NCBI RefSeq assembly: GCF_019565455.1 | Contig: NZ_CP067377.1 | Coordinates: 2,920,001 to 2,984,000, forward strand | DNA: 64,000 nucleotides | Direction of reading: 5' to 3' | DNA from: Flavobacterium oreochromis | GTDB lineage: Bacteria; Bacteroidota; Bacteroidia; Flavobacteriales; Flavobacteriaceae | Part shown: piece by piece, positions 1 to 64,000 of the stretch | How positions within the stretch are numbered: position 1 is the first letter of the stretch | Layout of the letters: the number at the start of each line of letters is the position of its first letter | Made by a program: the position numbers and the translations under genes | The notes under the pieces: model-generated | Database searches by the model: none | The model's input: the letters and a program-made list of their open reading frames with translations, nothing else | What the model was told of the DNA's origin: nothing

Positions 1-1164
1 ACCTTATGGAATAAACGTAATGCTTTTTTAATAGGAGCTAAATATTATCAATCTAAAAATTCAGGCGTACAAGGTCCTGGAAGTTCTACTTCAGATGCAG
101 ATTTTGCTATTGCTGATGAACAATTTCCATATTATCAAAATCAATCATCTTATAGTTATCCAAATTTAAATATCTCATTATTTGGTGAAAATATTTTTAA
201 ATTAACCGATCATTTTTCAATTACACCAGGTTTTAGATATGAATATATTAAAACTCAAGCCGTAGGTTTTTTTAGAGTAATTAATAGAGATTTAGCGGGA
301 AATATAAATATTGATAAAACAGAATTTGAAGATAGAGTTTTTGAAAGAAAATTTGCACTACTCGGCTTAGGATTTAGTTATAAACCCAAACTTGGTGTAG
401 AATTATATGCTAATGTAACACAAAATTATCGCTCAGTAACTTTTAATGACATAAGAACAGCCAGCCCAAGTATAGTAGTAGCAGATGATATAACAGATGA
501 AAAAGGATATGGCTCAGATATAGGAATTCGAGGAAAAATAGGAAATATACTAAGTTATGATATTAACGGATTTGGTTTATTATATGACAATAAAATTGGT
601 GAATATAGTGCTCGTGATCCAAAAGGGTTAAAGCCAGATGTACGCTTACGCGATAATATAGGAACAGGTATGACTTATGGTCTTGAATCATTAGTTAATA
701 TCAATCTTTTAAAAATGATTTTACCTGATAACTTAAATTTTAAAATAGATGGATTTTCAAACATATCTATTACAAAATCTAAATACATAAAATCTGATAT
801 TCCTAATATAAAAGGGAATCATGTTGAATTTGTTCCTTTATATAACCTTAAATCAGGAGTAACCTTAGGGTATAAAAATCTATTAATTAGCACACAATAT
901 ACTTACGTATCATCACAGTTTACAGATGCTTCTAATAGAGTTTCTGATCAAAATGATTTATCAGGTATATTTGGAGGAATTCCTTCGTATAATGTACTAG
1001 ATTTATCTGCTTCATATAAATTCAATCGTTTTAAATTAGAAGCGAGTGTTAACAACTTGACAAATAATAAATATTTTACTAAAAGAGCAACAGGATATCC
1101 AGGACCAGGTATTATTCCCTCAGAACCTCGAGTATATTATTTAACTTTAGAAGTTAAGTTATAA
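1..1164 (+). CDS. TonB-dependent receptor, FecA-like, 3' part of gene
   Basis: The frame is open from the first base of the window, so only the C-terminal 387 residues of the beta barrel are present. Alternating aromatic/polar strands, the stretch NYRSVTFNDIRTASPS and a C-terminal strand ending YYLTLEVKL are typical of an outer-membrane TonB-dependent receptor. The DITDEKGYGSDIGIRG segment resembles the FecA (ferric citrate) branch, but the plug lies outside the window, so substrate cannot be assigned. A bidirectional terminator follows directly, so this is probably the last gene of its transcript. No frame breaks are seen in this part. Confidence 0.85.
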   Translation, partial: TLWNKRNAFLIGAKYYQSKNSGVQGPGSSTSDADFAIADEQFPYYQNQSSYSYPNLNISLFGENIFKLTDHFSITPGFRYEYIKTQAVGFFRVINRDLAGNINIDKTEFEDRVFERKFALLGLGFSYKPKLGVELYANVTQNYRSVTFNDIRTASPSIVVADDITDEKGYGSDIGIRGKIGNILSYDINGFGLLYDNKIGEYSARDPKGLKPDVRLRDNIGTGMTYGLESLVNINLLKMILPDNLNFKIDGFSNISITKSKYIKSDIPNIKGNHVEFVPLYNLKSGVTLGYKNLLISTQYTYVSSQFTDASNRVSDQNDLSGIFGGIPSYNVLDLSASYKFNRFKLEASVNNLTNNKYFTKRATGYPGPGIIPSEPRVYYLTLEVKL

Positions 1165-1244
1165 TGTAAATCAGGTTATAAATTAATTGTAGAATAGAAT
1201 ATTATTTTACTTTCTTTTTAATGATTATTTATTTTATATAAAAA

Positions 1245-1276
1245 AAAACTCCGTTTTAAACATGAAGCGGAGTTTT
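1245..1276. terminator. Bidirectional terminator between receptor and potassium channel genes
   Basis: Stem AAAACTCCG (1245-1253) pairs perfectly with CGGAGTTTT (1268-1276), with A and T runs on both sides. It serves the plus-strand receptor and the convergent channel gene. Confidence 0.8.
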
Positions 1277-1298
1277 ACTTTTTTAAGAAAAAATATAA

Positions 1299-2014
1299 TT
1301 ATAATTCTCCCTCGTGATCAAAATAGCCTTTAACTTTTATTTTAGTAGAAAAGAAATTTAAAAACAAGACCACAAAAGATAAGAAAAACATAGATTGTAT
1401 ACTTACTAATACTTTTCCTAACAAAGTTACAGGATGAAAATCACCATATCCTATAGAATTAGAAGTAATAAGACTAAAATAGATAGGTTCAAACCAATGT
1501 TTAAAAGGTTTATTCATCTGATGTCCCATAGCATATAATACTCCAAAACCAATAACAACTTCGGCATAATTTAAAAATAATAATAGCATAGATCGTTTAT
1601 ACGAACGAGGTCTTGAGAATAAATCAGAAGCAAATATTAAAGTTGGGATATAAAAAAATGTTTCTAACAGAAGATAAACCATTATACTAATTATAAAAAA
1701 ATTATTTTGGTATCCATTTATTAATATAGTAAGAGGAAAAATTACCTTAGCTAATACATAAAAATCTATTGTAATATCTTCATATTCAAAATTTATCTTG
1801 TGAGCCAGTTGTTTTATATAAATTCCTGGAAAAAGTAACTGAGAAGAAGATAATAATAGACGAACAATTTTTTCAATACCACTATCATCCTGATGGTCAT
1901 TATTCCATATTGAAATGATATTTAGTATGCGTTTTTTTATAGGATCCTGTTGAGGCTTATCTTTTTATGATGCCTTCCTAAAATTAGTTTTTTATTTAAA
2001 AAATTAAATGGCAT
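1299..2014 (-). CDS. Potassium channel family protein (one frame break)
   Basis: Inner-membrane ion channel of the two-TM type (Ion_trans_2). The pore helix and selectivity filter are visible as TSNSIGYGDFHPVT about 70 residues from the C-terminus, followed by a final membrane helix. Hydrophobic segments upstream of the pore supply the earlier helices. The longest intact frame starts at 1682, but the frame stays open to about 1964. Adding one A to the run at 1962-1966 joins it to an ATG at 2014 (MPFNFLNKKLILGRHHKK), giving about 238 residues. The gene diverges from the TonB receptor at 2308. The pore motif is seen directly; conductance and gating are not predictable. No RCK or cyclic-nucleotide domain is present. 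Confidence 0.75.
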
Positions 2015-2111
2015 AGTAAAAAGTATTATAATTTAAAAGGTGAGTATTTCTAAAATAACTCAATTTATTTAGTACCAAGATAAACGATTAATTAGAAACA
2101 TTATAAGAATG

Positions 2112-2135
2112 TTTGTAACGCTGTAGCGTTACAAA
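2112..2135. promoter_or_regulatory. Perfect 11-bp inverted repeat, possible operator
   Basis: TTTGTAACGCT (2112-2122) and AGCGTTACAAA (2125-2135) are exact reverse complements with a 2-bp spacer. It sits in the divergent region between the channel gene (start 2014) and the receptor (start 2308). There is no T tail and no gene ends here, so a protein-binding site is likelier than a terminator. The binding protein is unknown. Confidence 0.5.
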
Positions 2136-2214
2136 TATACGGTTTCGATATATAGCAATAAAGTATTTTATTAATTAGATTTTACTTCTTTTCATTCATT
2201 CAAAATATATAATA

Positions 2215-2285
2215 ACAATTCAGGTATTAAAATTTACAGTTGAGTATTAATTTATTTTTTTCAAAACTATAGTTTTTCATATTTG
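2215..2285 (+). promoter_or_regulatory. LytTR-type direct repeats and promoter of the TonB receptor gene
   Basis: Repeat 1 ACAATTCAG (2215-2223) and repeat 2 ACAGTTGAG (2236-2244) have their starts 21 bp apart. Repeat 2 fits the published LytTR consensus [TA][AC][CA]GTTN[AG][TG] fully and repeat 1 differs at one position. The -7-like box CATATTTG is at 2278-2285, 42 bp after the start of repeat 2. The -33 position reads TTTT rather than TTTG, as expected for an activator-dependent promoter. The same arrangement occurs at 4515-4585. Confidence 0.7.
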
Positions 2286-2307
2286 AGCTATTAAAATAAA
2301 TAGACTA

Positions 2308-4461
2308 ATGAAAAATTTACTAAAGATTTTAATGATTTTTTATTCAATATTTTCCTTTTCTCAAATTAAAATAGAAGGAAAAGTAGTAGATAAAAAACAA
2401 CATCCTATTAAAGGAGCTAATGTTTTTATAGAAGGAACTTATGATGGGAGTACTACTTTGTCAGACGGAACTTTTTATTTTGAAACAAATGAAAAAGGAT
2501 TACATAATTTAATTATAAATCAGTTAGGTTTTGATCAACTAAAAGAATTAATAACAATAGAGAAGAATCAAACGAAAATCTACATGTTAAAAACAGCTGT
2601 AAATGCCTTAGATGCTGTTATGATTACAGCTGGAACAATAAAAGCAGGCGATAATAGTAAAGCATCAGCATTAAAACCATTAGATATATTAACTACAGCA
2701 GGTGCATTAGGTGATGTTGTGGGGGCTTTTCAAACAATGCCAGGCGCACAAATAAATGGAGAAAGTGGGCGCTTGTTAGTCAGAGGAGGAGAAAGTGAGG
2801 AAACACAAACATATATAGATGGAATTAGAGTGGCACAACCTTATGGTGTTACACCTAATAATTTACCTACTAGAAGTCGATTTTCACCTTTATTATTTAA
2901 TGGAATGACATTTTCTACAGGAGGCTACTCTGCTGAATTTGGTGATGCTTTATCAAGTATTTTATTAATGAATACAATTAATGAACCAGAAATAGAAAAA
3001 AACAGACTTAGGCATGATGTCAGTTGGAGCATCAATAGGTCAAACTAAAAAATGGAGTAAAACTTCAGTTAGTTTTAATACCTCTTATATTAATTTAGGC
3101 CCCTATCAGTGGTTAGTCCCTCAGAAAATTCAATGGAATAAAGCCTACCAGACTTTTGGAGGTGAAAGTGTTTTTAGACAAAAAATGAATAATGGAATTT
3201 TTAAACTATACCTAGCTCTAGACTATTCCTCATTTGATTTAAATCAAATTCAAACAGGAACATTAATTTCTAAGAGAATTAACAATCAAAATAATAATTT
3301 ATATATTAATTCCTTTTATAAAATAAAATTTGCTAATGGATGGGCATTTAATGCAGGAGGTAGCTTAGGTAGAAATAAAGTAGAAATAGAATTAAATCAA
3401 GATAATTTAAATACGAAAGAATTAGCAACTCATTTAAAATTAAAAATAGATAAAAAGTTTTCGAATCTATTTAGTTTATCTTTTGGTGGCGATCATCTTT
3501 ATACTCATCTTGATGAACAGTATATCGTTAAAAATACAACCTCATATATATTAGGTTATAAAAGTCAAATAGGAGCATTATTTGCAGAATCAGATTTATA
3601 CTTATCAAATGATTTTGCACTAAAGTTAGGAGCTCGTTTTATGTATAATGACTTATTGAACAAAAAAGTATTAGAACCAAGAGTCTCATTAGCATATAAA
3701 GTTTCTAATAATAGTCAGTTTTCATTAGCATATGGTGATTTTCATCAAACTCCTAAACAAGAATATTTAAAATATAATACCTCATTAAATTTTGAAAAAG
3801 CACAACATTATATTATAAATTATTTGTATACAGCTAATAAAAGAACATTACGAGCTGAATTTTATTTCAAAAAATACCAGGATCTTATAAAGTATAATAC
3901 AATACAACCTTTGTATAATTCAATTTTTACAAATGATGGCTATGGATATGCTAAAGGATTTGACCTCTTTTGGAGAGATAATAGTACATTTAAGAAAGTA
4001 GAATATTGGTTGACTTATAGTTATATTGATAGTAAACGTGATTTTAAAAATTATTCATATGCTGTTACTCCAAGTTTTATAGCTAATCATACCTTATCAT
4101 TAGTAGGAAAATATTGGATAGAAAATTGGAAATCACAAGTAAGTATAACAAACAGTTTTGCAACAGGAAGATCTTATAATAATCCAAATGAAATTCAATT
4201 TATGAATGGAAGGACTAAATCTTATAACAATTTAAGTCTTAGTTGGGCTTATTTATTAACCACTCAAAAAATACTTTATTTTTCAGTTTCCAATGTTTTA
4301 GGACGTGACAATATTTTTGGTTATCAATACGCTTCACATCCTGATTTAAATGGCATTTATCAAAGAGATACTATTCGTCAACCAGCTGATCGTTTTTTCT
4401 TTATTGGTTTCTTTTGGACTTTAAGTAAGGATAAAAAAAGAACCAATTGGATAATTTGTGA
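2308..4461 (+). CDS. TonB-dependent receptor with carboxypeptidase-like N-terminal domain (two frame breaks)
   Basis: Outer-membrane receptor of about 717 residues. A signal peptide ends near residue 18 (FSFSQ). A carboxypeptidase-regulatory-like domain follows (IEGKVVDKKQHPIKGANV), then a plug domain around residues 110-220 (GRLLVRGGESEETQTYIDGI) and a 22-strand-type barrel. The frame changes in the A7 run at 2995-3002; reading EK-TDLGMMSVGASIG across it restores the family pattern. A second missing A near 4433-4439 would give the common receptor ending NQLDNL with its stop at 4459-4461; without it the frame runs on to 4483. The promoter has LytTR-type repeats matching those of the kinase/regulator operon just downstream, so the receptor is probably a target of that system. 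The substrate is unknown. Confidence 0.85.
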
Positions 4462-4514
4462 TTTACTTAATTATATAATATAAATAGTGATTTTTTGACT
4501 TTTATTAATAAAAT

Positions 4515-4585
4515 ACAATTCATCTATTAAAAATTACAGTTCAGTCATCATGAATTTTTTTAGCGTAATTGATGAAGTAATTTTG
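4515..4585 (+). promoter_or_regulatory. LytTR-type direct repeats and promoter of the histidine kinase operon
   Basis: Repeat 1 ACAATTCAT (4515-4523) and repeat 2 ACAGTTCAG (4536-4544) have starts 21 bp apart. A perfect -7 box TAATTTTG is at 4578-4585. Spacing from repeat 2 to the -7 box is identical to that at 2215-2285, and the -33 position again reads TTTT. It precedes the operon that encodes its likely own LytTR regulator. Confidence 0.7.
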
Positions 4586-4631
4586 AAATAGAAAATAAAA
4601 TTATTTAGAAACATTTAAAACTTTAACAACT

Positions 4632-5255
4632 ATGGTACGTTTTTTAACATTTTTAGCAATTCTAATTAGTTCAACAATTTTTGCTCAAGAAGGAAAATTT
4701 GAACAAGGTATGGGAAAAGCATTAGCTAATTGGAAAGAAGGAAAAATAATGGAAGCTTCAGCTATTTTTGAGCGTATAGCATCAGCTGAAAAAAAACAAT
4801 GGTTACCAGATTATTATATAGCTCTCATTAATTGTACAGAAGCATTTAACCCTCTAAATAAAGAACAAGTAACAGTTCTCATAGATAAGGCACAATTAGC
4901 ATTAGAATCTGCTAAAATAAAAAATAATAAAAGTGAAGAAATCAATATTTTACAAGCATTAATTTATACTGTAACTTTAATTCAGGATCCTATAAATAAT
5001 TCTATAAAATATTCTCCTTTAGTTATGACAGAATATCAAAAAGCATTAGCTATTAATCCTAATAATCCAAGAGCTGTTTTTGGAAAAGCAGAATTTGAAT
5101 TAGGAAGTGCTAAATGGACAGGGATAGATACAAAACCATTGTGTGCAGAAATTTATCGTTCATTAGAACTTTTTACTAATTTTAAACCAGAATCATCTTT
5201 TCATCCTAAATGGGGATTTGAACGAGCTAAACAAGTTGCAGCTACTTGTAAATAA
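4632..5255 (+). CDS. Exported TPR-like protein
   Basis: A 207-residue protein with a Sec signal peptide (MVRFLTFLAILISSTIFAQ). The mature part is alpha-helical, with helix pairs resembling tetratricopeptide repeats: ALANWKEGKIMEASAIFERI, LPDYYIALINCTEAFN and YQKALAINPNNPRAVFGKAE, the last being a recognisable TPR motif. Family members are predicted to be periplasmic. It is the first gene of the operon, 30 bp before the histidine kinase, and is preceded by the LytTR-type promoter. It could be a periplasmic sensor partner or a regulated output of the system. The exact role is not known. Confidence 0.65.
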   Translation: MVRFLTFLAILISSTIFAQEGKFEQGMGKALANWKEGKIMEASAIFERIASAEKKQWLPDYYIALINCTEAFNPLNKEQVTVLIDKAQLALESAKIKNNKSEEINILQALIYTVTLIQDPINNSIKYSPLVMTEYQKALAINPNNPRAVFGKAEFELGSAKWTGIDTKPLCAEIYRSLELFTNFKPESSFHPKWGFERAKQVAATCK

Positions 5256-5285
5256 TAGAATAGATACAATAAATAAAGAATATAA

Positions 5286-6620
5286 ATGAATAAATGGATT
5301 TCAACAACACCGCGTGCAATTCTAATTAGTTTTTTTATTGGTTTAGTATTATTGTTTATTAATTATCTTAATGGAGCAATTATAACTTGGACTTATTTAA
5401 AATGGAGTTTCTTTTATGCTTTTCTTTATGGATTAACTTTATTTTATGCTAATGGTATCGTCTTTGTATTCTTTGATCGTTTATTTACAGAAAACAGATT
5501 TGCTCCCAAACGACTTATTCTAGGTAGTATAGCTTCATTTATAGTATCATTATTCGTAATTTTTATTTTAAGAATTTTTGAGAGTTTAGTCATTGATGAT
5601 GATACTTTTTTAGAATTTATAAAAAATGAGAAAGCTTCTAATTATGTAGTATCTATGGTTATTACCTTAATTGTTACTTTAGGTTTATATCTCTTTCATT
5701 TTTATAAAAATTATCAAGAACATAAACTAACAGAACAAAAAGTAATTGCAGGAACTGCTTCCGCTAAATTTGAAACATTAAAAAATCAAATAGATCCTCA
5801 TTTTTTATTTAATAGTTTAAACGTATTAAGTTCTTTAATTGAAGAAAATCCAGAGCAAGCACAACGATTTACAACCTCATTATCTAAAATTTATCGTTAT
5901 GTATTAGAACAAAAAGATAAAGAATTAGTATCTGTAGAAGAAGAACTATCTTTTGCAAAAACTTATATGAATTTGCTTAAAATGCGATTTGAAAATAGTT
6001 TAAGTTTTCAATTACCAGTAGATTTTAATAATGCAGAAGCTAAAGTCGTTCCGCTTTCACTTCAGTTACTTTTAGAAAATACAATCAAGCATAATATTGT
6101 AAGTGAAAAAAAACCTTTGGAAATAAAAATTTTTATTGAAAATAACTATTTAGTAGTTGAAAATAATTTACAAAAAAAAGAAGTATTACAAGAACGTAAA
6201 GGAGTAGGATTACAAAATATTATTAATCGTTACGGATTAATTTCTTCTAGAAAAGTTCTAATTCAACAAAATAGTATTTTTTTTAGAGTTTATATTCCTA
6301 TTTTAACAAAACAAGTTGCAATCATGGAAACACAAGATATTTATAATGAAAATTTAGCTTTTACTAAAGCTAAGGAAAAAGTAGAAAAATTAAAATCGTT
6401 TTATGGAAATTTGATTTCTTATTGCTGTATAATCCCCGTTTTAATATTCATTAATTCAAAAACTTCCAATTTCAATTGGTTCTGGTTTCCTGCAATAGGT
6501 TGGGGAATGGGATTGTTTTTTAAAGCTATAGAAGTTTTTGGTTACGGAAAAAATTGGGAAGAACGTAAAATCCAAGAAATTTTAAAAAGAGAAGATCCTG
6601 AAAATAAAAAATGGAATTAG
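5286..6620 (+). CDS. LytS-type sensor histidine kinase fused to a C-terminal 2TM domain
   Basis: Inner-membrane kinase of 444 residues. Four hydrophobic helices lie at about 13-30, 37-62, 78-100 and 121-142, followed by a His_kinase domain (PF06580 type) with the phospho-acceptor motif QIDPHFLFNSLN near residue 172. The ATPase part has LQLLLENTIKHNI and GVGLQNIINRYG. After the kinase, residues from about 345 (METQDIYNENLAFTKAKEKV) form a 2TM domain ending NWEERKIQEIL, like the next two genes. It should phosphorylate the LytTR regulator encoded at 7303. No periplasmic sensor domain is seen, so the stimulus may be sensed in the membrane or through the upstream TPR-like protein. Confidence 0.85.
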   Translation: MNKWISTTPRAILISFFIGLVLLFINYLNGAIITWTYLKWSFFYAFLYGLTLFYANGIVFVFFDRLFTENRFAPKRLILGSIASFIVSLFVIFILRIFESLVIDDDTFLEFIKNEKASNYVVSMVITLIVTLGLYLFHFYKNYQEHKLTEQKVIAGTASAKFETLKNQIDPHFLFNSLNVLSSLIEENPEQAQRFTTSLSKIYRYVLEQKDKELVSVEEELSFAKTYMNLLKMRFENSLSFQLPVDFNNAEAKVVPLSLQLLLENTIKHNIVSEKKPLEIKIFIENNYLVVENNLQKKEVLQERKGVGLQNIINRYGLISSRKVLIQQNSIFFRVYIPILTKQVAIMETQDIYNENLAFTKAKEKVEKLKSFYGNLISYCCIIPVLIFINSKTSNFNWFWFPAIGWGMGLFFKAIEVFGYGKNWEERKIQEILKREDPENKKWN

Positions 6621-6621
6621 T

Positions 6622-6939
6622 ATGAGAACGAATACAAAAAATGAGAATATTGAAATGATACGCGAAAAAGTAAGAAGGATTAAAAGCTATTATACACATT
6701 TATCAATTTTTGGAATAGTATTAGTCTTATATGTTTTCAAAACTTATTTTGGATTATCTTTTAGTTTTTTTCCATTGAAATGGTTAAACCACTTTGTCAT
6801 TTCTTGTTGGGCATTTGTAATTTTTATAAAAACATTAAAAATATTCTTTGCTCATATATTTTTCAATGAAAATTGGGAAAGAAACAAAATAAATGAAATA
6901 ATAGAAAAAGAAAATCAATTTAAAAATCATTGGGAATAA
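6622..6939 (+). CDS. Small 2TM-domain protein
   Basis: A 105-residue protein starting one base after the kinase stop. It follows the 2TM domain pattern: a basic N-terminal helix (IREKVRRIKSYYTHLSI), two hydrophobic segments (about 27-46 and 57-78) and a charged tail with ENWERNKINEII. Family members are flavobacterial inner-membrane proteins found beside LytS/LytTR pairs, with no established function. It is clearly homologous to the C-terminus of the kinase and to the following gene, so it probably arose by domain duplication and may associate with the kinase in the membrane. Confidence 0.75.
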   Translation: MRTNTKNENIEMIREKVRRIKSYYTHLSIFGIVLVLYVFKTYFGLSFSFFPLKWLNHFVISCWAFVIFIKTLKIFFAHIFFNENWERNKINEIIEKENQFKNHWE

Positions 6940-7232
6940 TGGAAAATCAGAATGATTATGAACGTTATCAAAAAGCAAAAATAAAAGTTGAGAAAATAAA
7001 AGGTTTCTATTCACATCTGGTTTCTTTTATCTGTGTAAATGTCCTTTTCATTTTTATAAATTTTAAATACTCATCAGATCATATATGGTTTTTTTATCCA
7101 ACATTAGGTTGGGGAATAGGTTTACTTTTTCATGGTTTAAAAGTATATGATTTTTCATTTATTAGTAAAAATTGGGAAGAACGTAAAATACGCCAATTTA
7201 TGGAAGAAGATAAAAAAAAATTAAACAATTAA
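6939..7232 (+). CDS. Second small 2TM-domain protein
   Basis: A 97-residue protein. The ATG at 6939 overlaps the upstream stop as TAATG, which suggests translational coupling. An alternative TTG at 6930 lies inside the upstream gene and is less likely. The pattern AKIKVEKIKGFYSHL, two membrane helices and NWEERKIRQFM match the 2TM domain. It is the third copy in a row, and closer to the kinase C-terminus than the 6622 gene is, with GWGIGLLFHGLKVY resembling GWGMGLFFKAIEVF. The function is unknown beyond likely membrane partnership with the kinase. Confidence 0.75.
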   Translation: MENQNDYERYQKAKIKVEKIKGFYSHLVSFICVNVLFIFINFKYSSDHIWFFYPTLGWGIGLLFHGLKVYDFSFISKNWEERKIRQFMEEDKKKLNN

Positions 7233-7302
7233 TTAAATAAGAACAAAAAAATCAAAATAAATGGAGCTAATGAGCATAGCTTACTTTTTAAAAAATATCC
7301 AA

Positions 7303-8058
7303 ATGAATGTTATTATTATTGAAGACGAAAAGCCATCAGCACGATTGTTACAACGTAAGGTAGAAAAACTAGGATTTGCTGTAAATCACTTATTACATTC
7401 AGTTGAAGAAGCAATATACTGGTTTCAAAATAATCCACATCCCGATTTAATTTTTTTAGATATTCAATTATCAGATGGTTTGTCATTTGAAATTTTTGAA
7501 ACAATTCCCATTAAAAGCCCTGTTATTTTTACAACAGCTTATGATGAATATGCCTTACGTGCCTTTAAACTAAATAGTATAGATTATTTATTAAAACCTA
7601 TTGATGAAGATGATTTAGAAAACGCTGTTAAAAAGTTTAAATATCAAACATCTACTATTCAAAATTTATCATTAGATTTTGATATGATTAAACGCATGCT
7701 AGTAAATCCTATTGAAAAAGAATATAGAAAACGTTTTACAGTAAAAATAGGACAACAATTAAAATTAATAACTATTCAAGAAGTTGAATGTTTTTATAGT
7801 CAAGATAAAGGAACTTATCTGCATACTTTTGATAACCGTAATTATTTGATAGAAGGTACTTTAGAACAATTAGAAACACAGCTTAACCCAGAAGATTTTT
7901 ACCGTATATCTAGAAAATTTATCGTGTCCTTAAAATCAATCAAAGAAATTCAATTATATAGTAATTCAAGATTAAAATTAATATTACCAACTTATAAAGA
8001 TGAAGAAATAGTGGTAGCTCGAGAAAGAGTAAATGAATTTAAAAATTGGATAGGTTAG
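7303..8058 (+). CDS. LytTR-family response regulator
   Basis: A 251-residue cytoplasmic regulator. The receiver domain has the acidic pocket (IIIEDEK, residues 4-10), the phospho-acceptor Asp near 53 (LIFLDIQLSDG) and the conserved Lys near 98 (DYLLKPID). A LytTR DNA-binding domain follows from about residue 145 (RKRFTVKIGQQLKLI ... FYRISRKFIVSL). An upstream in-frame ATG at 7261 would add 14 residues unlike the family; the start at 7303 (MNVIIIEDE) fits receiver domains best. It is the last gene of the operon and is followed by a strong terminator. LytTR proteins bind paired 9-bp direct repeats, and such repeats precede both this operon and the receptor at 2308. Confidence 0.9.
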   Translation: MNVIIIEDEKPSARLLQRKVEKLGFAVNHLLHSVEEAIYWFQNNPHPDLIFLDIQLSDGLSFEIFETIPIKSPVIFTTAYDEYALRAFKLNSIDYLLKPIDEDDLENAVKKFKYQTSTIQNLSLDFDMIKRMLVNPIEKEYRKRFTVKIGQQLKLITIQEVECFYSQDKGTYLHTFDNRNYLIEGTLEQLETQLNPEDFYRISRKFIVSLKSIKEIQLYSNSRLKLILPTYKDEEIVVARERVNEFKNWIG

Positions 8059-8123
8059 TAGTAAAATATATTTTACTAAAAAGGAAAAAAATTACTTTAA
8101 TATGAAGAGTAGATATTGTATTA

Positions 8124-8170
8124 AACCTTATGAGAAATCAATTTACTATGGTTTGATCTCTCATAAGGTT
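8124..8170. terminator. Terminator between response regulator and OmpA-like gene
   Basis: AACCTTATGAGA (8124-8135) and TCTCATAAGGTT (8159-8170) are perfect 12-bp arms. The stem lies between convergent genes and has a T-rich stretch on the plus side. Confidence 0.75.
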
Positions 8171-8212
8171 GTAGATTTTAATTTTTTTAAATAGTTGTTT
8201 ACTATTTAAACA

Positions 8213-9067
8213 TTATTTACTTAAATTTTTCATTTCCTTTTCAATCATTTCATAGAATTGATCAATTTTAGGCATGATAATAATTCTTGTTCTTCTATTT
8301 TTAGAACGATTTTCAGGAGTATCATTATCAACTAAAGGAATATGGAAACTTCTACCTGCTGGAATTAATTGTTTAGGATTTACTCCTAAATCTTTTTCTA
8401 ATACACGAACAATAGAAGTAGCTCTTTTTACTGAAAGATCCCAATTATCTAATAAAACGGTATTTTTAATAGGTAAATTATCAGTATGTCCTTCTACCAT
8501 ACATTCAAAATCAGGTTTGCTATTAACTACTTTAGCTACCTTAGCTAATACCCCTCTAGCTCTATCACTTACATCATAACTGCCCGATTTGAAAAGTAAA
8601 TTATCAGCTATAGAAATCATGACAACACCTTTTTCAACATTTATATTGATGTCTGGATCGTCTATACCTACCTCACGTTTTAAACTGGTGACAAGAGCTA
8701 ATGTTACAGAATCTTTTTTAGTTAGAGCATCTTGTAAACGATTGATTTTTAAATCTTTTTCTTTAATTGTTTCTAATGCCTTTTCTATGTTTTGAGCTCC
8801 TTTTTGAGTTAAAACAGTCATTTCTTTTGAACTATTAATTAAATCAGAATTATTTTTTCTTAAATTTTGATTTTCATTCTGTAAAGCAGTTAAACTAGCA
8901 TTTAGCCCTGATTTCTCTTCTAAACAAGAATTTAATTTAATAGTTGCAGTATTTAACAAGTCTTGAGTTTCTTTATTTTTAGCTTCTAATTCAGCATATT
9001 TCTTTTTTGAAACACATGAAGTAGTTAAAAGACCTAAAATTGATAATGTTAAAAATGTTTTATTCAT
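8213..9067 (-). CDS. OmpA-family lipoprotein
   Basis: A 284-residue lipoprotein with lipobox LTTSC near residue 18. Residues 20-115 form a long coiled coil (KKYAELEAKNKETQDLL onward). The C-terminal 130 residues are an OmpA peptidoglycan-binding domain: VEGHTDNLPI, NWDLSVKRATSIVRVL, and the NRSKNRRTRIII ending that carries the conserved Asn and Arg residues. It should tether the outer membrane to peptidoglycan. The start is only 7 bp from the reconstructed stop of the glycosyltransferase upstream on the same strand, so the two are probably co-transcribed. Confidence 0.9.
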   Translation of the reverse strand: MNKTFLTLSILGLLTTSCVSKKKYAELEAKNKETQDLLNTATIKLNSCLEEKSGLNASLTALQNENQNLRKNNSDLINSSKEMTVLTQKGAQNIEKALETIKEKDLKINRLQDALTKKDSVTLALVTSLKREVGIDDPDININVEKGVVMISIADNLLFKSGSYDVSDRARGVLAKVAKVVNSKPDFECMVEGHTDNLPIKNTVLLDNWDLSVKRATSIVRVLEKDLGVNPKQLIPAGRSFHIPLVDNDTPENRSKNRRTRIIIMPKIDQFYEMIEKEMKNLSK

Positions 9068-9073
9068 TTTAAT

Positions 9074-10074
9074 TTATTTTTTGTATAGATCAGCAAAAAT
9101 TTTGCCATTTTTAATAAAATAACGATAAACAATAGAATTTATTTTGTAATAATTTTCTTTTTGATTTAAATCTCTGTTTTTTAAGTTTTTAGATAAATTG
9201 CTGTAAAAAAATAATGTGATTTTAGGACAGCTAAAAAATGTTTTGGCTTCAATTCAGTTAAGAATTTAATACCTGCTATACCATCTAATATCATTCTTAC
9301 AAACAAAATGGGGATTAATTCTGCTGTAGGGAGGTTTTTGGTCATCATCCATAGCGAATTTCTAAAATTCAAAAATGTTTTTTGTGGAGAACCTGTTTTT
9401 AAAGTAGCACCTCCAACATGATAAACAACAGAAAAACCACAGTATTTAGCCTTGTATCCTTTGTTGAACGCACGCCAACATAAGTCAATTTCTTCTTGAT
9501 GTGCAAAAAAATCTGGATCTAATCCATTTAATTCTCTAAAAACTTCTTTTCTTATAAAAAAACAAGCTCCTGTTGCCCAAAAGATGTCAATAATATCATT
9601 ATATTGTCCATTATCTTCCTCTAAAGTGTCAAAAATTCTACCTCTACAAAAAGGAAATCCGTAACGATCTATAAAACCACCCGCTGCTCCTGCGTATTCA
9701 AACATTTTTTTGTTCTTATAATCTAATATTTTAGGTTGAGCAATAGCAACCGTAGGTTCTTTATCAAATAATACCCTAATAGGTTCTAGCCAATTTTCCG
9801 TCACTTCTATGTCAGAATTAACTAAGGCATAAATATCTTCTTCAACATGTTGTAAAGCCTCATTATACCCTTTTGCATAGCCAAAGTTACCTGCGTTTTG
9901 TATGATTTTTACAGAAGGGAATTCTTTTTTAATGAATGCTACTGAATTATCATTTGAAGCATTATCTGCAACATATATAGTTGCTTCTGAAGAATATTGA
10001 ATAATTGAAGGTAGAAATTGTTGTAGTAATTTTTGTCCATTCCAATTCAGTATGACTACGGCTATTTTTTTCAT
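9074..10074 (-). CDS. Glycosyltransferase family 2 (one frame break)
   Basis: A GT-A fold glycosyltransferase of about 333 residues. The N-terminal nucleotide-sugar site reads VVILNWNGQKLLQQFLPS, the DxD-like motif is ALVNSDIEV, and later come WATGACFFIRKEVF and HQEEIDLCWRAF, typical of rhamnosyl/galactosyltransferase-like GT2 proteins. The continuous frame stops at 9181 after AIYLKT. Restoring one T in the T7 run near 9204-9210 continues the protein as NLSKNLKNRDLN to ADLYKK with a stop at 9074-9076, a normal tail for the family. It probably acts at the inner membrane in surface glycan synthesis. The acceptor cannot be told. Confidence 0.85.
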
Positions 10075-10625
10075 ATTTAGGGAACTTACTAAATAAATCT
10101 TTTAAATTTATAATATGTAAACATATATTTTACGAGTACAAAAATAAGTGTAATAAAAGTTATACTATAAAAGATTTCCTTAAATATTGTAAAAATATTA
10201 GAGAAGCTACACCATTTTTTACACACAAGTATAGATATTTAACATGTGAAATAATGTAAAAATTTTCAATATAATCTAATACAGCTGAAATGATAGGAAA
10301 TAATCAGATATATCAGTTTTATTTCTGATAAACTTATTCCTTTTAGAAAGTAAGCAAAAAAAATAATATAGGGAAAATAAAATCAATAGGGATATTTGTT
10401 AGAATAAGTAAAGAGTATGGTCTTTTTTATTAAAATCAAACAGTAAATTTTTAGTCTCAATATTAAGAGTAATCTCAAAAAAGAGCATCAAATATTTTTA
10501 ATTTTGGAATATTACATTCTATATGAGGTATGCAGATAAATACCATCAAATAAAAAGTTGCTGATTGTGATTAAAAACAACGTAAAAATTTTTTTCTTCT
10601 GTTTTTTTAATGAAATACGGTATAA
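10075..10625. other. Intergenic region without a recognisable gene
   Basis: About 550 bp of very AT-rich sequence between the divergent starts/ends of the glycosyltransferase and the HSDR_N-like gene. It holds no open frame with family resemblance, no tRNA and no clear terminator. The promoter of the glycosyltransferase must lie here but no perfect TAnnTTTG box was identified. Confidence 0.5.
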
Positions 10626-11072
10626 TTAAAAACTATATTCAGGTAAATTATTTAAAAAAATATATCTTTCATTTACAAAATCCATTGAACAAAAATAATG
10701 ATTTAGACCATTAGTAACCATTAAATGTTGCGCATTTAATACCAAGTTATAACGAGCTATTTGATCAAATGTTTGTTGTGTAATTTCTATTTCTGGAGCT
10801 TTGCATTCTATTAATAAAAAAATAGATCCATTAGGTTGAAAAACAGCAATATCATAACGTTTACTTAAATCGTTTATTTTAATTAATTTTTCAACATTAA
10901 TACATGATTTTGGGTATTTTTTTTCTTCTAATAAAAAACGTACTACATTTTGACGAACCCATTCTTCAGGTGTGAGAATAATAAACTTTTTACGGATTTC
11001 ATCAAAAATAGATACTTTATTTTCGCTATTTTTGAACCGAAATTGATAGGTAGGAAAATTTAATTTTATCAT
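10626..11072 (-). CDS. Type I restriction R N-terminal-like (HSDR_N) domain protein
   Basis: A 148-residue protein consisting of one PD-(D/E)XK-type domain. It has the conserved opening LTPEEWVRQNVVRFLLEE, then KRYDIAVFQPNGSIFLLIECKAPE, which supplies the catalytic D...ExK, followed by a helical part (FDQIARYNLVLNAQHLMVTNG). Stand-alone versions of this domain commonly sit beside holA in flavobacteria and are not associated with a restriction system; here too it diverges from holA with 78 bp between starts. A housekeeping nuclease or DNA-binding role is possible but unproven. Confidence 0.75.
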   Translation of the reverse strand: MIKLNFPTYQFRFKNSENKVSIFDEIRKKFIILTPEEWVRQNVVRFLLEEKKYPKSCINVEKLIKINDLSKRYDIAVFQPNGSIFLLIECKAPEIEITQQTFDQIARYNLVLNAQHLMVTNGLNHYFCSMDFVNERYIFLNNLPEYSF

Positions 11073-11150
11073 TTTCCAAAAATAGTTTTTTTAGTTTCAG
11101 CTTTCAAGTCATTTCTAAACTTTAAGCAGTAAACTTTAAACCTTAAAAAA

Positions 11151-12155
11151 ATGGATGAAGCACTAAAAATTATAAAAGATATAAAGGCCGGAATAATTAA
11201 ACCTATTTATTTTTTAATGGGTGAAGAACCTTATTATATTGATAAGCTTTCAGAATACATAGAGCAAAATATTTTAGAAGAACACGAAAGAGACTTTAAT
11301 CAAACAATACTTTATGGACGTGATGTAACAATAGAAGAAATTGTAGGAAATGCAAAACGTTATCCTATGATGGCAGATAAACAAGTTGTTATTGTAAAAG
11401 AAGCTCAAGAATTATCACGTACTATTGATAAGTTAGAAACATATGCCGAAAATCCACAGGATACTACCGTTTTAGTACTTTGTTATAAATATAAAACTTT
11501 GGATAAACGAAAAAAGATAACAAAAGTTTTAGAGAAGAAAGGATTAGTATTTGAAAGTAAAAAGTTATATGAAAATCAAGTAGGGACTTGGTTAACAAGG
11601 GTTTTGCAAGGTAAAAAACTACAAATAGAGCCTAAAGCAGTACAAATGTTTGTTGATTTTTTAGGTACAGATTTAAGTAGAATTGCTAATGAAATAGATA
11701 AATTATCTATAATATTAAGACAAGGAGAAGTTATTACTCCTGCAATTATTGAAGAAAATATAGGCTTTAGTAAAGATTTTAATCCATTTGAATTAAGAAA
11801 AGCAATAGGTGAACGCAATCAGCTTCAAGCATATAAAATAGCAGATCATTTTGCCCAAAATCCTAAAGATAATCCAATTGTTCTAACGATAGGATTAGTA
11901 TTTAGTTTCTTTTCACAATTACTTCAATACCATGGATTAAAAGATAAAAATCCAAAAAATGTAGCATCAGCATTAAAAGTAAATCCATTTTTTGTGAAAG
12001 ATTATGAGTTAGCAGCTCGAAATTATCCTATGAAAAAAGTAAGTGGTATTGTAGCAACATTAAAAGATATAGATTTAAAAAGTAAAGGGGTAGGAGCAAG
12101 TAATCTTTCACAAGAAGATTTATTAAAAGAAATGTTAGTTAAAATTTTTAACTAA
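11151..12155 (+). CDS. holA: DNA polymerase III subunit delta
   Basis: A 334-residue clamp-loader subunit, the usual length. The N-terminal AAA+-like domain opens with IYFLMGEEPYYIDKLSEYI and the middle has YPMMADKQVVIVKEAQEL. The helical C-terminal collar includes NPFELRKAIGERN and ends LLKEMLVKIFN. As in other delta subunits there is no functional Walker A motif. Delta opens the beta clamp and is part of the tau/gamma-delta-delta' loader. It diverges from the HSDR_N-like gene. Confidence 0.92.
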   Translation: MDEALKIIKDIKAGIIKPIYFLMGEEPYYIDKLSEYIEQNILEEHERDFNQTILYGRDVTIEEIVGNAKRYPMMADKQVVIVKEAQELSRTIDKLETYAENPQDTTVLVLCYKYKTLDKRKKITKVLEKKGLVFESKKLYENQVGTWLTRVLQGKKLQIEPKAVQMFVDFLGTDLSRIANEIDKLSIILRQGEVITPAIIEENIGFSKDFNPFELRKAIGERNQLQAYKIADHFAQNPKDNPIVLTIGLVFSFFSQLLQYHGLKDKNPKNVASALKVNPFFVKDYELAARNYPMKKVSGIVATLKDIDLKSKGVGASNLSQEDLLKEMLVKIFN

Positions 12156-12203
12156 ATTTACGATATTTGCAGCTTTAAAGTAATCTAAAATATTTGGTTT
12201 AAG

Positions 12204-12392
12204 ATGAGTGTAGGAATGAATAAAAATACAGTTCTAGCATGGGCAACATTTATAATGATTGTTATGGGAATAATTTTGATAGGGTTAGGTATTTATCGTT
12301 ATGCAGATGTAGCAGGATGGGGATTTAGTGCGGTAGGAATTGGTTTTTTTGCCAATGCGTGGGTTTTTAATGCTTTAAAAGGGAGAGTTTAA
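12204..12392 (+). CDS. Small CAL67264-family membrane protein
   Basis: A 62-residue protein with two hydrophobic helices (about 9-29 and 37-57) joined by a short YADVAGWG loop. It matches the small conserved flavobacterial family typified by CAL67264. An internal Met (MNKNTVLAW) four codons downstream is an alternative start. It lies 48 bp after holA and 76 bp before ettA on the same strand. The function is unknown. Confidence 0.7.
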   Translation: MSVGMNKNTVLAWATFIMIVMGIILIGLGIYRYADVAGWGFSAVGIGFFANAWVFNALKGRV

Positions 12393-12468
12393 ATTAGTAA
12401 TTAGTCATACGTTTTTAGTCTTCAGTCTTTGGTTTTGAATTCTAGATTCTAAAATTTTAAATTATATT

Positions 12469-14157
12469 ATGTCAGACGATAAGAAAGTAATATTTTCGAT
12501 GTCGAAGGTAAGTAAAACTTACTCTTCAACTAATAAACAAGTATTAAAAGATATTTATTTAAGTTTTTTCTACGGAGCTAAAATTGGGATTTTAGGTTTA
12601 AATGGTTCAGGTAAATCCTCTTTATTAAAAATTATAGCTGGGATTGATAAAAATCATCAAGGAGATGTAGTTTTTGCACCAGGTTATACAGTAGGTTATT
12701 TAGAGCAAGAACCTCAATTAGATGAAGAAAAAACAGTAATTGAAATTGTTCGAGAAGGAGCAGCAGAAGCTGTTAGATTACTTGAAGAATTTAATACTAT
12801 AAATGATCAGTTTGGTTTGCCAGAAGTTTATGAAGATGCAGACAAAATGCAGAAACTAATGGATCGCCAAGCAGAATTACAAGATAAAATAGATGCTTGT
12901 GGTGCTTGGGAATTAGATAACAAACTAGAGGTAGCAATGGATGCACTTCGTTGTCCAGATGCAGATACGCCAATAAAAGTATTGTCAGGAGGAGAGCGTC
13001 GTCGTGTTGCTTTATGTCGTTTGTTATTACAAGAGCCAGACGTATTATTATTAGATGAGCCTACTAACCATTTAGATGCAGAATCAGTTCATTGGTTAGA
13101 ACAACATTTACAACAATATAAAGGAACTATTATTGCAGTAACCCACGACCGTTATTTCTTAGATAATGTTGCAGGATGGATTCTTGAATTAGATAGAGGA
13201 GAAGGTATTCCATGGAAAGGGAACTATTCTTCGTGGTTAGATCAAAAAGCAAAACGTTTAGAACAAGAAGAAAAAACAGAATCTAAACGTCGTAAAATTT
13301 TAGAACGTGAGTTAGATTGGGTTCGCCAAGGAGCTAAAGGTCGTCAAACAAAACAAAAAGCACGTCTTCAAAACTATGATCGTTTACTAAATGAAGATTC
13401 TAAACAATTAGAAGAAAAATTAGAATTATACATTCCAAATGGTCCACGTTTAGGAACTAATGTAATTGAAGCTAAAGGAGTTGCTAAAGCTTTTGGTGAT
13501 AAATTGTTATATGATAATTTAAATTTTACACTACCACAAGCAGGTATTGTAGGGATTATAGGACCAAACGGAGCAGGAAAGTCAACTATTTTTAGAATGA
13601 TAATGGGAGAGCAAGAAGCAGATTCTGGATCATTTGAAATTGGAGATACAGTTAAGATAGCATATGTTGATCAAACACATAAGAATATTGATCCAGAAAA
13701 ATCTATTTGGGAAAATTTTTGTGATGGTCAAGAATTAATTATGATGGGAGGTCGTCAAGTAAATTCACGAGCATATTTATCTAAATTTAATTTTTCAGGT
13801 AGTGAACAAAATAAAAAAGTCGCTACTTTATCAGGAGGAGAACGTAACCGTCTGCATTTAGCAATGACTTTACGTGAAGAAGGAAACGTATTGTTATTAG
13901 ATGAGCCAACGAATGATTTAGATGTTAACACACTTCGTGCTTTAGAAGAAGGTTTAGAAAACTTTGCAGGTTGTGCAGTAATTATTTCTCACGACCGTTG
14001 GTTTTTAGACCGTGTTTGTACACACATCTTAGCTTTTGAAGGAGATTCACAAGTTTATTATTTTGAAGGTGGTTTCTCTGATTATGAAGAAAACCGTAAA
14101 AAACGCCTTGGTGATTTAGTTCCAACAAGAATTAAATACAAAAAATTAGTGAGATAA
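12469..14157 (+). CDS. ettA: Energy-dependent translational throttle protein EttA (ABC-F)
   Basis: An ABC-F ATPase of 562 residues, the normal length. There are two nucleotide-binding domains, each with Walker A (GLNGSGKSSLLK; GPNGAGKSTIFR), signature (LSGGERRRVAL; LSGGERNRLHL) and Walker B (VLLLDEPTNHLD; VLLLDEPTNDLD). An arm insertion and the inter-domain linker (residues about 255-310, LDWVRQGAKGRQTK) are typical of EttA. It binds the ribosomal E site and gates entry into elongation according to energy state. The frame is intact. A terminator follows at 14190. Confidence 0.95.
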   Translation: MSDDKKVIFSMSKVSKTYSSTNKQVLKDIYLSFFYGAKIGILGLNGSGKSSLLKIIAGIDKNHQGDVVFAPGYTVGYLEQEPQLDEEKTVIEIVREGAAEAVRLLEEFNTINDQFGLPEVYEDADKMQKLMDRQAELQDKIDACGAWELDNKLEVAMDALRCPDADTPIKVLSGGERRRVALCRLLLQEPDVLLLDEPTNHLDAESVHWLEQHLQQYKGTIIAVTHDRYFLDNVAGWILELDRGEGIPWKGNYSSWLDQKAKRLEQEEKTESKRRKILERELDWVRQGAKGRQTKQKARLQNYDRLLNEDSKQLEEKLELYIPNGPRLGTNVIEAKGVAKAFGDKLLYDNLNFTLPQAGIVGIIGPNGAGKSTIFRMIMGEQEADSGSFEIGDTVKIAYVDQTHKNIDPEKSIWENFCDGQELIMMGGRQVNSRAYLSKFNFSGSEQNKKVATLSGGERNRLHLAMTLREEGNVLLLDEPTNDLDVNTLRALEEGLENFAGCAVIISHDRWFLDRVCTHILAFEGDSQVYYFEGGFSDYEENRKKRLGDLVPTRIKYKKLVR

Positions 14158-14189
14158 GAGATTGGTATTAATCAGATTAAAATATTTTA

Positions 14190-14216
14190 ATGAGCTCGAT
14201 ATGCTATCGGGCTCAT
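14190..14216 (+). terminator. Terminator of ettA
   Basis: ATGAGCTCGATA (14190-14201) pairs with TATCGGGCTCAT (14205-14216) with one G-T wobble, followed by CTTTTT. Confidence 0.75.
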
Positions 14217-14290
14217 CTTTTTAAACTACACTTGATTCTACTGTTTTTTCAAAACTAAAATAGAATTTTAATTTATTGTCTTAAAAGTAA

Positions 14291-14327
14291 AAATCCGTTC
14301 TTGAGTTTGAAATTCAAAAACGGATTT
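14291..14327 (-). terminator. Terminator of kdsA (minus strand)
   Basis: AAATCCGTT (14291-14299) and AACGGATTT (14319-14327) are perfect arms, with partial inner pairing. It lies downstream of the minus-strand kdsA gene. Confidence 0.65.
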
Positions 14328-14407
14328 ATTATCTGTGTAAAAAACTTAATTTTAAAAAATAAATTTATAAGTTTTTAATTATGTTGTAGATTTCTTTTTA
14401 TAGAAAT

Positions 14408-15225
14408 CTAGAATTGATTAATTGTTTGTCTAATTGCTACTAATTTTTTCATCAGATTTTCAAAATAATCAAGATGTAACATATTTGCTCCATCACTTTT
14501 TGCATTAGCGGGGTCGAAATGTGTTTCAATAAATATACCATCAACACCAACTGCTATTCCTGCTTTAGCAATGGTTTCAATCATATCAGGTCTACCTCCT
14601 GTAACACCCATTAATTGATTAGGTTGTTGTAATGAATGAGTAATATCTAATACAGTAGTTGCCATTTGACGCATAGTAGGTATGCCTCTAAAATCAACAA
14701 TCATATCCTGATATCCAAACATAGTTCCTCTATCAGTAATCATTACATTTTCATTATTAGAATCTAACACTTTTTGAACAGCATGTTTCATGCTTTCAGG
14801 ACTCATAAATTGTCCTTTTTTAAATTAACTGTTTTTTGTGTTTGTGCAGCGGCTACTACTAAATCTGTTTGGCGAACTAAAAAAGCTGGAATTTGTAAAA
14901 TATCTACAAATTCTGCAGCCATTGCTGCGTCTTCATTAGTATGAATATCAGTAATTGTTGGAACATTAAATTCTTTACTTACTTTTTCTAAAATTTTTAG
15001 TGCTTTTTCATCTCCAATCCCTGTGAAGCTATCTACACGTGAACGGTTAGCTTTTTTAAATGAACCTTTAAATACATAAGGAATTTTAAGCTCATCTGTA
15101 ATCTTTACTAAGCGTTCAGCTATTTTCATAGCCATTTCTTCACCTTCTATAGCACAAGGCCCAGAAAGAACAAAAAAATTGTTGCTCTCTAAATGTTTAA
15201 TATTTGGAATATTTTCTAAGTTCAT
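14408..15225 (-). CDS. kdsA: 3-deoxy-8-phosphooctulonate synthase (one frame break)
   Basis: KdsA condenses phosphoenolpyruvate with arabinose 5-phosphate to make KDO-8-phosphate for the lipopolysaccharide core. The family marks are all present: NFFVLSGPCAIEGEEMA, FKGSFKKANRSRVDSFTG, TDIHTNEDAAMAAE and, after the break, TDRGTMFGYQDMIVDFRG, VTGGRPDMIETIAKAG and DGIFIETHFDPANAKSDG. The first frame ends in NLKKDNL; one more A in the A6 run at about 14817-14822 restores NLKKGQFMSPESMK and gives the usual 272 residues. An exact TATATTTG box lies 17-24 bp before the start. Confidence 0.93.
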
Positions 15226-15241
15226 TTTAGATTAATTTTTG

Positions 15242-15249
15242 CAAATATA
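15242..15249 (-). promoter_or_regulatory. -7 promoter box of kdsA
   Basis: On the minus strand the sequence is TATATTTG, an exact match to the flavobacterial TAnnTTTG box, upstream of the kdsA ATG at 15225. Confidence 0.6.
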
Positions 15250-15344
15250 ATTTATATATATGAGGATATTATACTTCAATAAAAAATCTGTTTGATTTAT
15301 ATTGAAAATTTATCGTTTTATATTTTTTATCAATTTATAATTTC

Positions 15345-16928
15345 CTAGTGCATAGCGTCTGCTGCACTAATATTAGATTTTTGCGTTTTTATGGCTATTA
15401 CGATAGGAATACAAATTACAAAAAGGATACCTAAATACATAAAAATATCCATAAAAGCTAATATGCTAGATTGTTTTATAACTTTTAATTCAAGAACTTG
15501 ATATGCTTTATTAAGGGCATCGTTATAGGAATAACCTTTTGCAATGAAACTCTTTTGTAACATTGCTATTTGATTTTGAGTTTGAAAACTTGTCTTGTCT
15601 AGATGTGTTACTAAATTAGCTCGATGTTTTTGTCCCCATCTAGAAATAAAAGTAGTAACAATAGCTATACCAAAAGAGCCACCTAACTGTCTTAACATAC
15701 CTGTAAATGCAGCTCCATCTCCTATATCTTTTCCTGTTAATTCGCTTAAAGAATAGCTCGTTACAGGTACAAAGAGTAGACCTAAACCTAAACCTCTTAA
15801 AATTAATGGCCACCAAAAGTGTTCTTCGCCTGTACTTGGCGTTAATATATTATATAGCCAAAAAGCAAAAATAGAAAAACAAGAGAATCCAATTATTAAT
15901 AAATATTTAATAGAAACTTCTTTTTGTAATAATTTACCAACAAAAGGCATTGCAAATGCCGTCATTAATGAACTAGGAATTAATAACAAACCAGATTGAG
16001 TAGCATTCCATCTTAAAATAGATTGCGTATATACCGGTATTACGAAAATGGTAGTATATACTCCAAATCCTAGAATGGTAGAAAATAAAATTCCTATTTG
16101 TAGTGAATTATATTTTAATACTTTTAGATTGACAATTGGAAATTCGTAAGTTAATTCTCTATGAATAAAAAATATGAAGCCAAATAAAGAAATAATACAT
16201 AAATTAATAATAGTATTACTATTAAACCAATCGTCTTGTTGTCCGTGTTCTAAAACATACTGAAGTGATCCCACAAATAAGGACAAATAGATAATTCCCA
16301 GCCAGTCTACTTGATTTGCTTTTAATTTTGCACTAAATTTAGGACTCTTTACATACATTATGGCTAATACTGTAGCAATAATTCCAAGAGGAATATTAAT
16401 ATAAAAAATAAAAGGCCAAGAAAAATGGTCTACTATATATCCTCCTAATGGAGGTCCAAAAGTAGGTCCTAAAATAACTCCTAATCCGTAAATAGCCTGA
16501 GCCATACCTCTTTTTTTGATAGGATAACTTTCCGTTATAATAGTTTGAGCAGTTACTAATAAAGCCCCTCCACCTAAGCCTTGGATAAATCTAAAAAAAA
16601 CAAGCTCCCAAATATTTGTTGAATTACCACATAAAAAAGATGTGATAGTAAAAATAATGATTGAAGCGGTAAAATAATTTTTTCTTCCAAATTGTTGAGA
16701 GAGCCAATTGGTCATAGGAATGATAATTACGTTAGCTATAGCATAAGCAGTAATTACCCATGAGACATCACTTAAAGTAGCTCCTAAACTACCTTTCATT
16801 TCGTTAAGAGCTACATTTACAATGGTTGTATCTACTATTTCTAGTAGTGAACAGAGTATAGCAACTATAGTTACCATAACTCTTCTAAAGCCATATTCTA
16901 CTAGATCATTTGTAGTATCTTGCGTCAT
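15345..16928 (-). CDS. emrB: DHA2-family MFS drug exporter, EmrB/QacA type
   Basis: A 527-residue inner-membrane exporter with 14 predicted helices. The DHA2 marks are LLEIVDTTIVNVALNEM in helix 1, the motif A region WLSQQFGRKNYF, and the antiporter motif C GLGVILGPTFGPPLGGY. It is the last gene of a tetR-tolC-emrA-emrB operon and lies 8 bp after emrA. With its membrane-fusion and outer-membrane partners it should form a tripartite pump exporting drugs or other small toxic compounds by proton antiport. The frame is intact. Confidence 0.9.
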   Translation of the reverse strand: MTQDTTNDLVEYGFRRVMVTIVAILCSLLEIVDTTIVNVALNEMKGSLGATLSDVSWVITAYAIANVIIIPMTNWLSQQFGRKNYFTASIIIFTITSFLCGNSTNIWELVFFRFIQGLGGGALLVTAQTIITESYPIKKRGMAQAIYGLGVILGPTFGPPLGGYIVDHFSWPFIFYINIPLGIIATVLAIMYVKSPKFSAKLKANQVDWLGIIYLSLFVGSLQYVLEHGQQDDWFNSNTIINLCIISLFGFIFFIHRELTYEFPIVNLKVLKYNSLQIGILFSTILGFGVYTTIFVIPVYTQSILRWNATQSGLLLIPSSLMTAFAMPFVGKLLQKEVSIKYLLIIGFSCFSIFAFWLYNILTPSTGEEHFWWPLILRGLGLGLLFVPVTSYSLSELTGKDIGDGAAFTGMLRQLGGSFGIAIVTTFISRWGQKHRANLVTHLDKTSFQTQNQIAMLQKSFIAKGYSYNDALNKAYQVLELKVIKQSSILAFMDIFMYLGILFVICIPIVIAIKTQKSNISAADAMH

Positions 16929-16936
16929 TTTTTGAA

Positions 16937-18021
16937 TTATTTTAAGTGTACATCTACATGTGCATTCATTCCTGAACGTAGTAATTCAATTTTTTCTTTT
17001 TCATTATCATTCGTGAATTCAATTTTTACAGGAACTCTTTGAACTGTTTTTACAAAATTTCCTGTTGCATTATCTGGAGGAAGAATAGAAAATTGAGAAC
17101 CTGTAGCAGGGGAAAAAGAAGTTATCTTTCCTTTTAATTCAAGATCACCAAAAGCATCGATTTTAATCATTACTTCTTGTCCAATTTTCATTTTTCCTAA
17201 TTGTGTTTCTTTGAAATTAGCTACTACCCATGTTTCAGCAGTATTAACTATATAAAATAAAGATTGTCCTTGATTGACTAATTGCCCTGGTTGAATATTT
17301 ACTTTAGAAACTTGTCCATCAATAGTAGCTCTTATTACAGTGTATTCTAGGTTTAATTCAGCAGCATTTAATAAAGCTTTAGCTCTACTAATATTTGCAG
17401 ATGCTACTTGTGTTTGTTTATTAGAAACAATTGCCTTAGATGCTACTACATTTTTTTGATAGCTACTCGCTTTTTGTTGATTTGTTAGGATTCTAACTTG
17501 GTTTTCAGCTTCTAATTTAGTAGCTAATGCTTGCTCGTATTGTTGTTTTGTAATAGAACGGTTCTTATATAAATTGTTATATCGTTCATAATCGCTAGTT
17601 GCACGCTCTAAACGAATTTTAGCTGTTTCAATTGTTCCTAATGCAGATGCAACATTAGCATCAGATGCAGCAACGCTAGCATTGGCACTTCCTACATCTG
17701 CTTTAGCTACTTCAAAAGTGCTTTCTGCTCCAATTAATGCGGCTTTAGCCTCTTCTACTTTTACTAAATAATCTCGATTATCAATAACAAATAGAGTATC
17801 TCCTTTTTTACAATATCATTGTCTTTAACATATACTTTTGAAACATAGCCAGTAACTCTAGGGATAATAGGAGTCATTTTCTTTTCTACTTGTGCATCGT
17901 CTGTTTCTTCATGTGTTTGAGCGTGTAAATATTTGCTAATACCATAGCTTCCACCACCAATTACTAGTGCTCCTAATATGATTGCGAATTTTTTATTGAT
18001 TGCTTTTTTTTCAGTTTCCAT
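16937..18021 (-). CDS. emrA: HlyD-family membrane fusion protein, EmrA type (one frame break)
   Basis: The periplasmic adaptor of the pump, about 361 residues. An N-terminal membrane anchor (KFAIILGALVIGGGSYGI) is followed by the lipoyl half-motif EETDDAQVEKKMTPIIPRVT and VYVKDNDIVKK, a long alpha hairpin, then the second half (YTVIRATIDGQVSKVNIQPG) and the beta barrel (MKIGQEVMIKIDAFGD). The frame breaks after VKKEILYLLL; one more A near 17805-17812 restores VKKGDTLFVIDNRDYLV and joins the rest. The gene sits between tolC (9 bp) and emrB. Confidence 0.88.
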
Positions 18022-18030
18022 AAGACGAAA

Positions 18031-19350
18031 TTATTTTGTTAAATTGAAAGATGTAGTTAATTGCCCTGATGTAGCTAGCATCTCATAATATTTTAAGAGA
18101 ACATTAGCTCTAGAATTAGCGTAGTTTATTTTAGCATTTAATTGCTCAACATCTGCATCAATAAGTTCTGTTGCGGTAGCTAAGCCATTGTCATGCTTAT
18201 CTTTTACGATTCTATAATTTTCTGTTGCTTGTTCTATCGCTTGTTGATATACTTTGTTTTGATTTTGAGCAAGGTTAAAGTTCTCTATACTTTGTTGTGT
18301 TTGAATTTTAATTCCTTCTTTTAATAAGGACTGAGTAAGTTTTATTTCTTCTGCTTTATTTTTAGCTGTTTTTACTTCTTTTGATGTTTTATAGAGCGAG
18401 CTTAAGTCATATGAAATTCCACCACCTACATTTATAGCATTTGTGACATCTATTACATTTTGTAAACTCATAGCTATATAACCAGCAGATAAACCTATTT
18501 TAGGATAATAACCACTTTGTGCCACCTTTACATTATTTTCATTCGCTTTTTGTAAATAACTTAAAATTTCTAAATCTTTTCTGTTTTCCAAAGCATCTTG
18601 TTCAACTATGGTTTTAGAAATAGGAGATTGTCCATCAAACTGATGTTCATCAATACCTATATGATGTCCTTCTGGTAAATTTAATAATGTAGTTAATGCG
18701 TAATTTGTGATGTTTACATTTTTGTTAGCTTCTTGTAAGCTTAATTTTATTTTAGCTAACTGTAATTGTGCTTTTAATAGATCATTTCGAGCAATAATTC
18801 CATTTCGTTCCATGTTGGTAAAATCCTTTACACGTTGCTCGGCACCTTTAATATTATCACTTATTAATTCTACAGATTTTAGTGATCTGTATAATTGAGC
18901 ATAATACTCAATTACTTTTAATGAAACATCTTCTTTTATATTAGAGGACTTGGCTTTTTCTGCTAAATATAAATTTTCTGTAGCTTGAATACTATTACGT
19001 ATCTTACCACCAGCAAAAATAGGCAAACTAGCATTTGCTTGTCCAATCATAAACTGATTAACACTAGTAGCACTTCCTGAAGGATGAAAAGGTAATCTTA
19101 ATTTTAGGTCAATTGTTGGTTCATTAATATAAAAGTATTGACCACTTATTTTAATATCAGGATATTGATGATCTTTCGCTTGTTGCCATTCTAACTTTTT
19201 TGTATCAGCTTTCGTTTGAGCTAATAAAATTTCATTATTATTTTTTTCTAAAAGGATTAAGGCATCTTTTAAATTTAAGTTAGTCCTTTCTTGAGCATAC
19301 CAACTATAATTTACTAGCATTAATAATGGGAGAAATTTATTTGCGTTCAT
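18031..19350 (-). CDS. TolC-family outer membrane efflux protein
   Basis: A 439-residue outer-membrane channel with a signal peptide (MNANKFLPLLMLVNYSWYAQ). Two OEP repeats are seen, each with long coiled-coil helices: N-terminal LNLKDALILLEKNNNEILLAQ and C-terminal EQATENYRIVKDKHDNGLAT. It gives the export route for the EmrAB pump encoded next. The start ATG overlaps the stop of the upstream tetR as ATGA, so translation is probably coupled. The frame is intact. Confidence 0.9.
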   Translation of the reverse strand: MNANKFLPLLMLVNYSWYAQERTNLNLKDALILLEKNNNEILLAQTKADTKKLEWQQAKDHQYPDIKISGQYFYINEPTIDLKLRLPFHPSGSATSVNQFMIGQANASLPIFAGGKIRNSIQATENLYLAEKAKSSNIKEDVSLKVIEYYAQLYRSLKSVELISDNIKGAEQRVKDFTNMERNGIIARNDLLKAQLQLAKIKLSLQEANKNVNITNYALTTLLNLPEGHHIGIDEHQFDGQSPISKTIVEQDALENRKDLEILSYLQKANENNVKVAQSGYYPKIGLSAGYIAMSLQNVIDVTNAINVGGGISYDLSSLYKTSKEVKTAKNKAEEIKLTQSLLKEGIKIQTQQSIENFNLAQNQNKVYQQAIEQATENYRIVKDKHDNGLATATELIDADVEQLNAKINYANSRANVLLKYYEMLATSGQLTTSFNLTK

Positions 19351-19969
19351 TTTTTAACTAATGATTTAATAACTTGTTTTATATGTTGAGTAAGTTCATT
19401 TTTTATATAGCTTTCCCATTGATTTTCATCTTTTATACCTATTAGTTTCTCATAAAAAGAACGACTATTATAAAAATGGAAATAGGTACCTAATATAGTA
19501 GGGGCTACTAAATAAGTATTTACATCTTCTTTAAATAACCCTTGTTCTTGACCTTCTCTTATTACTCTATTTAATTCAATATAGTTACCTTCTTTCGCTT
19601 GATTTATTAATTCAAAATCAATTTTTCTTTTTGGTTACTGAATTCTACATTTATAATTTGATAGATAGATTTGTTATTATGTATAAGTCTAACATAAAAT
19701 TCAACTAAACTATCTAGTTTTTCAAATGGACTTATTTCACTATTTCGAATATTTTCCATTTGAATATTTAAGTCTGCTGATCGGTATAAAACGATTCCTT
19801 CTAAGAGTTTTTCTTTAGAGCCAAAATAATAAGAAATCATTGCTACATTAATATTTGCGGCTTTAGCAATATCTCTTACAGATGTTCCATCAAAGCCTTT
19901 CTCTGCAAAGAGTTTTTCAACTACCTCTAGTATGGCAATTTGTTTATCATTGAATGGATGTGTTCCCAT
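19347..19969 (-). CDS. TetR/AcrR-family regulator of the efflux operon (one frame break)
   Basis: A repressor of about 207 residues. The helix-turn-helix is clear: EVVEKLFAEKGFDGTSVRDIAKAANINVAMISYYFGSKEKLL. The frame breaks after FSNQKEKLILN; one more A near 19622-19634 continues it through FELINQAKEGNYIELN and REGQEQGLFKEDV to VIKSLVKK. That ends on a TGA overlapping the tolC start. The start MGTHPF at 19969 is preferred, since the extra 16 residues further upstream are unlike the family. As first gene of the operon it probably represses its own promoter in the 20 kb intergenic region and is released by pump substrates. Confidence 0.87.
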
Positions 19970-20387
19970 ATTGTATTGAATTTTGAGCAAAACTAAATGA
20001 TTGTTTATTTTAATCAAATGTTTAAAATTTTTTTAACTTTTTTTTAACAAACTCTTTTTTAGAAATTATGCTTAATTTTTTAGAATCATTTCTTTAATTT
20101 ATCTCTTTATATCTAGAATAAGAAGGGATTAAAAAGATAAATTATTTAAGTTTACTCTAATTTTTAATTAAAAGAATGTGATCTTTTTAGGTTTAATTGA
20201 GATTTATAATTTTCACGATTGCTTATTGAGATAGATATATTTTAAATAAAGCAATGACTTTTTATCTTTTATTTTGTACCGTCTTCAATGAATAGATGAT
20301 TTCTTTATAATTTTTAAAAATAAAATGACATAGAGTATTTAGAAGCTTATAACTTTGTTATATATTTGCGCCCTCAAAAATAATGAT
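19970..20387. promoter_or_regulatory. Divergent promoter region of the efflux operon and rsmB-like gene
   Basis: About 420 bp without a gene. On the plus strand TATATTTG (20361-20368) is an exact -7 box 20 bp before the methyltransferase ATG, which rules out the upstream in-frame start at 20355. Next to the tetR start, TGATTGTTTATTTTAATCA is an imperfect inverted repeat that could be the TetR operator. This last point is a guess. Confidence 0.45.
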
Positions 20388-21602
20388 ATGCGATTACATA
20401 GAAACCTTGTTTACACCACTATAGACTCTTTAAATGCCATTTTTAATGAAGGAGAATATGCTGATAAAGTAGTAGCTAGAGCCCTTAAAAAAGATAAACG
20501 TTGGGGGAGTGCTGATAGAAAGTTTGTGGCGGAAACTATCTATGAAATTGTACGTTGGAAACGATTATATGCTGAGATTGCAGATGTAAGAGAACCTTAT
20601 AATCGTGAAAATTTATGGCGCATGTTTGCTGCATGGGCAGTATTAAGAGGTTATCCTATACCTGATTGGACCCAGTTACAAGATACGCCCGCACGTAAAA
20701 TAAAAGGACGTTTTGACGAATTATCTAAAAGACGTGTTATAAAAGAGTCTATTCCTGATTGGATGGATGCTCTTTGTGTTAAAGAATTAGGAGAAGATGT
20801 TTGGAGTAAAGAAATTAAAGCTCAAAATGAACAAGCAAAAGTTATTTTAAGAGTAAATACTTTAAAAACAACGAAAGAAAAGTTACGTGCTCTTTTGATG
20901 GATTTAAATATAGAAACGGAATTTTTAAAAGATCAGTCTGATGCGTTAATTTTAAAAGAGCGTGCTAATGTGTTTTTAACACAAGCCTTTAAAGAAGGCT
21001 TATTTGAAGTGCAAGATGCTTCCTCTCAACTAGTAGCCCCATTGTTAGATGTAAAACCTGGTATGCGTGTGGTAGATACTTGCGCAGGAGCTGGCGGTAA
21101 AACACTTCATTTAGCATCAATTATGCAAAATAAAGGGCAGTTAATTGCATTAGACCTGTATGAGAGTAAATTAAACCAACTAAAATTACGAGCACGTCGT
21201 AATGGTGTTCATAATATTGAAACTCGCGTTATAGAGAGTTCAAAAGTAATCAAGAAACTTCACGGTACAGCTGATCGTGTTTTAATTGATGCCCCTTGTA
21301 GTGGTTTAGGTGTTTTAAAACGTAATCCAGATAGTAAATGGAAATTACAGCCCGAGTTTATTGACAATATTCGTAAAGTACAAGCAGAAGTTTTAGAAAA
21401 TTATTCAAAAATTGTAAAACCAGGAGGAAAACTTGTTTATGCAACTTGTTCTGTTTTACCATCTGAAAATCAAGAACAAATTGAAAAATTTTTGGCAACA
21501 GAAAATGGAAAAAACTTTACGTTTGTAGAAGATTATAAAATATTAGCACATCAAACAGGTTTTGATGGGTTTTATATGGCATTATTAGAACGAAAATCTT
21601 AA
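20388..21602 (+). CDS. RsmB/NOP-family RNA (cytosine-5) methyltransferase
   Basis: A 404-residue class I SAM-dependent RNA methyltransferase. The N-terminal part is a NusB-like/PUA-like region. From about residue 220 the catalytic domain has motif I VVDTCAGAGGKTLHLAS, motif IV DAPCSGLGVLKRNPDSKW, and the motif VI catalytic loop YATCSVLPSENQEQI with the nucleophilic Cys. The ATG at 20388 is chosen because a TATATTTG promoter box lies between it and the alternative ATG at 20355. The likely target is 16S rRNA m5C967 or a tRNA; family members in Bacteroidetes are not firmly assigned. Confidence 0.87.
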   Translation: MRLHRNLVYTTIDSLNAIFNEGEYADKVVARALKKDKRWGSADRKFVAETIYEIVRWKRLYAEIADVREPYNRENLWRMFAAWAVLRGYPIPDWTQLQDTPARKIKGRFDELSKRRVIKESIPDWMDALCVKELGEDVWSKEIKAQNEQAKVILRVNTLKTTKEKLRALLMDLNIETEFLKDQSDALILKERANVFLTQAFKEGLFEVQDASSQLVAPLLDVKPGMRVVDTCAGAGGKTLHLASIMQNKGQLIALDLYESKLNQLKLRARRNGVHNIETRVIESSKVIKKLHGTADRVLIDAPCSGLGVLKRNPDSKWKLQPEFIDNIRKVQAEVLENYSKIVKPGGKLVYATCSVLPSENQEQIEKFLATENGKNFTFVEDYKILAHQTGFDGFYMALLERKS

Positions 21603-21620
21603 TTTTTTAATCTCCTAGCT

Positions 21621-22688
21621 ATGAAAAAAAATTACTGGTTTATTATATTGATAAGTTCTTTTTATGGTTTAGCACAAATTCCAGCAGGCTATTATGATTC
21701 TGCTACAGGAACAGAGGCAACTCTAAAAACTCAATTATTTAATATAATTAAAAATCATACAGACAATGGTTATGCGGGTCTGTATACTATTTATCAAACA
21801 TCGGATATTGATAGATTTTATGAGAATGATGGTACTATTATGGATATGTACTCAGAAAATCCGACAGGAGTAGATCCTTATAATTATAGTTCAGGTTCTG
21901 CACAAAGATGCGGAAATTATAAAGGAGAAGGTGTTTGTTATAATCGTGAACATATGATCCCACAATCTTTTTTTAATTCATTGCCACCAATGGTTTCTGA
22001 TGCACATCATATCACTCCAACAGATGGTAAAGTCAATGGATTACGTGATAATCATCCTCACGGAAATGTATCTGTTGCTTCAACTGTCACAAAGAATGGA
22101 GGTAAATTAGGATCTAGTGCTATTCCAGGTTATGTAGGTACCGTTTTTGAACCTATTAATGAGTTTAAAGGTGATATAGCTCGAATTTATTTTTACTTTG
22201 TTACTCGTTATGAAGATAAAATTTCGAGTTTTTCATTCGATGTTTTTGATAGAAATACGTTTCCAGGTATTAAGCAGAATTTTTTAGATATGCTTATTAG
22301 TTGGCACAAGAATGACCCAGTGAGTGCATTTGAAATAGAAAGAAATAATGCTATTTATAAAGCGCAAAATAATAGAAACCCTTATATAGATCATCCTGAA
22401 TATGTATCAAAGATTTGGGAAAATCAATTAGCTTCTGTGAGCTTTGATGTACAAGTTGCAATCGCATTGTCTCCTAATCCTTCAAATGGAGAATTAATCA
22501 AAATTAATTCAAATCTTGAACTAGATGTAATTGAGTTGTATGCAGTAAATGGACAGTTAGTTCAAAAAATTGAACAGCCAACTAGAGTAGGGGAAGTATA
22601 TGAATTAAAAAATCTTGAAAAAGGTTTTTATTTAGCAAAAATAACTACAGGAGCTCAATCTGTGATAAAGAAAATAATTGTACAATAA
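21621..22688 (+). CDS. Secreted endonuclease I family nuclease with T9SS sorting tail
   Basis: A 355-residue exported protein. A signal peptide (ending FYGLAQ) is followed by an Endonuclease_1 domain (PF04231 type), about residues 22-270. The metal-binding nuclease core is CYNREHMIPQSFFN with PMVSDAHHITPTDGKVNGLR and IARIYFYFVTRYE. The last 75 residues (ALSPNPSNGELIKINSN to IIVQ) are a type A T9SS C-terminal domain. It should be an extracellular DNase/RNase. It is 18 bp after the methyltransferase and is followed by a terminator and a longer paralogue. Confidence 0.92.
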   Translation: MKKNYWFIILISSFYGLAQIPAGYYDSATGTEATLKTQLFNIIKNHTDNGYAGLYTIYQTSDIDRFYENDGTIMDMYSENPTGVDPYNYSSGSAQRCGNYKGEGVCYNREHMIPQSFFNSLPPMVSDAHHITPTDGKVNGLRDNHPHGNVSVASTVTKNGGKLGSSAIPGYVGTVFEPINEFKGDIARIYFYFVTRYEDKISSFSFDVFDRNTFPGIKQNFLDMLISWHKNDPVSAFEIERNNAIYKAQNNRNPYIDHPEYVSKIWENQLASVSFDVQVAIALSPNPSNGELIKINSNLELDVIELYAVNGQLVQKIEQPTRVGEVYELKNLEKGFYLAKITTGAQSVIKKIIVQ

Positions 22689-22690
22689 TG

Positions 22691-22713
22691 AAAAGTGGCT
22701 ATATGCCACTTTT
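22691..22713 (+). terminator. Terminator of the first endonuclease I gene
   Basis: AAAAGTGGC (22691-22699) and GCCACTTTT (22705-22713) flank a 5-base loop, followed by a T run. Confidence 0.85.
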
Positions 22714-22777
22714 TTTATATCTATATTTTTAGGATAAATTAATTTATTATATACCAAAAACAATTTAAAAACAACCA

Positions 22778-25602
22778 ATGAAATCAAAAATTACCTTATT
22801 AGCGCTTTTTGTGTCCTAGCAGGTCATGCACAAGCACCCACAGGTTATTACAGTTCCGCTACAGGTTCTGGTTATAGCTTAAAGACTCAATTGTATAACA
22901 TTATTAAAGGTCATACAGATAATGGTTATTCAGGACTTTGGACTACTTATCAAACTTCTGATAGAGATAAGGAATACGAAAATGATAATTCTATTATTGA
23001 TGTTTATTCTGAAAATCCTTTAGGTGTAGATCCCTATGTATATCAGTATGGAACAAATCAATGCGGCACTTATTCGACAGAAGGAGGATGTTACAATCGT
23101 GAACATATGATTCCTCAATCCGTTTTTAATAGTGTAGCACCTATGGTATCAGATGCTCATTTTATACCACCTACTGATGGTAAAGTAAATGGTATGCGAT
23201 CTAATTATCCACATGGAATGGTAGCAGTAGCTAGTTGGACTTCAAAAAATGGAGGTAAATTAGGTTCAAGTGCTGTTTCAGGATATACAGGCACCGTTTT
23301 TGAACCAATTAATGAATTTAAAGGAGACATTGCTCGTATGTATTTTTATTTTGCTACTCGTTATGAAAATACAGTAGCAGGGTATACAACTTATGAGATG
23401 TTTAACGGAACCTCTAATCAGGTTTTTACAAAACCTTTTTTAGATATGTTATTACAATGGCATGCACAGGATCCTGTTAGCTCTAGAGAAATTGCTAGAA
23501 ATAACGCCATTTATGCTCGTCAAGGAAATAGAAACCCTTTTATTGATAATCCTAATTATGTAAATATTATCTGGGGAGGTTCTGTTGCAGATACAACAGC
23601 TCCTACATTACCTTCTAATTTAATTTCTACAGGAATTACATCAACAGGTTTTACATTATCATGGACAGCCTCTACTGATAATGTTGGAGTTACTAGTTAT
23701 AATGTGTATCAAGATGGAGTTTTAAAAATTTCAGTGACAGGAACTACTGCTACAATTACTGGTTTAATAGCTTCTACCACTTATTCATTTACCGTAAAAG
23801 CAAAAGATGCAGCAGGTAATTTATCAGCTACAAGTTCAGCCTTGAGTATTACAACAGCTACCGTAACTGATACAACAGCTCCTTCAGCTCCTAATACTTT
23901 AAGTGCTTCAAATATTACTACTACAGGTTGTACTTTATCATGGGCAGTTTCTACTGATAATGTGGGGGTTACAGCATATGATGTATACCAAGGTTCTACA
24001 TTAAAAACTTCTGTTACGGGAACTTCTGTTACAATTACTGGTTTATCAGCATCTTCTACTTATTCATTTGCAGTAAAAGCAAGAGATGCGGTAGGAAATA
24101 GCTCTTCATCAAGTCCTATAGTTAATGTTACTACTCCGGCTCCTTTAGGAACAATTTATTGTGTTTCTACTAGTAATAACACAACGGATGAAAAAATTGG
24201 AAATGTAACATTAGCAAATCTTAATAATAATTCAATAGGAACTAATGGTTATGAAGATTTTAGTACGTTAACCGCTTTAGTTTCTAAAAATAGTACTTAT
24301 ACTTTATCAGTTAAACCAATATGGTCTTCAACGGTTTATGCAGAAGGATATGCAGCTTGGATTGATTATAATAAAAATGGAGTATTTACGGATCCAGGAG
24401 AGCAAGTGGCAAATATTAGTCCTTCTTCTGCAACAACCGTTACAGCTACATTTGTAGTGCCTGCAACAGCTACACTAGGTACAACAAAAATGCGTGTATC
24501 TATGCGTTATAATGCAGTGCCAACATCTTGTGAAACTTTAGATTATGGACAAGTAGAAGATTATACAGTCTCTATTACAGATCCTATTGTAGATACTGCC
24601 GCACCTACCGCACCTACTAGTTTAACTTCATCAAATTTAACTAGTACAAGTTGTTCTTTATCATGGATAGGATCAACAGATAATCTAGGTGTCGCAGGAT
24701 ATGATGTATATCAAGGATCAATATTAAAGACTTCTGTAGTAGGTACAACAGTTTCTATAACAGGTTTAACTGCTTCAACGACTTATTCATTTACCGTAAA
24801 AGCAAAAGATGCTTCTGGAAATATATCAGATTCAAGTAATGTTTTAACCATCACTACAGCTGGAAGTACAAGTGCCGTAACTGATTTATATTTTTCAGAA
24901 TATTTAGAAGGATCTTCAAATAATAAAGCTCTAGAAATTACTAATAGAACAGGGACTTCTGTTAATTTATCTGCTTATGTTATAAAAAAACAAACGAATG
25001 GAGCTGGTTCTTGGAGTACAGGTTTAACCTTGTCAGGAATTTTAGTTAGTAATGGTAAGTATGTAATTGTTAATAGTTCTATTGCATCATCATGTTATTC
25101 TACAGCAACTGCAAATGTAGCAACTGCTGCAGGTGAAATGGCATATAATGGTAATGATGCTATTGGATTGTTTAAAAATGGTATATTAGTGGATATTATT
25201 GGAACATTTAATGGGGGTACAGCAGATTTTTCTGTAGATGAAACTATAAGAAGAAAATCTACAGCGGTTGTTCCTAGTGTTACTTTTAATAAGTTAAATG
25301 ATTGGGATTTATATAGTTTAGATACTTGTTCTGGTTTAGGAAATAGAGTAGTAAAATCAAGCCACGATAAAAAAATAATTAATTTATTTCCAAATCCAAC
25401 AAAAGGAAACTTTGAAATCACTTTTGAAGATTTATCACAAAAATATACTATTGAAATATATACTACTTTAGGTCAAAAAGTACGTGAAATTAATGAAATT
25501 ACTTCGGGAATAGTTTCTGTTAATGATTTGTCTAAAGGAATTTATTTAGTAAAAATTAATCAAAATGAAGATTCTATAGTTAAACAAATAGTTGTAGAAT
25601 AA
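22778..25602 (+). CDS. Multidomain secreted endonuclease I with FN3, GEVED and lamin-tail domains, T9SS sorted (one frame break)
   Basis: About 941 residues. The start ATG at 22778 opens a signal peptide whose frame stops early; one more T in the T5 run at 22806-22810 gives MKSKITLLALFCVLAGHAQAP and joins the long frame. Domains in order: Endonuclease_1 (about 25-265; CYNREHMIPQSVFN, SDAHFIPPTDGKVNG), fibronectin type III (about 270-365 and 370-455), GEVED (about 460-605; YGQVEDYTVSI), a third FN3 (610-700), a lamin-tail domain (705-850; LYFSEYLEGSSNNKALEITN) and a T9SS tail (868-941; NLFPNPTKGNFEI). It is a large extracellular nuclease. The first 230 residues closely resemble the preceding gene, so the pair is a tandem duplication. 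Confidence 0.9.
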
Positions 25603-25620
25603 TTCATACTTACAAAGTAT

Positions 25621-25656
25621 AAAATGCTCCTAAAAGTGAAATTTTGGGGGCATTTT
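25621..25656 (+). terminator. Terminator of the multidomain nuclease gene
   Basis: AAAATGCTCC (25621-25630) pairs with GGGGCATTTT (25647-25656) apart from one G-T wobble, followed by a T run. Confidence 0.7.
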
Positions 25657-25770
25657 TTTGCTTATATAAATTTAATGGAATATTTCTTTAAAATTCTATT
25701 GTATTAATGAATGTATTTTTAATCATTAAACATAATTGATGTATTTTTTTATTATACCATAAATTATATT

Positions 25771-25778
25771 TATTTTCG
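25771..25778 (+). promoter_or_regulatory. -7 promoter box of lpd
   Basis: TATTTTCG matches seven of eight bases of TAnnTTTG and lies 32 bp before the lpd ATG at 25810. Confidence 0.4.
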
Positions 25779-25809
25779 TGCTCTGAAAAACTTGAAAAAT
25801 CAAAATAAA

Positions 25810-27197
25810 ATGAAATACGATATTATAGTTTTAGGTAGTGGACCAGGTGGTTACGTTACTGCTATTCGTGCATCTCAATTAGGCTTTAAAGTAGCTATTA
25901 TTGAAAAAGAAAACTTGGGAGGTATTTGTTTAAACTGGGGATGTATCCCAACAAAAGCCTTGTTAAAGTCTGCTCAAGTTTTTGATTACCTAAAACACGC
26001 TTCTGACTATGGTTTAAAAGCGGATAATGTAGATAAAGATTTTGGTGCTGTTGTTACCCGTTCTAGAGGTGTAGCTGAAGGAATGAGTAAAGGAGTTCAG
26101 TTCTTAATGAAAAAAATAAAATAGATGTAATTGATGGTTTTGGAAAGGTTAAACCTGGAAAAAAAGTTGATGTTACAGATAAAGAAGGTAAGGTGTCTGA
26201 ATATATAGCTGATCATATTATTATTGCTACAGGAGCTCGTTCACGTGAGTTACCTAACTTACCGCAAGATGGTAAAAAGGTAATAGGATATCGTCAAGCA
26301 ATGACATTATCAGAACAACCTAAGAAAATGATTGTGGTAGGTTCAGGAGCTATTGGAGTTGAGTTCGCATATTTTTATAACACTATGGGAACAGAGGTTA
26401 CCATTGTAGAATTTATGCCAAATATTGTTCCAGTTGAAGATGAGGATGTTTCAAAACAATTTGAACGTTCTTTAAAGAAAGCAGGAATTAATATTATGAC
26501 TAATGCTTCAGTAGAAAAAGTAGATACAACAGGTGAAGGAGTAAAAGCAACTGTTAAAACTGCTAAAGGAGAAGAAATTTTAGAAGCTGATATTGTACTT
26601 TCTGCAGTAGGAATTAAAACAAATATAGAAGGAATAGGATTAGAAGATGTTGGAATTGCTACAGATCGTGATAAAGTATTAGTAAATGCTTATTATCAAA
26701 CAAATATTCCAGGTTATTATGCAATAGGTGATATAACACCAGGTCAAGCCTTAGCTCACGTTGCTTCTGCTGAAGGAATTATTTGTGTTGAAAAAATTGC
26801 AGGTTTACATGTTGAACCTTTAGATTATGGAAATATACCAGGTTGTACATATGCAACGCCTGAGATAGCTTCAGTTGGTTTAACAGAAAAGGCAGCTAAA
26901 GAAAAAGGGTATGAAATTAAAGTAGGTAAATTCCCGTTTTCAGCATCAGGTAAAGCATCAGCATCAGGTACAAAAGATGGTTTTGTAAAAGTGATTTTTG
27001 ATGCTAAATATGGTGAGTGGTTAGGTTGTCATATGATTGGAGCTGGAGTAACAGATATGATAGCAGAGGCAGTTGTAGCTCGCAAATTAGAAACGACAGG
27101 TCATGAAATCTTAAAAGCAGTACACCCACATCCTACTATGAGTGAAGCTGTAATGGAAGCAGTTGCAGATGCTTACGGAGAAGTTATCCATTTATAG
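25810..27197 (+). CDS. lpdA: Dihydrolipoyl dehydrogenase (one frame break)
   Basis: The E3 flavoprotein of 2-oxoacid dehydrogenase complexes, 462 residues after correction. The FAD site is VLGSGPGGYVTAIRA, the redox-active disulphide GGICLNWGCIPTKALL (CxxxxC), the NAD site VVGSGAIGVEFAYFY, the second FAD motif YYAIGDITPG and the interface His-Glu HPHPTMSEAVMEA. The first frame ends LMKKIK; one more A at 26110-26116 restores LMKKNKIDVIDGFGKVKPG. The ATG at 25810 is used; an upstream TTG at 25792 is less likely. Confidence 0.95.
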
Positions 27198-27218
27198 ATT
27201 TCATCAAATAAAAAATAT

Positions 27219-27251
27219 AAAAAGTCGCTAATTTAAAAACAGCGACTTTTT
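27219..27251 (+). terminator. Terminator of lpdA
   Basis: AAAAAGTCGCT (27219-27229) and AGCGACTTTTT (27241-27251) form a perfect 11-bp stem. Confidence 0.85.
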
Positions 27252-27342
27252 TATTTAAACAAAAGCATAGATAAAGAAAGTTTTAGTCTTTTTAATTGAA
27301 AATTTACAGATCTTTTTTAAATTTGATAAAAAGAAATATTAT

Positions 27343-27657
27343 ATGAATTTAACACAAGAAGATTGGTGGGCTAAATTGCAACAAGACAATAATGCAGTAG
27401 TATTAGATGTGCGTACAGCAGATGAATGTATGGAAGGAGTTATTCCTAATGCTATTAATATTGATATTTACAAAGGTCAAGGATTTATTTATCAAGTAGA
27501 AGAACTGGATAAATCTAAAAATTATTACGTTTATTGTAAAGCAGGAGGACGTAGTGCTCAAGCATGTGGTATAATGAATCAGATGGGGTTTAATGTAACC
27601 TATAATCTGATTGGAGGCTTTTCAGAATGGGATGGACCAGTAGATCAGTTGAAATAA
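27343..27657 (+). CDS. Rhodanese-like domain protein
   Basis: A 104-residue single-domain cytoplasmic sulfurtransferase-like protein. It shows AVVLDVRTADECMEGVIPNA, the active-site loop YCKAGGRSAQA with the catalytic Cys, and the C-terminal GGFSEWDG. Such proteins transfer sulfane sulfur to cyanide, thioredoxin or other acceptors, and the acceptor here is unknown. It stands alone between two terminators. A loose TTTG-rich region lies just upstream. Confidence 0.88.
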   Translation: MNLTQEDWWAKLQQDNNAVVLDVRTADECMEGVIPNAINIDIYKGQGFIYQVEELDKSKNYYVYCKAGGRSAQACGIMNQMGFNVTYNLIGGFSEWDGPVDQLK

Positions 27658-27680
27658 TATATTTTTTATAATATTCTTAT

Positions 27681-27710
27681 AAAGCTATTCTTAGTAGGGT
27701 AGCTTTTTTT
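27681..27710 (+). terminator. Terminator of the rhodanese gene
   Basis: AAAGCTA (27681-27687) pairs with TAGCTTT (27700-27706), followed by a T run. Confidence 0.6.
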
Positions 27711-27778
27711 GTATCTGTTGATTATAGTAAAAAACAATTTGTCCTAAGAGTATGAAAAAAATAGGTTTGTTATTTATA

Positions 27779-27816
27779 AAAAAGCCCAAGTTTTGATTTT
27801 CAAAATTGGACTTTTT
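27779..27816 (-). terminator. Terminator of the LOG-family gene (minus strand)
   Basis: AAAAGCCCAAGTTTTGA and TCAAAATTGGACTTTT pair with one mismatch across a short loop, just downstream of the minus-strand gene at 27833. Confidence 0.55.
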
Positions 27817-27832
27817 AAATATTGATCTTAGA

Positions 27833-28558
27833 TTAAAAATTAGGAGATAAATTATATTTCTTATAGAAATTGTCTAAAGCTTCTACCACCTCATCTTCAG
27901 TATCTACAATTTTGATTAAATTCATGTCTTCAGGATTCGCATTTTTTTGTTTGTCAATCATTACATTTTTAATCCAATCAAGTAATCCGCTCCAGAATTC
28001 TGTACCAACAAGGATGATAGGGAAACGACCTATTTTTTTAGTCTGAATTAATGTGATTGCCTCAAAAAGCTCATCTAATGTTCCAAAACCACCAGGCATT
28101 ACAACAAAACCTTGAGAATATTTTACAAACATTACTTTACGAACAAAGAAATAATCAAAATTTAAATTTTTGTCTTTGTCTATATATGGATTATAGTGTT
28201 GCTCAAAAGGAAGTTCGATGTTTAATCCTACTGATATTCCTTCTCCACGATGAGCACCTTTGTTACCAGCTTCCATAATACCAGGACCTCCACCTGTAAT
28301 AACTCCATATCCAGCTTTAGTAATTTTATAAGCAATTCTTTCTGCTAATTCATAATATTTGTCATCTGGTTTTGTTCTTGCTGACCCAAAAATAGATACG
28401 CAAGGACCTATACGAGCCATTGCTTCGTAACCATTTACGAATTCGGACATAATTTTAAAAATAGCCCAAGAGTCATTTGAGCGTATCTCATTCCAAGTTT
28501 TTTGTTTTAGTTTGTCTTGGATTCTTTCGTCTTCATTTGAAAATACTTCTTTCATCAT
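27833..28558 (-). CDS. LOG-family Rossmann-fold protein (TIGR00730 type)
   Basis: A 241-residue protein with the cytokinin riboside 5'-monophosphate phosphoribohydrolase (LOG) signature: VSIFGSARTKPDD, YGVITGGGPGIMEAGNKGAH and the PGGxGTxxE motif in VVMPGGFGTLDELFEAIT. LOG enzymes cleave the N-glycosidic bond of nucleoside monophosphates; bacterial members may act in nucleotide salvage. The frame is intact. It lies downstream of uvrA on the same strand with a hairpin between. Confidence 0.88.
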   Translation of the reverse strand: MMKEVFSNEDERIQDKLKQKTWNEIRSNDSWAIFKIMSEFVNGYEAMARIGPCVSIFGSARTKPDDKYYELAERIAYKITKAGYGVITGGGPGIMEAGNKGAHRGEGISVGLNIELPFEQHYNPYIDKDKNLNFDYFFVRKVMFVKYSQGFVVMPGGFGTLDELFEAITLIQTKKIGRFPIILVGTEFWSGLLDWIKNVMIDKQKNANPEDMNLIKIVDTEDEVVEALDNFYKKYNLSPNF

Positions 28559-28569
28559 CTTATTATTGC

Positions 28570-28589
28570 GAGTCTTAAGTAAAAGACTC
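28570..28589 (-). terminator. Hairpin between uvrA and the LOG-family gene
   Basis: GAGTCTT (28570-28576) and AAGACTC (28583-28589) form a 7-bp stem downstream of uvrA. The weak T tail means it may be a partial terminator or a processing site. Confidence 0.4.
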
Positions 28590-28624
28590 AGTTATTATTA
28601 TAATTTTTTAGAAAAATCGGCGGA

Positions 28625-31454
28625 CTAAGATAATTCTTTTTTCAAAAATTGGGCAGTATAACTTTTTTTATTTTTAATTATTTCTTCAGGGGTTCCTTTT
28701 GCTATGATCTCACCGCCTCCTTTTCCTCCTTCATATCCTACATCTATAATATAATCTGCTAGTTTTATTACATCTAGATTGTGTTCTATTATTAAAACAG
28801 TATTCCCTTTCTCTACTAATTTATGAATTACATCCATTAATACACGGATATCTTCAAAATGTAACCCTGTTGTAGGTTCATCCATTATATAAAAAGTATT
28901 ACCTGTATCTTTTTAGAAAGCTCTGTAGCTAATTTAATTCGTTGTGCTTCGCCTCCAGAAAGGGTAGTACTTTGTTGGCCTAAAGTGATATATCCTAACC
29001 CAACATCTTGAATGGTTTTTATTTTTCTATAGATTTTAGGGATATTTTCAAAAAAATCTACACCTTCATCTACAGTCATATCTAGTACATCTGAAATAGA
29101 TTTTCCTTTATAACGAATTTCTAAAGTTTCTCTATTAAAACGTTTTCCTTGGCAGGTTTCGCACTCTACATATACATCAGGTAAAAAACTCATTTCAATA
29201 GTACGAACTCCACTTCCCTCACAAGTTTCGCAACGTCCACCTGTTACATTAAAACTAAAACGTCCAGGTTTATATCCTCTGATTTGTGCTTCTGGTGTTT
29301 GTGTAAATAAGGATCGAATTTCTGAAAATACATCAGTGTAAGTAGCAGGATTTGATCTAGGAGTACGACCTATAGGGCTTTGATCTATGTCAATAACTTT
29401 ATCTATATGTTCTAAGCCTTCAATTTTTTTATATGGTTGAGGTTTTTTTACTGCATTAAAAAAATGTTGATTCAGAATAGGGTAAAGGGTTTCGTTGATT
29501 AAAGTTGATTTTCCAGATCCTGAAACTCCTGTTACACAAATTAATTTACCTAAAGGGAATTCCACAGAAACATTTTTTAAATTATTTCCAGTTGCCCCTG
29601 TAAGTTTTATTTTTTTCCATTTCCTTCTCGTCGTCTTGAGGGAATTTCTATTTTCATTTTACCGCTCATGAATTGTGCGGTAATAGTGTTTTCTTTTAGT
29701 AAATTTTGTGGTGTTCCTTGGCTTATGATTTGTCCTCCGTATCGTCCTGCTTTAGGACCTATGTCAATCACGTGATCCGCTCTTTCAATCATGTCTTTGT
29801 CGTGTTCTACAACTAAAACAGAGTTGCCTATATCTCGTAATTGTTCTAATGAACGGATTAGTTTTTCATTGTCTCTTTGATGTAGGCCAATGCTTGGCTC
29901 GTCTAGAATATATAATACGCCAACTAACTGAGATCCTATTTGTGTGGCTAAACGTATGCGTTGTGCCTCACCTCCTGAAAGTGATTTTGAGCTTCTGTCA
30001 AGGGAAAGATAATTTAAGCCAACGTCTACTAAAAATTGTAAGCGAGTCTTTATTTCTTTAATAATTTCAGAAGCAATTACTTTTTGTTTGTCTGTTAAAT
30101 CTTTTTCTAAGTTGTTAAACCATTCGCTTAAATCAGATATGTCAGTACTAGATAGGTCTTGAATATTCCTATTATTTATTTTAAAATAGAGAGCTTCTTT
30201 TTTTAAGCGAGAACCATGACATTCTGGGCAGTTTACTTCGTCCATAAAATCTTTAGCCCAGCGTTTTATAGAAGTAGATTCTGTTTCGTCATGTTGATTT
30301 TTAATAAAATTAGCAATTCCTTCAAATTCAATTTTATATTCTTTAGTTACTCCTGCTGTTTTTGATGTAATAGCAAATTTCTCATTTCCGCCATTTAAAA
30401 TCATATCCATTGCTTCAGAAGGAATTTTTTCAATAGGATCAGTTAATTTAAAACCAAATTTTTCACCAATGGTCTCTAATTGTTTAAAAATCCAAGATGA
30501 TTTATATTCGCCTATTGCTATAATTCCTCCACTTTTAATTGAAAGTTTTGGGTCTGGAATGATTTTTTTTAGATTAATTTCATTTACAGTTCCTAATCCG
30601 TTGCATTTTTCGCAAGCACCTTTTGGGGAATTGAAAGAAAATAAATTAGGTTCTGGATTTTGATAGGATATTCCAGTTGAAGGACACATTAAGTTTCGAC
30701 TAAAATATCTAATTTCTCCTGAATCTTGGTCTAAAATAATCAAGACATTTTCTCCATGATGCATAGCGGTTTTTATACTTTCCATTAATCGTTTTTCGCT
30801 ATCAGAAGAAGTGTTAATGGCTAATCTATCAATAACAATTTCAATATCATGGGTTTTGTAACGATCTAGTTTCATTCCTGCCACAATATCTTGAACCTTT
30901 CCGTTAACACGTACTTTTAAGAAGCCTTGTTTTGCTATTTGTTGGAATAATTCTGCATAATGACCTTTACGAGCGCGAATAATGGGAGCTAGAATATTAA
31001 TTCTTTTTTCATTAAAATTTTCGAAAATCAAATCTTTAATTTGCTCATCAGAGTAAGAAACCATTTTTTCTCCAGTATTATAACTGTAAGCGTCGCCAGC
31101 ACGAGCAAATAGCAAACGTAAGAAATCGTATATTTCAGTAATGGTTCCTACTGTAGAACGTGGGCTTTTGCTTGTTGTTTTTTGTTCGATTGCAATTACA
31201 GGAGAAAGACCATCTATTTTGTCTACATCAGGTCGTTCTAATCCTCCTAAAAATTGACGAGCATAAGCAGAAAAGGTTTCAACATAACGACGTTGTCCTT
31301 CAGCGTAAATTGTGTCAAATGCTAGTGATGATTTTCCTGAACCTGATAAACCAGTGATAACAACTAATTTTTCGCGTGGTATGGTAACATCTATATTTTT
31401 TAGATTATGCGCTCGAGCGCCTATGATTTCAATTGTTTCCTCTGTATGTTGCAT
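28625..31454 (-). CDS. uvrA: Excinuclease ABC subunit A (two frame breaks)
   Basis: The damage-recognition ATPase of nucleotide excision repair, about 943 residues after correction. It has two ABC modules with Walker [17 protein letters not shown] and [16 protein letters not shown], signatures [13 protein letters not shown] and [13 protein letters not shown], zinc fingers ([39 protein letters not shown]) and Walker [13 protein letters not shown] and [11 protein letters not shown]. The breaks are in A runs near 29610-29617 (REGNGKK, continuing [14 protein letters not shown]) and near 28909-28914 (TELSKK, continuing [12 protein letters not shown]). The ATG at 31454 is chosen because the -7 box at 31472-31479 overlaps the alternative start. 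Confidence 0.95.
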
Positions 31455-31471
31455 AAATTTTAAGCAAAACA

Positions 31472-31479
31472 CAAAGGTA
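31472..31479 (-). promoter_or_regulatory. -7 promoter box of uvrA
   Basis: On the minus strand the sequence is TACCTTTG, an exact TAnnTTTG match, 18 bp before the uvrA ATG. Confidence 0.55.
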
Positions 31480-31571
31480 ATTCTTTTGGGTTAAATACAT
31501 GTTGTAATGTATTTTTAAAATTTGTTAAAGATTCGTTATCTATTAAGTTGCTAGATAATAGGTTTGAAATA

Positions 31572-31598
31572 AAAAAGCCCAAACTTAGTTTGAGCTTT
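31572..31598 (-). terminator. Probable original terminator of the tRNA-Arg gene, now at the left end of the element
   Basis: AAAGCCCAAAC and GTTTGAGCTTT form a stem with one mismatch. Read on the minus strand it directly follows the 14-bp tRNA 3'-end remnant and ends in a T run. It fits the pre-integration terminator of tRNA-Arg displaced by the element. Confidence 0.55.
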
Positions 31599-31612
31599 GT
31601 GACCTCGACAGG
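31599..31612. repeat. Left attachment repeat (tRNA-Arg 3'-end remnant)
   Basis: GTGACCTCGACAGG is identical to 46878-46891, which is the 3' end (acceptor and T-arm) of the intact minus-strand tRNA-Arg gene. The match to the tRNA ends right after it. This is the signature left by site-specific integration into a tRNA gene. Confidence 0.75.
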
Positions 31613-31675
31613 GTCGTAACTTTAAGCCTTCACTCCACAAATTTACTACATTTTTACAAATTGTAAATTATTCAA

Positions 31676-31693
31676 GGGGAATAATTAGGGGAA
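31676..31693. repeat. Left copy of 18-bp end repeat
   Basis: GGGGAATAATTAGGGGAA, identical and in the same orientation as 46757-46774. Its place about 64 bp inside the attachment repeat suggests an integrase arm site. Alternatively it is a second recombination core. Confidence 0.6.
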
Positions 31694-31731
31694 AACTCAT
31701 TAAAACTAATTTTTTGCTTTACTTTATTTAA

Positions 31732-32094
31732 TTAAAAAATATTGGCACGGATTCTTTTTACTTTTTCATATCTCTCTTGATGGACATTTTCTATAAAATC
31801 AAAAATTTTCATTTGCCAATTTCTATCGTGAAAAGGAGCTATAAAAATAATAGGGATATTATTTTTTTGATAAATTAAACTTCTTCTTTCGTAATCTGGT
31901 AAATGAGGATTTCCCATAACTTCGATATAAATACCTAATTCAGGTAAATAAAAATCAGGTGCAAAAATTCTAGGTCTATTTGCATTATCAGATAAGAATA
32001 CTGGTTGCTCATAAATCCAAAATACACGCATTTGTTTTAAATAATCACAAACCAATAATTCGGCTTCTGACATATCATCATAAACTTGATACAT
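31732..32094 (-). CDS. Small PD-(D/E)XK-like nuclease
   Basis: A 120-residue protein. RIFAPDFYLPELGIYIEVMG (about residues 42-61) gives the D...E-x-V core seen in small endonucleases related to Vsr and DUF559-type proteins. RRSLIYQKNNIPIIFIAPF then matches the following strand and helix. The Lys of the canonical motif is replaced (EVM), so activity is uncertain. It is the last gene of the restriction-like operon, 14 bp after the FokI-like gene. This assignment comes from motif pattern only. Confidence 0.55.
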   Translation of the reverse strand: MYQVYDDMSEAELLVCDYLKQMRVFWIYEQPVFLSDNANRPRIFAPDFYLPELGIYIEVMGNPHLPDYERRSLIYQKNNIPIIFIAPFHDRNWQMKIFDFIENVHQERYEKVKRIRANIF

Positions 32095-32108
32095 AAATTT
32101 TATTTTAA

Positions 32109-33455
32109 TTATACATCATCAAATTCTTCAATTATATTTTTAGCTTCTATTGGATTTCCAAGACTTACTAAAGTTTCAATTATTGTAGCTGGTGGAATTC
32201 TATCTTTTGTTTTGAAAGCTAATAAATATAATAAGGCTTCTGATGATAATAGAATAAATCTTTTAATATCTGTGTTCCAAGTAATTTCATTAATAAAACT
32301 ATCAAAGTTAGATTTGAACGAATTACTAACTATTATAAATCCAATTTTTTTATAACCCTCTTTTTGTAGTTTTGGACAATAATGGTTTATGTATTCTTTT
32401 ATAGCTCTATCATCAATTCCTAAACTGTAGCCATTAGAATAGGCTTTAGCATCTACAAGAAAAGCCGTATTTTCTTCTCTATGTCTTAATATTGCATCAG
32501 GATTTCTACCGCTTCCTTGTCCTAAAGTTTCTACTTCAAAATCTAATTGTTTAAATATTTCAGCAACCAACTTTTCGTAGGCACTTCCTTTTGAAGATGC
32601 TGATTTATCAGTTTCACTTCCTAATTCAACTAGTTTTGCCACTTTAGGTATTAAATAATCTGACAACTCAAAAGAAGCATTTATAGCGATTATTTTTTCT
32701 TTTTCTATCTCTACCTCCATAATAGGTTTGTTTTCCTTTTTAGTTGATGTAGAAATAGGTTTATTTGGGTTTCCTTTAAAATTCCAAAAAGCGTGTTCGG
32801 CATCCCAATTCGATTTTTCTTTACCTGTATAAGTCTTTAGAACATCTTTTATTTCCTCATTTAAAGCATAAAAATATCTGTATGCTTCAACTTGATTTTC
32901 GTTTTCTTTCCAAAGCCCCAATTCTGTATAAGCATTAATCAAAGAAGTATAAAGAATTGGATATTTACTTTCATCTTGTATTTGCCAAAAATAGGATAGA
33001 AAATAAGATACAGAGCCTGGATTTGGGACTTTTCTTTTATCTTTCGCTTTATTGTAAATTAAAGAACAATGTTTTTCTAATACTTCTATTTTAGACAATG
33101 CATTTTCTAAAGTTTTTGGAATAGATATACATTCTTTCAAAAGAGTTGTCAAACTTTCAATATTCGATTCGTTATTTTTTACTAACTGATTAAAAAACAT
33201 TTGCCCTTTTGTAGCTGTAAACCCCCAAAGATTATTTCTTTTATTATAGCTATCTACATTAGTTTTAAACTCATAAATATTAGAATTTCCATTTTGAAAA
33301 TCTTCAATAAATTTTTTAAGTTCTATAATAGCTAAACGTCTTGCATCATCAATATTAACTAACTCATTACCCTTTGTATCAATAACAGTACGATTAGTTT
33401 TTATATAATCATCCCAAATAGTTTGTATTTGTTGTATTTTATCTTTAATTATCAT
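32109..33455 (-). CDS. Restriction endonuclease-like protein with a FokI-cleavage-type C-terminal domain
   Basis: A 448-residue protein. Residues from about 280 resemble the FokI cleavage domain: GSGRNPDAILRHREENTAFL, then VDAKAYSNGYSLGIDDRAIK, where FokI has PDGAI followed by VDTKAYSGGYNLPI. The D...DxK catalytic set (Asp in NPDAI, Asp and Lys in VDAK) is intact, and IGFIIVSNSFKSNFDSFIN and LLSSEALLYLL follow FokI order. The N-terminal 270 residues (NLWGFTATKGQMFFNQLV; GSVSYFLSYFWQIQ) do not look like the FokI recognition domain and are of unknown role. The frame is intact. It lies 25 bp after the OLD-type ATPase gene and probably works with it. Confidence 0.7.
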   Translation of the reverse strand: MIIKDKIQQIQTIWDDYIKTNRTVIDTKGNELVNIDDARRLAIIELKKFIEDFQNGNSNIYEFKTNVDSYNKRNNLWGFTATKGQMFFNQLVKNNESNIESLTTLLKECISIPKTLENALSKIEVLEKHCSLIYNKAKDKRKVPNPGSVSYFLSYFWQIQDESKYPILYTSLINAYTELGLWKENENQVEAYRYFYALNEEIKDVLKTYTGKEKSNWDAEHAFWNFKGNPNKPISTSTKKENKPIMEVEIEKEKIIAINASFELSDYLIPKVAKLVELGSETDKSASSKGSAYEKLVAEIFKQLDFEVETLGQGSGRNPDAILRHREENTAFLVDAKAYSNGYSLGIDDRAIKEYINHYCPKLQKEGYKKIGFIIVSNSFKSNFDSFINEITWNTDIKRFILLSSEALLYLLAFKTKDRIPPATIIETLVSLGNPIEAKNIIEEFDDV

Positions 33456-33480
33456 TCTTTTATTATTTTAAAGCCAAATT

Positions 33481-35231
33481 TTAATTTTCTTCATTATGAA
33501 AAATTTCTTGTTTACTAATTATACTTTTAAGTTTATCTAATAATGTTTGAAATCCTTCAAGGTCTTGAACGATGTATGAATTAATCGACCTGCTCAACTC
33601 ATCTTTAATTTTTTGTTTTAAATCTTTAGGGAAATTATTAAATGCTCCATTTGCTGATGTAATTAAATTACTAGCAATATCAGTTTTTTTATTATTAGGA
33701 AAATAATCTTCAATTAAAAAATCATCTCCATTATGTGTTACTGTTTTAGGCAACATTAAATAAAAACAATTATTCTTTCTATAAGTATTTTCATTGGCTT
33801 TTCCACGTGAGAATCTTATACAAGATTTCATTCCATCTTTCCCCGCATCATCTCTATCAAATAGAATTATAATTTCTTTATTTTGCGGAATACTTTTTAA
33901 TAATTCATCAAGAAAACTTTTTGCATTAGCTGCACCTCCAAAATGTAATATATCAATATCTAAATTGTTTCTTTCGCCTAAAATATCAATTGCCTTATTA
34001 ATATAATCTACATCTCCTTTGCCTTCTACAAGTAGTAAAGGCTTTTTTGAGCCAATCGCTAATGTTGCATCAATAAAAGAAAATTCATTATCGGTAATAT
34101 GTTCAATATTTCTTATTGTATCAGTATCGATAACTTCTACACTGGCATTATTGTTATTTACAATGAAAACATTTTCTTCTTCTAATTCTTTTATTAGTTT
34201 AGGTGAATGAGTAGTTAAAACTGTAAAATGATTTTTATTTTCAATAAGATTTTTTATTTCTATTTTTCTACTGATATGAAGTGAAACATCAGGTTCGTCA
34301 TATAATACGATAGAATTATTATCAGCTAAAACAGAAGAAATACATTTTATCAATAATAATTTTTTTCTCCCTCACTTAATTTGCGAACATCTTTGTTATT
34401 GAACTCAATATTTATTCTTTTTATAATTTTCTTATTTTTTGGCATTGTTGCTAAAAACAAGAAATCAAATAATTTTCTACACCATTCATTATTATGATTT
34501 TCGTTTTGTAGATTTCCAAGGTCGATACTTGAAATTTGTGATACTTTTAATTTTAAATTAGCATCTAATTCTTGTTCATTTTTGATCCTATCAGTAAACT
34601 GTGGAATAGTTAATTCACTAGTATTACTAATTGAGTATTTTTCTTTGCGAGTATCATAATCATCAAAAAAATCAAACGATATATCAATATCTTGTAAATC
34701 GTTTATTCCCAATAAATTTTTTATGTAATCAATACTTTGTTCATGACATAATAAAGTCAAAAGCGCACTTTCCCAAGAATATTTGTTGATATAAATAAAT
34801 CGTAATCTCTGATCTAAATAGTTCAGTTTTATTTTATTGAAATATTGTAAATATGGTTTAGAAAAAATATCTTCCCAAAGTCGTAATTCTTCACCACTAT
34901 AACACGCAATAACTTGACTTGGTAAATATTGTTTTGTGCTTTTTTGTCTTAGTCTATTATTTACAAAAATTTGGTTGTTTTGTAATCGAATTATATTACC
35001 ATCTTTTTCATATTCTAATAAAAATTCAAAACCTCCAACAGTAGCAATATTAGGAATTGGTTGCTTGTAATAATAACTATGGATAATCTTACTAATAGCT
35101 TCTAGTATATTACTTTTACCAGAACCATTTAAACCTATTAAAGCAACGTAATTACTACAATTTTCAAAATTAAAAACTGTGTTTGCCCCTAAATTTTTAT
35201 ATCCATTTACTGATAGCCTTAATAATTTCAT
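33481..35231 (-). CDS. OLD-family ATPase with C-terminal TOPRIM nuclease domain (one frame break)
   Basis: About 583 residues. The ABC-type ATPase has Walker A LIGLNGSGKSNILEAISK near residue 33, signature RKLSEGEK near 285, Walker B SIVLYDEPDVSLH and the switch His in TTHSPKLI. A TOPRIM domain follows, with LLLVEGKGDVDYI and IILFDRDDAGKDGM supplying its Glu and DxD. The frame breaks at GEKNYY; one more A in the run at 34361-34367 gives GEKKLLLIKCISSVL. OLD proteins are ATP-regulated nucleases, as in phage P2 Old and the Gabija subunit GajA. Gene order places it after the specificity subunit (9 bp) and before the FokI-like gene. Confidence 0.8.
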
Positions 35232-35240
35232 ATAACCTTT

Positions 35241-36572
35241 TTAATTGAAAATAGCGTTTTCAAAATTAATAATAGCTTCTTTTCTCAAAGCTTCCGCATT
35301 TTGTAAATTTTGGTTTTGCTTATTTTTAATGATGTTGTATTCTTCAATAATTTTTAATTGAATGTCCATCGGAGGAATTACAACAGGATAATTTTTAATC
35401 ATATCCGCATTCAAGTTTGGTTGATTATTACCAGTTGCAAGTTCTCTCATTCTTTCATACTCATTCATAAGGTAAATCCAAAGGTAGTCTGTAATTACAA
35501 TTTCATTGTTTATATTAAATAATACCGCACAAGCTTGATTTGTTGTCGCATCTATGCCTAGTTTTGCTGTTCGTCCTCTTGTTTTTCCCTGACCATACAT
35601 TGCGATTATTAGACTTCCTTTAGGGTATAATTTTGCACTACTATTTTTAATTGCTTCCGATGTAATTTTCTCTTCTGTATCAAAAATAACGTCATCCAAT
35701 ACCTCTCCTGTTTTTATCCAAGGAATATTACCATTATAATAACTTTTGTTATTTCGAGATGGAGTTCCGCCACTACTAACGCTACAAATTTCAATAACTT
35801 TTACGGTTTTGAATTTACCGTTATATTTTGTGTGAGATTTAAAAATTTGGTCTAATCCCCATTTCTCAATTAACTTAAAATCAACAAAATTTAATTTACC
35901 AACATTAGATTCAATTTTAATATTAGAAATACCTAACTGGTAATCTAATTCATTTTTTAAATTTTTAGCTTCATTTTCTAAATGCTCGGCAATTTGTTTC
36001 TTGTTTTGGTAGTCCTCAACTAATTTTTTTTGTTCTTCTATACTAGGAAGAGGAATTGTTACACTTAAAAATTCTTCAATCTTTACTCTAGCTTTACCTA
36101 CCCCAACTTTTAAAGAATCAAGTTGTTTTTTGAAATAACTACTTCTTAGTAATAGTATTAAAAAATCAGCATTAATTATATTGTCATTAAATATAAAGCA
36201 AGGATATTCATTACTTACAACAAAAGGTTTTAAATCATTGTAATATATGCAACCGTGTCTAACATTTATTTTTGAATAAATAATTGAATTTTTCGGGACT
36301 TCAAATAAATTTCCTTTGTAGTTCTTTATTTCATCAAACTCTCTCAAAAATAAATTACCTCCAAAATCAATTTTTGAAATAATTTGATACTGATTTTTTT
36401 CTACCTCTTTACGGCTTACTGGTTTTCTATGGATTTTTAATATTTCCGATAATTTTACAGAATTTTCAAATTCAAGTTTACTTTCAAATATATTTTTTTT
36501 TACATCCCAAGTTATTAAAGAATGAAAATCGAAAAAATTCAAATATTTATATTTATTGATATTATTCATCAT
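35241..36572 (-). CDS. Restriction-modification specificity subunit (HsdS-like)
   Basis: A 443-residue protein with two target-recognition domains, each followed by a helical spacer. The first ends VTIPLPSIEEQKKLVEDY. The second has VKVIEICSVSSGGTPSRNNK, SLIIAMYGQGKTRGRTAKLG and TTNQACAVLF, ending PVVIPPMDIQLKIIEEY. The duplicated layout predicts a bipartite target sequence. It overlaps the methyltransferase stop by 11 bp. The frame is intact. With the upstream methyltransferase it should form the DNA-recognition and modification complex. Confidence 0.88.
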   Translation of the reverse strand: MMNNINKYKYLNFFDFHSLITWDVKKNIFESKLEFENSVKLSEILKIHRKPVSRKEVEKNQYQIISKIDFGGNLFLREFDEIKNYKGNLFEVPKNSIIYSKINVRHGCIYYNDLKPFVVSNEYPCFIFNDNIINADFLILLLRSSYFKKQLDSLKVGVGKARVKIEEFLSVTIPLPSIEEQKKLVEDYQNKKQIAEHLENEAKNLKNELDYQLGISNIKIESNVGKLNFVDFKLIEKWGLDQIFKSHTKYNGKFKTVKVIEICSVSSGGTPSRNNKSYYNGNIPWIKTGEVLDDVIFDTEEKITSEAIKNSSAKLYPKGSLIIAMYGQGKTRGRTAKLGIDATTNQACAVLFNINNEIVITDYLWIYLMNEYERMRELATGNNQPNLNADMIKNYPVVIPPMDIQLKIIEEYNIIKNKQNQNLQNAEALRKEAIINFENAIFN

Positions 36573-38863
36573 AAAAAACTTCTTCTATACTGTTACCATT
36601 CTCGTCTTTTCGGATTCTTATGATTCTATCATTGATAATTTTATATTCAAAATTGAATGCTTTTCTAGTTTCCCACAACTGAACTTGTCTTCTATATTGG
36701 GTAAACTCATCTCTAAGATTTGGTAATTCATTATCAATTTTAGCACCTTTACTATCAATACCAGCTTTTGTAATTTCCGCTAATGGTACGGAATAATTAA
36801 ACCGTTCTTTAACTAATGCTTTAATCTCATTTTCTATTAGGTATTCAATTTCTTTTAATTGATTTTTAAGTGCCTTTTTCACTTCTGAATTAAGAGATTC
36901 TTTTCCACGAAAACCTAATTTCTCCTTTATGGAAGCAACTTCATTTTTATATTTATCATTTACTTCTGCATTTGCATTAAGATTTATTTTCTTCCATAAT
37001 TTTTCTTCTTCATCTGTAAATCTTTTTAAGAAAACTAAACTAGTTGTTACTGTTGCACCACTAGCAATAAATACATCTTGCGGTATAGAAGTAATCAAAA
37101 CCAATTTAGCTCTGCCTTCAAAATAATCTCTCGCTTTTTGTAGGTTAGAAGTATTTAAAACCCCCTCAGGTAGAACAACTGCTAATCGTCCACCTTTGCG
37201 AAGTAATCTAATACAACGCTCCATAAACATAATTTCTGTTAGTGTACTTATTTTACCAACATCATATTTATCTACAATTTTTTTCTTATCTTTAATATCC
37301 TTTTCTCTTGCATTGATAATTTTTTCATAGTTAGGATACATAGCTAACCAATCTTGATAATGAGGTTTACTTTTTAAGCTGTCTTCTTCGGTAATTTTCA
37401 ACTCTTTATCAACTCTAGCTCCAAAAGGTGGATTAGTTAAAATAACATCAAATCGTTCTTCAAATATTCCATTTACATCAAGTAAACCATCATTGTGATG
37501 AACTCCTCCATGACCATCACCGTGCATAATCATATTCATTTTAGAAACTCTCGCCATTCTAGGATTAGCATCAGTACCAAAAATACATTTATGAGATAAA
37601 TGATATAATCTACTTTTATCGTTGTCAAGATTTAATTCTTCGTTGAGTTGCTTGAAAATTTTATCAACTTTAGCTTCAACCTTTTCTTTTTCTTTATCAC
37701 TTGCTTTAAGATATTTTTCATCAAAGAATTGTTCTTTAATCTTTTCTTTTTGTAACTCAATATCTTTTTTTATGTTTTCACGGACATATTCAAAAGCATT
37801 TATTAAAAAACCACCTGAACCACTACATGGGTCACAAATTCGCTCTCCCTCTTGTGGGTCTATAACTTCGGTCATAAACTCTACAATGGTACGAGGTGTA
37901 AAAAACTGACCTAATTCTCCTCTAAAGGTTGTTCCTAAAAATTTCTCAAAAGCAATACCTTTTACATCATCAGAAGTTTTGGAAAGATTATAAACTTGTA
38001 ATTTTTCTACAATAGACAAAAAGCTTTCTTTTCTAATTCTGATGTTATCATTATCACTAAAAAGAGCATCTTTTTCATAATTTTTTTAGTTCTACGGAAA
38101 ATAATCTGCATGAAATCCGTATTCTTATCTACACCATCTAAATAAGGTCTTGTATGGAGATTATATTCGTTCTCTAAACGTTCAAATTCTTTTTTAGAAA
38201 AAATACTATCCTGATTATTTATATTTCTATTCTCACGTTCAAAAACAATTTTGGTAAATAGAATTTTACTAATTTCATCAAATGCAGCTTCGGGTGAAAG
38301 CTTATCATTATTACGGATTACATTATGACATTGATGTAATAGTTTAGCAAATTCATCTTTTTCAAATACCTTTTCATCTTGAAATAGTTTCTCTCTTTTT
38401 TATCATCTAACAATTCTTCGGCAGATGGTATTCTTGAAAGTTCCGTACCTAAATTTTTCGGTATTTTTTCTTTATGAACTTGAAAGCATCTCGTTTCTTT
38501 ACTATTATGAGTAATAAAAAAATCAGCACTTACCCAAGTTGCATAATTTAAACCTTGATAGTAATCGGCTGGTTGAATAGTTACATTATCAGATTTACAC
38601 TCAACAACAATTGAAGCTAATTCGTTATTATCTTTAGCTTCGGCAGTTTTCCAAATTACAATATCAGCACTAGCTCTTCCAGTACCTCGTTGGGAATTTG
38701 TTACTTTTAATTCTTGAGCCATTTGGTTATAATTATAACCCAATTCATCAATTAGATATTGAATAAATTTTTGGCGAATAATTTCTTCTGGTGTTGCTTC
38801 TAACCAAACATTATCTCCTTTTAATGGAGCTTTTATTTTATTATCTTTAATTTCAATTTCCAT
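36562..38863 (-). CDS. N6-adenine methyltransferase with N-terminal HsdR-type nuclease domain (two frame breaks)
   Basis: About 767 residues. The N-terminal 150 are an HSDR_N-like PD-(D/E)XK domain (EEIIRQKFIQYLIDELGYN, RASADIVIWK, ASIVVECKSDN) with D...ExK intact. From about residue 330 comes an N6 adenine methylase: RGELGQFFTPRTIVEF, motif I ICDPCSGSGGFLINAF and motif IV DVILTNPPFGARVD. Breaks in A runs near 38396-38401 (DDKKRE, continuing KLFQDEKVFEK) and 38083-38090 (RRTKK, continuing NYEKDALFSDN) are bridged. The nuclease-methylase fusion with a separate S subunit is the BcgI-like type IIB/IIG plan rather than type I. It is 9 bp after the XRE gene. Confidence 0.85.
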
Positions 38864-38872
38864 GAAAAGAAT

Positions 38873-39169
38873 TTATTTTTTTAATTGTTTTATATTGTTA
38901 GACACTTCTTTAAGTGCTTTATTAGCTAATTTTTCATCTTTTAAAACATCAAGTACCTGATCGGCTAACCAAACAGTCGTTAAATCATCAATACTAGTTT
39001 TTAAGATTTTAGCAAGAATGGGAATATATTCTTTTTTAGCCTTTCGTTCTCCTCTTTCAATTTTACTATACAAGGGAGTATCAATATTTAGAGCATTAGC
39101 TAAATGCTTCTGAAATAAATTATTTTTTACACGAAGTTCTTTTACTTTATTTCCAAACTGATTTGACAT
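38873..39169 (-). CDS. XRE-family controller-type regulator
   Basis: A 98-residue protein with an N-terminal helix-turn-helix (KVKELRVKNNLFQKHLANALNIDTPLYSKIERGER). It is first in the restriction-like operon, in the place held by C (controller) proteins that time expression of the restriction activity after the methylase. An inverted repeat TTGAC-TT-GTCAA lies 11 bp before its start and is a likely own operator. Similar half-sites occur in the CBASS promoter region. The frame is intact. Confidence 0.8.
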   Translation of the reverse strand: MSNQFGNKVKELRVKNNLFQKHLANALNIDTPLYSKIERGERKAKKEYIPILAKILKTSIDDLTTVWLADQVLDVLKDEKLANKALKEVSNNIKQLKK

Positions 39170-39179
39170 AGTACAAAAA

Positions 39180-39191
39180 TTGACTTGTCAA
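39180..39191. promoter_or_regulatory. Inverted repeat upstream of the XRE gene
   Basis: TTGACTTGTCAA has perfect 5-bp arms around TT, immediately upstream of the xre start. It shares the TTGTCA half-site with the cluster at 42004-42089. Confidence 0.5.
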
Positions 39192-39268
39192 ATATCGTTA
39201 AACAATTCCATTAAAACAAGACATGAAGTAGGACGTTTAGTATAATTCAATAAAAGCTTAAAATGAAA

Positions 39269-39299
39269 AGCCCCAAAAGGTGTTTAACCAAATGGGGCT
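39269..39299 (-). terminator. Terminator of the CBASS operon
   Basis: AGCCCCA (39269-39275) and TGGGGCT (39293-39299) form a 7-bp GC-rich stem followed on the minus strand by TTTTC. It lies in the roughly 320-bp gap between the CBASS operon end and the XRE gene; nothing else is seen in that gap. Confidence 0.65.
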
Positions 39300-39512
39300 G
39301 AACTAAAAGTAATTTTATATTTATGAATTTAAAAAAAACGATTTGTTTTGTCATATAACAAATAACTCTTTTAATCATTTAAACCAATTTTTATTTCTTC
39401 AAAGTATAGAATTGGTTTTTTTACTTTAATAAACCATAAAATCAAATAAAAAGACCAAAATCAGCACAAATTAATCTATCCTTTGATTTAAAATAATTAC
39501 GAAATGATAAAA

Positions 39513-40432
39513 TTAAACTCTAACAATCTCTATAAAATCTTGGAATGAATTTTTCTTTATTAAACCATTTAATGTAAATACAAATTTTTCCAATTCTCTA
39601 TTTAGGATATTCTCATACTCTTCCCCAAAAATTCTATATTCGTCAGGTAATAATTCTTTTATAGCATAATTTATCCCTGTTAGTGTTGAAGGAAAATCAA
39701 CAATTAATAATTCACCTGATTCTAACAATTTACTATTAACTTGGAATGGTCTAGGTCTTCCCATACACTCAATTTGTACCTGTTCAACTCCGACCTCTCT
39801 TTTAATTCTTTCAAATTGAAGATTAATATTTTCATCAATTTTTTTTGGTACTAATATTTCAAATTTACAACGCTCATATTCAACGTCTTTCACTTTTAAT
39901 TTTCCATCCTCAATAATTTTAGCACAAATTGCTTTGATAAAATTTTCAAAATAACCATAAGCCAAAGTATTAGATGGGAAAAAATTAAAAGTATCTAATT
40001 CAACGGATAAGAAAGCTCGTTTTATTTCATCTACTTTATGAACTAAATTTTTATCATTAAATTTAGAAATAAAAATTCCACTTAAATCACTCAACTCTTT
40101 TACATTTTCGTGTACTAAAAAGAACATCGTTTTAATCCTAATCTACCAATGAATAAACCAAGCTCAAATAAAATATTATCTCTGGCTTGTAAATATTCTT
40201 TTCCTCGTACTTCCACTTTATCATCAGGAGAACCAATTAAAATTCCAAAGTCAAATTTTAAAGGAGCTTTTAATAAATCATGTAAAAAATTATTATTTAG
40301 TTTAAATACAGATTTATCCCATAAATTTTCATTCCAAATAACCACATCAAAATCATTTTCTAAAAGTTTTTGTACAGTTTTAGCAGTTTCAATTTCTTCT
40401 GATGAACTGCCTATGAATAGCTTTTTTTTCAT
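39513..40432 (-). CDS. TIR-STING CBASS effector (one frame break)
   Basis: About 306 residues. The first 105 are a bacterial TIR-like NADase domain ([49 protein letters not shown]; the Glu of FELG is the likely catalytic residue). The rest matches bacterial [22 protein letters not shown] for the dimer helix and ligand pocket, then [10 protein letters not shown] and [14 protein letters not shown]. The frame breaks at KRCSF; one more T at about 40126-40130 gives [15 protein letters not shown]. Known bacterial STINGs bind c-di-GMP, assemble into filaments and let the TIR domain destroy NAD+, causing abortive infection. It starts 1 bp after the CD-NTase stop. Confidence 0.85.
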
Positions 40433-40433
40433 T

Positions 40434-41519
40434 TTACAAAAATTTAGTGAATGAAGTTTGAGGTGATAAATCTTGATAAATTGGGAGTAATTCGTTAAAA
40501 ATTAATCTCAACAAACGTAACTTTTCATTTTTATCTTTAAAAATATACTCTGTATTATCAATAGACCTTATTGAATTTCTATAATTCTCATCTTCAATAA
40601 TTTTCTTTAATTCAGAGTAAAGGACAATTACTAATTCATAATAAGGCTTGTCAGAATATTTCCAAGTAGGTATATTATAACAAATTGAACTAATATCGAA
40701 GCTTGATATTTCTTTCAAATTATATTCAGAATCAGCTTTGATAGTTTTCAAAAAACGAATCATTTTTTTTAAGCGACCATTTACAGATTTATCTTTTCCA
40801 TTCAATAATTGAATTTTAAGGAAAGGAAAATCAACTGGAAGTCTTAAATTTTTTTCTTTATCATATATCTGAATACCGTTTTTATCAACATCATTGTCTA
40901 ATACAGAATCTACATTTTTATACCAAGATGCAGTTACAACATCTACAAGTCTATCAGGATTTGTCGGATTTACTTCAATAGATTTAGATTTTGTAATATC
41001 AACATATTTATAAGTTGAAGTTAAAACAGTTTCAGCTTCAAGTCTTATTTTTCTCAAGTTATCCCTTACATCGTCTTTATATGGAGTACCATTAATAACA
41101 CTTAATAAGTTTTGTTTTTGACTAAGGGTTAAATAAGATGAACTCGTAAATTTTTCGTTAAATTTTACAATCGGTTCATGAGAGTAGAAAGAATTTGTTA
41201 TTTGTACTAAATCAATATCACTATGACCTTTTATATGTGTATTACACATAACAGAACCTTGGAATTTATAGTCCAAACTTGAATTATTCCTTTTAAGATG
41301 TTCTTTTATTTTATTTCCAGCCTCAATCGTCCTTTCAGTATATTCTGATTCAACTCCTTGCATGGCTCTTTTTACATATTCAAAAACTTCTGAATAGGGT
41401 ATTCCTAACCCTCTAAAATCTTCATTAAATGATTTACTAAATAATTCAGTTTCTCTAATTGAATCGGGATTACTTCTACTTTTTACTCTTTGTACTAAAT
41501 CAGCGTAATTTTTTTGCAT
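40434..41519 (-). CDS. CBASS CD-NTase (cyclic dinucleotide synthase, STING-associated)
   Basis: A 361-residue nucleotidyltransferase. The catalytic motif is [20 protein letters not shown] (GS plus DID), with the third acidic residue in [14 protein letters not shown]. The helical C-terminal half ([32 protein letters not shown]) fits the OAS-like fold. Placed directly before a TIR-STING effector, it is probably of the CdnE type; characterised STING-linked enzymes make c-di-GMP. It would be activated by phage infection. No Cap2/Cap3 genes accompany it, so this is a minimal type I CBASS. The frame is intact. Confidence 0.88.
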
Positions 41520-41542
41520 AAATACTACTTTAATTGGTTTTA

Positions 41543-41773
41543 CTATCCTTTACTTTTTCTTGGGTCATTAGATTTAGGATAAGTCCTTTCTTCTTGAAAT
41601 CCACCATCATTTTTATGGATTTTCAAAGAACCCCCACCTTGTTTAACAATAAAATCTTTTGATTGGCTAATAGCATCTTGCTTATTAGAATCAATTACTT
41701 TAGAAGCTCTTTCAGCATTCTCTCTTTTTAGTTTGTACACGCCATCTTCATGGACTAAATGAAAATTTTCCAT
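41543..41773 (-). CDS. DUF2188-like small protein at the head of the CBASS operon
   Basis: A 76-residue basic protein. The pattern HLVHEDGVYKLKRENAERAS, KQDAISQSKDFIVKQGG and LKIHKNDGGFQEERTYP matches the DUF2188 family, which has no known function. It lies 23 bp before the CD-NTase on the same strand and shares its transcript. A link with CBASS is inferred from position only. Confidence 0.7.
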   Translation of the reverse strand: MENFHLVHEDGVYKLKRENAERASKVIDSNKQDAISQSKDFIVKQGGGSLKIHKNDGGFQEERTYPKSNDPRKSKG

Positions 41774-41795
41774 CGGTTAATAGAATTAAAATTAA

Positions 41796-41812
41796 GTAGC
41801 AATCGGTGCTAC
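41796..41812 (-). promoter_or_regulatory. Leader hairpin before the CBASS operon
   Basis: GTAGCA (41796-41801) and TGCTAC (41807-41812) form a perfect 6-bp stem with a 5-base loop about 23 bp before the first ATG. It may affect translation. Confidence 0.35.
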
Positions 41813-41871
41813 ATTTCCGAGAAAGGACGATAAAGTTTGTAGAAGTAAAAAAAAGTAGTATTTTCGCACCC

Positions 41872-41965
41872 ACAAATAAAAGGACGGCTTCACCTTTTCT
41901 TTTAAAACCGTCCATTGAATATATTTTCAAAAGTCCTATCGGTCAGAGGTTAGGACTTTTTTATT
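41872..41965 (+). ncRNA. Candidate small RNA, antisense to the CBASS leader region
   Basis: On the plus strand, where all nearby genes are on the minus strand, TTTG (41836-41839) and TATTTTCG (41859-41866) are 19 bp apart, the flavobacterial promoter spacing. About 95 bp later there is a classical terminator, AAAAGTCCTA (41929-41938) with TAGGACTTTT (41951-41960) and a T run. Between them GGACGG (41882-41887) and CCGTCC (41908-41913) form a second stem. The loop text GTCCTATCGGTCAGAGGTTAGGAC recalls a tRNA D-arm. No convincing ORF is present on the plus strand. Confidence 0.4.
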
Positions 41966-42003
41966 AGTAAAATTTTAACAAGTATAGTGCCAACAAGATA
42001 AAA

Positions 42004-42089
42004 ATGACAACTTGTCATATCTTTTATCAATATTTTAATAGTTTTAATTTATGACAAGTTTTTTTTAAACAATATGTACTTTTTGTCAT
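42004..42089. promoter_or_regulatory. Cluster of TGACAA half-sites upstream of the CBASS operon
   Basis: ATGACAA-C-TTGTCAT (42004-42018) is a palindrome with 7-bp arms. Further half-sites are ATGACAA at 42051-42057 and TTGTCAT at 42083-42089, again in inverted order. They resemble the repeat before the XRE gene at 39180-39191, so one regulator may bind both places. Confidence 0.45.
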
Positions 42090-42202
42090 AAAAAAATCAA
42101 TTACGGCAGTTTAAGTAAAGATTTTTAATAACTAAGAGTATTTATATTTTAAACTATAAGAAGTGCCTAAAAAATCATTCATTTATTAAATTAAATACAA
42201 AT

Positions 42203-42245
42203 AAAGCGGAGAAAGTAAATGACCTTGTTAACTTATCTCCGCTTT
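42203..42245 (-). terminator. Terminator downstream of the 42315 gene
   Basis: AAAGCGGAGA (42203-42212) and TCTCCGCTTT (42236-42245) are perfect 10-bp arms with a 23-base loop. It ends the transcript that reads leftward through the two unknown element genes. Confidence 0.65.
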
Positions 42246-42314
42246 GGCTTATTTATCAATTTAATTTGGCTCTAAAAGGGTATTTTATTTATTATATACC
42301 TTGTTATATTTATA

Positions 42315-43337
42315 TTAGGTATTTATATATCGAATATTACCCTTATTATACAACCTATCTGTTTTCTTCTTTAATTCATATAAAATAATAGCCTTATAAT
42401 CCTTTTCGCTGATAATATACGATTTGTATATATTCATTAAATCATTAAAATGTTTAGATTTATTATTTGGCAAAACCTTTTCATTAAAGTCCATTATTGT
42501 CTTATGTATTCCAGTAATTTTCATGTAGGAGTAAAGACTCCAATTTATAAAATCAATTTTAGACATTTTCGGTTTATTATTTTCATTGATAAATTCTTTC
42601 TTTGAAATAGTATCGATAAATTTAATCGCATTTAGATATTTATTAAGTTCGTTAGGTAATTCATTCCAATTGGATTTCAATGAACTTAATTCGTGATATT
42701 TCATTTTAAAAGTTGGAATACTTACTTTATTAATATCTATTTCAAATCTTAACAATAGATATTTACTGATAATATTTTTATCCAAATCAGTCAATTCTTT
42801 TTTACCTAAAATTTCAAGATATTTATCATAAATTACCGAATCGTAATTAGTAAATCTAAAGTAGATACTGGTTACATTATTATCATCTCTTTTTGCATTT
42901 CGATATTTTACAAAACAATCTAGTATGTCATTGGTAAACGATTTTAATAATAATGTAATTCCAATTTCCAATTGGGTAACTTTAAACATTCTCCAGATTT
43001 CACCTTTTTTTAAACCAAGTTTACAACCCAATATTTCTATACAATCAATAAATTCGTAATAGTTTAGGTCTTTTCGAGAGTTTTTGTTAAAATACCATTT
43101 TCTAATACTTCCGTTTATTGATAAAGAATAAGTACCAGTTTTTAAATTTTCGGTCAATAGCATTCTTAAACTAAACATCCTTGATTTTTTAGTTATATTA
43201 GTCTGTAAATATCTATTTAATTCAAAGTCGAGTTCTGTAAACTCATCTTCGTCAATTTCAATCTCTTTCCATCTAAAATTTTTCTTAATGAAGTCGGGAT
43301 TAAAATTTTCAGCCATTAATTTAATTTTATCTACCAT
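42315..43337 (-). CDS. Element protein of unknown function, possibly replication-related
   Basis: A 340-residue cytoplasmic protein. QLEIGITLLLKSFTNDILDC, SIYFRFTNYDSVIYDKYLEI and KYLLLRFEIDINKVS follow the order seen in filamentous-phage gene II/X-like replication initiators, but no catalytic Tyr or HUH motif could be confirmed. Residues about 65-125 (TGTYSLSINGSIRKWYFNKN, YYEFIDCIEILGCKLGL) repeat a segment of the preceding gene, which it overlaps by 7 bp. Its place beside the integrase and excisionase suggests an element maintenance role. This is low-certainty inference. Confidence 0.45.
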   Translation of the reverse strand: MVDKIKLMAENFNPDFIKKNFRWKEIEIDEDEFTELDFELNRYLQTNITKKSRMFSLRMLLTENLKTGTYSLSINGSIRKWYFNKNSRKDLNYYEFIDCIEILGCKLGLKKGEIWRMFKVTQLEIGITLLLKSFTNDILDCFVKYRNAKRDDNNVTSIYFRFTNYDSVIYDKYLEILGKKELTDLDKNIISKYLLLRFEIDINKVSIPTFKMKYHELSSLKSNWNELPNELNKYLNAIKFIDTISKKEFINENNKPKMSKIDFINWSLYSYMKITGIHKTIMDFNEKVLPNNKSKHFNDLMNIYKSYIISEKDYKAIILYELKKKTDRLYNKGNIRYINT

Positions 43338-43792
43338 ATTCTATATATCATTTTTTCAAATTCATCTAACTTTTTATCACTTAGATAAAAGTCATTGAAA
43401 TAATATCGATACTCATTATTTTTATGAAATAGAAGTACATTTTTTGCAACGCTGAACCTTTCTTCTCTGTAGTTAAAATTAAAATCAAGTTCAGTATGTA
43501 ATAATTTTGCACACTCTACATACTCATCTATTGTTAATTCATCTTTTACATATTCTTGATGGAACCAAAATTTTAGTTTACCTCCCCCAATTAATAAAAC
43601 ACAAGAATTATCAATTTCATTATATATAGTCCATAGCGTTAATGGATATAATTTTTTCTTCTTAATACTATTGTACAAACAAGCCTTGAAAATTATCAAA
43701 TTTTTAGTATCAGATGAGTTATCTCTTATCCATTTTATTTTTTCACTTGGATAATAATTTTTAGAATAAAAGGATATATTATATTTTATCAT
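43331..43792 (-). CDS. Element protein of unknown function related to the N-terminal part of the next gene
   Basis: A 153-residue protein. LLIGGGKLKFWFHQEYVKDE and TIDEYVECAKLLHTELDF parallel a segment of the 42315-43337 protein, so the two share a domain. Its stop lies inside the start of that gene, giving coupled translation. No catalytic motif is recognised. It lies 53 bp after the excisionase-like gene. Confidence 0.4.
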   Translation of the reverse strand: MIKYNISFYSKNYYPSEKIKWIRDNSSDTKNLIIFKACLYNSIKKKKLYPLTLWTIYNEIDNSCVLLIGGGKLKFWFHQEYVKDELTIDEYVECAKLLHTELDFNFNYREERFSVAKNVLLFHKNNEYRYYFNDFYLSDKKLDEFEKMIYRIW

Positions 43793-43844
43793 GTTTTTAT
43801 TTTTTTTAGTTAATACTATTTCAGTTTATTTTTAATTGACTTTT

Positions 43845-44156
43845 TTACACACCATACATGTCTTTTTTTAAATAATCTTCTAAATCTTTTCTAACAATAT
43901 GAACATACCCTTTTTCTGAGCATTTAGAATATTTTAAACCTTTACATCGGTATCTATAAATAGTTTTTTTAGAATATCCATATTGCTCTTTTATATCATC
44001 TAGATCCAAAATATCGGTTGGTAATTTTGGTTTCATTACCTTAACTATTTCAGCCATATTTTTACCTTTTTCAATACTCAGTTCTTTCTTTGTTTTAGCC
44101 AATTCAAGAATTTTTCTTTTTATTAATTTTTGATTTATTTGTATTTTAGTTTCCAT
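43845..44156 (-). CDS. Excisionase-like helix-turn-helix protein
   Basis: A 103-residue protein with a MerR/excisionase-type helix-turn-helix in its second half (ILDLDDIKEQYGYSKKTIYRYRCKGLKY, then HIVRKDLEDYLKK). The N-terminal half is a charged helix. It starts 3 bp after the integrase stop, the usual place for a directionality factor in such elements. It probably bends the attachment site for excision. Confidence 0.7.
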   Translation of the reverse strand: METKIQINQKLIKRKILELAKTKKELSIEKGKNMAEIVKVMKPKLPTDILDLDDIKEQYGYSKKTIYRYRCKGLKYSKCSEKGYVHIVRKDLEDYLKKDMYGV

Positions 44157-44159
44157 AGA

Positions 44160-45328
44160 TTAAAATTTTACGTTTTTCATTAATTTGCTTAAAGTATCTT
44201 TATCAGTATTCATATAAATTTGAGTTGTTTTTATACTTCGATGCCCCATAGCACTAGAGATATAATTAATCGGCATTCCTCTTAAGGCTAGTATTGAACC
44301 ATACGTATGACGTCCGTCATGGAAATTAATTTTATTCTTAATTTTAGCAATTTTTCCAATTATTTTTAAATGTCTATTTAATACTGCATTACTCTTTAAT
44401 TCAAATACTAACTCATTGTCTTTCTTTTTATCAAAATCATACTTTTTTAATATTTCTATCCAATAATCATTGTAGGGAATCGAAACTTCTTTTTAGTTTT
44501 AATTTGCCTTTTTATTATTTCCTTTTTATCAATAATATCTTTTTTCTTTAAAGATTTAATATCGCAATCTCTCAATCCTGTATAGCAACTAAACAAAAAC
44601 AAATCTCTTGTGTATTCTAATCCTTTAGTTAAATTTCCTAATTTTAAATCAGCATTTCTTAATCTTTGCAATTCTTCAGGATTTAAAAAATTTATTCGTG
44701 GTTCTTCATATAATTTTTTAAAGTTTATACTCGGGTTTTCCTTTATTTTTTTATCTAAAACTAATTTCTTCAAAATGGTTTTAAAATACTTTGCATAGTT
44801 ATTAGTTCCAGAATTGCCTGATTCTAAATCCACTTTTAAGAAGTAGATAAAATCATCAAAAAAACTTGTATCAATTTCATCTAAGGTAAGTTTTGGTCTA
44901 AACAATTTTAACCTATCTCTTAATTGTTTATAATGTCTTTGGGTACCAATAGCTATATCTTCAATAGCAAACTTATTTTTAAGAATTTCATCAAAATGAA
45001 AATAAAAGTCGTTATTGATTTTGACTTTATCTTCTCCTTTAATTTTCTTCAAGATAGTTTCCTTTGTAAATACTTCATCATTATTTTCCATTTCTAAAAG
45101 AATCTTGTAAATTCTACTTTCTTCTTTCATAAGAACATTTTTTAATAATAAATCTTTTGGGCATTTTTTCTTTTCGTCCCATAAACTAGGGTGAATTAAT
45201 TTTCCCGATGGTGTTTTAGTTTTTCCACCACGATAAATAATCTGAAAGTTAATAGGACATCTTCCAGTTTCATCTTTTCTTGGTTGCTCTTTTCTTAAAA
45301 TAGCTTTAACCGAAAACGAATTTTTCAT
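44160..45328 (-). CDS. Tyrosine recombinase/integrase of the element (one frame break)
   Basis: A site-specific integrase of about 389 residues. It has an Arm-DNA-binding N-terminal domain (GRCPINFQIIYRGGKTKTPSG), a SAM-like core-binding domain (FDEILKNKFAIEDIAIGTQ) and a catalytic domain with Arg in FSCYTGLRDCDI, HxxR in NFHDGRHTYGSI, His in SSAMGHRSIKTT and the nucleophile Tyr in QIYMNTD. The frame breaks at KTKKKFRFP; one more A near 44490-44495 restores KTKKEVSIPYNDYW. It should integrate the element at the 3' end of tRNA-Arg(ACG). Confidence 0.9.
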
Positions 45329-45454
45329 TGGTATTTAAAATTTAATAATTAATAATTCAAACTGTTTTCTTTACTTAATACTCGGAAATCAATTTTTTTT
45401 TGGCGATTTCACATATTTAACATATCGTTAACACTTTGATTTTGGGTAATAAAA

Positions 45455-45477
45455 AAGCGACCTAGTCAAAGTCGCTT
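45455..45477 (-). terminator. Terminator of the TonB-like gene
   Basis: AAGCGAC (45455-45461) and GTCGCTT (45471-45477) form a 7-bp stem followed on the minus strand by a T run. Confidence 0.75.
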
Positions 45478-45500
45478 ATTTTAAAGAAGTTAAGGAGGTT

Positions 45501-46430
45501 TTAATCTCTAAAAGAAAAATTATAAGTTAAGTAACCTATTTGATTTATATTTTCATTTTTTAGTGGTTCATATTTAGTTTTTAAAGCAGCTTCTTTAGAT
45601 GCTTCTAATAGACATTTTGAAAAATTAGTACTTCCTTTAGCACCAACATAGGCTTTAATCACATTTCCATCTTTATCAACAGTAATCTCTACAACTATTT
45701 TACCTTGCTCATTACAATTATATTCAGGATTAGGTTTTAGGATTATTTTTCTTTTAGCTAAAGAAATTTCTTCTATTCCTTTACCAGTTCCATTCTCTGA
45801 ACTAGTATTATCTTTATTAGATTTTAATCTATTTAAAACATCATTAGTCTTTTTGACTTTAGGTTTATTTTCAAAAGCTTTTATCTTTTTTAATCGCTCA
45901 AAAATAATTTTATCCCCGTTGTCATTTAATAAATTTTCATCATTCGGGTCAGCTTCGTGGTAGTAAACAATATTATTTTCAAGTACAATTAATTTTTGTA
46001 GTTCATCGTCGGTTAATTTAGCACAAATGAACATGCTGAATGAGTTAATTAAATCAGTCTTTTTATCGTCTTTTATAGAATATGTTTTAATATATCCAAT
46101 ACAACCATTCATGGGAGATTGTATTATAGAAATTTCATCAGAATCATTATTATCTAGGTCGCCCTCGTTTATTAATTTAAACCAACAACAACCTACATTA
46201 ATAGGCTTTATACTTTTATCACTAAACTTAATTTCATATTCGCTTGGGCTTCCATTTTCTACAGGATTTCCACCCCTTTTTTTTATAAGTTTTCTAAAAG
46301 CATATTCAAATTTTTTATCTCCATTAAAATCCCCATAAATTGAATCGCCAACTTTATTACTAACCTTTTGTCCAATTATATTATTTACAAATAGTATTAC
46401 AAATAATGCTGAAAAAAATATTCTATCCAT
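45501..46430 (-). CDS. Exported protein with TonB-like C-terminal domain
   Basis: A 309-residue protein with a signal peptide (MDRIFFSALFVILFVNNIIGQ). The middle region has acidic loops (YGDFNGDKKFEYA, NEGDLDNNDSDEISI) like calcium-binding repeats. The last 90 residues are a TonB C-terminal fold: NEQGKIVVEITVDKDGNVIK, GAKGSTNFSKCLLEASKEAA and IGYLTYNFSF. No proline-rich span or ExbB/ExbD partner is seen, so it is not a classical energy transducer. It is cargo of the element, upstream of the integrase, with its own terminator. The role is unknown. Confidence 0.65.
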   Translation of the reverse strand: MDRIFFSALFVILFVNNIIGQKVSNKVGDSIYGDFNGDKKFEYAFRKLIKKRGGNPVENGSPSEYEIKFSDKSIKPINVGCCWFKLINEGDLDNNDSDEISIIQSPMNGCIGYIKTYSIKDDKKTDLINSFSMFICAKLTDDELQKLIVLENNIVYYHEADPNDENLLNDNGDKIIFERLKKIKAFENKPKVKKTNDVLNRLKSNKDNTSSENGTGKGIEEISLAKRKIILKPNPEYNCNEQGKIVVEITVDKDGNVIKAYVGAKGSTNFSKCLLEASKEAALKTKYEPLKNENINQIGYLTYNFSFRD

Positions 46431-46511
46431 ACTAAAAATTTCAGCTAAGATAACAATTTGTATAATATATGCGGTAAATTTTAAGCGACATTATTTCCAA
46501 TTTTCCACTCT

Positions 46512-46745
46512 ATGGAAAATTTAGACAGAAATATAGATTTAAAAATCAAGGAAATATCTCAAAAGCTTAAAGAACTCAGATTATCAAGGGGTTATACGAG
46601 TTATGAAACATTTGCCTTTGAAAACGAACTAAATAGAGTTCAATATTGGAGAATAGAATCAGGTCAGAATATTACATTAAAGACCTTAATTAAGGTATTA
46701 GAAATACACCAAATTTCTTTGGCTGAATTCTTCAAAGATTTATGA
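46512..46745 (+). CDS. XRE-family helix-turn-helix protein
   Basis: A 77-residue DNA-binding protein. The helix-turn-helix reads KLKELRLSRGYTSYETFAFENEL with RVQYWRIESGQNITLKTLIKVLEI. Small proteins of this kind are common beside flavobacterial integrated elements. It diverges from the TonB-like gene and is the only plus-strand gene in the element. The target is unknown; its promoter region contains no TGACAA half-site. Confidence 0.75.
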   Translation: MENLDRNIDLKIKEISQKLKELRLSRGYTSYETFAFENELNRVQYWRIESGQNITLKTLIKVLEIHQISLAEFFKDL

Positions 46746-46756
46746 AATTTTACAGA

Positions 46757-46774
46757 GGGGAATAATTAGGGGAA
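46757..46774. repeat. Right copy of 18-bp end repeat
   Basis: GGGGAATAATTAGGGGAA, identical to 31676-31693 in the same orientation, next to the TGTCC repeats. It is a likely integrase arm site. Confidence 0.6.
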
Positions 46775-46780
46775 TAAAGT

Positions 46781-46820
46781 TGTCCAATATTGTCCTTTAA
46801 AGTCCATTAATGTCCAACAA
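46781..46820. repeat. Four 10-bp TGTCC direct repeats near the right end
   Basis: Units tgtccaatat, tgtcctttaa, agtccattaa and tgtccaacaa follow each other at exactly 10 bp. One helical turn per unit suggests cooperative protein binding, perhaps by the excisionase or integrase. Confidence 0.55.
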
Positions 46821-46843
46821 AAAACCCGCAAATAGCGGGTTTT
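46821..46843 (-). terminator. Terminator downstream of the tRNA-Arg pair
   Basis: AAAACCCGC (46821-46829) and GCGGGTTTT (46835-46843) form a perfect 9-bp stem with a 5-base loop and, on the minus strand, a T run. It lies inside the element and replaces the tRNA terminator displaced to 31572. Confidence 0.85.
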
Positions 46844-46878
46844 AATTTGGGTTAAGAGATTTTTACTCTTAAAATTCG

Positions 46879-46952
46879 TGACCTCGACAGGATTCAAACC
46901 TGTAACCTTCTGAGCCGTAATCAGATGCGCTATTCAGTTGCGCCACGAGGCC
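46879..46952 (-). tRNA. tRNA-Arg(ACG), copy 1 (integration site)
   Basis: A 74-nt cloverleaf on the minus strand. The acceptor is GGCCTCG with CGAGGTC (one G-U pair) and discriminator A. The D-arm is GCGC/GCGC, the anticodon arm TCTGA/TCAGA around loop TTACGGC (anticodon ACG), and the T-arm ACAGG/CCTGT around TTTGAAT. CCA is not encoded. The last 14 nt of its 3' side, plus one flanking base, recur at 31599-31612, marking the element junction. Confidence 0.95.
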
Positions 46953-46976
46953 ATTATGAGTTTTTATTTTATTTTG

Positions 46977-47050
46977 TGACCTCGACAGGATTCAAACCTG
47001 TAACCTTCTGAGCCGTAATCAGATGCGCTATTCAGTTGCGCCACGAGGCC
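46977..47050 (-). tRNA. tRNA-Arg(ACG), copy 2
   Basis: Identical over all 74 nt to copy 1, 24 bp upstream on the minus strand. A TATATTTG promoter box at 47094-47101 precedes it, so both copies are probably made from one transcript. The tandem pair may be original or produced by the integration event. Confidence 0.95.
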
Positions 47051-47093
47051 ATTAAATCAATCAGTTCGTATATTAACTTCCTGATTGCGGGTG

Positions 47094-47101
47094 CAAATAT
47101 A
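47094..47101 (-). promoter_or_regulatory. -7 promoter box of the tRNA-Arg pair
   Basis: On the minus strand TATATTTG is an exact TAnnTTTG match, 44 bp before the first tRNA nucleotide. Confidence 0.6.
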
Positions 47102-47141
47102 GAAACTTTTCTTTATCTTGCAAAATAAAATTTATAAAAAA

Positions 47142-47654
47142 ATGAGTTTAAATCAGTATTTCCGTGATATTCAGGACTTTCCGAAGGAAGGAATTTTGTT
47201 TAAAGATATAACACCTCTGCTATTAAACCCCTTAGCGAGGCAAGAAGTCTTAGAAAAGCTCTTGTCAGAGTTAAAAAATATTAAAATAGACAAGGTAATA
47301 GGAGTAGAGTCTAGAGGTTTTTTCTTTGGGATGATGTTAGCTCAGGAGTTAAATGTTGGTTTTATTCCTGTGAGAAAGAAAAATAAATTACCTTATAAAA
47401 CCATTTCTGCTAGTTATGAACTGGAATATGGAGAAGATGTATTGGAAATGCACATTGATGCTATTGAAAAAGGAGAGAGGGTTTTAGTTCATGATGATGT
47501 ATTAGCAACAGGAGGTACAGCAAAAGCAGTATGTGAATTAGTAGAAAGGTTAGGAGGAGAAGTTGTTCAGTGTAATTTTCTTATGGAATTAACTTTTTTG
47601 AATGGACGTAATAAGCTAGAAGGGAAGTCAATATTTTCTGCTGTTACTTACTAG
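47142..47654 (+). CDS. apt: Adenine phosphoribosyltransferase
   Basis: A 170-residue purine salvage enzyme making AMP from adenine and PRPP. It has the family start YFRDIQDFPKEGILFKDITP, IGVESRGFFFGMMLA, the basic flexible loop PVRKKNKLPYKTISASYELEYG and the PRPP-binding motif VLVHDDVLATGGTAKAV. The start at 47142 (MSLNQYF) is used; the longer frame would begin inside the likely promoter. The stop overlaps the convergent 48-residue gene. Confidence 0.95.
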   Translation: MSLNQYFRDIQDFPKEGILFKDITPLLLNPLARQEVLEKLLSELKNIKIDKVIGVESRGFFFGMMLAQELNVGFIPVRKKNKLPYKTISASYELEYGEDVLEMHIDAIEKGERVLVHDDVLATGGTAKAVCELVERLGGEVVQCNFLMELTFLNGRNKLEGKSIFSAVTY

Positions 47655-47790
47655 AGAGAGCTCTAGTTGTAACATAGTATCGGTAAGCTAGTATTGCTAA
47701 TTGCCATTTTTTCGCTTTCGCAAGATCTAATTGTTGTTTGCTAAAGCTAGGTAGGATGATTTTATTGATTTTTGCTAAAATTGTGTACAT
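47644..47790 (-). CDS. Small conserved flavobacterial protein (48 residues)
   Basis: A 48-codon frame on the minus strand beginning MYTILAKINKIILPSF, then KQQLDLAKAKKWQLAILAYR and ending YYVTTRALSSK. The pattern of a basic amphipathic helix and RYYVTTRAL is shared with short flavobacterial proteins that are sometimes labelled SsrA-binding; that label is not supported by size or motif. It overlaps the 3' end of apt by 11 bp in convergent orientation. The function is unknown. Confidence 0.55.
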   Translation of the reverse strand: MYTILAKINKIILPSFSKQQLDLAKAKKWQLAILAYRYYVTTRALSSK

Positions 47791-47965
47791 GCTTTTTTGG
47801 GCAAAAATACTAAATTATTGTTTATCTCTCGGTTTTATATTGAAGTCATTTTACCTATTCATATCACATAGAATGTATTGGCCTAAAAAATATCTTCGAT
47901 TAATTTGTAAAAAATAGTCGAAGATATTTAATCATTTAAGTTACTTTAATTAAAGAAGAATTGTT

Positions 47966-49170
47966 TTAAAAATCAATTAAAATTTGATTTTTTGTCAAGT
48001 CATCTAAAGTTTCGTGTTGACGTATTAGATGCGCTTTTTGATCTTTCCATAGTACTTCGGCAGGTTTAAAGCGTGAATTGTAATTAGAAGCCATCGTAAA
48101 TCCGTAAGCACCTGCATTTTTAAAAGCTAAAATATCTCCTTCTTTAATTTCTGATATTTTTTTATTAGTTGCAAAAGTATCCGTTTCGCATATATATCCT
48201 ACAACGGTATAAAATCGTTCTTTACCTTTTGGATTAGAAATATTTACAATTTGATGTTCGGATCCGTAAAACATCGGACGTATTAAGTGGTTGAATCCAG
48301 AGTCAATCCCAGCAAATACAGTTGAGGTAGTTTGTTTAACAACGTTTACTTTTGCTAAGAAGGTTCCTGCTTCGCTAACTAAGAATTTTCCTGGTTCAAA
48401 CATTAGGGTTAGTTCTCTTCCGTATTCTTTTTCAAAATTATTAAATCTTCTACTTAGTTTTTTGCCTAATTCTTCAATATCTGTTTCGATATCACCTTTT
48501 TTGTAAGAAACTTTAAAACCACTTCCGAAGTCTATAAAGTCTAATTCAGTAAAATTTTTTGCAGTTTCAAATAATATTTCAGTTGCTTCTAGAAAAACTT
48601 CTATGTCTAAAATGTCAGAACCAGTGTGCATGTGTAGCCCATTGATATGCATACCTGTATTTTTTACAATTCTAAGTATGTGAGGTAACTGATGTATAGA
48701 TATTCCAAATTTACTATCAATATGTCCTACAGATATATTTGCATTACCTCCTGCCATTATGTGTGGATTTATCCGTATACATACTGGTATATTTGGGTGT
48801 TTACTGCCAAATTGTTCTAAAATGGATAAATTATCAATATTAATTTGAACTCCTAACTCAGCTGCGGTTTCTATTTCTTGTAATGAAACACCATTAGGTG
48901 TGAAAATTATTTTTTCCGAGTAAATCCAGCTAATAAACCAAGCTGTGCCTCTTGTAAAGAAACAGTATCTAATCCTGAATTTAGTTTATTAAATAGTTTT
49001 AAAATAGAAAGGTTTGATAAAGCTTTAACAGCATAATTTATTTGAAGTTTTTGAACTTTAGAAAAGGCATTGTTTAATCGGTTGTATTGATTTTCAATTT
49101 TTTCTGCATGATAAACGTATACAGGTGCACCGTATAATTGTTCGATTTGTAATAAATTAAATTCTTCCAT
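47966..49170 (-). CDS. lysA: Diaminopimelate decarboxylase (one frame break)
   Basis: The PLP enzyme of the last lysine step, about 401 residues. The PLP-Lys lies in INYAVKALSNLSILKL, and HMHTGSDI, FGSGFKVSYKKGD, FEPGKFLVSEAG and the CETDTFA active-site Cys motif are all present, ending NAGAYGFTMASNYNSRFKP. The upstream frame stops at GFTRKK; one more A at about 48908-48913 gives FTRKKIIFTPNGVS. The start at 49170 (MEEFNLLQIEQLYG) fits the family better than the 25-residue longer version. Confidence 0.93.
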
Positions 49171-49382
49171 TTTTAAAATTTTGGTAAAAGTAAAAAGTTC
49201 TCTTTTTGAAGAAAAAAATGAAGAATTAAAATAAAATAACAACAAAATGTTTTTTTTTATAACATTTTTATATTGCGATTCTAAAAAAATATTCGTTTTA
49301 AGATTCTAAAATTAAAGAGGCTTAATATTTAATAACTGTAAATAAAAGTTGATTTGAATTATATTTTTCTTTTGAAAATTAT

Positions 49383-49390
49383 TATTTTTG
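49383..49390 (+). promoter_or_regulatory. -7 promoter box of sucC
   Basis: TATTTTTG is an exact TAnnTTTG match, 30 bp before the sucC ATG; it overlaps the alternative upstream start at 49388 and so rules it out. Confidence 0.55.
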
Positions 49391-49420
49391 TGCCACTTTA
49401 TAAAAGTCAAAAGAAATATT

Positions 49421-50614
49421 ATGAATTTACACGAATATCAAGGGAAACAGATATTAGCAAGCTACGGAGTACGTGTTCAGCGTGGTTATGTAGCAAACAA
49501 TGCTGAGGAAGCGGTTGCTAAGGCAAAACAACTTACAGATGAAACAGGTACAGGATGGCATGTGATTAAGGCACAGATCCATGCTGGTGGTCGTGGTAAA
49601 GGTGGTGGTGTTAAGTTGGCTAAAAACTTAGATCAAGTAAAAGAATTAGCAAGTCAAATCATAGGGATGGACTTGATAACTCCTCAAACACCTCCAACTG
49701 GAAAAAGAGTTCATAAAGTTTTAGTGGCAGAAGATGTTTACTATCCAGGTGAAAGTGAAACAAAAGAGTTTTACATGTCTGTATTATTAAACAGAGCAAC
49801 AGGTCGTAACATGATTATGTATTCTACTGAAGGAGGTATGGATATTGAAGAAGTGGCTGAACATACACCAGATAAAATCTTTACTGAAGAAATAGATCCA
49901 GCTGTAGGTTTACAAGGTTTTCAAGCAAGAAAAATTGCTTTTAACTTAGGTTTATCAGGCGAGGCTTTTAAAGAAATGGTAAAATTTGTGGATGCTTTAT
50001 ATAAAGCATACGTAGGTTCTGATTCATCTATGTTTGAAATCAATCCTGTTTTAAAAACGTCTGATAATAAAATTATGGCTGTAGATGCAAAAGTGTCTTT
50101 AGATGACAACGCATTATACCGCCATGCAGATTTAGCTGAAATGCGTGATATTACTGAAGAGCGTCCGATTGAAGTAGAAGCTAAAGAAGCAGGATTAAAT
50201 TATGTTGATTTAGATGGTACTGTAGGTTGTATGGTAAACGGTGCAGGTTTAGCTATGGCTACTATGGATTTAATTAAGTATGCAGGTTATGAGCCAGCAA
50301 ACTTCTTAGATGTAGGAGGTACAGCAGATGCTAAGCGTGTAGAAACAGCTTTCCGTATTATTTTAAAAGATCCAAATGTAAAAGCTATCTTGATTAACAT
50401 CTTTGGAGGTATTGTTCGTTGTGACCGTGTTGCACAAGGTGTAGTTGATGCTTATAAAAATATGGGTGATGCTATTAATGTTCCTATTATCGTGCGTTTA
50501 CAAGGAACTAATGCTGAAATTGCAAAAGAATTAATTGATAATTCAGGTATGCCAATTTTATCAGCAGTTCAATTCCAAGAAGCAGCAGATCAAGTAAAAG
50601 TAGCTTTATCTTAA
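49421..50614 (+). CDS. sucC: Succinate-CoA ligase, ADP-forming, beta subunit
   Basis: A 397-residue TCA-cycle enzyme subunit of normal length. The ATP-grasp domain opens MNLHEYQGKQILASYGV and has KAQIHAGGRGKGGGVKLA and FEINPVLKTSDNKIMAVDAK. The CoA-ligase half has NFLDVGGTADAKRVETAF and ILINIFGGIVRCDRVAQG. It couples succinyl-CoA cleavage to nucleotide phosphorylation with the alpha subunit SucD, which is not in this window. The frame is intact and G-richer than its neighbours, as expected for a highly expressed gene. Confidence 0.96.
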   Translation: MNLHEYQGKQILASYGVRVQRGYVANNAEEAVAKAKQLTDETGTGWHVIKAQIHAGGRGKGGGVKLAKNLDQVKELASQIIGMDLITPQTPPTGKRVHKVLVAEDVYYPGESETKEFYMSVLLNRATGRNMIMYSTEGGMDIEEVAEHTPDKIFTEEIDPAVGLQGFQARKIAFNLGLSGEAFKEMVKFVDALYKAYVGSDSSMFEINPVLKTSDNKIMAVDAKVSLDDNALYRHADLAEMRDITEERPIEVEAKEAGLNYVDLDGTVGCMVNGAGLAMATMDLIKYAGYEPANFLDVGGTADAKRVETAFRIILKDPNVKAILINIFGGIVRCDRVAQGVVDAYKNMGDAINVPIIVRLQGTNAEIAKELIDNSGMPILSAVQFQEAADQVKVALS

Positions 50615-50647
50615 TTTTTTAGATTTTTATTTTAAAATACAGAAAAA

Positions 50648-50678
50648 GGGTATCCGATATTTTTGGATACCCTTTTTT
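50648..50678 (+). terminator. Terminator of sucC
   Basis: GGGTATCC (50648-50655) and GGATACCC (50665-50672) followed by TTTTTT. Confidence 0.88.
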
Positions 50679-50810
50679 GTGTCAAAATGTTTAGGTATTT
50701 TAAACAATTTGTATCATAATGTTTTTTAATAAATAGAGGACTTAAATAATAACATTTTGTATTTTCGATAGGTTAATAAAATAAAGAAGTTATATTTTTA
50801 ATAGATAGAT

Positions 50811-51476
50811 CTATATATTTATTTCTAAAATTATTTCGTAATGTAGATAAAAAAACTCGAGTTTAGCTCGAGTTAAATTATATTGAAGAGGAAAATTACT
50901 TTTTATTTGTAATATTTGTATCTCTTTTTTGTAACTATGAAGGAAATCACCCTTTGGTTTCCCTAAATCAAAAGAGGAATATTTAGTTAACATTCGAGTA
51001 GAGGTACGGGCTTTATCTTTATCCCAATTTTCGTATTCTATCCTATAAAGAGCTGAATATAATTCTGCTCTACCTACTCCATGATAACAATGAATTAGCA
51101 CAGGATAATTTTTAGGATTATCCATGATTTTATAAAATATTTGTAGATTTTCTTTTGTAGGAACTTGATCGGAACCATTGTTGTAATAATTTACTCCAGG
51201 AATTTTAGAAATAGCTTGCTTTTCAGCTGTTAATTCAGAAGGGACTTCAGGGTTGTTTTCTAAATCTTCAGTTCCAGGAAATCGTAAGTCAACAATTGAT
51301 TTTATTTTATATTTTTTTACATAATCATCTATTTCATCAGGTGGTATTACACCACTTTTGTATACTTTTCCTTCTGTAATAGTTTCAAAGTTGTGATTTA
51401 GGTGCATATCGTATACATATTTTCCACCTATAATACTTCCTAATATTGTTATAAATAGTGCTATTTTCTTTTTCAT
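50811..51476 (-). CDS. Dual-specificity/tyrosine phosphatase-like protein
   Basis: The frame is 221 codons. An N-terminal membrane anchor or signal (KKKIALFITILGSIIGGKYV) is followed by a phosphatase domain with the CX5R loop PVLIHCYHGVGRAELYSALY and IKSIVDLRFPGTEDLE upstream. The start overlaps the stop of the LTA synthase-like gene as TAATG, so the two are coupled. The frame runs through a strong hairpin at 50854-50874. One more A near 50935 would end the protein at SYKKRDTNITNKK (stop 50896-50898), before the hairpin, and is likelier. The substrate is unknown; an envelope role is suggested by the neighbour. Confidence 0.75.
   Translation of the reverse strand: MKKKIALFITILGSIIGGKYVYDMHLNHNFETITEGKVYKSGVIPPDEIDDYVKKYKIKSIVDLRFPGTEDLENNPEVPSELTAEKQAISKIPGVNYYNNGSDQVPTKENLQIFYKIMDNPKNYPVLIHCYHGVGRAELYSALYRIEYENWDKDKARTSTRMLTKYSSFDLGKPKGDFLHSYKKEIQILQIKSNFPLQYNLTRAKLEFFYLHYEIILEINI
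50854..50874 (-). terminator. Terminator of the phosphatase operon
   Basis: AACTCGAG (50854-50861) and CTCGAGTT (50867-50874) form a perfect 8-bp stem, followed on the minus strand by a T7 run. Confidence 0.75.
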
Positions 51477-53398
51477 TATTGCGCTAATTTTTTGTCTATA
51501 ATTCTATCAAAGTAATCTTTAATTAAAGCTTTACAAATTTCAGCCGTTTCTAACATTTCTTGATTAGGCTTAGTAGTAATTCTTTTTTCAAGAGCTTTAT
51601 CATTTTTATCATAAAAATTTATGTTTTGATTTCCATCAAAAGTACAAATATAATTTCCTCTTTGTAATTGATAGCTATTACCATTAAAATTTATTGTGAA
51701 AGGAACAATGTTTGTTTTGCTAACTAAAGATCTTCCCCAACTTCTAAAAGGTTTTGAATACCCAATCATATCTAATATAGTAGGGTAAATATCTATTTGT
51801 TGTGCAAAATCAGTATTTTCACCTTTTAGACTGCTATCAGGTTTGTAAATAAGGATAGGAACAGCTTGTCTATTTACAATTTTATCATATTCAGGATAAG
51901 CAGTTAGATTTGTATGGTCTGCGGTTATGATAAATATAGTATTTTTAAACCAAGGTTGCTTTTTTGCTTCTTCAAAGAAGCGTTTAAAGGCATAGTCAGT
52001 ATATCCAACGCATTGATGAATAGGGATTGTTCCTTTAGGAAATTTGCCTTCATATTTTTTAGGAATAATATAAGGTTCGTGTGAGGAAACAGTAAATATG
52101 GTGCTGAAAAAAGGTGTTTTCTTTTGATCTAATGTTTTTTTCATAAACTGCATAAAAGGCTCATCCCAAATTCCCCATACTCCATCATGTTGAGTGTCAT
52201 CATTAAATTCAGTTTTTCCATAGTAATGATCAAAACCTAAAATATTTCCAAATCCCATAAATCCCATAGAGCCATTAGGGGCTCCATGAAAGAAAGAAGT
52301 GTCATAGCCTAATTCCTTTAGACAAGAAACTAATGATTGTATTTTTTGATTAGGGTATGGAGAAGAAGTAAAGGCATCTCTGAAAGAAGGAATACCAGCA
52401 ATTACGGATGACATTCCGTGAATAGATTTACTTCCATTAGCATAGGCATTAGTAAAGATTAAACTGTTTTTTGCTAATTCATCTAAAAAAGGAGTGTATG
52501 TTTTAAATCCTGGGATAGTAGTATTTTTATTCATACATCCCCAATATTCACGACCAAAACTTTCGGTTATAAATAAAACAATATTAGGTTTACTAGAATT
52601 GTAATTATGATATTGTTTTATAGGTTGTATTTTATTTTTTAAAATAGTATTACTAACTGTGTAATTAACTTTTTGGAAAGTAGTAGTCCGAAAGGTACGG
52701 ATTAATGCAAATGGTGTGTTTAAGATGATATCTGCATGCTGTGGTTTGGTAGCATATTGATTAGCATCTATAAGATTAATAGGACGCGTACTTTTTTTGA
52801 AATCACCTCGAATACCACCTATTGATAAAATAAGAATAAGAATAAGTGCAACTTTTGAAGTTAAAAAGTATTTCCAGTTATGTTGGATATTTTTTTCTTG
52901 AACTTTAACTAGTTTGTATAATTTAATCCAAATAAGAGCAATAATAAAGAATAATAGATACACATACCAATAGCTTACAATGAATCTGAAAAACATATTA
53001 CCTTTATTAGATTCGTGTTTAGCAATGTCTAAAATAGCAATAGTTGTTCTTGAATAGATGTACTTATAATAGATGAAGTCAACAAAGTTAGTGGCATATG
53101 CAATAAAATTAGTTGTAAAATATACGTAAAATAATAATTTTTGATAGCCTTTACGTGTATTAATCCAAAGAGGTAAAACGGATAGTAGGATAAATAGTGA
53201 GTTAACATAAATTATGGCTGTCGTATCAAAAGTTAATCCGTGGAATGCTAATTTTAAGAATTGACTTAAGGAATCTATTTTTAAAAATTTTAGATTAAAA
53301 AGTGTAAAAAGAATTCGAACTAAGGAGTAAAAAGCATATACAAGTAATATTCTGTATGCTAAGGCTTTATATTCTTGAGTTCTAATGTGTTTGATCAT
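51476..53398 (-). CDS. LTA synthase-like sulfatase-family membrane protein
   Basis: A 640-residue protein with five N-terminal membrane helices (within residues 10-200) and an extracytoplasmic sulfatase/alkaline-phosphatase-fold domain. The catalytic Thr region is KPNIVLFITESFGREYWG with NTTIPGFKTYTPFLDEL. SKSIHGMSSVIAGIPSF, WGIWDEPFMQFM and FIITADHTNLT carry the metal ligands. In other phyla such enzymes transfer phosphoglycerol or phosphoethanolamine to envelope glycans or lipids. Bacteroidetes lack lipoteichoic acid, so the acceptor here is unknown. It leads a two-gene operon with the phosphatase. Confidence 0.88.
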   Translation of the reverse strand: MIKHIRTQEYKALAYRILLVYAFYSLVRILFTLFNLKFLKIDSLSQFLKLAFHGLTFDTTAIIYVNSLFILLSVLPLWINTRKGYQKLLFYVYFTTNFIAYATNFVDFIYYKYIYSRTTIAILDIAKHESNKGNMFFRFIVSYWYVYLLFFIIALIWIKLYKLVKVQEKNIQHNWKYFLTSKVALILILILSIGGIRGDFKKSTRPINLIDANQYATKPQHADIILNTPFALIRTFRTTTFQKVNYTVSNTILKNKIQPIKQYHNYNSSKPNIVLFITESFGREYWGCMNKNTTIPGFKTYTPFLDELAKNSLIFTNAYANGSKSIHGMSSVIAGIPSFRDAFTSSPYPNQKIQSLVSCLKELGYDTSFFHGAPNGSMGFMGFGNILGFDHYYGKTEFNDDTQHDGVWGIWDEPFMQFMKKTLDQKKTPFFSTIFTVSSHEPYIIPKKYEGKFPKGTIPIHQCVGYTDYAFKRFFEEAKKQPWFKNTIFIITADHTNLTAYPEYDKIVNRQAVPILIYKPDSSLKGENTDFAQQIDIYPTILDMIGYSKPFRSWGRSLVSKTNIVPFTINFNGNSYQLQRGNYICTFDGNQNINFYDKNDKALEKRITTKPNQEMLETAEICKALIKDYFDRIIDKKLAQ

Positions 53399-53493
53399 TG
53401 TAGTAGTATTTTAGGACAAAAGTAGTTGATAAAATCATATCTCTATTTATATTTTTTAAAAAATTAACGCTTTTTTGTAAGCGATAGGAACCT

Positions 53494-53501
53494 TATCTTT
53501 G
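53494..53501 (+). promoter_or_regulatory. -7 promoter box of sdaA
   Basis: TATCTTTG is an exact TAnnTTTG match 19 bp before the ATG at 53521; it supports that start over the one at 53503. Confidence 0.55.
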
Positions 53502-53520
53502 TGTGCTAAATTTAAAAATT

Positions 53521-54945
53521 ATGGAAGAGTGTATTTCAGTATTTGATATGTTAAAGATAGGAGTTGGACCTTCAAGTTCACACACTTTAGGACCTTGGCG
53601 TGCAGCTGAACGATTTTTAAATGAGATTAGAGAAGCAAACATTCTTAATAAAATAAGTAAGATACAAGTTGATTTATATGGATCTCTTTCATTAACAGGA
53701 GTAGGACATGCAACGGATTTAGCAGTAATGTTAGGTCTTAGTGGGCAAGATCCTGAATATATTCCAGTTCAAGATATTGAAGGTATAATTCATCATATTA
53801 ATAATTCTAATGAATTAAAATTAGCAAATGAACTTGTTGTAAAATTTAATCCTCAAACAGATATCATTTTTAATAAAAACTTTTTAGCTTTTCATGCTAA
53901 TGGATTGACTTTTACGGCTTTTTATGAGGATATAAAATATGAATCAACCTTTTATTCTATAGGAGGAGGATTCGTAGTAAAAGAGGAAAGAGAATCCGCT
54001 AAAGAAAAGGAAGAAGTAAAAAAATCTTTTCCATACCCCATTAATTATGCAACGGAATTATTAAATTATTGTCAGGAACAAAATCGGAAAATTTCTGAAA
54101 TAGTGTATGATAATGAAAAATCAATTCGTTCTGAAGATCAAATTCACTCTGAATTATTAAGAGTTTGGAATACGATGTTAGAATGTATGTATATTGGTTG
54201 TCATACAGAAGGTATCTTACCAGGAGGATTGAATGTAAGAAGAAGAGCTTTTGATATGCACCAAAATTTGATTGGTGTAGCACACTATAATTCACCACAA
54301 GAATGGTTAGAAACGATACGTAAAACAGAGGTGAAATTTAGACAAATACTTAAATGGGTTTCTTGTTTTGCTTTAGCAGTTAATGAAGTAAATGCTTCTT
54401 TAGGACGCGTAGTTACAGCACCTACAAATGGCAGCTCAGGAGTAATACCCGCTGTGTTAATGTATTATATGGTAATAGAAAACCACCAAGCGAATGAAGA
54501 TCAAATTAAACAATTTTTGATGGTAGCAGGTGAAATAGGCTCTATTTTTAAAAAGGGGGCTACAATTTCAGCCGCTATGGGTGGATGTCAAGCTGAAATT
54601 GGAGTTTCTTCAGCTATGGCTGCTGGTGCTCTGTGTGAAGTAATGGGAGGAACGCCAGAGCAGGTTTTAATGGCTGCTGAAATAGCAATGGAACATCATT
54701 TAGGACTTACTTGTGATCCTATTGGAGGTCTTGTTCAAATTCCTTGTATTGAGCGTAATACAATGGGGGCTATTAAAGCAATAAATGCAGCAGAATTAGC
54801 ACTAGAAACAGATCCTAAAAATGCAAAAGTACCTTTAGATAAAGTAGTAAATACTATGTGGGAAACCGCTAAAGATATGAATAATAAATACAAAGAAACT
54901 TCCGAAGGAGGATTAGCTATAGCTGTAAATATGGCAGATTGCTAA
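53521..54945 (+). CDS. sdaA: L-serine ammonia-lyase
   Basis: A 474-residue single-chain iron-sulfur serine dehydratase turning L-serine into pyruvate and ammonia. The beta part opens [21 protein letters not shown] with [16 protein letters not shown]. The alpha part has [39 protein letters not shown] and [16 protein letters not shown], containing the [4Fe-4S] cysteines. The start MEECISVF at 53521 is used because of the promoter box just upstream. The frame is intact and a terminator follows. Confidence 0.95.
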
Positions 54946-54970
54946 AAATTTATCTAACTTATTAAATAGT

Positions 54971-55008
54971 AAAAGAGACTCATCATAAGGTTAGTCTCTT
55001 TTTTTTAT
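54971..55008 (+). terminator. Terminator of sdaA
   Basis: AAAAGAGACT (54971-54980) pairs with AGTCTCTTTT (54993-55002) and a T run follows. Confidence 0.8.
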
Positions 55009-55036
55009 CTTTGACTTTCTAAAAAAATATATACTA

Positions 55037-55368
55037 ATGGATCTTTTAATTCAAAAAATAATAAAACAAGAAAATGTTACTTTTGAAGAAGTAATTGCGC
55101 ATATTGATGCTAATTATGTGTTTACTCCAACAGCTTTCAAAAATGGGAACCAGTTAAATGAAGAAGGTCAAAATAATGGTTCTTGCAAAATATTTTTTTC
55201 GCTCTTTTACATCAACTAGATAAAGAACAAACACTACAACTTTTTGGTAAGTTTTATCAAGATGTATTAGACACACCAGATGCTATTGATCATCAAAATA
55301 TTCGAAATTTTATGGAATTTGGATGGGATGAAATTAAATTTGAAAAAGATCCTCTTCAATTAATTTAA
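55037..55368 (+). CDS. HopJ-family protein (one frame break)
   Basis: About 110 residues. The family core is visible as VIAHIDANYVFTPTAFKNGN, EEGQNNGSCKIFFFALLHQ and DHQNIRNFMEFGWDEIKFE. The frame breaks at CKIFFSLFYIN; one more T in the T7 run at 55191-55197 joins the halves. The family name comes from a plant-pathogen type III effector, but no type III secretion is expected here and free-living Bacteroidetes carry the gene widely. The function is unknown and probably cytoplasmic. Confidence 0.8.
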
Positions 55369-55503
55369 GAGTAAAAGAGCATAGTAATTTTTCTAGTATA
55401 GAATTTTAAACATAATAAATGCCTATACCTAATTACTATAATGTCCTTTTTATTTAAAACATAAACAAATCTAGTTTTGATATAACATCATAAGTATAAT
55501 TTT

Positions 55504-57193
55504 ATGCGTTGGACTCTACAATCTAAGCCAAATCAAGAAAAAATACAAGCCTTACAAGAAGCCCTACAAGTAAATTCTATAGTAGCGACACTTTTAATAC
55601 AACGAGGAATAGAAACATTTGATCAGGCTAAGAAGTTTTTTAGACCTTCTTTGTCTGACTTACATGATCCTTATCTCATGAAGGATATGGATAAGGCTGT
55701 AGAACGAATAGAAAAGGCAATACTCAGAAATGAAAATATTTTAGTTTTTGGTGATTATGATGTAGATGGTACAACTGCCGTTTCCTTAGTTTCTTCTTAT
55801 TTAAAAAGTTTTTATCCCTACGTGGCTACTTATATTCCAGATCGTTATACAGAAGGATATGGTGTGTCTTACCAAGGGATAGATTTTGCAGAGGATAATG
55901 ATTTTAGTTTAATTATTGCTTTAGATTGTGGTATTAAATCTATTGATCATGTCTCATATGCTAGTCAAAAAGGAATTGATTTCATTATCTGTGATCACCA
56001 CAGACCAGGATCTAATTTACCTGATGCAATAGCTGTTTTAGATCCTAAAAGAGAAGATTGTTTTTATCCTTATAAAGAGTTATGTGGTTGTGGTGTTGGA
56101 TTTAAATTAATACAAGCATTAGCTTCTAATCGGGGGGCAAACAATAGAAGATTTAGTACCGTATTTAGATTTAGTAGCTACTGCTATTGGGGCAGATATA
56201 GTACCCATAACAGGAGAAAATAGAGTTTTAGCTAAGTTTGGTCTTGAGGTAATTAATAGTTCTCCTAGACCAGGAATACAAGCTTTGATTTTAAATTTAA
56301 AGAAAAAAGAATTAACCATTTCAGATGTAGTATTTATTATTGCTCCGAGAATAAATGCAGCTGGAAGGATTAAGCACGGAAATTATGCTGTGGCATTGTT
56401 AACAGAATTTGATTTGTTACAAGCTTCTCAATGTGCAGCAGATATAGAAATTTTTAATTCTAATAGGAAAGATTTAGATAAACAAATAACAGAAGAAGCA
56501 CTTGATCAGATACTTAAAAATCAAGAAATAGATCGTTTTTCTACTGTAGTTTATAATGAAAATTGGCATAAAGGAGTAATAGGTATTGTGGCATCTCGCT
56601 TAGTAGAAAATTATTATCGACCAACCATAGTTTTTACTAAAAGTGGAGACAAGTTAGCTGCTTCAGCACGATCTGTAAAAGATTTTGATATTTATAATGC
56701 TTTAGAAGCTTGTTCTGATCACCTTGAGCAGTTTGGTGGACATATGTATGCTGCAGGTATGACTCTGAAAGAAGAAAATTATAAGGCTTTTAAAACAGCT
56801 TTTGAAAAGACTGTTAAAGAATCCATTCATCCAGATTTATTAACTCGAGAAATTAGTATAGACGCTGAAATTCAGTTAGCTGATATAACGCCTAAGTTAA
56901 TGCGTATTTTAAAACAATTTGAGCCTTTTGGTCCTGAAAATATGACACCTGTTTTTATGTCTAGATCTATTTATGATACAGGTTATGGTAAAGCAGTAGG
57001 ACAAAATGAAGAGCACCTTCGCCTTTTTGTTAAACAAAATAAGAGCGATAGCTTTAGTGCAATAGGTTTTGGAATTGGTAAAAAAAATGCCCTTACTAAT
57101 CATTTAAGAAGATTTGATGCTGTATATTCTATAGAAGAAAATGAATGGAATGGTACCGTTTCTTTACAACTTCGATTACGTGATTTAAGATAA
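55504..57193 (+). CDS. recJ: Single-stranded-DNA-specific exonuclease RecJ (one frame break)
   Basis: A 5'-3' exonuclease of recombination and mismatch repair, about 562 residues. The DHH phosphoesterase motifs are present: ILVFGDYDVDGTTAVSL, LIIALDCGIKS and FIICDHHRPG (the DHH), then VFIIAPRINAAGRI. The DHHA1 motif is EQFGGHMYAAGMTL and the OB fold follows. The frame breaks at LASNRGANNRR; removing one G from the G6 run at about 56132-56137 gives NRGQTIEDLVPYLDLVATAIGAD and joins the frames. This is one of only two breaks that need a base removed rather than added. Confidence 0.93.
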
Positions 57194-57602
57194 TGAGAAT
57201 CATAATTAAATATTTTATAAATTTTAAGGAAGATCACTCAATAAATAAATAAAAGATTTTGGCATTTTACGTTTTTTGGCTTATCCAATTTAATTATTTG
57301 ATTTTGATTAAGTTTTAAATTGTTATTTATTTAAAGAGATAGTTTAGAAAAAAAGAAAATAAGTTCTGTGAGCAAAAATTTAGATAGGAAACACAAAATG
57401 GGTTATTCATTAACCCGATTTTCTTTTTGATACATCAAAAAGAATTTATTTAATTGTCTTGTAATGTTAGAAAATTTGATCTTTTAGAAAAAGTTAAAAT
57501 TAGTTATAATAAATAATTTGATAGAGGAATAGAATTAAGGTAAATAAAAAATAGTTTTTAATTTTTTATATCAAGGAAACATAATTAATAAATTAATATA
57601 CA
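57194..57602. other. Intergenic region with a terminator-like hairpin
   Basis: About 410 bp without a gene. GGGTTA (57400-57405) and TAACCC (57411-57416) form a short stem followed by GATTTTCTTTTT, which may terminate recJ transcription. No convincing -7 box for the MFS gene was identified. Confidence 0.45.
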
Positions 57603-58840
57603 GTGTCAAAAGTACAGAAAAAGGATCCTTATTCGTCCTTAAAAATTAAAGAGTTTAGATGGTTTTTAGCTATGCGATTAGCAATTGTACTAGCATGGTC
57701 TATGCAGTTTATTATTGTAGAATGGGAAGTATATAAGATAACAAAGGATCCTTGGTCATTAGGACTTATAGGTTTAATGGAAGTAATTCCTGCTATTACA
57801 TTAGCTTTATTTGCAGGACATATAGTGGATAAAAATGAAAAAAGGAAAATGCTATTAGGTTGTTATACAGGACTATTTGTCCTTTCATTTTTATTAACGA
57901 ATTTAATAAGCCCTTTTTTTACTAGTACAAAAATTCTTTATGGCATTTATGTTTTGGTCTTTTTAGGAGGAGTAGCCAGAGCTTTTATTTTTCCTTCCAT
58001 ATTTAGTTTATTAGGATTAATAGTACCTAATTCTGAAAAATCTAATGCGGCAGCTTGGAGTAGTTCTACTTGGCAAATTTCAGCTACGATTGGACCTGCA
58101 TTAGCTGGTTTTTTAATAGGATGGATAGGGGTTTATGGAGCTATGTGGATTGTATTACTATGTATACTAATAGGCTTACTAGCACTTTTTCAAATAGCCC
58201 CTAAACCAATTTTAAATGCGCAAAAAAAGAAACAGTCTATGAAAGTTTAAAGGAAGGATTAGTTTTTGTTTTTAGTAATAAGACAATTTTAAATGCTATA
58301 TCCTTAGATATGTTTGCTGTTCTTTTTGGTGGTGCAGTAGCATTGTTACCCATTTTTGCAACAGATATATTAAAAGTAGGATCCGAGGGATTTGGAATAT
58401 TAAGAGCTGCTCCTGCTATAGGAGGACTTATTACGATGTTATTAGCAACTCATTTTGATTTAAATCATCGAGCAGGGAAAAAATTATTATGGGCTATTTT
58501 TGGTTTTGGAATTTGTATCATAGTTTTTGGTTTATCTACTCATTTTTGGTTGTCTGTTATTGCATTATTCTTAAGTGGTGTTACAGATGGCATTTCAGTA
58601 GTTATTCGATCGACTATACTTCAATTGTATACTCCAGATACAATGCGTGGTAGAGTTTCTTCTGTTAACTCAATATTTGTTGGTTCTTCTAATGAGTTAG
58701 GAGCATTTGAAAGTGGATTTACCTCTAAGTTAATGGGAACGGTAAATGCTGTTGTCTTTGGTGGAATCATGACATTAATAGTGGTAGGGAGTATGGCACT
58801 AAGTTCTTCTAAATTCAGAAATTTAGATATAGATAAATAA
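57603..58840 (+). CDS. MFS transporter (one frame break)
   Basis: An exporter of about 412 residues with 10-12 predicted helices. WSMQFIIVEWEVYKIT, the motif A loop FAGHIVDKNEKRKMLL, and ARAFIFPSIFSLLG with STWQISATIGPALAGFL resemble the EntS/MFS_3 group. After the break, LLATHFDLNHRAGKKLLW and TPDTMRGRVSSVNSIFVG are typical of its second half. It starts with GTG at 57603. The frame breaks at AQKKKQSMKV; one more A at about 58220-58226 gives AQKKETVYESLKEGLVFVF. The substrate is unknown. Confidence 0.85.
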
Positions 58841-58850
58841 GTACAGCGTA

Positions 58851-58881
58851 TTTGTTTCAATTATTTTATAATTGAAACAAA
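58851..58881 (+). terminator. Terminator of the MFS gene
   Basis: TTTGTTTCAATTA (58851-58863) and TAATTGAAACAAA (58869-58881) are perfect 13-bp arms with a 5-base loop just after the stop. Confidence 0.7.
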
Positions 58882-58908
58882 TTAACCAAAAAGTTTGTAA
58901 TCTTGATC

Positions 58909-58943
58909 GGAGGAAGAAATAGTATTATCTAATTTCTTCCTCC
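58909..58943. repeat. Perfect 12-bp inverted repeat
   Basis: GGAGGAAGAAAT (58909-58920) and ATTTCTTCCTCC (58932-58943) form a purine/pyrimidine stem with an 11-base loop. It lies between convergent genes and may terminate the minus-strand LD-carboxypeptidase transcript, though the T tail is poor. Confidence 0.5.
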
Positions 58944-59077
58944 ATAGGAGTTAGAAATAGTACATTCATTTTTTACTTTTTCGACAACCCTATATCATAC
59001 CAGTAAACATTAGGGAATTTAGTTTAATAATCAATAAAGAGTTTGTTTTCTTCAAAAATTTAAAAATCTTTATGAAC

Positions 59078-60113
59078 TCATTTTATTACCCCGCTTTCTA
59101 ATATTGTAAATTTTTTATTAATACAATCTATTTCGGCTTCTGCACCAAAAGGAAGTGTAAAAGTAGGGCAAGTGTGTCCAAAGTCCATCTGTGTTATTAC
59201 CGCTAAATCTGTTAATTTTTCTTCAAGTAATACCTTTTTTATTTCATTATCATATTCGTCTGCAAATTTATTATCATAAGGTCTGCCTACTATAATACCT
59301 TTTAAAATTTTAAGAATACCTTGTTCAGCATAGTTTCTTAACCAGCATCTTATATATTCAGGTCTTGATGTAACTTCAGACGTTTCTAAAAATAAAATAG
59401 CATTTTCAAACATCTTTAGTTTGGGCCAGTAAGCCGTTCCTTTTAGCATTTCAAGGGATTCTACACATCCACCGATAAGTTTTCCTCTTGTAATGTTATT
59501 TCCTTGTAAAAAATTCCATCCAGAATTGATCTCTAATTTACGTTTTGTATGAAGTAATGATTGATCAAACCATTCAAGTCGTTCAGAAGTCCAACCTTCA
59601 TTATTTGGTAAAATTTGACCAATAGAATTTTCATTAAATAAAGTTCTTTTTAAATCTTCTATTTGGTATGGATGCATACCGCCATTTTCTGCAAAACCAA
59701 CTAGAGTAGAAGTACCATAAAATGTAGATAATCCTGCCTTTAGGCATAAAAATGAATAATTGTAGAATCAGAAAATCCAATAAAAATTTTTGGATTTTTT
59801 TAATTACTTCAATGTCTATATATCGTAAAATACGAATACTGTCTTCACCCCCTATATTTGAAATAATTGCTTTGATTGAATGATCTTTAAAAGCATCCAT
59901 TAAATCATTTGCTCTTTCTTCTGGATTTTCATAAATCCACTTTGCTGATTTTAAAGCATTTTTTGTTTCAATAACTTTTAGACCAAATATTTCTTCAATT
60001 TGTTTTTTACCTTGTTCGTATCTATACGGGATTTCTCCAGCTCCGCCCCAAGAAAGTGAAATAGTAGCTACTTTATCTCCTTTTTTTAGCTGTTTAGGTT
60101 TAATTAAATTCAT
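59078..60113 (-). CDS. S66-family LD-carboxypeptidase (MccF-like, two frame breaks)
   Basis: A serine peptidase of about 345 residues. The family opening is KPKQLKKGDKVATISLSWGG, followed by NPEERANDLMDAF and AIISNIGGEDSIRIL. The nucleophile region IFIGFSDSTIIHF is recovered only after correction, then GLSTFYGTSTLVGFAENGG, GKLIGGCVESLEML and MDFGHTCPTFTLPFGAEAEI. The breaks are in the A7 run near 59791-59797 and in a T/A stretch near 59748-59752. S66 enzymes trim murein tetrapeptides or, in the MccF branch, detoxify acyl-sulfamoyl adenylates such as microcin C. The form here resembles the MccF branch. Confidence 0.82.
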
Positions 60114-60356
60114 TTGTAACTTTTTTAGATAAAATATAGTTTCATCATTTATTGAGTTTTATAGATTAAAACAAATCTATAAATTTTACCTCAAAAATTT
60201 TATTTAGAATTATTTAAAGATATTTACTATATTTTTTATTTATACTGTAAAAAATAGATAATATACAATCTTACAAGTTTAAACTATAATTTGATTTAGT
60301 ATCAAATTTTTTGAAGCTTACTAAGTATTTTAAAATAAAAATTAACAGTAATATAC

Positions 60357-60997
60357 TTATTTAATCCTAGGTTCAGCTCCAATTAATGGATTAAATGTTC
60401 TCCAAAGAAAATTTTCAATATCTTCTAAATATCTTATTTCTTCCTTATTTAATTCTAAAAATTGAAATTCTAAATCAACAGAGTCGATATTATTGAACCA
60501 TTGATTAAGTTTTAGTGAAGAAGTCATTTTATGACCTAATCCTAGATGTTGTATAAATCTATTAAATAAGTTTTTTTCTACTTTTCCTAAATATAAATAT
60601 TCTGTTAGATTTTCAAGGTCTTTTGTAGGTTTTGACCACCAACCATTTTTCGTTTTTCTTTTTTTATGAATTTTTCAAGTAGTTTTTTATTATTTGAATA
60701 GCTTATATGTTTGATTTTAAACCAATAAATAGCAGGATTATCACAGTTAGAAATTTCCTTAAAGTTAGGATATAAAGAAATAAGTTTTTCTTTAAAAATT
60801 TTATTTTCCTCAGATGATACTCTCTCTTTTTGTTTTCTTCTTAAAATAAAGTCTTCAAAGTCTAAATTGATATTCTTAAAAACATTATTACTGATATGAA
60901 TTTTTGAACTGAATTGGAGATCGTTAATCTGTATTTTTTTAAAACTTTCGTAGAATTCAATTCTTTGTTGTATGTATTCACTAAAATCTATTTGCAT
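60357..60997 (-). CDS. GIY-YIG-like nuclease-fold protein (one frame break)
   Basis: About 213 residues. The C-terminal half has the order of a GIY-YIG domain: NPAIYWFKI (GIY strand), TEYLYLGKVEKNLFNRFIQH (YIG strand and the helix with the conserved Arg), then RYLEDIENFLWRTFNPLIG with Glu and Asn. The frame breaks after KKEKRKMVGGQ; one more A at about 60655-60659 gives KKEKTKNGWWSKPTKDLENL. The N-terminal 80 residues are unassigned. The role could be a stand-alone nuclease. The motifs are divergent, so the call is moderate. Confidence 0.55.
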
Positions 60998-61124
60998 ACA
61001 ATCTAAATAAAGTTTGTTATTATATCAAATATATGATTTTTATACAATTAATAATGGTATAAAGGTCATTTAACCCTAAAAATTGCATTTTTAATAGTTA
61101 AAGTTTAGTGTAAAATTTTATACA

Positions 61125-61909
61125 TTAGATTGTATAAAAAATTAAAATAGGTTGAATAAAGAGTATAAAAAGTTTTTTAAAAAAATAATTATTCTTGTTA
61201 ATAATCAAAGGAGTTATGATAAGGGAAATTAACAGAGCAGCTATGTTTGTTACAATTAAATTCCCATATTCTTTGATATTCATTCCATATACAATCCTTG
61301 TTAATGTGATTACTAATATAATAGTTATAAAAATTGCCCAATATTTTAAACTTATATTTTTCGTTTTTATTTTATTTTTAGGAAGTTTATAAAGAGTAAA
61401 GAAGATAAAAAGGGTTCCAGTTATACTGCTTAAATGTTGTAATATTTTAAAAATATAAATTTTTTCCCCTAATAATTTTATTGTGCTTGTCAAAAAGGGA
61501 ATTATTTTTACAAAGTATCCTTGTTGATGTGTAAAACTATCCCAAAATATATGAGACGTTATACCAATGAGAATTGATGATAAAACTATAATTATATTTG
61601 TCTTAAAATATTTGTTCCAGTTAAAAAAAATAAAAATTGAAAGCCTTGATTTTAATATTGCTGGTAAGTTATCTAATAGACTATTACGAACGATATTATG
61701 AAAAATAAAAGTCAGTAGGATTCCTAATGGTAAATCAAAAAGGAAGATACCTTCTAATGTATGACTATAAGTACTTTTAATTTTCATACGTAAAAAATAT
61801 TCAAAATCAGGAAGCATGCTTCCTATTATAAGACCTGTTGTTGAAAATTGTTTTTTTGAAAAAAAGGCAGAGGTAAAACAATTGCTGGATGCGAAAATGT
61901 AAATGGCAT
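61125..61909 (-). CDS. DUF4184 family membrane protein (one frame break)
   Basis: About 261 residues. The start MPFTFSHPAIVLPLPFFS at 61909 is typical of DUF4184, with GLIIGSMLPDFEYFLRMKI after the break and GITSHIFWDSFTHQQGYFV further on, which recalls the His/Asp pattern of membrane metal-dependent hydrolases. Five or six membrane helices follow. One more base in the T/A run at about 61851-61864 joins the 61909 start to the main frame. The function is unknown. It lies in a stretch of poorly characterised minus-strand genes. Confidence 0.75.
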
Positions 61910-62154
61910 TTTTGTATATTTCGTATAGTAATACTATATGATCAGTTGTATTAATTAACGTATTTTTATTTTGATCAGATTTAACAATATAAAAAGTAAT
62001 GTAATTGTAAATTTTTAAAACCTATTTAAATGATAAAAAAATAATTCTTTCTTATTTAAAAATAGGAGGAATGGTAAATAGTAAAGTAGCTTACTGTTTT
62101 ATATTTTCGGATATCTTTTTATCATTTTGAAAAATAGAGTTTTAATCTGTTTTC

Positions 62155-62868
62155 TTAATTTTTACTTATACTAATAATGTTTTCTACAGTTTTAACACTA
62201 GAAAGTGTGGTATTATATACATATTCTACATGAATGGTTACTAGATCTCCTTTTTTAAAGTTTTAATGTCTTTTGTAAATGGTTCATTTATATCTTTTTA
62301 TTGAAATCACTAATTAAAATTTGATATGTTTTTAGTTTTTCAGTGCCTGCTTGACCATTAACTATCAAATTTTTGTATTCCTTTACTCTAAAATTAGCAA
62401 TATTTCCAGATTGTCCGCATTTATCAGGGCATAGAGCTGTTCTTCCTAGACATTGGTGAAAATTAATTTCGTCAAAAAAGCTGTAAAAATATGGGTAGAT
62501 GTAAAAGGTTTTTTCAATTTTTGTGAACTCGTTGTAACCATTTTTCTTTTACTAATTTCTTTTATTAATGTATATTTTATACTAGATCCATCCGCAGGAG
62601 GATTTTTAATTTTTTCCTCTTTGATGATTAATTCATATTCATTCCCTATTTCGTATTTAAAACCTTGTATACTACTATAAAAATATTCCCATTCTTTTTG
62701 ATCTTTAGTCCATTTTACTAACATACATTGAGTTTCCATTAACCCTGTAGAGCAAGGTTTAGTTTCTGCTGAGATGTAAATGGTTTTTTTATTCGTATTA
62801 TTTATTGTTTTGCAAGACATTAATGTAAATGCAAGTATTGTAATTGTAGTTAAGATGATTTGTTTCAT
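62155..62868 (-). CDS. DUF4377 lipoprotein (three frame breaks)
   Basis: A lipoprotein of about 238 residues with lipobox TLMSCKT. The DUF4377 part is ISAETKPCSTGLMETQCMLV, WEYFYSSIQGFKYEIGNEYE and IKNPPADGSSIKYTLIKEIS. After three corrections in A runs (near 62508-62512, 62295-62299 and 62251-62256) the frame continues through INFHQCLGRTALCPDKCGQS, EKLKTYQILISDFNK and KKGDLVTIHVEYVYNTT to IISISKN. Members are often linked to heat-shock HslJ-like or envelope proteins; no enzymatic role is known. Confidence 0.7.
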
Positions 62869-63254
62869 TAGTAATTGTTTTAAAGGTTTAATTATCTTTA
62901 TAATCTATAATACTTGTTGAAAACTTTATTGCATAAGTTTTTCGTTGTATAGTTCTAATGAAATGCTATCCAAAAGGATGCCAAAGATATTAGTAAGAAT
63001 AAAAATTAGTATATTTTAGGAAAATTATTAGATAAGAGCAGTATATTTAAAATAAGATAAAAATGATCCTAAAACATTTTGAAAGGTTACTTGATTTGTT
63101 TATTGTCAAGATAAAAAAAAAGTAAGTGAGGTTTTTAGTTCAGAATAAGAAAAAAGTATTTAAGTTAATTGTATTTTTTGTGTATCTAAATAAAGGTCTC
63201 TTATAAACTTAAAAGTTATGAGACCTTTATTGGATAGTGTCGGTTATTTTAAGT
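62869..63254. other. Intergenic region with a terminator hairpin
   Basis: About 385 bp without a gene. TAAAGGTCTC (63191-63200) and GAGACCTTTA (63220-63229) are perfect 10-bp arms, with further inner pairing, downstream of the minus-strand ybaB-like gene and fit its terminator. Nothing else is recognised. Confidence 0.55.
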
Positions 63255-63580
63255 TTATTTAAATAATCCATCCATTCCAGGAATATTAGGCATTCCATCT
63301 TTAGCAACGGCACCTAATTCCGCTTCATTTACCGCAGTTGCTTTTTCAATAGCTTTGTTTAAAACCATTACTAAATAGTCTTCTAATTGTTCTTTGTCTT
63401 CTAATAGACTATCATCTATTGCGATGGTTTTTATTTGGCGGTTAGCAGTTAGGGTTACTTGTAATAATCCATCACTACTTTTTTCATCTACTAAAACAGT
63501 ATCTAAACGTTTTTTAGTATCTTCAATTTTTGTTGGGTTTCTTTTAATTTACCCATCATGCCCATAATATCTCCAAACAT
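63255..63580 (-). CDS. YbaB/EbfC-family nucleoid-associated protein (one frame break)
   Basis: A DNA-binding protein of about 108 residues. The start [18 protein letters not shown] is standard for the family; after the break, [40 protein letters not shown] and [20 protein letters not shown] follow the dimer fold, ending [13 protein letters not shown]. One more A at about 63523-63527 turns [10 protein letters not shown] into [12 protein letters not shown]. It is not in its usual place beside recR and dnaX. It diverges from the peptidase gene. Confidence 0.88.
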
Positions 63581-63661
63581 AATTTTTTTAGTTTTAATTT
63601 AGGTACAAACTTACTAATTTCATTTATGAAAGTGTAAATTTGCAATTCAAAAAATATAAAA

Positions 63662-64000
63662 ATGTCAAATACCATTATACCTCCTGTGGCTAAAATTGTA
63701 CCACATAAATTAGAAATTCATAATGATATACGTATCGACAATTATTATTGGTTAAATGATAGAGAAAATAAAGAGGTAATAGATTACTTAAATGCTGAGA
63801 ATACGTATTATGAACAAATGACTGCTGAGACAAAAGATTTTCAAAAGGAATTGTTTGAAGAAATGAAGTCACGTATAAAAGAAGACGAATCCTCAGTGCC
63901 GTATTTGTATAATGGTTATTGGTATATTACACGTTTTGAGAAAGGAGGAGATTATCCTATTTATTCACGTAAAAAGGTGATTTAGAGGCTCCTGAAGAAA
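63662..64000 (+). CDS. S9-family prolyl oligopeptidase (oligopeptidase B-like), 5' part
   Basis: The gene runs off the window. The N-terminal beta-propeller region is typical: PPVAKIVPHKLEIHNDIRID, NYYWLNDRENKEVIDYLNAE and EMKSRIKEDESSVPYLYNGY with YWYITRFEKGGDYPIYSRK. The frame breaks at SRKKVI; one more A at 63971-63975 gives SRKKGDLEAPEE, open to the window end. The catalytic Ser-Asp-His are beyond the window, so the oligopeptidase B call rests on the N-terminus only. Confidence 0.82.

Follow-up and report, generated by a model that had tools for sequence, protein, structure and literature searches.

A Flavobacterium operon that joins a translocase-less restriction-like methylase and specificity subunit to an OLD-type ATPase, with a FokI-like nuclease as a modular add-on

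What does an operon do that pairs the methylase (M) and specificity subunit (S) of a restriction-modification (RM) system with several nuclease-like domains and no translocase? Such an operon lies in the 64-kb stretch of Flavobacterium oreochromis DNA analyzed here (the window). It runs on the minus strand, like all protein-coding genes given window coordinates below, from 39169 to 31732 and encodes an XRE-family helix-turn-helix (HTH) protein, M, S, an OLD-type ABC ATPase with a TOPRIM domain, a FokI-like protein, and a small PD-(D/E)XK-like protein. The genes are 9, -11, 9, 25, and 14 bp apart, which bears out the order and the spacing of less than 30 bp reported in a preliminary description of this DNA, but not its treatment of M and OLD as single genes, since each consists here of two ORFs. 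The domain calls of that description were recovered throughout (XRE; HSDR_N_2 plus N6_Mtase in M; a two-stretch Methylase_S match in S; ABC ATPase plus TOPRIM; FokI_cleav_dom; PD-(D/E)XK-like), as was the lack of an HsdR helicase: when four HsdR proteins served as tblastn queries (E≤1e-4), the 64 kb yielded no translocase of this kind, which sets the operon apart from type I RM systems. Literature searches, covering titles and abstract openings, found no publication on this gene composition. The operon appears to be an anti-phage system of a type that has received little description, and it is not a chance neighborhood.

The first gene encodes the 98-aa XRE-family protein (38873..39169; Pfam HTH_3, E 1.3e-8; PADLOC Control_protein, 2.6e-8), which is a probable operon regulator, and an XRE gene is also found 5′ of M in the loci L006, L011, L021, L026, and L077. 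The putative promoter/operator region of this gene (39170..39255, minus strand) is near identical in the window, L006, and L011, and contains an inverted repeat, TTGAC-AA-GTCAA, at 39191-39180 that may serve as the operator. Past the end of the operon, a terminator-like hairpin (31574..31598, minus strand) is not above expectation (one found, shuffle mean 2.0), and nothing reached the Rfam gathering score between positions 28000 and 42000.

The two pieces of M divide its functions. The first (38318..38863) is an HSDR_N_2 nuclease-like domain (Pfam, 1.2e-23) with a complete motif, in which D67 and E88-C-K90 are invariant among 10 aligned relatives, and the second (36562..38019) is an N6-adenine methylase with an NPPF motif (Pfam N6_Mtase, 5.6e-36; PADLOC PDLC03018, 1.4e-204). 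In L006, M is a single gene of 779 aa. A regular-expression scan for methylase motifs proved over-strict, missing known cases, and its counts were left out. S, 443 aa in length (35241..36572), carries two target recognition domains, which correspond to two stretches of Methylase_S similarity (7.3e-33). Judged from the genes alone, a nuclease-methylase fusion with a separate S is the arrangement of type IIB enzymes such as BsaXI and BcgI, the latter the type to which this part of the operon had already been likened, and M matches RM.BsaXI (8w0p_A) at 9.6e-19 over its methylase part. In contrast to these enzymes, an OLD/Ptu module is attached here.

The next gene supplies that module. Its first piece (34350..35231), the N-terminal half of an ABC ATPase up to the signature motif, is 48% identical to residues 1-289 of the L006 OLD and matches the PADLOC PtuA model PDLC00293 (3.8e-21). 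The second (33481..34353), which extends from Walker B to TOPRIM, is 52% identical to residues 273-585 of the same protein; its best PADLOC model is ATPase-Toprim_I-B (5.3e-12), and its Pfam OLD-like_TOPRIM match (0.005) is below the cut-off. The motifs are complete in seven relatives, with Walker A and B, the signature, and TOPRIM residues E394, D450, and D452 invariant, and the same ATPase and TOPRIM motifs can be recognized by eye in the window, spread over the two ORFs. The protein combines, as OLD nucleases do, an ABC ATPase and a C-terminal TOPRIM, each with its catalytic motifs. PDLC00293 was the best PADLOC model for all nine full-length ATPases scanned from this slot of the operon, fused or not (8.3e-42 for the intact L006 OLD), and the AriAB models of PARIS matched the slot ATPase less well than PtuA. 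A search of 128 genomes with PDLC00293 at 1e-40 gave no match, even in the window's own genome, and is therefore uninformative.

How does this combination relate to known defense systems? The methylation-associated defense system (MADS) comprises mad1-8. The best NCBIfam matches are MAD2 for M and MAD5 for S, and the mad3 and mad4 models recognize the parts for ATPase and TOPRIM, which are fused here, unlike in MADS. Membership was rejected on the NCBIfam cut-offs (205 and 30 bits for the M pieces against 720; 57 for S against 400), and no match to mad6-mad8 was among the best 25 for each of 10 window proteins. A MADS locus for comparison was sought in 5 genomes, with no match, and then in 274, with five matches, none over the cut-off. 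With Septu the operon shares the PtuA-type ATPase, and sister loci have a PtuB recognized by PADLOC. However, TOPRIM stands where this HNH partner would be in the window and M-S belongs to the unit, and the Septu associates named in the part of the PADLOC survey drawn on here are RT and Hma, not M-S. With Gabija and other OLD systems the operon shares an ABC ATPase and TOPRIM with complete motifs, but the Pfam matches of its proteins include no helicase family, and hence no UvrD-like GajB. Compared with the four OLD classes, as laid out in the portion of PMC10568477 used here, this OLD is not alone, has neither GajB nor a retron RT, and is not split as AriA/AriB, and the M-S operon is a further genomic context beyond these classes. 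BREX and BREX-related loci likewise combine self marking by an N6-methylase with OLD-ABC ATPases bearing TOPRIM or HNH, according to the sections of PMC12839542 at hand. In contrast to BREX, neither PglZ, BrxC, nor DUF499 was among the Pfam and PADLOC matches listed for the scanned proteins, and M is an HSDR_N-methyltransferase with a separate S. Part of this system may already be described in Krishnan 2020, to which the same source refers for RM-like ABC systems.

That the ATPase belongs with M-S is evident from their co-occurrence. Homologues of M, sampled at E≤1e-60 in 6 of 395 genomes of the phylum and 3 of 397 of the family, came from seven distinct genomes including the window's own, in one of which the contig ends after M. 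In the six of these Bacteroidota genomes whose flank was long enough, a PtuA-type ABC ATPase invariably comes after M-S (four OLD, two PtuA with an HNH PtuB). Among all 18 M-clade loci that we looked at, seven of them found through FokI, the ATPase is present in 15 (nine OLD, six PtuA-PtuB) and absent in L021, L097, and L098. Since these three lack it, as do all eight assessable pairs of more distant M-S in IMG/VR, M-S can stand alone. In a reverse search, five ATPases from plasmids of Alpha- and Gammaproteobacteria that share 24-31% identity with the slot ATPase all lie directly after S with M in the same run, their M aligning to the L006 M solely from residue 270 on, and no HsdR was found in four of the five within the 12-15 kb searched. 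L113, L115, and L116 consist of M-S-ATPase and an HNH-like partner, and because neither HSDR_N on M nor HsdR was seen in their 12-15 kb stretches, the ATPase-nuclease is, judging by gene content, the likely effector there. In L112 nothing annotated as a partner follows the ATPase, a TnsA-type endonuclease gene lies near L116, and other genes lie near L113.

Approached from the OLD side, M-S is present in both family-sample genomes with the OLD, in the two IMG/VR loci that the OLD profile detected (an OLD in one, a PtuA-type ATPase in the other), and in one plasmid record. These counts are small, but they go against the earlier concern that OLD might be a chance neighbor. At least 2349 OLD-like proteins exist, and the genomic context was examined for very few. 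(XRE)-M-S-OLD is a real unit, and the partner that naturally goes with M-S is a PtuA-type ATPase with either TOPRIM or HNH. The tree of M requires three changes between OLD and Ptu, only one of them forced, and so suggests that the nuclease of the ATPase slot may have been exchanged repeatedly on one M lineage.

We favor, with a confidence that falls just short of even, a core composed of XRE, M, S, and OLD that is RM-like without a translocase. The XRE protein would control expression, and the M-S complex would scan DNA and, at a bipartite site that the two recognition domains of S define, methylate adenine, thereby marking host DNA as self. Unmethylated or blocked sites met by M-S would license the PtuA-type ATPase, whose nuclease (TOPRIM here, PtuB in sister loci) would then act on DNA or tRNA. 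Additional cutting, like that of BcgI, would probably come from the HSDR_N domain of M. A separate second layer would consist of the FokI-like protein and the small nuclease; there, a DNA-reading N-terminal domain, possibly recognizing modified bases, would deliver the FokI cleavage domain.

Somewhat unlikely, in our view, is that M-S with HSDR_N is instead a self-contained type IIB-like enzyme and that OLD or PtuAB is an abortive backup deployed when a phage inhibits RM, in the manner of PARIS and PrrC. M-S pairs without the ATPase do exist, and the consulted parts of three sources offer precedents: PARIS and PrrC act as RM guardians (PMC12707154), OLD-ABC proteins with TOPRIM or HNH are backup effectors in BREX and BREX-related loci (PMC12839542), and one Septu PtuAB cleaves tRNA-Tyr (PMC13096335). 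However, L113, L115, and L116 show no restriction enzyme to guard in the examined stretch, although one could lie elsewhere. The licensing model may extend to a broad class, a possibility that we hold more tentatively than the reading of this operon itself: M-S alone would discriminate self from non-self and license a PtuA-type ATPase with an exchangeable TOPRIM or HNH nuclease, some OLD and Septu genes would be effector arms of M-S, and the FokI-like family would be free-standing nucleases whose N-terminal domain, built like a glycosylase, would read modified phage DNA by base flipping. If so, OLD and Septu, which annotation tools treat as separate systems, would both be tied to a methylation-based sensor, OLD would have a context outside the four classes described in the cited part of PMC10568477, and there would be a testable claim on the route by which non-self recognition in a motor-less RM-like complex reaches an ATPase-nuclease. 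A further gain would be the FokI-like family as a possible reader of modified DNA, a candidate tool and type IV enzyme.

Does the copy in the window still work? The frame breaks in M and OLD could mean that it is dead and that its relatives alone are functional, M and OLD each being one open gene in L006 and L011 and intact in Flavobacterium urocaniciphilum. However, the uvrA adjoining the operon and a second uvrA copy elsewhere are both in pieces, and a nearby CBASS TIR-STING is also split into two ORFs, while FokI, S, XRE, the PD-(D/E)XK gene, and rpoB are open. Because this pattern fits scattered sequence errors, the breaks are likely sequencing indels, and we consider decay improbable.

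The FokI-like protein (448 aa, intact; 32109..33455) matches the FokI profile over residues 272-404 only, where it has the FokI cleavage fold and a complete D-D-K active site aligned to FokI (D320, D335, and K337), invariant or nearly so. The N-terminal domain (residues 1-236; 32748..33455) is helical, has no sequence match to the recognition domain of FokI, and weakly resembles HhH-GPD proteins; its best structural matches are glycosylases, and a Foldseek search of the PDB gave nothing significant. As this domain is also fused elsewhere to a McrB-type AAA domain (AAA_5) and is weakly glycosylase-like, it suggests a DNA reader. Among known enzymes, FokI and type IV modification-dependent enzymes come closest, and there is a precedent for a type IV system within an RM cluster: TgvAB, which is embedded in a type I RM, as described in the part of PMC12409362 drawn on here. 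FokI relatives were missing from phage records and, as judged with two peptide patterns, from IMG/VR; archaeal plasmids gave two distant partial matches. Apart from generic nucleases, a search of viral structures brought up a single match below E 0.001.

RM genes (type I, IIG/IIB, or III) occur in at least 26 of 57 FokI-like loci; many loci have none, and some adjoin gyrB, nuo, Dus, or Tex genes. On the FokI tree, linkage to HSDR_N-type M-S needs eight changes, a count that is approximate because of label errors: L029, L042, L045, and L050 were scored without RM although L029 has an HsdR cluster, L045 and L050 are type III-like, and L042 has a weak N6_Mtase match; L007 was scored as other RM although its M has HSDR_N_2; and the label for the core M-S joins two M clades, the M of L010, L013, and L026 being ~30% identical to that of L006. 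The FokI-like gene is a modular add-on. The conserved co-occurrence proposed for OLD and FokI with M and S thus holds for OLD, whereas FokI comes and goes independently, and the idea of OLD and FokI as a Gabija-like two-gene system was rejected. It is very doubtful that S recruits the FokI-like protein as the main restriction nuclease of M-S, with OLD as an accessory. The gene does lie directly 3′ of M-S in L010, L037, and L060 (the last two with HsdR further on) and its catalytic residues are conserved, but it is absent from the examined stretches of five of the six sampled M-S-ATPase genomes, many of its loci have no RM genes, and its N-terminal domain has another partner in AAA_5.

The last gene (31732..32094) encodes a 120-aa protein with 25 homologues and no Pfam match. 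PD47 and E58-V-x-G61 are invariant in 19 aligned sequences, and there is no lysine at the canonical place. Of the up to four nuclease domains announced for the operon, four are nuclease-like and three (HSDR_N, TOPRIM, and FokI) have complete motifs. In L011 the small nuclease is visible just as a shorter ORF.

The operon is part of a mobile island at tRNA-Arg that also carries an att-like repeat of 17 bp, CBASS, and an integrase-like ORF. The right border is marked by a copy of the tRNA-Arg 3′ end (31596..31612) that matches exactly the repeat at 46973..46989, at the tRNA-Arg (46976-47050); the 17-mer has three matches in the window at ≤2 mismatches (mean 0.00 in 100 shuffles), and a second tRNA-Arg copy lies at 46875-46891 with one mismatch. 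The tyrosine-recombinase-like integrase (44456..45328), recognized by eye and without a match in the PDB, is apparently cut short. That unrelated defense genes gathered here by chance and are merely co-transcribed, as the CBASS, the integrase-like ORF, and the free movement of FokI might indicate, is highly improbable given that M, S, and the ATPase follow one another in the same order in at least two phyla and also in plasmids and viral contigs, so that this reading is disfavored for M-S-OLD and possible for FokI and the PD-(D/E)XK gene. A 13-mer of the repeat also lies 3′ of the PD-(D/E)XK gene in L006, and the homology between window and L006 ends at the repeat at 31596..31612. In favor of the reading preferred here, identity between the two loci contrasts by module: it is 90% for the integrase (208 aligned residues; its counterpart is an ORF with which L006 begins), 91% for u340, 84% for XRE, 54% for M, 23% for S, 48-52% for OLD, 95% for FokI, and 98% for the PD-(D/E)XK protein.

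The minus strand of the window carries, from 39169 down to 31732 and with spacings of at most 25 bp, genes for an XRE protein, a methyltransferase (M), a specificity subunit (S), an OLD protein (ABC ATPase plus TOPRIM), a FokI-like protein and a small PD-(D/E)XK-like protein (PDEXK). By Pfam, M bears both HSDR_N_2 and N6_Mtase, S has two Methylase_S stretches, and the FokI cleavage domain of the FokI-like protein exceeds its curated cut-off. The preliminary description of a six-gene operon stands as regards six close-set genes, but M and OLD are each split into two ORFs in the window. Both genes are intact in the Flavobacterium urocaniciphilum locus L006, whose operon spans 3209-10724 (M 779 aa, OLD 594 aa), and each is a single unbroken gene in locus L011 as well. 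Since uvrA, which lies beside the operon (28885-31472), is also in pieces, as is a second uvrA copy elsewhere in the genome, while rpoB is unbroken, scattered sequence errors (assembly indels) are the likelier, if unproven, cause of the frame breaks. An inverted repeat, TTGAC-AA-GTCAA, is found just upstream of the XRE start (39180-39191), with identical copies in L006 and L011.

When we used L006 M as a query (E<=1e-60), it matched 6 of 395 genomes in a phylum sample and 3 of 397 in a family sample, corresponding to seven distinct genomes including the window's own. One of these contigs stops after M; in all six others, M is followed by S and then by an ABC ATPase. This ATPase is fused to TOPRIM in four (the window's genome, G606, G187 and G394), and in the two remaining genomes (G226 and G385) the next gene encodes a PtuB HNH protein. 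Across the 18 M-clade loci examined, which combine sampled genomes with FokI-found, plasmid and IMG/VR loci, the ATPase is present in 15, as OLD in nine (window, L006, L011, L019, L072, L077, L084, L086, L099) and as a PtuA-PtuB pair in six (L008, L034, L073, L085, L096, L107). The other three lack it, L021 having a Bro-N gene in its place and L097 and L098 nothing. Seven of the 18 were reached through FokI and are thus biased (window, L006, L008, L011, L019, L021, L034); L019 is counted although just the end of M is visible, and in L034 M consists of two ORFs and PtuB was recognized by eye. Fused or not, all nine full-length ATPases scanned from this slot have the PADLOC PtuA model PDLC00293 as their best match. 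In eight more distant IMG/VR M-S pairs (about 40-43%), a Walker-motif scan revealed no ATPase after S.

Searches from the ATPase side led back to M-S. L006 OLD matched 2 of 397 family genomes at E<=1e-30, both with M-S, and at 1e-20 a single one of 72,556 plasmid records, where XRE-M-S precedes it; an OLD profile run on IMG/VR found two loci, one with OLD and one with a PtuA-type ATPase, each with M-S. Of the OLD and FokI-like genes initially noted beside methylase and specificity genes, OLD adjoins M-S in all three collections, if in small numbers against at least 2349 OLD-like proteins in total; FokI was seen in just one of the six M-S-ATPase stretches fetched from sampled genomes. M-S-OLD forms one unit.

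Querying with ATPases from the same slot, we matched one further plasmid record with L085 and four with L073; these come from Alpha- and Gammaproteobacteria, and the identities are 24-31%. In all five loci (L112-L116) the ATPase immediately follows a specificity-subunit gene, with a DNA methylase in the same run, and in four of them a gene of 269-305 aa with an HNH-like pattern, read by eye, comes next; L112 has no annotated gene with such a pattern after the ATPase. HSDR_N seems to be missing from M in these loci, because their M proteins align with L006 M only from residue 270 onward. Within the 12-15 kb fetched per locus, HsdR was found in L114 and in none of the other four. A TnsA-type gene lies near the M-S-ATPase run of L116.

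One reading of OLD or PtuAB is that of a backup protecting a restriction-modification enzyme, the guardian role described for PARIS and PrrC in PMC12707154. However, L113, L115 and L116 show M-S-ATPase-HNH-like with no other nuclease recognized on M or as HsdR in the fetched stretches, which is our main argument that the ATPase-nuclease would be the effector of M-S rather than a mere guard. The same logic, self-marking (by M-S here) plus an ATPase-nuclease effector, is seen in MADS and in BREX with OLD effectors (PMC12839542). Two further papers describe tRNA cleavage by a Septu system (PMC13096335) and TgvAB as a precedent for a type IV system within a type I cluster (PMC12409362). Taken with these precedents, M-S-OLD varies known themes and is not a new kind of system.

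The combination of exactly these six genes is best understood as M-S-OLD carrying FokI-PDEXK as a rider, an arrangement of a single flavobacterial island lineage. The window, L006 and L011 belong to this lineage, the small-nuclease ORF being shorter in L011; L019 has S-OLD-FokI in common with it. The operon belongs to a tRNA-Arg genomic island (31596-46989). At 31596, just past the last operon gene, 17 bp of sequence repeat the 3' end of tRNA-Arg without mismatch, the other copy being at the tRNA (46973); with up to two mismatches allowed, this att-like pattern gave a mean of 0.00 matches in 100 shuffles. Homology between the window and L006 ends at 31596, where L006 has the same 13-mer. Further island genes common to L006 are an integrase-like ORF at 44456-45328 and a pair of unknown genes at 43331-43792 and 42315-43337, with identities of 90% over 208 residues for the integrase, 91% for the unknown gene u340 and 60% for the other, u153. 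Between this gene pair and the operon is a CBASS (39513-41519). Its CD-NTase lies at 40434-41519, and its TIR-STING effector is broken into two ORFs (40115-40432 and 39513-40127); neither CD-NTase nor STING has a match in the L006 stretch.

Within this conserved frame, M-S-OLD seems, from sequence comparison, to have been swapped as a block, because identity to L006 differs between operon modules: 84% for XRE, about 54% for M, 23% for S, 48-52% for OLD, 95% for FokI and 98% for PDEXK. Different constraint could contribute. Between L006 and L011, identity is even except for S (XRE 95, M 91, S 44, OLD 86, FokI 91%).

In FokI loci, the position beside M-S is an exchangeable cassette site, whose occupants include an 8xMP membrane protein (L013, 8138-8989), HEPN plus putAbiC (L018, 7097-8962), a nucleoside-deoxyribosyltransferase-like/TIR-effector-like protein (L026, 6064-7599) and a Bro-N protein (L021, 5805-6647). 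On a Natronosalvus halobius plasmid (L075, 8001-10996), the N-domain of the FokI-like family is fused to a McrB-type AAA_5 domain, and the gene that follows may be McrC-like; this locus is possibly a new type IV restriction variant.
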